Position numbers and translations under genes: made by a program. From NCBI GenBank assembly GCA_012965515.1, contig DTSE01000227.1, positions 1 to 32,314 on the forward strand: DNA of 32,314 nucleotides. The letters are read 5' to 3'. The notes beneath the pieces were generated by a model. That model saw only the letters and a list, made by a program, of their open reading frames with translations, did not search any database and was not told the origin of the DNA. Positions 1 through 32,314 of this stretch are shown one piece after another. The DNA comes from Candidatus Melainabacteria bacterium (GTDB taxonomy: Bacteria > Cyanobacteriota > Vampirovibrionia > Obscuribacterales > Obscuribacteraceae). Positions within the stretch are counted from its first letter, which is position 1; each line of letters opens with the position of its first letter.

Positions 1-363
1 TGGTATGAGAAACCAGCTATAGGCGGCAGGCACAATCTGTTGTGCTTTCGTTTTCGCGTAGATCAGAGTACAACACAGGAACTGGAGATTCAGAAAACAG
101 CTGATCGTTCAATGGAGTTTCGTGAAGAGGGCTCAAAAGGAAAAATCCTTCTTTCCGGCACTCAGATAAACTATCCATTGCGCAATTTCAAGTTGAAGCA
201 AATCCGCAAAGGCATGGGTGAAATCATGCACTGGATTGAGATTAAGGACCCCGAGACAATGCGACTTGCGCTGCGGGTCTACACCATGAACCATAGGACC
301 GATCTGACAGGAAAGTCGAATGTAGTTTTGACATTCGAAGATCTGTATAAGAACGGAGAGTAA
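1..363 (+). CDS. Hypothetical protein, C-terminal part (5' end outside window)
   Basis: The frame is open from the first base, so this is the last 120 residues of a longer protein cut by the window edge; a TTG at 40 could start a 107-residue version but has no special support. The visible part is soluble, charged and shows no membrane segment. It has no motif that I recognise. It stops three bases before the next gene's ATG (TAA, then ACA, then ATG at 367), so the two are almost certainly co-transcribed. A role linked to the downstream lipoprotein is inferred from this spacing only. Confidence 0.6.
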   Translation, partial: WYEKPAIGGRHNLLCFRFRVDQSTTQELEIQKTADRSMEFREEGSKGKILLSGTQINYPLRNFKLKQIRKGMGEIMHWIEIKDPETMRLALRVYTMNHRTDLTGKSNVVLTFEDLYKNGE

Positions 364-366
364 ACA

Positions 367-1737
367 ATGAGAATCCGTTCCTGGGTTCCGATGCCCTTAC
401 TAACTCTACTACTTTCGTTCACTCTTGGGGCATGTAGTATCGACGCAGAACCTAGGGCTAGAGTTGGAATTGACACAATAGATTTGCCAGTTGTGGCTCC
501 GACCGCCGTTTATGCTATTCCTGTTGAAACACGTCCAAGTGACTTGAAAGCATTTGTTTCCGATGCGATCAAGCGCAACGCACCAGAATCAATGAGGACC
601 GCGACATTGAGCAGACTCGCTGCTACTTCTACGAAAACTGAAATATGGGCAAAGGACCGCATTCCCAGTGTGATTTTTGAAATGCTTCAGTATAGTGGTA
701 CTTCGCCTGAAGAGGTTAAAGCACTATCTCAAGCTAAAGAGTTTATTGTCATTGCTGGAACTGGTAAACCTGGTTGGCCTCCGCTACACGAATTCGAAAC
801 TCGAACAGCAGCTGCTTCGGTGGCTAAAGCGCTGAAAACTTCGGCGATGGATTTATTTTTGCCGAAGGCAATTTCGATCGAAGATGCTCAGAAGGACTCA
901 CTTTTTCAGCAGAGGAAACAGAATTTCAGTCAGTGGTCCAAGGTTTTGAACTCGGATGATGAAAATGGGTTATGGATGACGACACGTGGGCTGGGGCGAA
1001 TAGGTTTGATGGAGGTACAATCCATTGATGTTCCACCGCAACTAGAAGACTCCTGGTCCTATGTAATGTCGGCACTTTGCTGGAAGATTGCGAAGCTCTC
1101 GAACGAGGAGCTGAAGGCTGGCAAAACTGAAATTAGACTCCCTAGTGCTATTGAGCTTACCGATAAAGATCTCGAGGAAGCTTTTAAGTCTAAGATATCG
1201 CTGAAAGAAAATACTTCAGCGCGACTGTTTCTAACGATTGCGAGAGGCCGAGATGAAGCTGATTACCTTACGATTATTCAGCCGAAAGGAGATACAAGAA
1301 AGTTTGGCGAGTATGTTGTAGACATTACACGCGAGTTACTTGGTGCGCATGAAAATCCAGTTATCGAATCAAGACGTTCGGAAGCAATGCAAGAGGCTAT
1401 GGCTACGGCGAAGGCTGAATTGCCAACAGTAAGAAAGCGTTTTCTCGACAAAGAGTTTCCGTTCGGAAGTCGGCTAATTCTGAAGTATAGAGTAGAAAGG
1501 GGCGCTGATAGAGAGTACCTCTGGGCATATGTGACAGGCTGGCAGGACCCTAAAAGAATACAAGCGATTAGTGGAAACGATTCTGATTACGATCTTAAAT
1601 TGAGATCTGGGCAATTGCTCAACCTAGACTTGGAGACGATAGTCGATTGGGCCCTTATGGAGAAAGACAAAATCGTCCAGGGTGGTTACACGACTAAAGT
1701 ATTAGAGCAAGAGCAGAAAGGATTACCTAAGAAGTGA
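367..1737 (+). CDS. Lipoprotein with DUF2314-like C-terminal domain
   Basis: 456 residues. The N-terminus (MRIRSWVPMPLLTLLLSF) is a lipoprotein signal peptide ending in a lipobox, Leu-Gly-Ala-Cys, so Cys23 should be lipidated and the protein anchored in the envelope. The middle (about 40-350) is mixed alpha/beta and unrecognised. The last ~100 residues resemble DUF2314: an aromatic 'EYLWAYVTGW' strand, a 'LRSGQLLNLDLETIVDW' segment and a terminal 'GGYTTKVL'. DUF2314 has no firm function. In the family it often occurs with ankyrin or other small domains in the cytoplasm, so a lipid-anchored fusion is unusual. The gene follows the partial upstream gene by 3 bp. It ends inside a 12-bp inverted repeat shared with the convergent azoreductase gene. 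The DUF2314 match was judged by pattern only. Confidence 0.7.
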   Translation: MRIRSWVPMPLLTLLLSFTLGACSIDAEPRARVGIDTIDLPVVAPTAVYAIPVETRPSDLKAFVSDAIKRNAPESMRTATLSRLAATSTKTEIWAKDRIPSVIFEMLQYSGTSPEEVKALSQAKEFIVIAGTGKPGWPPLHEFETRTAAASVAKALKTSAMDLFLPKAISIEDAQKDSLFQQRKQNFSQWSKVLNSDDENGLWMTTRGLGRIGLMEVQSIDVPPQLEDSWSYVMSALCWKIAKLSNEELKAGKTEIRLPSAIELTDKDLEEAFKSKISLKENTSARLFLTIARGRDEADYLTIIQPKGDTRKFGEYVVDITRELLGAHENPVIESRRSEAMQEAMATAKAELPTVRKRFLDKEFPFGSRLILKYRVERGADREYLWAYVTGWQDPKRIQAISGNDSDYDLKLRSGQLLNLDLETIVDWALMEKDKIVQGGYTTKVLEQEQKGLPKK

Positions 1738-1773
1738 GTACATCCGAAGCTGGCGCATCGAATGTACTCACTT
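1732..1773. terminator. Long inverted repeat between convergent genes
   Basis: Perfect 12-bp arms, AAGTGAGTACAT (1732-1743) and ATGTACTCACTT (1762-1773), enclose an 18-base spacer that can pair three more bases after one mismatch. The left arm contains the stop codon of the lipoprotein gene (1735-1737). The facing azoreductase gene ends at 1789. The position suits a bidirectional terminator, but there is no clear T-run on either side, so intrinsic termination is not certain. Confidence 0.45.
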
Positions 1774-1788
1774 GCCGTCGAAATTAGG

Positions 1789-2406
1789 TTACGCGGTAAC
1801 GGACTGTAGAAGCTGACCAATAGCCGTTTTTGCTGCACTCTCTGTTGCAGCTTTTGTTTCGGGATCGTTGCCGTGCGCTTTGACAAAAGTGATATCAGTA
1901 ACTCCGATGAAACCGAAAATTGTCCGTAAGTATGGCTCGATAAAGTCCATACTCTTCATTGGCTGCTGCGAATAGTCGCCACCACTGGCGGTTACTACAA
2001 TCACCTTCTTGTCCTTCAATAATCCTTGCGGTTTGCCGCCTTCGAATGTGAAGGTTAGCCCTGGGCGAACGATTGCATCGATGTATGCTTTTAGAATTGC
2101 AGGAATCGAGAAATTGTACATGGGCGCTCCGATTACATAGGTATCGGCTTCCAACAGTTCCTTCATCAGCTCATCCGGCAAGGAAAGGAGAAGTTTTTGC
2201 GCAGAAGTCAGCTTGTCCGCAGGAGTATTCATTGCGAAGATCAATGATTCTGTTGCGAATGGAACGTTGGTTTCGCTCAGATTGCGATGGATAATTTTGC
2301 CGTTGGGATGCGCTTCTTTCCATTTTTCCGCATAGTGCGCGGATAGCCGTCTGGTAATGGAAGCGTCACTCAAACCGCTGGAGTCAATTTGTAAGAGAGT
2401 TGCCAT
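1789..2406 (-). CDS. azoR: FMN-dependent NADH:quinone reductase / azoreductase
   Basis: 205 residues, the normal length of AzoR (flavodoxin-like fold, FMN cofactor). The family transfers two electrons from NAD(P)H to quinones and azo dyes in the cytoplasm and protects against electrophiles. Visible signatures are the N-terminal strand 'ATLLQIDSSGL' with the phosphate-binding loop, 'GAPMYNFSIPAILKAYIDAI' for the flavin and active-site loop, 'VIVVTASGGDY', and 'FGFIGVTDITFVKAHG' near the C-terminus. The start was placed at 2406 because GAGGAAA lies about 6 bases upstream of that ATG; an upstream in-frame start at 2430 lacks this. It diverges from an AraC-type regulator. A TetR-type palindrome lies in the shared intergenic region about 150 bp upstream. 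Confidence 0.88.
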   Translation of the reverse strand: MATLLQIDSSGLSDASITRRLSAHYAEKWKEAHPNGKIIHRNLSETNVPFATESLIFAMNTPADKLTSAQKLLLSLPDELMKELLEADTYVIGAPMYNFSIPAILKAYIDAIVRPGLTFTFEGGKPQGLLKDKKVIVVTASGGDYSQQPMKSMDFIEPYLRTIFGFIGVTDITFVKAHGNDPETKAATESAAKTAIGQLLQSVTA

Positions 2407-2556
2407 TTCGATTTCCTCAAATGCTGCCAAAACAATGAACAGCCACGCAGAGTAAACGACAACAAAAGGTGAGAACGAGCAATCCGCCCATTCGCCTATG
2501 TCAATAACAGTGCTATTTGTCGTTTTTAGCTGTTCGCTGCTATGATGTTACTGGTA

Positions 2557-2574
2557 ATAGACCAAACGGTCTAT
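2557..2574. promoter_or_regulatory. NemR-like palindromic operator
   Basis: A perfect inverted repeat, ATAGACC-AAAC-GGTCTAT (arms 2557-2563 and 2568-2574). Its core TAGACC-N4-GGTCTA matches, from memory, the binding box described for NemR, a TetR-family repressor that senses electrophiles and controls reductases in enterobacteria. It lies between the divergent azoreductase and AraC-type genes, 57 bp before the chosen AraC start. The match to NemR boxes and the control of azoR are inferred. No TetR gene sits next to it. Confidence 0.6.
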
Positions 2575-2631
2575 GTGCTTTCGTTCGATTTTTATGTCCG
2601 AGCGTTCCAAAATTCGGTTTTCGGTGAATTC

Positions 2632-3570
2632 ATGGACTGTTTGTCAGATGCACTAAATAGAATACGATTCAAAAGCTATATTCATTGCAATAGCGAATTC
2701 ACTGCGCCGTGGGGATTGCGCATGCCTGGATTTCAGGGACATGCTGCGTTCCTTGTTATGTTGCGCGGCGGTTGTGTGGTCTCGTTCGATGATTCGAGTG
2801 ACAAATATTCGCTTGCCGCTGGCGAAGTCATGCTGTTGCCGCGAGGTTCAGGATGTATCATTCAAGATAACTCAAACAGTGTCATTGCTGATTTTCTTGA
2901 TGTAAGGCCAGGACCTGCTCCTAAAGGAGAGATTTGGCATTATGGTGGCGGCGGTGCGCTTACTTCGATTTTGATGGGCTGTTTCGAGTTCGACATGCGA
3001 GTCAAGAATCCGCTTGTGGAGAGCCTTCCCGGTGTGATGTACTTGAAGGCTGAGCAGTTGCAATCCGAGCCGTGGCTTGATGCAACCATGCGTTTTCTTG
3101 CATCTGAAACAGCAAGTAATCGTCCTGGCTCCGACATATTGGTCGGGCGCCTAACCGACATGTTTTTCATCCAAATTGTCAGAGCATTTATGACGCAGCA
3201 CAAAGAATGCGCCAGCTCTACCGGCTGGCTGAAAGGGCTGGCAGACCCTGAAATTGGAGCGGCGCTGCGGTTGATTCATGAGCGACCCGCCGCACCTTGG
3301 ACGGTGGCATCTTTGGCGAAAGAAGTTGGAATGTCCAGGACGACATTTGCAGTGAGGTTTGCAAATATTATGACCTCTACTCCGATGGACTACCTCACAT
3401 CGTGGCGCATGCAAGAAGCTGTCAGTTTGATGGAACAAGGCGAGGTGAGCGTTTCCTCGATTGCAACTGCAGTCGGATACACATCCGAAGCGGCTTTCGC
3501 AAAGGCATTTAAGCGCGAAGTCGGCGCGGCGCCCGGTACGTTTCGACGAAGTGTTTTAGCACGTGTCTAA
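2632..3570 (+). CDS. AraC-family transcriptional regulator with N-terminal cupin
   Basis: 312 residues from the ATG at 2632. A longer frame starts at 2542, but it would run through the TAGACC palindrome, and the family's N-terminus normally looks like 'MDCLSDALNRIRFKSYI', so the shorter start is preferred. Residues ~5-165 form the AraC cupin-type sensor domain, including 'LAAGEVMLLPRGSG'. The C-terminal ~100 residues carry two helix-turn-helix motifs, 'TVASLAKEVGMSRTTFAVRF' and then 'SVSSIATAVGYTSEAAFAKA', the normal AraC/XylS DNA-binding unit. Regulators of this subfamily commonly sit beside NAD(P)H oxidoreductases, and here the divergent neighbour is azoR. Its ligand is unknown. The stop codon lies one base from the end of the convergent kinase gene. 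Confidence 0.85.
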   Translation: MDCLSDALNRIRFKSYIHCNSEFTAPWGLRMPGFQGHAAFLVMLRGGCVVSFDDSSDKYSLAAGEVMLLPRGSGCIIQDNSNSVIADFLDVRPGPAPKGEIWHYGGGGALTSILMGCFEFDMRVKNPLVESLPGVMYLKAEQLQSEPWLDATMRFLASETASNRPGSDILVGRLTDMFFIQIVRAFMTQHKECASSTGWLKGLADPEIGAALRLIHERPAAPWTVASLAKEVGMSRTTFAVRFANIMTSTPMDYLTSWRMQEAVSLMEQGEVSVSSIATAVGYTSEAAFAKAFKREVGAAPGTFRRSVLARV

Positions 3571-3571
3571 C

Positions 3572-5773
3572 CTAATTTAACTGAATATCGATTCGCTGAA
3601 GACTGCTTTTGCCAGAATTCGTTGACTCTTGAAACTTGAATCGCTTGTCTTGAATTGCCATTTCTTCTTCAGGTGTTATACAGCCTAACAAGCGAATCTC
3701 CTTTAGAGTCTTGCTCTTCACTAGTTTTGCAACCTGACTATTAGAAAGATCCACCTTGCTAAACTCGATTTCGGTTAGATGAGGCAAGCTCAATATTTCC
3801 TCTAATTGCGAATCACTCAGGGCTTCGAACTTTTCTATTCCTATAGAGTGAAGTTGCGGACATGCGCGCAGAGCTCTAATGGACTGCTCTGTGAGGTTTA
3901 CCCTTTTGAGGATGAGTACCTTTAGTTGTGTCGACTTCGATAGTTCAGCCAAGATATTACTTGGATCGCAACGAATTAGACTGACTTCGCTCAGCTGTTT
4001 GATAAATGGCTGCTGAGAAAGAAGCTTGGAATTCTTTGCTACTGAGAAGGACGCGTATTTTAGACCCTTCATTGTGTTCAGCTGCCGAATTGATTGTTCG
4101 CTAAGATTGACGTCGTGCAGCGAAATAACTTGAAGATTTTTCCACATTGCTGCAGTCCTGAGCATGCGTTCTACACTCATTTCTACCATCTCGCCTTGAA
4201 TAGGTTCGGAAAGGTCTGCAAAATTACTGCCCTGCTCTAAGGCTAATCCGTTTAGCATGTTCTTATCGAATTTCTCGAGAATCGAAGGACTGGCAAAGGT
4301 TTGAGGAAACCGGACTTTTTGAACAGAGAAGACGTAAGGACCCTTCGTCGAGAAGTAGATAGTCCCTTCAGCAAGTCGACCTTCGTATTTGATCGCTCCG
4401 TGTGACAACTGATTGTTGAGTGCATTGCTAATCGAACCGATGCCACACTTCGGAAATTCAATTTTGTATAGAGTAGTTCCTTGATTGAATGTAGCCACAG
4501 GTGTAATTGGTTTTGCATTTCGTAGCTGTTCAGATTTTTCCTTGAGCTGATCTGCCGTGATTTCATACTGCTTGTTTTCTCTGTCGGAAAAGGCGGGGGG
4601 CCATGAAGTGATCTCAGTATTACCTTCTCCTTGATTCTTTGATTGCTGATTGACTTGCGAGATGGCTTTGACGGGCACCTCTGGCTTGCTAGCTTCCTCC
4701 AGTCTTGAGTTAAGACTGAACTGCCAACCAGCAATTGCCAGCAATACTAAAGTGCTTGCCGCAATGAGCATTTTCACGCGTTTGAATTGGAGAGATTTGG
4801 CTGTGTTTTCCTCCAACGACTGATCGAAGGTTGAAGCTTTTCCCCTAACAAGATTCGCCAAGTCATTTGCAACTAATCCGAGATCCGTGTAGCGTGCTGA
4901 AGGCTCCTTTTCCAGCATCTTTTTGACGATAATTTCGAGTGCCGGCGGAAATTCTCGTCCCATTGATGCTTGTTGAAGCGATGGTGTTTCCTCTGTTTGA
5001 TGCAGCATCATTGTTCGCAGTGGGCTCTGCCCAACATGAGGCGGCGTGCCCGTGAGCGCTTCAAACAGAACGCAGCCGAGTGAGTAAACATCCGTTCTTT
5101 GATCGATTGCAGTGCCGCTGCATTGTTCAGGGCTCATGTAATACGGGCTACCAAACACTTCACCAGTCTGTGTGAGAGTTTGGATTTCGCCTTGATCGTT
5201 CAAAACTTTGGCAATTCCAAAATCGACAATTTTGACACTGCCTTCTTCACCGATTTCCTTACCATTAACAAGCATGATGTTGCTCGGCTTTACGTCTCTA
5301 TGAACGACTGAGTTTTGATGTGCGTATGCGAGTCCGAGACATGCTTGCGCAACTATTTTCAGGACGGTGTCAATTGCAGGTTGTTTTTCTTTTTTCAAGA
5401 ATTCTGCCAGCGTCATTCCTTCAATGAACTCCATCACCAAATATGGTGCGTGATCTTCCAACAGTCCAAGATCTGTGACTTTGACCAAGTTTGGATGGTT
5501 CAATTTGAATGCTGCTTTTCCTTCAATCTGAAATCGACGAACATGCGTATCATCGCTTGTGCTGCTGTGTGCAAGCACCTTGAGCGCCAGGTCTTGGTCT
5601 AGAAAAATCTGCTTGACTCGGTAGACTGCCCCCATCCCGCCTCTTCCGAGAAGCGAAATTATCTGGTACTTCTCTGCAACGATATTGCCCGGAAGAAGTT
5701 GTTCTGCTTGAGTCAGGGTAACTTCCGCGGAAGCGAGGGTCTTTTCTGTGGTTTGCTCGATATGGTCTGTCAT
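3572..5773 (-). CDS. Transmembrane Ser/Thr protein kinase with LRR-like outer domain
   Basis: 733 residues. Residues ~35-300 are a complete Hanks-type kinase: Gly-loop 'LGRGGMGAVY' (from 42), Lys65, 'VHRDVKPSN' with catalytic Asp160, 'IVDFGIAKV', and 'GSPYYMSPEQC' in the activation segment. A single membrane helix at about 332-352 (MLIAASTLVLLAIAGWQFSL) splits it into a cytoplasmic kinase and an extracytoplasmic part. From ~540 the outer part shows leucine-rich-repeat spacing, e.g. 'LQVISLHDVNLSEQSIRQL', 'LKVLILKRVNLTEQSIRAL' and 'LTEIEFSKVDLSNSQVAKL'. It is probably a receptor kinase sensing a protein or envelope ligand; the ligand is unknown. Unlike the other two kinases here it has no N-terminal zinc ribbon. 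The ATG at 5773 has no clear Shine-Dalgarno sequence. The gene faces araC with a one-base gap. Confidence 0.9.
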   Translation of the reverse strand: MTDHIEQTTEKTLASAEVTLTQAEQLLPGNIVAEKYQIISLLGRGGMGAVYRVKQIFLDQDLALKVLAHSSTSDDTHVRRFQIEGKAAFKLNHPNLVKVTDLGLLEDHAPYLVMEFIEGMTLAEFLKKEKQPAIDTVLKIVAQACLGLAYAHQNSVVHRDVKPSNIMLVNGKEIGEEGSVKIVDFGIAKVLNDQGEIQTLTQTGEVFGSPYYMSPEQCSGTAIDQRTDVYSLGCVLFEALTGTPPHVGQSPLRTMMLHQTEETPSLQQASMGREFPPALEIIVKKMLEKEPSARYTDLGLVANDLANLVRGKASTFDQSLEENTAKSLQFKRVKMLIAASTLVLLAIAGWQFSLNSRLEEASKPEVPVKAISQVNQQSKNQGEGNTEITSWPPAFSDRENKQYEITADQLKEKSEQLRNAKPITPVATFNQGTTLYKIEFPKCGIGSISNALNNQLSHGAIKYEGRLAEGTIYFSTKGPYVFSVQKVRFPQTFASPSILEKFDKNMLNGLALEQGSNFADLSEPIQGEMVEMSVERMLRTAAMWKNLQVISLHDVNLSEQSIRQLNTMKGLKYASFSVAKNSKLLSQQPFIKQLSEVSLIRCDPSNILAELSKSTQLKVLILKRVNLTEQSIRALRACPQLHSIGIEKFEALSDSQLEEILSLPHLTEIEFSKVDLSNSQVAKLVKSKTLKEIRLLGCITPEEEMAIQDKRFKFQESTNSGKSSLQRIDIQLN

Positions 5774-6065
5774 GGTTTTGCAAATGAGCTGGCCCTAAAT
5801 ACACTTCTCCCCATTTTTAAGTCTTTTTGAACTTCAAAGCGCAAGATGGAGACGTAAAGCAGTGCAAACGTCCGCTGCTAGGAGCAAAACGGAGGATGAT
5901 ATGTACAGGAAAGCCCATGGTGGAATCCCCATTGCGCGCGCGCGTGCGGAGTTATATCTTCATGCACACAAGGTCATTCCCACGTCGCAATCCACCCTCC
6001 AAGCCGGCTCCGCTGAATGCGGCACTGAAAGAAGTGCTGCCGGCATATTTCAGGACGCGCAGAAA
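5774..6065. other. Intergenic region between divergent kinase and TPR genes
   Basis: About 290 bp between a minus-strand kinase and a plus-strand small secreted protein. An open frame continues upstream of the TPR gene to 5862, but its translation is basic and low-complexity without features, and the signal peptide begins only at 6066. A short GC alternation (GCGCGCGCGCG near 5934-5944) is present. Promoters for both genes should lie here; no convincing -35/-10 pair could be picked. Confidence 0.4.
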
Positions 6066-6488
6066 ATGTTGAATTTCATTCTCAGTATTCTCTCGATAAC
6101 GACCAACAGAGCGGCAATGCCGTTGCTTGCAGCGTTGGGAGTTTTTATCACCGCCTCCGTCCCGGCTTTCGCCGCCGATGCTTTTGCAGTCGGTTGCAAT
6201 CACTACAAACAAGGAAAGTTTCCGCTGGCCAAGGCCTTTTTCGTGAAGGCTGTCCAGGACGAACCCACAAGCATCGCTGCGCACTACCAACTGGCGAACA
6301 CTTACTTTCAACTGGGCGAGTACGACAATTCCATTTTTCAGTACAACGCCTGCCTCAAACTGAATCCAGACAATAGAATGCGGGCTTTTTGCGTTAGTGC
6401 TATGAGCCAGATTCAGAACCTGAAGAGAACAAACGCCAACAAAGTGGCGTCCAGCAGTACTGCTGACTCAACCGTCAAACACTATTAG
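6066..6488 (+). CDS. Small secreted TPR protein
   Basis: 140 residues from the ATG at 6066. This start gives a clean signal peptide with a hydrophobic core around 'MPLLAALGVFITASVPAFA' and likely cleavage after AFA, before Ala-Asp. An in-frame extension to 5862 would bury it. The mature part holds two tetratricopeptide repeats: 'AFAVGCNHYKQGKFPLAKAF' plus its partner helix, and 'AHYQLANTYFQLGEYDNSIF' ending in 'LKLNPDN'. TPRs bind proteins, so it is probably a periplasmic or surface adaptor. It diverges from the LRR-type kinase and lies near kinases with TPR-like outer domains; any functional link is inference. The tail is Ser/Thr-rich. Confidence 0.72.
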   Translation: MLNFILSILSITTNRAAMPLLAALGVFITASVPAFAADAFAVGCNHYKQGKFPLAKAFFVKAVQDEPTSIAAHYQLANTYFQLGEYDNSIFQYNACLKLNPDNRMRAFCVSAMSQIQNLKRTNANKVASSSTADSTVKHY

Positions 6489-6592
6489 GCTAAATCCCGC
6501 CCGGTTGTCACTGTCTCCCGCGTGTCTGTATCCGAAAGGATATGTTGGGTAGTCCGGAATCGCCCGTTTGGTCGCCGTCAAGAGCTGTCTGT

Positions 6593-6616
6593 TATAATTA
6601 AATGACTCGAGAGTCA
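6593..6616 (+). promoter_or_regulatory. tetR promoter with overlapping operator
   Basis: TATAAT (6593-6598) is a perfect -10 hexamer. TTGGTC at 6568-6573 is a possible but weak -35, 19 bp upstream. Five bases after the -10 lies the inverted repeat TGACTC-GA-GAGTCA (6603-6616), covering the expected transcription start. TetR-type regulators of RND pumps often bind such TGACT...AGTCA palindromes. Self-repression by the TetR encoded at 6690 is therefore likely but inferred. Confidence 0.55.
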
Positions 6617-6689
6617 ATGAATTCCGGCTAATCTATGTATATGGCTGAATTTTGCGGCAATCGGCTCTTTTCCGGAATGGCTGGGAGCT

Positions 6690-7475
6690 ATGGCGGACAC
6701 GACTGAGACAACAACTGAACCGACATCCGGTCCCTCGGCGATTTCGACAAGTCCGGGTGAGCTGAGAGATCCAGACACGGATAATTCGGCAGATGTTTCG
6801 ACCGATCTGATTTCGGTGCGGATGCGAAAACCGGTTGGCAGACCGAAGGATGAAGAGTTACCGGTGCGCCGCAGGCAGGAAATTTTGGACGCTGCCGCTC
6901 TGTTTTTCGCGCGTTTGGGCTATCCAAATTCGGATTTAAAATTGCTGGCAGAAGAGCTGGGCGTGGCGAAGGGGACTTTGTACCGATATTTCCCCAGCAA
7001 GAAACACCTGTTCCTAGCTACCGTCGATAATTGTATGCAGCAGCTCAGTGAACAAGTTAGTGTCGCCGCCGCACAGGTCGAATCTCCTCTCGATCGAATA
7101 GAGTATGCTCTGCGCGCTTATTTCCGTTTCTTCGATACTCATCCCTACGTGGTCGAGTTGATAGTCCAGGAAAGAGCGGAGTTCAAGGATCGTGCCTTGC
7201 CTGCTCCGCTAGATAAGGACAGTGGTGGAATCTGGCGGCTGCACTTTAGCGATTTGGTCGCCTCCGGTGTTCTGCGCAATGTGCCTGTGGAGAGGCTGGT
7301 GGACACGATGAGCAGCTTGCTGTACGGAGTGATTTTCAACAATTTCATCGGTGGTTCGACCGAATCACTTGAATCTAAAACCGAAGGTGTTCTCGACATA
7401 GTTTTCAACGGATTGATGACCGAGCAAAATTGCTATAGCGCAAAAGGAAACCATGGAAGTGAAATCGACAGTTAA
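6690..7475 (+). CDS. TetR-family repressor of the RND pump operon
   Basis: 261 residues. Residues 1-~60 are a disordered Thr/Ser/Asp-rich extension, longer than usual for the family. The DNA-binding domain follows: 'RRQEILDAAALFFARLGYPN' and then the helix-turn-helix 'LKLLAEELGVAKGTLYRYFP'. The rest is an all-helical ligand domain of the AcrR type, including 'YALRAYFRFFDTHPYVVELI'. Such proteins release DNA when a hydrophobic compound binds. The gene heads the adaptor/pump operon and its last 23 bases overlap the adaptor gene, indicating co-transcription. A palindrome directly after the -10 at 6593 is its probable own operator. The start at 6690 has GGGAG a few bases upstream; the ATG at residue 45 is a less likely alternative. 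Confidence 0.87.
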   Translation: MADTTETTTEPTSGPSAISTSPGELRDPDTDNSADVSTDLISVRMRKPVGRPKDEELPVRRRQEILDAAALFFARLGYPNSDLKLLAEELGVAKGTLYRYFPSKKHLFLATVDNCMQQLSEQVSVAAAQVESPLDRIEYALRAYFRFFDTHPYVVELIVQERAEFKDRALPAPLDKDSGGIWRLHFSDLVASGVLRNVPVERLVDTMSSLLYGVIFNNFIGGSTESLESKTEGVLDIVFNGLMTEQNCYSAKGNHGSEIDS

Positions 7476-8904
7476 CGAGACCGGCTCTGTGAGTCAGGAG
7501 CAAACGAAACCGTCCTCAGATGGTGCGGTCGTTCAAACGCGGTCGCAACCTTTTTATAAGGGCAGGAAAGCGATTGTTCTCTGCGTGGTGGCAGTTGTTG
7601 CCTGCGTTGCGGTGGTTATGTTCAATCATTCCCACGGCGCGCAGGACGCGAAAATACAAGCTCCCGAGCCGGTCATCACAGTGACAACTGAGAAGGTCGC
7701 TCCTCATTTGATGAAAGGAGTGGTTCAGGTAAACGGTACAGTTTGGGCTTGGGATCCGCTTACCATCGGCTCTGAGGTGAATGGGCTAAGAATCGAGACT
7801 ATCTATGTTGATGAAGGCGACAAAGTGAAACGCGGTCAGGTTTTGGCTCGCCTTAATGCATCCGTTTTGAATGCGCAGCTGGCGGAAGAGAAAGCGAAGT
7901 TGGCTGCACAGGAAGCTACGCTGAAGCGAACTATTCAACCAAACCGCCCGGAAGACTTGGTCTCCCTGCAAGCGGCTGTTTACCAGAGCGAATCTGCAGT
8001 AGCAGAGGCTGAAACGATGCTCGTCAAAGCCAGAGCTAATTTGGTCAATGCTCAGAATAACGCTCATCGCTATCGTGGGCTGATCGGGCAGGGGGCTGTC
8101 AGTCAGCTGGAAGCCGATCAGAAAGACACCGAAGCGAAGACAGCTGATGCTGAGACTAGAAACGCCGAGCAAAAGGTACGGACGGCGAAGTTTCAACTAG
8201 AACAATCCAGGCAGCGCTTGATCATGGGCCAACAAGGAGGCCGCAAAGAAGACGTGGACATCTCGCGTGCGACAGTTGCCCAGATGAAAGCAAATGTGCA
8301 ACGTCTCCAAGCGCTTGTGGCACAGTCCGTAATCAAGGCCCCTTCTGATGGTTTGATTATGCGTCGAGATGCGCACCTTGGTGAAATTACTGCAGTCGGA
8401 AAGGCTCTTTTCTTGATGGTTAGAGACAATCGATTGGAGTTGCGTGCTCAAGTTCCGGAAGTCGATTTGCCGCTCATACACCCTGGTCAGAGAGTTGAAA
8501 TAACTGACTCCACAAGCTCCAGCTACAAAGTGGAAGGTAAAGTACGGGAGGTCAGCCCGATGCTCGACCAGGACATGCGGTTGGGAACTGTGCGCATTGA
8601 TTTGCCAGTCTCTGAAGGCAAACAAGCTCACATCTTCAAGCCAGGTAATTTCGCCCACGCCACTATCGACATTGGCGACCGAACACCGCTTGCTGTGCCG
8701 GCGGCGTCCATACTCAGCCGCGAGCATCGAAGCTTCGTCTATGTCGTCAATGCCGACAACACCGTGTCCACTCGTGATGTGAAAACTGGCGAGAGAGTAG
8801 AAGGTTATGCTGAAGTTGTCTCAGGGTTGAATCCCGGAGAAACAGTTGTCGTGCGCGGCGCCGGATTTTTGAAAGGCGGAGATCTGGTCAGAGTTGGCCA
8901 GTAG
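7453..8904 (+). CDS. RND efflux adaptor (membrane fusion protein)
   Basis: 483 residues. After a ~36-residue cytoplasmic tail a single membrane anchor occurs at about 39-57 ('AIVLCVVAVVACVAVVMF'). The HlyD/AcrA fold follows: first half of the lipoyl-like domain ('IYVDEGDKVKRGQVLARL'), a long Ala/Gln/Glu-rich coiled-coil hairpin (roughly 135-290), second lipoyl half ('VIKAPSDGLIMRRDAHLGEI'), then beta-barrel and membrane-proximal domains ending 'GFLKGGDLVRVGQ'. It links the inner-membrane pump to an outer-membrane channel across the periplasm. The start ATG (AAAGGAAACC upstream) lies within the end of tetR. The pump gene follows after 68 bp. Confidence 0.92.
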   Translation: MEVKSTVNETGSVSQEQTKPSSDGAVVQTRSQPFYKGRKAIVLCVVAVVACVAVVMFNHSHGAQDAKIQAPEPVITVTTEKVAPHLMKGVVQVNGTVWAWDPLTIGSEVNGLRIETIYVDEGDKVKRGQVLARLNASVLNAQLAEEKAKLAAQEATLKRTIQPNRPEDLVSLQAAVYQSESAVAEAETMLVKARANLVNAQNNAHRYRGLIGQGAVSQLEADQKDTEAKTADAETRNAEQKVRTAKFQLEQSRQRLIMGQQGGRKEDVDISRATVAQMKANVQRLQALVAQSVIKAPSDGLIMRRDAHLGEITAVGKALFLMVRDNRLELRAQVPEVDLPLIHPGQRVEITDSTSSSYKVEGKVREVSPMLDQDMRLGTVRIDLPVSEGKQAHIFKPGNFAHATIDIGDRTPLAVPAASILSREHRSFVYVVNADNTVSTRDVKTGERVEGYAEVVSGLNPGETVVVRGAGFLKGGDLVRVGQ

Positions 8905-8972
8905 GAAAGTGGAAAGCAACCGCGTCAACGCGAGTTGAGCGACGGTCGAAGTGAGTTGTAGTCAGTAATAAC

Positions 8973-11900
8973 ATGAACTGGAATCTCTCAACCTGGTCAA
9001 TCAAAAATCCAGTTCCTGTGCTGGTTCTCTTCCTGGTGCTCATGGTGATGGGTTCGCTGGCGTTTGTCGCGCTGGGTATTGACGAAAACCCGAACATCGA
9101 CGTGCCCGTAGCATCCGTAACCGTAACGCAAATGGGCGCCGCACCGTCAGAGTTGGAGACTCAAGTTACCAGAAAAATAGAAGATGCGGTGTCCGGAATC
9201 GGCAATGTCAAACACATCATGTCGACTGTCAATACAGGCGCTTCCACTACCAGTATTGAGTTTGTTCTCGGCACAAATACGGATCGCGCCGTCAATGACG
9301 TTCGCGATGCAATCGCCAAAATCAAACAAGATTTGCCAGATGGCATCGACGAGCCGATTATTCAGCGTGTTGATTTCGTGGGCGGACCATTCGTCAGCTA
9401 CACGGTTTCCAGTCCTACATTGACGCCCACTGAAATTAGTTGGCTTGTAGACAACGACCTTGGCAGAGCACTACTCTCGGTGCCTGGCGTCGGGCAAGTG
9501 CAGCGCGCTGGTGGCGTCGATCGTGAAATAAGAGTAGACCTGGACCCGACCCGTTTGGAGGCGCTCGGTGTTACTGCAGACATGGTCAACGCCCAAGTGC
9601 GGGCACTGAACATCGACCTTCCGGGAGGGCGTGGAGAGATCGGCAGAGCCGAGCAATCAATCAGAACGCTCGGTAGCGCTCACACGCTGGAACGCTTGAG
9701 TGCCACTGAGATTCTGCTTCCACAAGGCAGGCATGCACGTCTCGACACGTTGGGAACAGTCACTGACAGCGCTTCTGAAGTGCGGCAAATGGCGATCATG
9801 GACGGCAAGCAAGTTGTCGTTTTCTCCATCGTTCGCAGTACCGGAAGTAACCTGGTTGATGTCGAGAAAGCCGTGGACAAACGTTTGGCAGAATTGAAAA
9901 CCTCTCTGCCTAAAGACGTCCAAATCAATAAGATTCGTACTAACGGTAAATATGTCAAAGAGGCTTATGACGCATCGCTCGATTCACTCATTATCGGAGC
10001 GCTGCTGGCTGTTGCCGTTATCTATATCTTTCTGAAAGACTGGCGCGCCACCTTCATTTCCGGTCTGGCCATTCCATTGTCTGTCGTTCCTACATTTGCA
10101 GTAATGCAATGGGCCGGCTTTACACTGAATGGTATGTCACTGCTGGGTTTGGCTCTCGTTATCGGGATTCTCGTCGATGACGCCATCGTCGAGATCGAAA
10201 ATATTGTTCGTCACTTGAAGATGGGCAAGCCGCCTTTGAAGGCTGCCATTGAAGCTGCCGAAGAAATCGGAATGGCCGTTATTGCAACGACTATGACAGT
10301 TATTGTGGTCTTCGTTCCAGTCGCATTCATGGGAGGCATTCCCGGTCAGTTCTTCAAGCAGTTCGGTCTAACTGTTACGGTTGCAGTTCTATTTTCTCTC
10401 CTTGTTGCTCGTATGGTCACGCCAATGATGGCTGCTTACGGTATGAAGGATATGCCTGAGCATAAGGGGCGCGGCAAGCTGATGCGCCTTTACGAAAAGA
10501 TGCTTATTTGGGCTCTGAATCGGCGCTTATTGACGGTCATTGCTTCCATTGTTCTTTTCGTCGTCAGTATTGCGCTTTTCAAATCGATGCCTACTTCATT
10601 GATAAGCAATGTCGACAGGGGCGAGTGCCTTATCAATGTCGAATTACCACCGGGTGCGGTGCTGTCTGACACCGAGCGCGCCTGCAATCAATTGACCAAG
10701 ATTGTCTCCAGCCATAAAGAAGCAAGAGCGGTTGTTGCTTTCATCGGCACGCCGACCGCATCTCGGCGCAGCTCGGCTGGCAATCAAGGTGAAGTAAACA
10801 AGGCAAGTATATACATTACTATGGTGCCTAAAGAGCACCGCAAAATTTCACAGCAGGCATTTGAAGAGAAACTGCGCCAGGAAATTAAGGTGGTGCCGGG
10901 TGTGCGCCTGACTTTCTCGCGCTCCTCCGGTATGACCGGAAAGCCTGTTCGTATTGCGCTGACAAGCAATGATCCATCGGACCTGGAAAAAACAGCGGAG
11001 AAACTTATTGACGAGATGCGTCCGGTTAAAGGGCTCAGCGATGTGACGTCCAGCGCCTCATTGCTCAGACCTGAGATATTGGTAAAGCCGGATTTCGAGC
11101 GGGCTGCCCGTGTCGGTGTTTCCGTCATGGCTATTGCAAGAACAGCCCTCATTGCCACCTTGGGCGACTCTGATGCAAATCTTGCGAAATTCGATTTGAA
11201 AGATCGGCAGATCAATATTAGAGTGCAGCTCGACCCTCAGTACCGCAATGATATGGCTACGATCGGCAATTTGAAGGTGCAAGGCAATAATGGTCGTCTG
11301 GTCCCACTCAAGAGTGTTGCCACAGTAGAGTTTGGCAGTGGACCTTCGCAAATCGACCGATTTGATCGCGAGCGCCAGGTGACAGTGGAGGCGAGTCTCG
11401 ATTCCAATCTGACATTGGGTGACGCTCTGAAGAAAGTTCACCAGTTGCCTGCGTTCAAGACGATGCCTAAATCAATTCATGAACAACCACTAGGTGATGT
11501 CGAAATTCAACGCGACGTATTCAATGGTTTCGGTACGGCAATCGGCGCTGCCGTGTTACTCATCTATGCTGTTTTGGTCGTTCTCTTTGGCGGTTTTCTG
11601 CACCCGTTGACCATCATGATGTCGCTCCCTCTCTCATTGTGTGGTGCATTGATCGGGCTTGTGATGTTCAATCAATCTATCGGTCTTTACGCTTTGATAG
11701 GCATAACGATGTTGATGGGCTTGGTGACGAAAAACGCTATTTTGCTTGTTGAGTATGCGCTTGTCCAAATGCAAAATGGTTTGCCTCGCCGCGAGGCTCT
11801 AATAACTGCCGGTGAAACTCGGATGCGCCCAATCTTCATGACTACGATTGCCATGATTGCCGGCATGTTGCCTGTGGCAATGGGGATCGGCGCAGGTTCT

Positions 11901-12116
11901 GAAGCAAGAGCGCCGATGGCAATATCGGTTGTCGGCGGATTGATCACTTCTACGCTTTTGACTTTGCTCGTCATCCCTGTGGTCTTCACTTATATCGATG
12001 ACTTCCAGGGCTGGCTAATGCGCGTTTTGCCGCATTCTTTGAAAGGTCCGTCCGCGCATGGAAGCGAGCATGTGAAGTCGAGTCAAAAGGATGTGGAGAA
12101 GCATACCGTTGGCTAA
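8973..12116 (+). CDS. RND multidrug efflux pump, HAE1/AcrB type
   Basis: 1047 residues, the standard AcrB/MexB length. It begins with TM1 ('VPVLVLFLVLMVMGSLAFVA'), followed by the periplasmic porter domain ('AAPSELETQVTRKIEDAV'). The proton relay is intact: Asp402-Asp403 in 'GILVDDAIVEIENI' (TM4) and Lys920 in 'GLVTKNAILLVEYA' (TM10), matching AcrB Asp407, Asp408 and Lys940. This points to the drug/hydrophobe (HAE) branch rather than metal export. It exports amphipathic compounds with the upstream adaptor. No outer-membrane TolC-type gene occurs in the window, so the exit channel must be encoded elsewhere. Its stop overlaps the start region of secreted protein A, which therefore belongs to the same transcript. 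Confidence 0.95.
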   Translation: MNWNLSTWSIKNPVPVLVLFLVLMVMGSLAFVALGIDENPNIDVPVASVTVTQMGAAPSELETQVTRKIEDAVSGIGNVKHIMSTVNTGASTTSIEFVLGTNTDRAVNDVRDAIAKIKQDLPDGIDEPIIQRVDFVGGPFVSYTVSSPTLTPTEISWLVDNDLGRALLSVPGVGQVQRAGGVDREIRVDLDPTRLEALGVTADMVNAQVRALNIDLPGGRGEIGRAEQSIRTLGSAHTLERLSATEILLPQGRHARLDTLGTVTDSASEVRQMAIMDGKQVVVFSIVRSTGSNLVDVEKAVDKRLAELKTSLPKDVQINKIRTNGKYVKEAYDASLDSLIIGALLAVAVIYIFLKDWRATFISGLAIPLSVVPTFAVMQWAGFTLNGMSLLGLALVIGILVDDAIVEIENIVRHLKMGKPPLKAAIEAAEEIGMAVIATTMTVIVVFVPVAFMGGIPGQFFKQFGLTVTVAVLFSLLVARMVTPMMAAYGMKDMPEHKGRGKLMRLYEKMLIWALNRRLLTVIASIVLFVVSIALFKSMPTSLISNVDRGECLINVELPPGAVLSDTERACNQLTKIVSSHKEARAVVAFIGTPTASRRSSAGNQGEVNKASIYITMVPKEHRKISQQAFEEKLRQEIKVVPGVRLTFSRSSGMTGKPVRIALTSNDPSDLEKTAEKLIDEMRPVKGLSDVTSSASLLRPEILVKPDFERAARVGVSVMAIARTALIATLGDSDANLAKFDLKDRQINIRVQLDPQYRNDMATIGNLKVQGNNGRLVPLKSVATVEFGSGPSQIDRFDRERQVTVEASLDSNLTLGDALKKVHQLPAFKTMPKSIHEQPLGDVEIQRDVFNGFGTAIGAAVLLIYAVLVVLFGGFLHPLTIMMSLPLSLCGALIGLVMFNQSIGLYALIGITMLMGLVTKNAILLVEYALVQMQNGLPRREALITAGETRMRPIFMTTIAMIAGMLPVAMGIGAGSEARAPMAISVVGGLITSTLLTLLVIPVVFTYIDDFQGWLMRVLPHSLKGPSAHGSEHVKSSQKDVEKHTVG

Positions 12117-13044
12117 GCGAAGAAATTGGCCGGCACTTTTCGTGGTGCCTCTGTTTGTATTTCAGGTGTTTGTTTTCTTTTGCCCGATAGCACCAGCATC
12201 ACCCGGTTCCGGTCGCGCAGAAAAGCCAGCTTTGCACCTGAACAAGGGAGCAGATGCGGCGTCGAAGATTAAGCCTCTGGTCAATAATGCCAACCCGACA
12301 TTCACATTTGGTGGTGTGAAAGAAGTTGATGGGCTATTGCTCAAGCAAGAGTTTCGCTTCATCGGCAAAAGCACCACTTACTTCTCACCACTGGGAATCA
12401 GTCTGCAGTCGAGCACGCTGTCTGTTTTGTTCAATTCAAAAACGCAGGTGATGTGCATCTTCAGTGATGATACAAAAAAGTTCTATGCGTGCGATCCGGA
12501 AACATGGAAGAAGAAGTCCACCATCATGTTTAAAGGTGACGCGGCGGGAGTTAAGTATTCGCCTTGGAAATTTGAACGCAATGAAACGGTTGCTGGGATG
12601 AAAACCAAAGTATTCAGTCGTTATTCGTATATGAAGACGTCCACAAACCTGGATACGGTTTGGGTTACCGATGACATTAGACTGGGTCCGGACGCGCGCA
12701 ATCTAATGTTTTCGATGTTAAAAGTGACGGCCGCCGTGCCGGAAGGAGTTCCTCTCAGGCACGCTATTTCCAGCAAGCACCAGAAGATGATAGACAAGAG
12801 CGCAGACTTTCTCGGTCGTCATCGCGTGCGGCAAATGAGAGATCAAGACGAAGTCGATTACCAGACTTTCTCAATTCAAAAGGTAAAAATTCCCGTCTCG
12901 AAGTATGTGATGCCGAAAGGGTACAAACGCGCGGAGAGCGAAATGGAAGTCTTCTTCAATACTGAAGATGCCATGGGAGGAGTCGATGTACCGGACTTGA
13001 GCATGCCTGATCCGAAGAAGCGCCCGCAAGAAAAGTTCAGATAG
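12109..13044 (+). CDS. Secreted protein A (paralogue of the protein at 15514), unknown function
   Basis: About 311 residues. The chosen start is the TTG at 12109, with GGAG ten bases upstream; the ATG at 12091 adds six residues but its AAAGG abuts the codon. Both overlap the end of the pump gene. The N-terminus is a signal peptide ('FVVPLFVFQVFVFFCPIAPA'), so the protein is exported. It is clearly related to secreted protein B. Shared landmarks in order are Thr-Lys-(Lys/Arg)-(Phe/Tyr), a 'W(K/R)KK' motif, 'SPWK', 'E(T/K)(V/I)AG(M/L)K' followed by '(F/Y)SR', and near the C-terminus 'Y(K/Q)xxxxEM' then an acidic 'MGG'. The pattern suggests a LolA/DUF4412-like beta fold that could hold a lipid or bind an envelope component; this is a guess. 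The gene overlaps the convergent kinase gene by 8 bp. Confidence 0.75.
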   Translation: MAKRRNWPALFVVPLFVFQVFVFFCPIAPASPGSGRAEKPALHLNKGADAASKIKPLVNNANPTFTFGGVKEVDGLLLKQEFRFIGKSTTYFSPLGISLQSSTLSVLFNSKTQVMCIFSDDTKKFYACDPETWKKKSTIMFKGDAAGVKYSPWKFERNETVAGMKTKVFSRYSYMKTSTNLDTVWVTDDIRLGPDARNLMFSMLKVTAAVPEGVPLRHAISSKHQKMIDKSADFLGRHRVRQMRDQDEVDYQTFSIQKVKIPVSKYVMPKGYKRAESEMEVFFNTEDAMGGVDVPDLSMPDPKKRPQEKFR

Positions 13045-15394
13045 AACGGGTTGCCACCGGCGGCGGTGCGTGATTGAGAATTTGCCAACAGCGATAACGT
13101 TCGCTCAATGCTTCCATGTGGTCCCCTTTGTTCCACAAAGCATCGGCGTACTTCATCATGACCGATGCTCGCTTAGGGTTGTCCGCGCCGACTGATCGAG
13201 CCATTGCATCGTTTGCCTCTTTGAGGTAATAGAGCGACTGCTCCTTTTCACCTACTCCTGCCATGACTTGAGAAATTCGCAAATCGCACAACGCAACGTT
13301 TTGACTCTCTAATTCTCCATTGCGGCGCCAGTTATTTTTCGCCGATTTGTATAGAGTGTAGGCGTATTTGAAACTTTTCTGCGTGTTATAGGGAACGATC
13401 AAATCCCCAAAGCGAGCCGCTGTGATTGAAAAGCGAACGGAATCGCTGCCGCTGTTTTTCCAGCGATCAAGGGCGCGCTGGTAATAATCTTCTGCTTCCG
13501 AGCGGTTGCCCATGAAGTTATAAGAGTCAGCAAGCATAGACTCGCAATCGCCTTTCCATTGCGGGCTGGCAGGCCATTCATCGCTCTCCAGTGCGGCTTT
13601 TAAATGTGTTTCCGCTTCATCGAATTTGCCCATCTCATAGCAAACGCGCCCTCGGTAAAAGAGCAGGTTCGCGTAAGCAGTTGAGAATTTGCTGATATAC
13701 CTTGCTGCGATATCGGATGCTCTCTCCAGACTACGCGAAGCGTCTTCCAGCCTGCCGTTTTCTTCCAGTCCGAGACCGGCATTTGTCAGTGCTTTGACAA
13801 TCTGCCCCGGAGTGCTCACTCCCTCGGCAATGAATTCGTCAGCCTTCTTGATATACGTCTCAACTTGCGTAAAAGCTAGAGACGCTTTGTCTTCGTTAGT
13901 AATGCCAGGGGGCTTGGGCGGAATCCAGTTGAGAATGTTCGAGCTCAGCCAGGGAGAATTTGTGGTGATTGTGATAAACGAATAGCAAAACCAAATCGCA
14001 TATAGCACCATGAACGATACCACAAGGGCCGCGCTCGCCATGACCTTTTCCCTGGTGCTAAGCTTCGGTCTTTTTGCCCATGCCAGTGAGAGTTTTGCTA
14101 ATGTCTGATCTACAGGATTTTTCCCGCGCGCCATGTAGAGCTCGGTAAGCTCATTCTTAAGCAGCCGCATTGATTGCAAGCGGTCGTCACGTTTTGGCGC
14201 CAAGCACTTGAACACGATAGCTTCCAATCGAGCCGTTGCATCGGTCTCCGGAATCACTGATTTGAAACTGGGAGGTGTTTCCGAGATATGTTTGTGCAAG
14301 ATTTGCAGTGTCGAATCGCCGGTATGCGGCGGGCGCCCGGTCAAAGCCTCGTACATCAGGCAGCCCATGGAGTATACATCCGAGCGCTCATCCAGCTCGC
14401 CGCCCAGGCATTGCTCGGGGCTCATGTAGTGAGGTGATCCGAATACATCGCCTGTCTGCGTCAGTTTCGCCTGCGTGTGCCCATCTTGTACCAGCACCTT
14501 GGCGATGCCGAAATCCACGAGTTTTGCAACTTCTGCTTCGTCTCCTTGGTGAGAAAGGATAACGTTGCTAGGCTTCAGATCGCGGTGGATAACGCCCTTT
14601 TCGTGTGCGTGCGTCAGGGCTGCTGCCAGCTGTACGAAGATGTTTAGAGCCTCTGTATATTCGAGTCTGCCTTTTTCTTTGATGACAGCGGAAAGCGAGC
14701 GGCCCTGCAGGAAGTCCATCGTCATGAAAGGCAAACCGCTGTCCGTTGTGCCGACGTTGTACACCTTCACAATACTGGGGTGATCAAGATGGCTGGCTGC
14801 AGTTGCTTCTTGTTGAAACCGCTGAACACTGAGTGGATCGACAGAGAGATGAGGCATCAAGACTTTCAGCGCAACAAACTTTTTCAAGCGGCGATCGCGC
14901 GCCTTGAAGACCATGCTCATTCCGCCCTTGCCAATGTTTTCAGTCACTTCATAGCGACTTTCGACCAGCTGTCCTAACAGTTCGAGACGCGGATCAATGA
15001 GTGACGCCGTCGCTCTGACGGAGGCGGGATTGCCGGATAACTCAACAGTCCTGGTCGAGCTGCCTGGAGGTTCGCAATGGTCGGAGAAGTCGGAATGTAC
15101 ATCTTCGTCGAGTGAAGGTTCCGCATCGAGATGCCGTTCATTTTCTCCCGGCTCAAAGCTTAGAACTCCCGCCGGTTTCCTGTTTTCGGACTTTCCGTTT
15201 TTCTGCTTGGTGCTCTCTATCTTGCCGTTTTCGGGAACGTTTTCTGCAGGAAGACCGTTTTTAGAATCAGAAACTTCAGCCAGGGGCGTGCCATCCTGTG
15301 GGCAAAAGCGCATCTCCGCAGGATATCCAGCCTCGCAGGCAGGACAGTGCTTCGCGAGTTCTTTTTTGCCCTCGTCTCCTACCGCTTTTGGCAC
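13037..15394 (-). CDS. Zinc-ribbon/kinase/TM/TPR receptor Ser/Thr kinase (module A)
   Basis: 785 residues in four parts. Residues 17-35 form a zinc-ribbon-like knuckle (Cys17, Cys20, Cys31 in CPAC...FCPQDG). A disordered Glu/Ser-rich linker runs to ~135. The kinase (about 148-410) has Gly-loop 'IGKGGMSMVFKA', Lys177, 'HRDLKPSN' with Asp272, 'LVDFGIAKV' and 'GSPHYMSPEQC'. A membrane helix at ~450-471 is followed by a Pro-rich linker and an outer domain of TPR-like helices (e.g. 'LLFYRGRVCYEMGKFDEAET', 'ADSYNFMGNRSEAEDYYQRA'). It should phosphorylate cytoplasmic proteins in response to an envelope signal. The start is uncertain: GTG at 15394 is given, but a CTG four codons upstream sits better behind AGGGGA. 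It is a close structural paralogue of the kinase at 16462-18903. Its 3' end overlaps secreted protein A by 8 bp. Confidence 0.9.
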   Translation of the reverse strand: MPKAVGDEGKKELAKHCPACEAGYPAEMRFCPQDGTPLAEVSDSKNGLPAENVPENGKIESTKQKNGKSENRKPAGVLSFEPGENERHLDAEPSLDEDVHSDFSDHCEPPGSSTRTVELSGNPASVRATASLIDPRLELLGQLVESRYEVTENIGKGGMSMVFKARDRRLKKFVALKVLMPHLSVDPLSVQRFQQEATAASHLDHPSIVKVYNVGTTDSGLPFMTMDFLQGRSLSAVIKEKGRLEYTEALNIFVQLAAALTHAHEKGVIHRDLKPSNVILSHQGDEAEVAKLVDFGIAKVLVQDGHTQAKLTQTGDVFGSPHYMSPEQCLGGELDERSDVYSMGCLMYEALTGRPPHTGDSTLQILHKHISETPPSFKSVIPETDATARLEAIVFKCLAPKRDDRLQSMRLLKNELTELYMARGKNPVDQTLAKLSLAWAKRPKLSTREKVMASAALVVSFMVLYAIWFCYSFITITTNSPWLSSNILNWIPPKPPGITNEDKASLAFTQVETYIKKADEFIAEGVSTPGQIVKALTNAGLGLEENGRLEDASRSLERASDIAARYISKFSTAYANLLFYRGRVCYEMGKFDEAETHLKAALESDEWPASPQWKGDCESMLADSYNFMGNRSEAEDYYQRALDRWKNSGSDSVRFSITAARFGDLIVPYNTQKSFKYAYTLYKSAKNNWRRNGELESQNVALCDLRISQVMAGVGEKEQSLYYLKEANDAMARSVGADNPKRASVMMKYADALWNKGDHMEALSERYRCWQILNHAPPPVATRSI

Positions 15395-15513
15395 TTCCGA
15401 CAGTTGATGGTTCCCCTGAAGATCTCAGTTTCTACATTCCCCCTTTACGATCTTCTATCTCTTAGAACGTAGTATGATGCCTGCCGGATTACATTTTCGG
15501 AGCAGATTTTCTC

Positions 15514-16446
15514 GTGCCGACCATGCGCCGCAAGTTTTTCTCTTTCAGCCTCTATTTGCTGCTTTTAGCGGTTTTTCTTCCACCGCAGGTGCAAGCTGCA
15601 GCCCCTGAAAAAAGTGCAGTTACTGCAAAAGCCGCTGGAGCGTCGAGCGCCAGTGCAACAAAGTCCCCGGTTTCAGCCGGGAAGAAAGAGCCGGCAAAGC
15701 CCGCCGGCGGACCACCTGCTCCTGGTTGGGAGTTGCAGCAGTGGCATCGCATGGCTGGTCGGATCAGGCTAGTTTCAAACAAGTATGGCGGGAAGTTCGA
15801 AACAACCCACTATACGCTGCTCAAGCCGCTGCCCGGCGAAAAAATGTATTTCTTGAACCAGCAGACGAAGCGCTATGTCAACTACACGGTTGAGATGTGG
15901 CGAAAGAAATTCAATTTCTACCACAAAGACCCGGGACGCGCCAAAGACGCCGGATTTACCGAATTCTCTCCTTGGAAACGCCTGGGCGAGGAGAAGATTG
16001 CCGGGCTGAAGTGCGGACGATATTCGAGAATGCGCACCAACAACCTGCCGCCTCCCAATGACAAGACTTACACTGAAGAATGGTCCTTCTGCCGCGAGCT
16101 GACTGTGCCGTCTGCATTGATAGACCTGTACAAGAAAACGCTCTATTTGAATTACGACGCCAAGCTTGGTTTTCCGATGAGAGTAAAGGAAATTCGGGAG
16201 TGGAGCGGCAAGAAGGCCAAGAAGGTCGACGTCAGCTATGACACGCTCAAATTCATCAAAGGCAGCTTTCCTCAATCCTTTTTCGAAATGGGTAAAGACT
16301 ACAAACAGGTCAAGGACGAAATGTCCGTGCTCATGGATGAAGGAGCAGATATGATGGGCGGCGACATGATCGGTGGCGGCGGCGGAGACGGCGCGCTCGG
16401 CGGACTTGAGATCAATGAAGAACTGAAGCGACGCGTCGGCAAATAG
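15514..16446 (+). CDS. Secreted protein B (paralogue of the protein at 12109), unknown function
   Basis: 310 residues. The GTG at 15514 has GGAG eleven bases upstream; an ATG three codons later is the alternative. The signal peptide ('FSFSLYLLLLAVFLPPQVQA') is followed by an Ala/Ser/Lys/Pro-rich low-complexity stretch to ~residue 70. The folded part contains 'EKMYFLNQQTKRYVNYT', 'MWRKKFNFYHKD', 'FSPWKRLGEEKIAGLKCGRY' and 'DYKQVKDEMSVLMDEG', all with counterparts in protein A. The C-terminus is Gly/Met/Asp-rich ('MMGGDMIGGGGGDG'). The repeated 'value of a stored state' strands (e.g. MYFLNQQTKRY) recall LolA/DUF4412-like envelope proteins, but no function can be assigned. A possible -10 (TATGAT, 15473-15478) lies upstream in the 119-bp region shared with the divergent kinase. 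It ends 15 bp from the next convergent kinase. Confidence 0.78.
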   Translation: MPTMRRKFFSFSLYLLLLAVFLPPQVQAAAPEKSAVTAKAAGASSASATKSPVSAGKKEPAKPAGGPPAPGWELQQWHRMAGRIRLVSNKYGGKFETTHYTLLKPLPGEKMYFLNQQTKRYVNYTVEMWRKKFNFYHKDPGRAKDAGFTEFSPWKRLGEEKIAGLKCGRYSRMRTNNLPPPNDKTYTEEWSFCRELTVPSALIDLYKKTLYLNYDAKLGFPMRVKEIREWSGKKAKKVDVSYDTLKFIKGSFPQSFFEMGKDYKQVKDEMSVLMDEGADMMGGDMIGGGGGDGALGGLEINEELKRRVGK

Positions 16447-16461
16447 GACGTTTGTGTCAAC

Positions 16462-18903
16462 TTAGATTTGCACTTTGGGCACTTGTCTGGAATAGTCCAG
16501 CTTGAGTAGAATGGCTTGGACTGCGCCACCGTGCTTCCATAAATAGTCTGCATACTGCTTTTCGGCAATGCATGTGGTAAGCAGAGATCCTTTCGTTTTC
16601 ACGGCCTTGAGCGCTGCTTCGTAGCTGTCTTTTGGATCTTGGTTCATCTTCTCTTCCAGCGCTGCGATTTTTAGATATGCAAGAGCCTCATTGTCAGCTG
16701 ATTTGAGCGTCCCCCATCGCGCTGCTGCATCTTTGTAATAGTCTTTCGCCTTTTGATAGACTTCACCGTTTTGCAAACTATCGGCAAAGTGGCTCAACAC
16801 CAGCGCGTACTCTTCTTTGCCTTGAAACTCTCTTGCCGCCTCGACATATCTGCCTATCTCCAGCGGACCCCAGTGAGTCCATTCAAGAGCGTCACCGTGC
16901 ATGGAGGCAAAGAAATTTCTGTAGGCGGTAATGGCGTCAGAATATTGACCGATGTAATAGTACGATTCTGCAGTCTGCACCACGCCTTTCATTGTCTTGG
17001 CTGCCGTTTCGCCGTACATGAAGTTGCCGACATGCTGCATGTAGATCGAAAATTCTCTGGCTGCAAAAGCATAGTCTTTGGCGTAATAGCAGGCTTCTGC
17101 ATACTCGCGACGCAGCATCAAGGTGGGCAAGCACATATCACCGTTGAGATGTTTACTGAGCTCGAGAGCAAGCGCGTATGCTCTTTCTGAGTCCTCCCAA
17201 TGGTTGGCTTCCGCCATCTTGTTGCCCCAGATGGTCATATGTTCGAGTGTTTCAGTATCGACTTTCTGGGGTGAGTTTCTCAAAAGACCTTTTGCGTAAT
17301 CGATATCAGCCTGGTAGATAGAAAGCGCCGTCTGTCCGACATTTGCCGGTGGTGGTGGCGGAGGCGCATACCAGTCAAGCTTTTGCTTGAAAACTTCTGA
17401 TTCATCCGCAAAAGCATATTGGGAGATCAAAAAAGCACAGGCGGCAAACAGTCCCAGTAGCGATGCTGTAAGCGCGCCAAGCATGATGAATTCGCTCTTC
17501 TTGCGCGGACGTCGTTTGAGAATGAATAATTCCCAGCTTGTCACTATGCGACCTAAGAAAGAACTCTTGCGGTAGAAAAATATCTGTTTGAGCTCATCAT
17601 GAACTGCTTGCATGGAAGCCGGACGACTTGCCGGATCTTTTGACAGTGCCTTGAATATAAGTGCTTCCAGACGTTGCGGAATGCTTATTCCTAGCTTCAG
17701 ACTCTTGAAGTCTTTCGGCACTTCGTTCATGTGACGGTAAAGAACTTCCAGCATATTGTTGCCGGTATGCGGTGGAGTGCCGCACAGTGTCTCGTACATC
17801 AGGCATCCCATCGAATAAATGTCGGCTTTTGCATCCAGCTTTTCGCCTTTGCATTGTTCGGGGCTCATGTAGAGCGGACTGCCGAATACGTCACCTGTCT
17901 GCGTGAGGCTGACGGCGTCACGACCTTCATGTGGAAGCAGTTTTGCTATCCCGAAGTCGACGATTTTGCAAACATCCTTTTCGCCATTTTGTTCGCACAG
18001 CAGAACGTTGCTGGGTTTCAGATCTCGATGCACAATCCCGTTCTGGTGTGCATGGCACAGGGCAGAGGACAACTGGATGAATATGTTCAATGCTCGGTCG
18101 ACGGGCAAGTGTTTTTCTTTCTTGATGAGCGTCGCCAGAGAGCTTCCTTCGATCAAGTCCATCACCAGAAATGGCTGACCGCTTTCCGTTTCTCCGTAGT
18201 TGTGAATACTAACCACATTGGGATGATTGAGCGCGCTGGCCGATTGAGCCTCTTGTTGGAAGCGCGCCATGCTGTGCGATTGCAACATCAAGTGCGGCAA
18301 CAACATTTTCAGTGCGACATACTTTCCTAGCTTCAAATCCTTCGCTTTCAATACCACGCTCATGCCACCATATCCGATGGCGCCTACGATATGGTATTGA
18401 TCGTTTACCGTTGTACCAATCAGCTTGCTTGCTGCTTCTCTCGCGAATGTTGCTGGTGCGCTTTCTCCGGATGACTCCAGGTCACCCTCCTGAGTTTGCC
18501 AGTCTTCATTTGCAAATGTGACGTCAATAGTTTTGGTATGAGACTCATTTCGGTCTCCATTGCTAATTTTGTTTCCAAAACCGCTCTTCGCATCCTTTCC
18601 GAAATCTCCTTTTTCCTTCTTTCCTGACTCGTCATCCTTTTGACGTGCTGCCGGTTCCTCATGCAGTACCTGTGCAAGGAGAGAACCAGCAGACATGGCC
18701 AGTGCTGAAGAATCTGCAGGAGCGATGCTATTGACCTTGGTAATCTTCTTTGTGTTTGCCGAAGTGAAGTCCTTTTTCTTATCCGGCTTAGGCGCAATCA
18801 GTCTTGTGCCGTCATTGGGGCAAATTTTGGTGGTAGGCGAAAAGTGCTGACCGCACTCGCTGCAGGTGTTTTCGATGGTAATTCTGCCTGAATCGTCTAC
18901 CAA
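16462..18903 (-). CDS. Zinc-ribbon/kinase/TM/TPR receptor Ser/Thr kinase (module B)
   Basis: 813 residues with the same order of parts as the kinase at 13037-15394. A zinc-ribbon-like knuckle (Cys14, Cys17, Cys28: CSEC...ICPNDG) is followed by a long Lys/Glu/Ser-rich linker to ~160. The kinase (about 168-430) has 'IGYGGMSVVLKA', Lys199, 'HRDLKPSN' with Asp294, 'IVDFGIAKL' and 'GSPLYMSPEQC'. A membrane helix lies at ~472-494, then a proline run (WYAPPPPPP). The outer domain of repeated helix pairs (e.g. 'RREYAEACYYAKDYAFAARE', 'AESYYYIGQYSDAITAYRNF') is TPR-like. It is a membrane receptor kinase with unknown ligand and substrate. The start is TTG at 18903, with AGGAAGG rather far upstream (about 13 bases), so the exact start is uncertain. 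It faces secreted protein B with a 15-bp gap. Confidence 0.9.
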   Translation of the reverse strand: MVDDSGRITIENTCSECGQHFSPTTKICPNDGTRLIAPKPDKKKDFTSANTKKITKVNSIAPADSSALAMSAGSLLAQVLHEEPAARQKDDESGKKEKGDFGKDAKSGFGNKISNGDRNESHTKTIDVTFANEDWQTQEGDLESSGESAPATFAREAASKLIGTTVNDQYHIVGAIGYGGMSVVLKAKDLKLGKYVALKMLLPHLMLQSHSMARFQQEAQSASALNHPNVVSIHNYGETESGQPFLVMDLIEGSSLATLIKKEKHLPVDRALNIFIQLSSALCHAHQNGIVHRDLKPSNVLLCEQNGEKDVCKIVDFGIAKLLPHEGRDAVSLTQTGDVFGSPLYMSPEQCKGEKLDAKADIYSMGCLMYETLCGTPPHTGNNMLEVLYRHMNEVPKDFKSLKLGISIPQRLEALIFKALSKDPASRPASMQAVHDELKQIFFYRKSSFLGRIVTSWELFILKRRPRKKSEFIMLGALTASLLGLFAACAFLISQYAFADESEVFKQKLDWYAPPPPPPANVGQTALSIYQADIDYAKGLLRNSPQKVDTETLEHMTIWGNKMAEANHWEDSERAYALALELSKHLNGDMCLPTLMLRREYAEACYYAKDYAFAAREFSIYMQHVGNFMYGETAAKTMKGVVQTAESYYYIGQYSDAITAYRNFFASMHGDALEWTHWGPLEIGRYVEAAREFQGKEEYALVLSHFADSLQNGEVYQKAKDYYKDAAARWGTLKSADNEALAYLKIAALEEKMNQDPKDSYEAALKAVKTKGSLLTTCIAEKQYADYLWKHGGAVQAILLKLDYSRQVPKVQI

Positions 18904-19055
18904 AATTTCAATCCAACCTTCCTGCAGTATTGCCTTTTTATCGGCCGCAAGAGGCGCATGGCGCTATCACATGGATATCTTGCCCGCAAAACCAGCCTAA
19001 TTAATCATCAGCTCTTACTAGAGAAGAGCCTTGGGATTATTATTTAGGGTAATTC
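18904..19055. promoter_or_regulatory. Divergent intergenic region, kinase / pyrD
   Basis: 152 bp between the minus-strand kinase and plus-strand pyrD. It contains a small hairpin, GCTCTT-ACTAGAG-AAGAGC (19011-19029), followed by an AT-rich stretch (GGATTATTATTTAGGG) that ends at the pyrD start. The hairpin could be part of a pyrD leader or a protein site; the sequence alone does not decide. No convincing promoter hexamers were found. Confidence 0.3.
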
Positions 19056-20210
19056 TTGAGTAGAGCCAGATCGAGATTATCTGAGATGACTGTGGCAGCG
19101 GCAGGGCAAGAGCAAGGGCAGAAAACTGGGCGCCGGGAGGCGATTCCTGTGCCTTTCTTCTATCGTTGGCTGCGCTCGATGCTTTTCGAGATGGACCCCG
19201 AGGAAGCCCACACTCTGGCGATTCAGCTTGCTCCCGTAGCAGCGGCGATGACCAGCGGGCCCTTCGTGGACCCCTGTTTGGAGACTTCTGTCGCCGGCGT
19301 TAGGTTCGCCAATCCGGTCGGACTGGCTGCCGGTTTCGATAAAAATGGACGCTTGACCAGTTGCCTTTCTAAGTTTGGTTTTGGCTTTGCTGAAATAGGC
19401 TCGATTACTGGGCAGTCCTCCAGCGGCAATCCTAAGCCCAGGCTTTTCCGCCTGGTAGACGATGAAGCGGTGATCAATCGCCTCGGTCTCAACGGTGACG
19501 GAGCTTCAGTTGTGGCACAGCGACTTGCGGGAGCAGGCTTTTCTTTGCCGGTCGGCGTCAATATCGCTAAGACCAATCATCCGTCGATCAAGGCAGAGAA
19601 GGGCGTTGCCGACATGCTGCACTCATTCGAGTGCATCAAAGATTTGCCGCTTGCCTTTGTGACTTTGAACGCCAGTTGCCCGAACACGCATGAGGGGATC
19701 ATGCAGGAAAGTGAGGAACTCGACCAGATTTTGTCCGGCGTGCAGAGGCTCAATGTGCGCAATGTCCCGGTTTTGCTTAAACTATCTCCGGACAGCACCA
19801 GTGAATTGTTGGAAACTTTTGTGGCAAGCGCAAGTAGATACGGCATCAAGGGTTATGTTCTCGGCAACACTACGACTACCCGCGGTGGTCTGAGAACGCC
19901 AATCAGTAAGGTTGCTGCGATGGGAAATGGCGGACTAAGCGGCAGACCGCTTAGAGAAAAAGCGCTGGATCTCGTGAAGCGCGTCTACAAGATCAAACAG
20001 AAAGACCAGTCCATCATAGGGTGTGGCGGAATTTCGAGCGGTGCCGATGTTTTCGAGTTCATTGCCAACGGTGCCAATGCCGTTGAGCTCTATACCGGCT
20101 TGATATACGGCGGGCCGGATTTGCCGTTGAGAATCAACCGCCAGTTGGCGGCACTTTTGAGACAAAAGGGTCTGACCGCGGAAACTGCCTTAGGCTGTGC
20201 GGAGAATTGA
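19056..20210 (+). CDS. pyrD: Dihydroorotate dehydrogenase, class-2-like, with Cys in the catalytic-base position
   Basis: 384 residues. It oxidises dihydroorotate to orotate, the fourth step of pyrimidine synthesis. The N-terminal helices ('FFYRWLRSMLFEMDPEEAHT') are those of membrane-associated, quinone-using class 2 enzymes. FMN/substrate motifs are intact: 'GLAAGFDKNG', 'PKPRLFRL', 'VINRLGLNGDG', 'GNTTTTRGGL', 'GGLSGRPL' and 'IIGCGGISSG'. The unusual point is 'LNASCPNT': Cys208 stands where class 2 enzymes have the catalytic Ser (E. coli 'NISSPNT', Ser175), while class 1 enzymes use Cys ('NLSCPN'). The start is TTG at 19056 behind TAGGGT; an ATG at 19086 would remove ten residues before the conserved region. 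It appears to be transcribed alone. Confidence 0.93.
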   Translation: MSRARSRLSEMTVAAAGQEQGQKTGRREAIPVPFFYRWLRSMLFEMDPEEAHTLAIQLAPVAAAMTSGPFVDPCLETSVAGVRFANPVGLAAGFDKNGRLTSCLSKFGFGFAEIGSITGQSSSGNPKPRLFRLVDDEAVINRLGLNGDGASVVAQRLAGAGFSLPVGVNIAKTNHPSIKAEKGVADMLHSFECIKDLPLAFVTLNASCPNTHEGIMQESEELDQILSGVQRLNVRNVPVLLKLSPDSTSELLETFVASASRYGIKGYVLGNTTTTRGGLRTPISKVAAMGNGGLSGRPLREKALDLVKRVYKIKQKDQSIIGCGGISSGADVFEFIANGANAVELYTGLIYGGPDLPLRINRQLAALLRQKGLTAETALGCAEN

Positions 20211-20269
20211 GATTTCTGCACATATCAATCGGCGGATTTTGGCTCGCTCTTTTCCGATTCAGTTGTCCC

Positions 20270-21367
20270 TTAATTCGATTCGGCTGCTTCTGATTCCGGC
20301 TCACAGCAAGTAGTGTCACCTTCTGCGGTGTCATGCGCGTTTAGTGGTTTCAGATAAAACTCTTGGGCGAGGAATTGCAAAGCCGATGCGCAAGGGACGG
20401 CTATAAGAGCGCCTGGCAAGCCTAAAAGCGTCGCTCCGATGAGGATTGCAAAAAGTACGAGGAGAGGGTGCAACTCAACTTGTTTGCCGAGCAGCTGTGG
20501 AACGATGAAGTTGCTTTCAAGCCATTGTTCCAAAGCAAAGAGCAAAAATACGAAGACCGCCAGCATCTCTGACTGGTTGAAAGCCACCACCAGAGACAAT
20601 ACCATCGCAATCGCTGAGCCGACAAACGGAACCAGGTTGAAAAGCCCGGCCAATGCGCCTAGAACCAGCGAATACTCTACTTTCAGAATAGTCAGTCCGG
20701 TACCTAGAAATAGAGCGACGACGATACTGACCAGCAGTTGTCCACGTACATAACCACCCATACGCCCGCCCAGGGGGCGGATTAAGGAACCCACTCTCTC
20801 TCGATTAGTCTGGGGCACCCAGAGCAAAAGTTTTTGCCACATGTCTTTTGCTTCGACTACAAAATAGCAAGTGAGAAAGAGCACCAGAATGGCATTTGCC
20901 AGTGCTCCCATGAGCCCGGCCGTGAGGCTTAGCGTATGCCTTGCCACATTGGGTGCGAATTCTTTCAGTCTCTCCGGATCGATCTTCATGTGATCGCCGT
21001 CGGAGCCGACATACTCTGTCAAAACTGGAAACTTTGTGGTAAGCCCCTGAATATATCTTGGAAGGTGCTCGTAAAGCGCTAATGCTTGCTCTTTCATTGG
21101 CGGAAAGAGTAGATAGGCGACGAGCGAATAGATCAAGCCTGTGGCAATGAATATCGCAATTACCGTTGCAATACGTGGGACTTTGCGTGTCTCAGCCCAC
21201 TCAGCCACCGGTGCGATTGCTGATGCCAGGGTGATCGCCATCAGCAAGCAGACGACCATGATTCGGAGTTCGAATATGAGCCAGCAGATAAGTGCGCCGA
21301 GAAATAAATAGAAAACCGATAGCGCAGCTCGTGCTCCAGGACGACGCCTTTGGAAATGTGGTTTCAT
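20270..21367 (-). CDS. AI-2E family transporter (PerM-like)
   Basis: 365 residues with the AI-2E/UPF0118 pattern. Two N-terminal helices ('YLFLGALICWLIFELRIMVV' and the next) are followed by a third near residue 65, a soluble central stretch with 'LYEHLPRYIQGLTTKFPVLT', then five further helices. The signature C-terminal region is 'GLFNLVPFVGSAIAMVLSLV' and 'LLGLPGALIAVPCASAL'. Family members export small molecules or ions (autoinducer-2, Na+/H+ exchange in some); the substrate here cannot be inferred. The ATG lies four bases after the stop of the upstream glycosyltransferase gene, so it is the last gene of a three-gene operon. Confidence 0.9.
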   Translation of the reverse strand: MKPHFQRRRPGARAALSVFYLFLGALICWLIFELRIMVVCLLMAITLASAIAPVAEWAETRKVPRIATVIAIFIATGLIYSLVAYLLFPPMKEQALALYEHLPRYIQGLTTKFPVLTEYVGSDGDHMKIDPERLKEFAPNVARHTLSLTAGLMGALANAILVLFLTCYFVVEAKDMWQKLLLWVPQTNRERVGSLIRPLGGRMGGYVRGQLLVSIVVALFLGTGLTILKVEYSLVLGALAGLFNLVPFVGSAIAMVLSLVVAFNQSEMLAVFVFLLFALEQWLESNFIVPQLLGKQVELHPLLVLFAILIGATLLGLPGALIAVPCASALQFLAQEFYLKPLNAHDTAEGDTTCCEPESEAAESN

Positions 21368-21371
21368 GAGT

Positions 21372-23879
21372 CTAATTAACCTTCAAAACGCGGCTGGGCA
21401 GTCCGATCATGTCTCCGTTTTTGTCAAGAGCAACTGCGACTATCTCATGACTCTTTCCATCATTGTAGACTTCCGGCGGTATGTTGAAGGCGCCTTCCGT
21501 TTGTTCGAAGGAGATCCAGCGCTGGACCCGTCCTGTAATGCTCTGATCGGTCGATGCTAGTTTTTTCTCTTTCGATAAGATTCTAAGATTTCGATAGTTT
21601 TGCAAAATATTGCCATCGATGGCAGTATCAAACTCAGTGCCGGGATTTGAAATTAACACAAGCACTGCGGCGGCATCGCGGATTTTCTTTGCATCGACTT
21701 GGAATTGCCCTTTTCCTGGCGTTCTCGACAATTCCGGCACGCACTCATCTTTGGCAAAACCTTCTATCGATTCGATATCAACATAATAGGGAGAAACTTT
21801 GAGCGATAAACCGACGCCGTTTACCGGACCACCGAGGAGCCACTCCTTGTTGTTACCCAATGGGCATTCGTAAGTGTTTTCGCCGGTTCTTATAAGATTT
21901 GCTGACTTTTCTCCAGCGAGCACAATTGCATTTTGAGTCCAACTCAATCTGATTAAATGAAGCAGTCTCTCAATTGGTTGATCGGAGTTTACTCTCATTT
22001 TGATTTTGACAAGTGGCGTGTAGAGCGGATTTACGGATTCAACCGGCTTTGTGGCAGTGAGCCCGCTTTCCCCTGTGTAGAAGCGCGTGCCATTCTTTAG
22101 TGCCACCATCTGTGGTTCCAGTGCGTAAAACACATGCCATTGCCGTCCGTCTGTTTTCTTCACTGTGCTGGGAGTATATCTGCAGTTATTTGCGTCTATA
22201 AACGAGCATTGAAAGCCGCTTTTACCCGCTGAAGCATCAATCGGGTGCAGCTTGCTATCCGCTTCACTCCAAAAATAGGCTTTCTTTGTCTTTTCGCTTT
22301 TCACTAAATCTTGAAGAAGATCGGATGAATATTGGAAGTGGTCGTAGGGATATTCCACTGCCGCCGTGTCGAAACTTTGCCCTTCTTCACCTGCAGTAAA
22401 CGGTGGGTTCATCATCGTTTTGAAATATTCTGGCCGAGCCAGTACTGGTGCTCCATGCACGTCCGCCGGCAGATTGAGAAGAACGAAGCGCTCGTTAGGA
22501 CTTTGCCGGTGCAGGTCTGAAATTGCTTGTCGAAGCTTTTGAAGCATCTCTCCTGCGCCGGAGAATGCTGTGACATTTTTGTGAGCCATCGAACAAAATA
22601 CAATAAATGTAAAAGCGAGAACTCCAATGCCGGTTGCAGCTACTAATCTTGTCGAGGTTCTATCTACAGAATCTTCATTCGGCACAAACGCGAAAGCTAG
22701 TGCGAGCGCCAATGCCGCCGACGAAAGGAAGAACAGGCGTGAACCGCACAGATTGCTGGCGATGTTCCAAATCTGAAAAGTCGGAAGGATTGAAATTGCG
22801 CCAAAGAGGAAAAAGGCGATGAAATATCGAATCAAGGATGGGGTCGCCAAGCATCTCAAACTGGCGAAGACTGCCGCCGCTATATATGTGGCAAACCCGA
22901 TGGTGAGTAGGCTTTTGGTCGGTGGCAGGAGTTCCTCATTGGCGGGCACCAAGATTTTTAGAATCGCTGCTTTGTTTGCAAAAACTGCAAACATGGAACT
23001 GAAACCGCTATCTCCATAGCCGCCGATAAAGCTGCCTAGAAGAATAGCTCTGACAGCTGCGAACCCAATTAAAATCAGCCATAGAAGCCCCAGCGCTCTA
23101 AGTTCCAAAGGTGCGGGAATGCGAATGAATCTGGACCACGGCTTTTGATTTTGTCTATTTGCAGATGTCTCAGGGAGCAAAAATGCAAAGACGGTTGCTA
23201 CTGCAGGCAGTGTCACCGCCATTTCTTTGCTTAAGAGAGCAAGTAAAAAACAACCGGCAGAAAGCCAGATGTAGGGCTTTTCTTCGATGAGTTTTAGACG
23301 AAGGAAGTAATACAGTGACGCCAGATAGAAAAGCGTACAGAGCAAGTCGACACGACCGATTATCCAGGCAACAGACTCGACATGAAGAGGATAAGCAGCA
23401 AACAGCAACGCTGCCCAGATGGCTGTAGTTGCCCGCATTCTGTTGCCGAAGTTACCTGACAGCTCGGAAGCGATTAAAGCAACAAAGAGGCAACAGCCGC
23501 AAGTCAGAAGGAGGTTTGTGACGTGAAAGCCAACGGCATTCGTTCGGTAAACAATAAAGTCCAGCAGAAGCGACAGAGACACGAGCGGACGGTAGCTGCG
23601 CATCAAGTCGGAGCCGCCCCAATTGCTGTACAGATTGGCCAGTAAATCTCCTGCGTCACCGTTGACCACGGCTCTAGCGACATAATCCAAATGCAACCAA
23701 TCGTCGTGCAAAAATCCAATTTTGAGTGTCGGCCAAAAAATGGTAAATACGACCAGTGAAGACATAATTGTCGCGAAAACAATTTGTGTTTTCACTGACA
23801 GGAAGTCCAGCTTGGCTGGTTCTAGGTCGAGTTTGCTCAGATCTTGTTTTTCGGTATTTGCTGTGCTGGGCGCCGTCAT
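21372..23879 (-). CDS. GT-C membrane glycosyltransferase, TMTC/GT39-like (copy 2)
   Basis: 835 residues. The first ~450 are a polytopic membrane domain of about 11-13 helices. The first outer loop contains the acidic pair Asp59-Asp60 ('FLHDDWLHLDYV') expected of GT-C enzymes, which use polyprenyl-phosphate sugars. Downstream come 'YPLHVESVAWIIGRVDLLCT' and 'LLSKEMAVTLPAV', motifs shared with bacterial relatives of TMTC/protein O-mannosyltransferases. The last ~370 residues are soluble, probably periplasmic, and rich in beta strands. It is likely to glycosylate a protein or envelope polymer; donor and acceptor are unknown. The start ATG overlaps the stop of the related upstream gene (ATGA), and AI-2E follows after 4 bp. 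About the same length and order of parts as its neighbour, it looks like a tandem duplicate that has diverged. Confidence 0.85.
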   Translation of the reverse strand: MTAPSTANTEKQDLSKLDLEPAKLDFLSVKTQIVFATIMSSLVVFTIFWPTLKIGFLHDDWLHLDYVARAVVNGDAGDLLANLYSNWGGSDLMRSYRPLVSLSLLLDFIVYRTNAVGFHVTNLLLTCGCCLFVALIASELSGNFGNRMRATTAIWAALLFAAYPLHVESVAWIIGRVDLLCTLFYLASLYYFLRLKLIEEKPYIWLSAGCFLLALLSKEMAVTLPAVATVFAFLLPETSANRQNQKPWSRFIRIPAPLELRALGLLWLILIGFAAVRAILLGSFIGGYGDSGFSSMFAVFANKAAILKILVPANEELLPPTKSLLTIGFATYIAAAVFASLRCLATPSLIRYFIAFFLFGAISILPTFQIWNIASNLCGSRLFFLSSAALALALAFAFVPNEDSVDRTSTRLVAATGIGVLAFTFIVFCSMAHKNVTAFSGAGEMLQKLRQAISDLHRQSPNERFVLLNLPADVHGAPVLARPEYFKTMMNPPFTAGEEGQSFDTAAVEYPYDHFQYSSDLLQDLVKSEKTKKAYFWSEADSKLHPIDASAGKSGFQCSFIDANNCRYTPSTVKKTDGRQWHVFYALEPQMVALKNGTRFYTGESGLTATKPVESVNPLYTPLVKIKMRVNSDQPIERLLHLIRLSWTQNAIVLAGEKSANLIRTGENTYECPLGNNKEWLLGGPVNGVGLSLKVSPYYVDIESIEGFAKDECVPELSRTPGKGQFQVDAKKIRDAAAVLVLISNPGTEFDTAIDGNILQNYRNLRILSKEKKLASTDQSITGRVQRWISFEQTEGAFNIPPEVYNDGKSHEIVAVALDKNGDMIGLPSRVLKVN

Positions 23880-26416
23880 TTCTTGTCTGCCCTCGCATCA
23901 GTTTCTGTCTTGCGCTTCTTGAAATATGAGCCGCTCACTTGAAAGTTGATTGGGTTGGAAACATATCCCAATGGCTTGTCCTGGGCGTCCAATGCAATTA
24001 TGCGCACTTCGTAAAAGCCGGGAACCTTGAGAGCTTTCAACGGAATTACTGCCTGGCTGGAACTCAACTGTTCGAACTTGCCTGAATCAGAGACTTTCTC
24101 TGACGGTGCTTTGTCTCGCAGCGTACCGGAGTAGTGCTCAAACCATGATTCCGGTTTGCTGATTTCGTAGTGGACGGATTTTGCACCTTTGATTTTAGTG
24201 GCGTCATAGCGCACCGGACCGAGATCTTCGCTCGTGTAGAGGGTTCCATTGGAGTCTATGAAGTATTTGAACTCGGGGGCGATAGATAGCTCAGGAATTT
24301 GATCGTCTGCGTTTATAAACCGCACCGATTCGACATTTATCTTGCATGGTTTTACCGATGTGTTTATGCGCAGCGCCGTTATTTTTCCTTCGCCTACCCA
24401 GTTCTTTAATTCGCCTACGGAGAATCGATAGGTGTTCACGCCAGGCTTGAGAGGTTGCGCAATTTCTTGTTGTGGTGCGTAGATCGGATGCGTAGCGCCG
24501 GACCAACCGAGGATCAGATACGCATCAGGAGCGATCTGTTTGCCGGCAACGGTTGGTTCAACTTTTAAGGTCAAATCGAGAAAATCAAAATCGATCGACG
24601 GCACATCGATGATTGGCGATTGGACCGATTGCCCTTCGTTTTCCAAAAGGCAATCACCTTTTGCCAGTTCAAAAGTTTGACTTGGCGCGGAAAGTCCGAT
24701 TGAGCGCCAGTCTTTCATCGGAAGCAGTCTTTGCTCGTTGCTGTCCCAGACAAATGCGCCTGCCAGATTTTTGTCGGCAAGAATCGAGCGGAGCCGAGTT
24801 CTGCCGATCAAATTCGCATCGCCGAATGTGACTGGTTCAAAAGTTATTACGCGATTGGTCAAATCTGTTTTTGAAAGTGGGGGCTTCAAAGTTACGCCGA
24901 ACATCGCGGCGTTGTAGAGCATGTGCGCTCCTTTGTGATGCGGTGGCAAATTGAGAATAGCGACTTTCATTTGAGCCGGCTGTCCTTCGAGCGCATTTTC
25001 TACTCCTGCTCTGAGATTGCTGACTCCGCGAGATGCTTCACACCATGGTCGATTGTTGTGCATTGCCAGAACAGTGTAGGACGCAGTGAAAAGTGCCGCC
25101 AATGCCATGCTCAGCAAAGGAAGGAGAGAAACTTGTCCATGACTTTTCTTCTCGTCGCCGGCGCCAAACACGAGAGCAGCCAAAACGAGCACGACCGGTG
25201 CAGTGGCTAGATAGACAAATCGTCCACCTTGCAGGGTGGTGGTAATGTCGAATACTTGAATGGTAGGAGCCAAAGCGATGATGAACCAGCCCAGTCCAAA
25301 TAGGAGGAACGGCGATATTGCAAAAGGCAAGGATTTTAGGTTGTTTTTCCTCGCCGATAAACAAGCGCGCAAAATGGCAATTGCAACGGCACCGGCAGTC
25401 ATCAGTTTGAAAACGAGCCTGAGTTTGTCTTTGGGCTCTGTCACTGCCTCGTTGAACGGCAAGATAAGTCGAGCCAGGCAGCCTTCCATGAACCAGCGAC
25501 GCCACAATGTCGCCTGCAGTCCTTCACCGACAGAGCCGCCATAACCTCCGAAAAGCGTTCCCAGAACGGCGGCTCTAAAGCCGAGGTAAAACAAGAGCAA
25601 TGCAATGTACCATCGGGTCGCCTTCAATGCCTCGACAAAACGTGCGCGCCACCCGCCAGTCTTTTCCGAGCGGCAAAATGACGAGTTGACCAATTCATAG
25701 AGGAATATTGTCGGCGGCAGAGTTATCGCCATCTCCTTAGACATAAGTGAAAGTGTGAATGCCGCGAGACTAGACATCTGCAACGCATTGGCGCGCTTCC
25801 CGTCAGTTTGCCTGGCCAGCAGATAAAGCCAGAGTGACAAAAAAAGAAATGTGGTGCAAACGCTGTCGACGCGGGCGATGATCCAACTCACTACCTCGGG
25901 ATGTAGGGGGTGGCAGGCAAAAAGAGCCGCTGCTAGAAACGCTGTGAAAAACCTCGCACGTCTGTCGAGTTCGGGAAACATGCAGTTGAGAGACAGGAAC
26001 AGAAAAACAGAACTAAGCGTCTGGTAGAAGAAGTTGGATATGTGAAAGCCGTTTGGATTTGCTCCCCAGAAGAGGTAATCGGTCGCCAGGGTGATAGAGA
26101 TGAAGGGACGATAAAAACTAGTCCCTAGAGTTTGCATCCAGTTGGAATAGAAATTTTTTGCTAGTAAATGGGCATTCCCATTGAAGACGGATTTCAGATA
26201 ATCGACATGGGCGAAATCGTCCGCCAAAAAGTAACCGCTGAGACTGCCGTGGAAGGCAGCAAAATTGAGTACTACAATGATAAGAACAGCACCCAGAATT
26301 AATGCAGGCGAATCCTTGGTTGGTTCGCTTGCCGTGGCCGCCCTGCTGGTCAGACCTTCTTGGGGGGTGGACTGCTGAATGTTTTCTATCACCGTGAAGG
26401 ACGTCCCCACTTCCAA
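23876..26416 (-). CDS. GT-C membrane glycosyltransferase, TMTC/GT39-like (copy 1)
   Basis: 846 residues, a paralogue of the next gene in the operon. The acidic pair Asp66-Asp67 lies in 'YFLADDFAHVDYLKS' of the first outer loop. 'CHPLHPEVVSWIIARVDSVC' and 'LMSKEMAITLPPT' mark the same TMTC/GT39-like membrane core. A ~370-residue C-terminal part with beta-rich segments follows; it ends in 'GYVSNPINFQVSG' and a basic tail, and may be periplasmic. The start is TTG at 26416: an in-frame TAG lies two codons before it, so the protein cannot begin upstream, but no good Shine-Dalgarno is visible and a GTG at 26392 is possible. It is the first gene of the operon and overlaps the second by 4 bp. Confidence 0.85.
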   Translation of the reverse strand: MEVGTSFTVIENIQQSTPQEGLTSRAATASEPTKDSPALILGAVLIIVVLNFAAFHGSLSGYFLADDFAHVDYLKSVFNGNAHLLAKNFYSNWMQTLGTSFYRPFISITLATDYLFWGANPNGFHISNFFYQTLSSVFLFLSLNCMFPELDRRARFFTAFLAAALFACHPLHPEVVSWIIARVDSVCTTFLFLSLWLYLLARQTDGKRANALQMSSLAAFTLSLMSKEMAITLPPTIFLYELVNSSFCRSEKTGGWRARFVEALKATRWYIALLLFYLGFRAAVLGTLFGGYGGSVGEGLQATLWRRWFMEGCLARLILPFNEAVTEPKDKLRLVFKLMTAGAVAIAILRACLSARKNNLKSLPFAISPFLLFGLGWFIIALAPTIQVFDITTTLQGGRFVYLATAPVVLVLAALVFGAGDEKKSHGQVSLLPLLSMALAALFTASYTVLAMHNNRPWCEASRGVSNLRAGVENALEGQPAQMKVAILNLPPHHKGAHMLYNAAMFGVTLKPPLSKTDLTNRVITFEPVTFGDANLIGRTRLRSILADKNLAGAFVWDSNEQRLLPMKDWRSIGLSAPSQTFELAKGDCLLENEGQSVQSPIIDVPSIDFDFLDLTLKVEPTVAGKQIAPDAYLILGWSGATHPIYAPQQEIAQPLKPGVNTYRFSVGELKNWVGEGKITALRINTSVKPCKINVESVRFINADDQIPELSIAPEFKYFIDSNGTLYTSEDLGPVRYDATKIKGAKSVHYEISKPESWFEHYSGTLRDKAPSEKVSDSGKFEQLSSSQAVIPLKALKVPGFYEVRIIALDAQDKPLGYVSNPINFQVSGSYFKKRKTETDARADKK

Positions 26417-26713
26417 ACTCTATCGAGCAACCAGTGCTCATCAGGCGCGAGTGAGCTTTTGGAGAGAATTTGGATATATTGGTCTCATTGCTCAAAACGG
26501 TCCGATTATGACTTGGATTGGCTCAGAATGCGTGAGTTAGACATCAGCAGGGGTAGCCAGATTGGACTTTTCTTGTTAGAAAAATAATAGGAGAGTAATT
26601 GAATTAGAAGTTTAAGTAACATCTGCCGAACCAGGCAACCAGGTAAGCTTTAGTACCTAGCCAAGTGGTGAATTCTAAAGACCGGAAATCCCGTAGTACT
26701 CGTACTCTTAGAA
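26417..26713. promoter_or_regulatory. Divergent intergenic region, glycosyltransferase operon / GH1
   Basis: About 297 bp with no credible gene. It should contain promoters for both directions. Visible structure: a weak stem AGGTA...TACCT (26641-26658) and a short palindrome AGTAC-TC-GTACT (26695-26706) ending 7 bases before the GH1 start, where a Shine-Dalgarno is missing. These might be a protein site or leader hairpin. No known riboswitch consensus was recognised. Confidence 0.35.
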
Positions 26714-28141
26714 ATGGAAGACCATATCACTGACGAATCGATGCTCAAGTTCCCGGATGGCTTCATCTGGGGCGCTGCCACGTCTCACTTCCAGGTGGAA
26801 GGGCATCCGATTGAAATTAAAAACCAGCTATCCGACTGGTCCAAATGGGCTTCCATTGCCGGAAATATTGCCGATAGCACGACTGCCGATGCCGCCTGTG
26901 ATTTCGTTTCGCGGTATCTGGATGATATTGAACTTCTCAGTGGTTTGAATCTGGGTGCCTTACGAATCAGTTTGAATTGGGCGGTTCTTTGCCCAAATGA
27001 CCGCAACGGACAGGGTCGCAAGCGCCTCAATCAGGAAGGCGTTCGCTATTACAAGAAGCTGCTCTCCACCTTGAAAGAGCGCGGCATTACAACGTTTGTT
27101 ACCCTCTTCCACTTTTGTCTGCCGCAATGGCTGGCCGAAGAGGGCGGTTGGCTAGGACCAAGAACTGCTCAGGAGTTCGGGCGCTTTGCCGAGCTGGTGG
27201 CGGGCGAGTTGGGCGAGTATATAGACTATTGGATCACTATCAACGAACCGCTGCCCTATGCTTATCAGGGTTACGTCGAAGGCTCATGGCCGCCGGGACA
27301 AAAACACCATTACGTCAATGCATTCAAGTGCGTGCACAACATGCTCGAAGGGCATGCGCTGGCCTATCATGCTATCCATAAGATTATTCCTGCGGCTCAG
27401 GTAAGTTTCACAAATCACTGGCGTCCGTTCGTGCCAGTCAACAAGTGGAATCCCCTCGATAATCTGGTCACTCACATGCGCAATCGCGTGTTTAATCATA
27501 TGTTTCCGAACGCGATTAAGACCGGCCGGATGCATTTTCCATTTCCGCTTACTCTGCGCACAGCCATCAAAGAACTTTGCGAACCTATCGAAGGTTTGAA
27601 GGGCACTATGGATTACAGCGGGGTCAACTACTACACTCGCGATCTTTCGCATCACAGTCTGGAAGCGCCTTTTGACGTGTTCGGCAGAAGTACTCGTTGT
27701 GCCGATTCAGAGATAAGCTGCATGGGTTGGGAAAGTTATCCAGACGGTCTGTACGACGTCCTCACCCAGGAGATGCGGCAATACTCGAAGCGCGACGACG
27801 GCAGAGAGTGTCCGATTATCATCACGGAAAACGGTTTTGCCGACCTCTTTCCTGCTCACCTGACTGAGGATGGCGATTGGTCTTTGATCGACGATTACCG
27901 TATCAAATACATGATCTCGCACTTGAAAGCGATGCACAAAGCCATCAAGAAGGGCGCCAATGTGAAGGGTTATTTGTATTGGTCGTTGCTTGATAACTTC
28001 GAATGGGCCGAAGGGCTGAAAGCCCGTTTCGGCTTAGTACGCGTGGCTTTCCCGACTCAAAAGCGAACTCTGCGCAAGAGTGCCCATGTGTATGCCAAAA
28101 TAGCTTTAAGCAATGCGCTGGACAACAGATCGGGCTATTAG
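26714..28141 (+). CDS. GH1 family glycosidase (beta-glucosidase type)
   Basis: 475 residues, normal for a one-domain GH1 (beta/alpha)8 barrel. It begins with the family signature 'FPDGFIWGAATSHFQVEG'. Both catalytic carboxylates are present: acid/base Glu178 in 'TINEP' and nucleophile Glu372 in 'ITENG'. 'YWSLLDNFEWAEG', near the C-terminus, is the sugar-binding segment. No signal peptide is present, so it acts in the cytoplasm on imported or internally produced beta-glycosides. The sugar specificity cannot be read from sequence. The start at 26714 lacks a clear Shine-Dalgarno sequence; an ATG at 26741 directly before the conserved region is an alternative. The DsbD-like gene follows after about 16 bp and is likely in the same transcript. 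Confidence 0.93.
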   Translation: MEDHITDESMLKFPDGFIWGAATSHFQVEGHPIEIKNQLSDWSKWASIAGNIADSTTADAACDFVSRYLDDIELLSGLNLGALRISLNWAVLCPNDRNGQGRKRLNQEGVRYYKKLLSTLKERGITTFVTLFHFCLPQWLAEEGGWLGPRTAQEFGRFAELVAGELGEYIDYWITINEPLPYAYQGYVEGSWPPGQKHHYVNAFKCVHNMLEGHALAYHAIHKIIPAAQVSFTNHWRPFVPVNKWNPLDNLVTHMRNRVFNHMFPNAIKTGRMHFPFPLTLRTAIKELCEPIEGLKGTMDYSGVNYYTRDLSHHSLEAPFDVFGRSTRCADSEISCMGWESYPDGLYDVLTQEMRQYSKRDDGRECPIIITENGFADLFPAHLTEDGDWSLIDDYRIKYMISHLKAMHKAIKKGANVKGYLYWSLLDNFEWAEGLKARFGLVRVAFPTQKRTLRKSAHVYAKIALSNALDNRSGY

Positions 28142-28157
28142 GACACTCAGCAAATTT

Positions 28158-30164
28158 ATGAATACAAAATCGAAGGTGAAGTTCTTTCTTCCTCTGGCTT
28201 TTGCTCTGCTTTCCGTCTTTGCCATTCTCGCCCCGGCGCCGAATCTTCTAGCGACACAAACGGCTCAAGCTGCTCAAGCAGAAGGAGCCAAACACACTTC
28301 ATTGCGCATGGTCGCGGATGTTAAGGAAGTCGTGCCGGGATCGACATTCATGCTTGGCGTGGAGCTGACCATGCAGCCAGGCTGGCATACATATTACAAA
28401 GAGTCCGGTGATGCGGGCATGCCTACCTCAATAGAATGGGTGCTGCCGCCTGGATACAAACACGGCGATCTGCTCTGGAAGAAGCCGCACAAGTTTGATG
28501 ATGGTGGCATCGTCACCTATGGTTATGCAGAAAAAACAGTCATTGCCGCAAAGATCACCGCACCAGATACGATACCGGATGGTGAGCAAAAGCTGGTCGC
28601 AAAAGTTAAGTGGTTAGAGTGCAAAGAACTTTGTATTCCCGGTTCGGGTGAAACTTCTATGATCTTGCCCGCTGGCAAGAAGGGCTCAACGGCGCAACCT
28701 GGAGAAACAGATGCGTTCAAAGGCAGTGGTTTTGAGGGACGGACTTCCGATCTGACGACGGATGGACATGGCACTACCAGCGGTGATAGTGCCAGCTCTG
28801 CCACAACGAATACATCGACCGGTAGCGCTCCGGCTTCGAGCGGCGGAAGTATCTTGGATCGTAACCTCACACCTGCCGATGCGGGCGGAACCATGCCGTC
28901 TTACATGTATTTTGCGTTGGCTGTTCTCGGCGGTTTTATTCTCAACTTCATGCCTTGCGTTCTTCCTGTAATCGCAATCAAAATCATCAGTTTGATGGAA
29001 CAGGTCAATGACGAACCCGGTCGTGTTCGTCTGCAAGGGTTGGTTTTCGCTGCCGGTATTCTCTCGTCATTCCTTGTTTTAGGCGCTCTGGTTCTCGCGG
29101 CCAGAGAGGCTGGCCAGTCTGTTGGCTGGGGATTTCAAATGCAGTATCCGCCATTCGTAATTGCAATGGCGACGATTATCATGATCTTTTCGCTCAGTCT
29201 TTTCGGACTATTCTATGTGACTGTGAATCCGGGGCAGGAGCAAATTGACAAACTCGCCAGTAAAGAAGGATTGACTGGGACATTTTTCAAAGGAGTTTTG
29301 GCGACAGTATTATCCACTCCGTGCACCGCGCCTGCATTGGGCCCAGCTGTAGGATTTGCTTTTGCGCAGCCGCCGATTGTTATCTTCGGCATCTTCGAAG
29401 CAGTTGGCCTCGGCATGTCGTTGCCATATTTGTTGCTGACGATCAATCCAAATTGGTTGCGTTTCATCCCCAAACCGGGTGTGTGGATGGAGAAGTTCAA
29501 GGAAGCCATGGGATTTGTTCTTCTTGCAACCGTAGCCTGGCTGTTGAGCGTTGTTGGAGCGCAAGTCGGAGCCGGCGGAGTGCAGTCGGTTGGATTCTTC
29601 TTGACTGGTATTGCTTTTGCAGTGTGGGTCAGTGCACGCTTTACAGACTTGTCTTCAACAAGTCAGCGAAAGGCTGTCGTCTGGTCTATTTCTGGGCTGA
29701 TCTCGGCCGCCTGTTTGTATGTATTCATTCTCTCGCGTCCAGATCTTATGGGTAACTTACCGGCTGAAAAGGCGTCAGCAAAAACTGCGGTCACCGAATC
29801 TGGTATCACATGGGTGCCCTTCAGCATAGAAGATTTGGACAAGAATATCGCAGCAAACAAGACTATTCTCCTGGATTTCACTGCTGATTGGTGTCTCACC
29901 TGCAAGGTCAATGAAAAAACTGTTTTGGACAGTGCACCGGTCGTGGAGCAATTGAAAGCACTAAATGTGGTGACAATGAAAGCCGACTGGACCCGCCGGG
30001 ATGAGACAATTTCAAAACTGCTGCAAAAGTTTCAGCGCAGTGGGGTTCCGCTCTATGTAGTCTTTCCGGCAGGACGAGGTTCGTCTCCAATCGTTCTTCC
30101 TGAAGTGATCACACCACAACTGGTGGTGGATAAATTGAAAGAAGCCGGTCCCAGTAAAAGTTAG
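28158..30164 (+). CDS. DsbD/ScsB-type thiol:disulfide transporter with C-terminal thioredoxin domain
   Basis: 668 residues from the ATG at 28158, which starts the signal peptide ('FFLPLAFALLSVFAILAPAP'); a frame from 28113 overlaps GH1 and is less likely. It has three modules. The N-terminal periplasmic DsbD-alpha/ScsB-like domain has Cys155 and Cys159 ('WLECKELCIPG'). A Ser/Thr-rich linker leads to the membrane DsbD domain with Cys267 ('FMPCVLPV') and Cys389 ('LSTPCTAPALG'). The C-terminal thioredoxin domain has the pair Cys579-Cys582 ('ADWCLTCK'). The protein passes electrons from cytoplasmic thioredoxin across the membrane to periplasmic targets. All redox cysteines of the relay are intact. 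Bases 29269-29348, covering Cys389, recur exactly at the right end of the window. Confidence 0.92.
   Translation: MNTKSKVKFFLPLAFALLSVFAILAPAPNLLATQTAQAAQAEGAKHTSLRMVADVKEVVPGSTFMLGVELTMQPGWHTYYKESGDAGMPTSIEWVLPPGYKHGDLLWKKPHKFDDGGIVTYGYAEKTVIAAKITAPDTIPDGEQKLVAKVKWLECKELCIPGSGETSMILPAGKKGSTAQPGETDAFKGSGFEGRTSDLTTDGHGTTSGDSASSATTNTSTGSAPASSGGSILDRNLTPADAGGTMPSYMYFALAVLGGFILNFMPCVLPVIAIKIISLMEQVNDEPGRVRLQGLVFAAGILSSFLVLGALVLAAREAGQSVGWGFQMQYPPFVIAMATIIMIFSLSLFGLFYVTVNPGQEQIDKLASKEGLTGTFFKGVLATVLSTPCTAPALGPAVGFAFAQPPIVIFGIFEAVGLGMSLPYLLLTINPNWLRFIPKPGVWMEKFKEAMGFVLLATVAWLLSVVGAQVGAGGVQSVGFFLTGIAFAVWVSARFTDLSSTSQRKAVVWSISGLISAACLYVFILSRPDLMGNLPAEKASAKTAVTESGITWVPFSIEDLDKNIAANKTILLDFTADWCLTCKVNEKTVLDSAPVVEQLKALNVVTMKADWTRRDETISKLLQKFQRSGVPLYVVFPAGRGSSPIVLPEVITPQLVVDKLKEAGPSKS
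29269..29348 (+). repeat. 80-bp exact direct repeat, copy 1 (inside dsbD-like gene)
   Basis: This stretch encodes the loop and helix around Cys389 of the DsbD-like protein. It is identical, base for base and in the same orientation, to 32235-32314. Here it is in its natural place: the reading frame continues on both sides. Confidence 0.95.
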
Positions 30165-30233
30165 TCAGGTCCACAGCCTGCATACATGCCGTCTGTATGT
30201 CGGACAATGATGTCGCGTACCGTCTTGGCGTGG

Positions 30234-30446
30234 GGGCGCATTGCATGCGCCCTTCGTGCGGGCGGCAAGAATGCCGCCCCTACTCCTTCGGACCGATGCC
30301 ATGCGTTGCCTGGTCCGCGTAATAGCGCATTGCATGCGCCTTTCGCGCCGGCGACAAGTCGCTCCTGCATTCGAGAATGTGTCGCATCTGTCTGGTGCAG
30401 GGGCGATGCTATCCACTGCCAGTTGTGGGAGATTAGCCCGCCCCTA
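30234..30446. repeat. Hairpin-rich intergenic repeat (REP-like)
   Basis: Between the convergent dsbD-like and peroxiredoxin genes. Hairpin 1: GGGCGCAT (30234-30241), loop TGC, ATGCGCCC (30245-30252). Hairpin 2: GGGCGGCA (30260-30267), loop AGAA, TGCCGCCC (30272-30279). A second, decayed copy has GCGCAT-TGC-ATGCGC (30325-30339) and GCGAC-AA-GTCGC (30351-30362). The segment from 30398 (GCAGGGGCGA) to 30446 (CGCCCCTAC) forms an outer inverted pair. GC content and structure differ sharply from neighbours. This looks like a dispersed palindromic element of the kind ending in GTAGGGGCG, found in many genomes. It may also terminate both genes. Confidence 0.7.
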
Positions 30447-30456
30447 CAGCGGTTCT

Positions 30457-30921
30457 CTATAGTTTTGCGATTTCTTCGAGAACTTTTGCGTTATCCGGCA
30501 TTCCTTCGTGAACGAATTGAATGACGCCGTTCTTATCGATGAGGAAAAGAACGCGATTAGCTGTAGTTTTGTCTTCAGCGACAACGCCGTATTTGCGACC
30601 AACTTCATGGGTGTGATCCGCCAGCAAGTGTTGTTTCAGGTTGAACTTTGCGGCAAAACCTTCGTGGCTCTTTACGGAATCTGTTGAGACGCCGAATACA
30701 ACGGTGTCTGCACTTTCAAACTTGGAATAATCTTCGGTGATTGCGCACATTTCCTTTGTGCATCCCGGTGTATTGTCTTTTGGATAAAACGCGAGAACAA
30801 CGTTCTTTTTCCCGCGGTAATCGGCGAGGCTGATTTTGCCTTCCGGATAGGCTTCACAAGTAAATTCAGGTGCCTTTTCGCCAACGCGAGGCAATGCGAC
30901 AGCTTCTCTTGGTGACGTCAT
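30457..30921 (-). CDS. bcp: Peroxiredoxin, PrxQ/Bcp type
   Basis: 154 residues, the family length. It reduces hydrogen and alkyl peroxides using thioredoxin, in the cytoplasm. The peroxidatic cysteine is Cys54 in 'YPKDNTPGCTKEMC', and Cys59 five residues later is the resolving cysteine of the alpha2 class of PrxQ. Thr51 and Pro52 precede it as expected. 'VVFGVSTDSVKSHEGFAAKF' and 'VLFLIDKNGVIQFVHEG' complete the thioredoxin fold. There is no signal peptide. The ATG at 30921 has GAGGAAG seven bases upstream. It converges on the dsbD-like gene across the repeat region; both handle thiol redox, though they use different strands and promoters. Confidence 0.94.
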   Translation of the reverse strand: MTSPREAVALPRVGEKAPEFTCEAYPEGKISLADYRGKKNVVLAFYPKDNTPGCTKEMCAITEDYSKFESADTVVFGVSTDSVKSHEGFAAKFNLKQHLLADHTHEVGRKYGVVAEDKTTANRVLFLIDKNGVIQFVHEGMPDNAKVLEEIAKL

Positions 30922-31045
30922 AGGGATCTTCCTCTCTTTCTAGGATTGAAAGGCACCATTGTTGCACTGTGACGCAAAGACGCGCGATTATTTAATCTCC
31001 AAAGAGACTTATGGTAACCGAAGTTCCAAACTGCTCAGATTGCGA

Positions 31046-32234
31046 TTAACCGTTGATGGTTTCTTGAATTGCTTCAACGAGATTGTCGAGACCACCAACT
31101 GAGAATTGATCGGCAAAGACGGCCAGGATGCCGACATCAACGTCTGTAAGGATTGTCACTTTCAGCTCGCCCTTCAAGTCAGTGAGCAAGACCATCTGTC
31201 TCAGTTTGCCGATCTCAAGCTTGTTGGTGCCCAGGTTGCTCGTGCTGAGCAATGCGGTGGAGAGCACGCCAAGTGTGTCCTTGTCCATGTCTGAGCGTGT
31301 GGATGCTGCAATCACAAGACCATCGTGACCGACGATCAAACTTCCATACACATTCGGGAATGTGTCGATGTGATTGAGCAGTGCTTGAATGCCTTCACCA
31401 CGAGCGGCGCTGATGACTCTAGCGGTAGCAAGATTTGCACCGATTGTTCTTTGCTCTTCTTCTGCTTTGATGATGCTCTCTACGACAGAAACGTCGAGAA
31501 GCAGCTTGCCAACAGTCTTCATGGTGCCAACCGAGTCGGCTCCAGTTGTAGGTTCGGCTGCCGACTTGTTGGAAAGTCTTCCGAATTCTTTGAGTTGATT
31601 AGGCTTGAGCGGCTTGCCGTCAGGACCTACAGGCGGTGTGCTTTCCTTCAGTGCTTCGAGATCCGGTTTGGTGAACATCGAAGTCTCTTTGACCGGCTTT
31701 GCAAGATCGTTTGGCAGTGGAGTGGAAGCAGCAGCCGCAGCCGCAGCAGCTGCAGCAGCCGCGGCTGCTTCTTTTTCTCTTTGAGCTACGACTTCCAACT
31801 CACCGGTGTCGGTGACCGGCTTGACTTTGCCTTTCCCGACTTCTCTCAATGCCTCTTCTGAAGCCAGGTTGGAGAAGATTTCTTCGATGTCATCGTCGAC
31901 GCCATGTTCAAACAGCGGTTTGTCTTCGTCCTCATCGTCATCGAGACGTCGTGACGGCAAAGTTTTCTCGGGTTTTGCTTCCGCTACCGGTTTGGCTTCA
32001 GGTTCAAACGAAATGTCTTTTCCTGCGCCCGATTCGCGCGCCTTGGCGAAGATTGCGTCGATGTCTGCTTCTTCCTCTTCTTTCTTAACCGCAGCGGCAG
32101 GAGCAGCACTACTAACTTCGCGAAGAGCCTCTTCAGAAGCGAGTTTTTTGAAGACTTCGTCGACATCGCTGTCGAGGTTTTCATCGAAGAGCGGCTTGTC
32201 TTCGTCTTCGTCATCATCTAGACGGCGCGAAACA
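31046..32234 (-). CDS. Roadblock/LC7-domain protein with tandem N-terminal repeats (5' end missing)
   Basis: The C-terminal ~105 residues are a roadblock/LC7 domain (MglB-like): 'FPNVYGSLIVGHDGLVIAAS', 'DTLGVLSTALLSTSNLG' and 'VDVGILAVFADQFSVGGLDN'. In bacteria these domains bind small Ras-like GTPases or act in polarity and gliding control. Upstream is a long acidic, Ala/Pro-rich region with a run of 13-14 alanines (~31720-31765). Before that lie two copies of a repeat beginning 'SRRLDDDEDEDKPLF' and ending 'LASEEALREV'. A TTG at 31958-31960 would give a 304-residue protein, but the frame stays open and the repeats continue upstream, so the real start is beyond the window. The frame hits a stop at 32276-32278 inside the foreign 80-bp end segment, so that part is not this gene. 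Confidence 0.8.
31838..32230 (-). repeat. Tandem 276-bp (92-residue) coding repeats
   Basis: Two copies of a 39-residue core, 32114-32230 and 31838-31954, are spaced exactly 276 bp apart. By my alignment 29 of 39 residues are identical: the first 15 (SRRLDDDEDEDKPLF) and last 10 (LASEEALREV) match fully, and the middle differs. Between cores lies an Ala/Lys/Glu-rich stretch with 'EEEADIDAIFAKARESG'. The first copy is cut by the junction at 32234, so more units probably lie outside. Confidence 0.85.
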
Positions 32235-32314
32235 GATTGACTGGGACATTTTTCAAAGGAGTTTTGGCGACAGTATTATCCACTCCGTGCACCGCGCCTG
32301 CATTGGGCCCAGCT
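32235..32314 (+). repeat. 80-bp exact direct repeat, copy 2 (window end, probably artefact)
   Basis: The final 80 bases copy 29269-29348 exactly and end at the window edge. Immediately to the left is the roadblock-protein repeat region, on the opposite coding strand. In the roadblock frame the segment brings a stop (32276-32278). The simplest reading is a false join or graph overlap at a contig end that lies in a repeated gene, rather than a real gene fragment. Confidence 0.85.

Follow-up and report, generated by a model that had tools for sequence, protein, structure and literature searches.

A tandemly duplicated unit of an exported-protein gene and a TPR receptor kinase gene in Obscuribacterales: a candidate two-protein receptor

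The window analysed here, the whole 32,314-nt stretch of DNA (contig C227 of a 6.3 Mb MAG, 76% complete, from a lineage of uncultured relatives of cyanobacteria that do not photosynthesise), carries two adjacent units that have arisen by duplication, each made up of a plus-strand gene for an exported protein converging on a minus-strand gene for a receptor Ser/Thr kinase. We refer to the family of the exported proteins A and B as S, and to the partner kinases (here K1 and K2) as K. We favour the reading that S is a periplasmic, LolA-superfamily-like partner of the neighbouring TPR receptor kinase, A working with K1 and B with K2, and give it an even chance of being correct.

Layout, conservation and duplication of the unit

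The genes of the locus are listed below. Gene calls throughout are simple longest-ORF calls.

6690-7475, plus strand: TetR gene, likely in one operon with the MFP, RND and A genes
7453-8904, plus strand: MFP gene, likely in one operon with the TetR, RND and A genes
8973-12116, plus strand: RND efflux permease gene, likely in one operon with the TetR, MFP and A genes
12091-13044, plus strand: A, exported S-family protein, 317 aa (ORF; ATG 12091 preferred as start)
13037-15394, minus strand: K1, receptor Ser/Thr kinase, 785 aa (ALK lysine, HRD and DFG motifs)
15395-15513: divergent K1-B intergenic region, 119 bp, a candidate two-way promoter region
15514-16446, plus strand: B, exported S-family protein, 310 aa (alternative start ATG 15523)
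16462-18903, minus strand: K2, receptor Ser/Thr kinase, 813 aa (ORF, Pfam)
19056-20210, plus strand: pyrD, conserved right flank of the module, kept in relatives
20270-21367, minus strand: AI-2E-type transporter, conserved right flank (similarity within relatives)

The four ORFs of the module are arranged as the initial annotation had described them. It had placed the start of A at 12109, but this is an in-frame TTG 18 nt inside the gene, and the translation start is more probably ATG 12091, as the residues encoded ahead of 12109 (WRxIPLxDR) recur in the orthologues from the genus. There is a 26-nt overlap between the end of the RND gene and the A gene. A appears to come fourth in a TetR-MFP-RND-A operon, a point absent from the initial annotation, and its 3' end shares 8 nt with the end of the K1 gene. 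A scan of the 119-bp K1-B intergenic region found no sigma-70-like site; in the module, promoter-like (sigma-70) sites were fewer than in shuffled sequences, and terminator-like sites were close to the expected count. The window also contains an apparent pair of tandem paralogues at 21372-26416 on the minus strand, adjoining ORFs with a 4-nt overlap that encode long membrane proteins of 835 and 846 aa with multiple spans.

Within the limits set by contig ends, the order RND-A-K1-B-K2-pyrD-AI2E is kept in all eight available genomes of the genus (Obscuribacterales MAGs). This includes G042, where the module is divided between the contigs L094 and L095, and G041, where the contig stops at K2. 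As the order of A/K1 and B/K2 is kept in eight genomes, it is neither an assembly artefact nor due to chance.

In three other genera, the corresponding position holds just one S-K unit. In g20 (three genomes; L085, L102 and L103) and g19 (L166), TetR, MFP and RND genes are followed by one S-K unit, with pyrD after it in L102 and L103, an AI-2E gene in L166 and neither in the L085 stretch. In g18 (L099), the S-K unit adjoins pyrD and there is no RND gene. The presence of a single convergent unit in these genera indicates that the two-unit state arose by tandem duplication, which bears out the earlier proposal that a two-gene module had been duplicated.

The trees were quick searches without bootstrap. 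A, B and the single-copy S genes form one cluster in the S tree (SH-aLRT 88), all of them convergent with a kinase. A matching cluster was found in the kinase tree (SH-aLRT 86), and a second kinase tree includes a matching 24-row clade (SH-aLRT 89) that also holds L264, L124 and L110. The S cluster (A, B, S of the pyrD locus and L166) mirrors the K cluster (K1, K2, K of the pyrD locus and L166). On the timing of the K1/K2 split, two quick trees conflict, one placing K2 with the single-copy kinases (SH-aLRT 84) and the other making K1 and K2 sisters (SH-aLRT 82), and the S tree favours neither order of the duplication relative to the other genera.

Domains of the kinases and predicted fold of the exported proteins

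The domains and segments recognized in the four proteins are as follows, with signal peptides judged by eye.

15290-15346, minus strand: K1 zinc-ribbon-like motif CPAC-x10-CPQD, aa 17-35 (sequence; Pfam sub-threshold)
14153-14953, minus strand: K1 protein kinase domain, aa 148-414 (Pfam Pkinase)
13976-14044, minus strand: K1 single transmembrane segment, near aa 451 (hydropathy)
13040-13975, minus strand: K1 outer TPR domain (TPR_12, E=3e-19)
18811-18864, minus strand: K2 zinc-ribbon-like motif CSEC-x10-CPND, aa 14-31 (sequence; Pfam sub-threshold)
17596-18396, minus strand: K2 protein kinase domain, aa 170-436 (Pfam Pkinase)
17419-17481, minus strand: K2 single transmembrane segment, near aa 475 (hydropathy and AlphaFold helix)
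16465-17418, minus strand: K2 outer domain, predicted TPR-like alpha solenoid (AlphaFold, pLDDT 90)
12091-12201, plus strand: A signal-peptide-like N-terminus, KRRNW...LFVVPLFVFQVFVFF...APAS (read from the sequence)
15523-15597, plus strand: B signal-peptide-like N-terminus, MRRKFFSFSLYLLLLAVFLPPQVQA (read from the sequence)
15718-16338, plus strand: B folded core, residues ~69-275, predicted LolA-superfamily-like (AlphaFold, Foldseek)

K1 and K2 are paralogues, as had been claimed, and are 32% identical over essentially their full length (E=2e-111). Both are receptor-type Hanks Ser/Thr kinases (PF00069, E=1e-48 and 1e-50, respectively) with ALK, HRD and DFG motifs and one transmembrane segment. 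The outer TPR domain of K1 is recognized by Pfam. That of K2 was undetected by sequence (TPR_12, E=0.36) and is assigned from the AlphaFold model, for which designed TPRs, kinesin light chain and LGN are the top PDB hits. The motif C-x2-C-x10-C-x2-D (C-P-x-D) gave Pfam matches with E values of 0.012-0.25, all under the cut-off, and for this reason we call it zinc-ribbon-like. The common order of zinc ribbon, kinase, transmembrane segment and TPR domain seen by the initial annotation stands, with the first part read as zinc-ribbon-like. A third receptor-type kinase gene in the window (3575-5773, minus strand) has no adjoining S gene; judged by eye, the outer part of its product resembles LRRs, and the kinase tree puts it among the background kinases of LRR type.

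A and B, too, are paralogues rather than unrelated proteins (BLASTP E=3e-10, 24% identity over 228 aa), and a single iterated profile recovers both. Positions that are invariant or nearly so in the S family include G82, W129, G164, Y263, K264, E269 and M270 (B numbering). Inspection of A and B by eye showed no lipobox. The lineage is reported to be diderm, with lipid A genes (PMC4040986), and this together with the signal-peptide-like N-termini makes a periplasmic location probable; A and B, first described as secreted, are thus exported but better read as periplasmic. One further S protein (L105:8746-9801) has a C-terminal hydrophobic segment, a possible membrane anchor.

The core of B was modelled by AlphaFold (20 sequences) with a pLDDT of ~90, except for a loop near residues 131-150. 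Its predicted secondary structure is mostly beta with a few helices, compatible with the LolA superfamily. The best PDB match of the model in Foldseek was the LolA-like protein 4mxt (E=1e-4), and the other top matches were EPDR1, RseB (three entries), LolA3, a Vibrio LolA-like protein, LppX and LprG. Foldseek probabilities reached 1.0, yet the best TM scores were only 0.29-0.43, with identities of ~10%. The fold of B thus appears nearest to the LolA/RseB/LppX/LprG superfamily, but as a remote match with TM below 0.5, and at these scores the likeness is a superfamily-level lead and not proof.

Searches by sequence did not place S in a characterized family. An NCBIfam scan gave scattered chance matches only, a PDB sequence search with the S profile returned nothing meaningful, and the RseB/MucB family was not matched in Pfam or NCBIfam scans; the neighbouring gene is also a kinase gene rather than RseA/MucA. 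Of 40 S members, 11 match DUF4412 (PF14371) at E<=0.05 (best 3e-5), with B at 14.3 bits, under the curated gathering cut-off of 21.6. Literature searches of limited scope found no papers on DUF4412, on Ser/Thr protein kinases of Melainabacteria or on extracellular TPR kinases. At E<=1e-20 and among the sampled genomes of the class, the S family is confined to its own taxonomic family plus two genomes that belong to a different family within the order.

Linkage of S genes to one kinase clade and what might explain it

S matches to a profile of 40 S proteins number 2-28 per genome in the seven genomes surveyed (17 in G000 and 18 in G037). For the 84 S genes listed for six genomes, with loci found via similarity to A/B and genes called uniformly, kinases occupy 22 of the 168 immediately flanking positions (13%), as against 7 of 567 positions at a distance of 4-8 genes (1.2%, for an odds ratio of 12 and P=9e-10). 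In a replicate set of 21 S genes, the counts were 7/42 and 1/124 (P=3e-4). At least one kinase neighbour was found for 20 of the 84 S genes (24%), and the other 64 (~76%) have none. Taken literally, then, it is correct for the family as a whole that most homologues lie away from kinases, and the expectation that they would lie beside kinases holds as a strong bias, complete in the cluster of A, B and the pyrD-locus genes, where every S gene adjoins a kinase. It also follows that S must have kinase-free roles or distant partners as well. The neighbouring pairs of the first set are in several orientations (12 divergent, 7 convergent and 3 co-directional), so the link survives rearrangement. No S-kinase fusion was found among the loci examined.

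Other arrangements were also seen. An independent tandem array, S-K-S-K, of mainly divergent pairs is present in genus g20 (L268 and L138), and several tandem kinases lie beside one S gene in G000:C383 and G037:C1 (L185 and L122).

Adjacency to S is largely confined to one kinase clade. S-adjacent kinases are mostly in a single 51-row clade (SH-aLRT 87) that includes only 2 kinases of the background, which was made up of the 36 best-scoring kinases from two genomes of the genus and is not a random sample. With orthologues removed, the S-adjacent label changes 8 times on the tree, compared with a minimum of 14 in 300 shuffles. TPR was found in 9 of the 10 S-linked kinases tested; among 10 background kinases, 4 have TPR and 6 have LRR.

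Distances among S proteins and among their partner kinases are modestly correlated. For 25 pairs, which are not independent, with the closest orthologues removed, Mantel tests gave r=0.35 (P=0.015) for the kinase domain and r=0.31 (P=0.008) for the outer domain; the values were larger when close orthologues were included. Among the genomes of the genus, the divergence of A roughly keeps step with that of the K1 outer domain (56/55, 60/63, 53/54, 54/56 and 56/56%), and B and the outer domain of K2 diverge more slowly than either. Neighbourhood and co-divergence are no proof of contact between S and the kinase, and we infer the binding of S to the TPR domain. Convergent S and K genes are not co-transcribed, which counts against a joint function.

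The position of A in an RND efflux operon supports a different role, in which S at this locus would be a periplasmic carrier or accessory of the RND exporter, and the kinase would separately regulate the same envelope process and not bind S. A lies after TetR, MFP and RND on the same strand and overlaps RND, and these four genes, with only one S, stand in the same order in g20 and g19. The fold matches of B include LppX and LprG, and triacylglyceride transport involves LprG together with Rv1410/P55 (PMC10576003). However, B is outside the RND operon, L099 keeps S-K-pyrD with no RND gene, no matching RND gene is present in the stretches around the S-K pairs of L074, L075, L084 and L105, and adjacency to kinases is family-wide and so wider than the link to RND. 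We consider the exporter role alone unlikely, though it and a partnership with the kinase can both apply.

That S and K are simply two large, expanding families, with pairs that were duplicated, dispersed and left adjacent by inertia with no joint function, we think distinctly improbable. Both families are indeed large, with 116 kinases in G037, and segmental duplication can yield neighbouring paralogues. Against this are the deep divergence of the pairs, their changed orientations, the adjacency kept across genera, and retention of both partners after duplication in 8/8 genomes. Least probable is a functional pair formed by K1 and B, which have a common 119-bp upstream region in the genus and the divergent arrangement that is commonest in the unbiased survey (12/22), since the single-copy units at this locus in other genera are convergent, making the convergent unit the one that was duplicated, and the rates of A and B match better with those of the K1 and K2 outer domains, respectively.

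Proposed mechanism and relation to known systems

For the favoured partnership of S with its kinase, we suggest that a carrier-like S acts as the sensing subunit. Its half-barrel would bind a lipid, a lipoprotein or another envelope ligand, and loaded and empty S would dock differently on the TPR solenoid. Docking could then alter kinase dimerisation and hence phosphorylation by the cytoplasmic kinase domain, in either direction. By analogy with the action of RseB on RseA, a signal from a lipid or lipoprotein may pass through S to the TPR domain, a kinase here taking the role of the anti-sigma factor. We infer the cognate pairing, namely which S belongs with which kinase. More broadly, and more tentatively, Obscuribacterales may possess a repeated two-protein receptor, a LolA-superfamily ligand-sensing subunit with a TPR-ectodomain Ser/Thr kinase, in many specific pairs; this lipid- or lipoprotein-sensing kinase family, not described before, we judge a little short of an even chance.

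The two genomes of genus g1 that were counted, that of the window and G037, have 113 and 116 protein kinase matches, respectively, and few bacterial receptor Ser/Thr kinases have a known input. An outer partner that is linked in the genome and diversifies along with the kinase is a concrete and testable candidate for what is sensed, and the tandem duplicate offers a natural comparison of specificity, A:K1 versus B:K2. If correct, the proposal would extend the RseB principle, a lipid-carrier fold used as a sensor, to signalling by phosphorylation.

In the envelope stress sensors RseB-RseA and MucB-MucA, the membrane signalling protein is acted on by a soluble protein of the periplasm, as K would be by S, and RseB is represented among the best structural matches of B. 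For MucA-MucB, lipid signals are described as antagonising the binding of MucB to its membrane partner (PMC7400510). Here, however, the putative partner is a TPR-ectodomain Ser/Thr kinase and not an anti-sigma factor, S has no RseB/MucB family match, and S-K pairs are convergent or divergent. DUF4412, matched by part of the S family, is a domain of unknown function.

S resembles the LolA, LppX and LprG carriers in its predicted fold and in being exported, and A sits in an exporter operon, as does LprG with P55. LppX serves MmpL7. S differs from these carriers in that the fold match is remote, A and B lack a recognizable lipobox, and S is linked to a kinase clade; a carrier role is putative.

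Like the PknB-type receptor kinases (PASTA, PknD), K1 and K2 have a cytoplasmic Hanks-type kinase domain, one transmembrane segment and an outer sensor domain, and their kinase domains match the NCBIfam PknB model. However, they score 334 and 315 bits against the PknB/PASTA equivalog NF033483, under its cut-off of 450, and neither contains PASTA repeats. They have instead an outer TPR solenoid, an N-terminal zinc-ribbon-like motif and a separate gene for the putative S partner.
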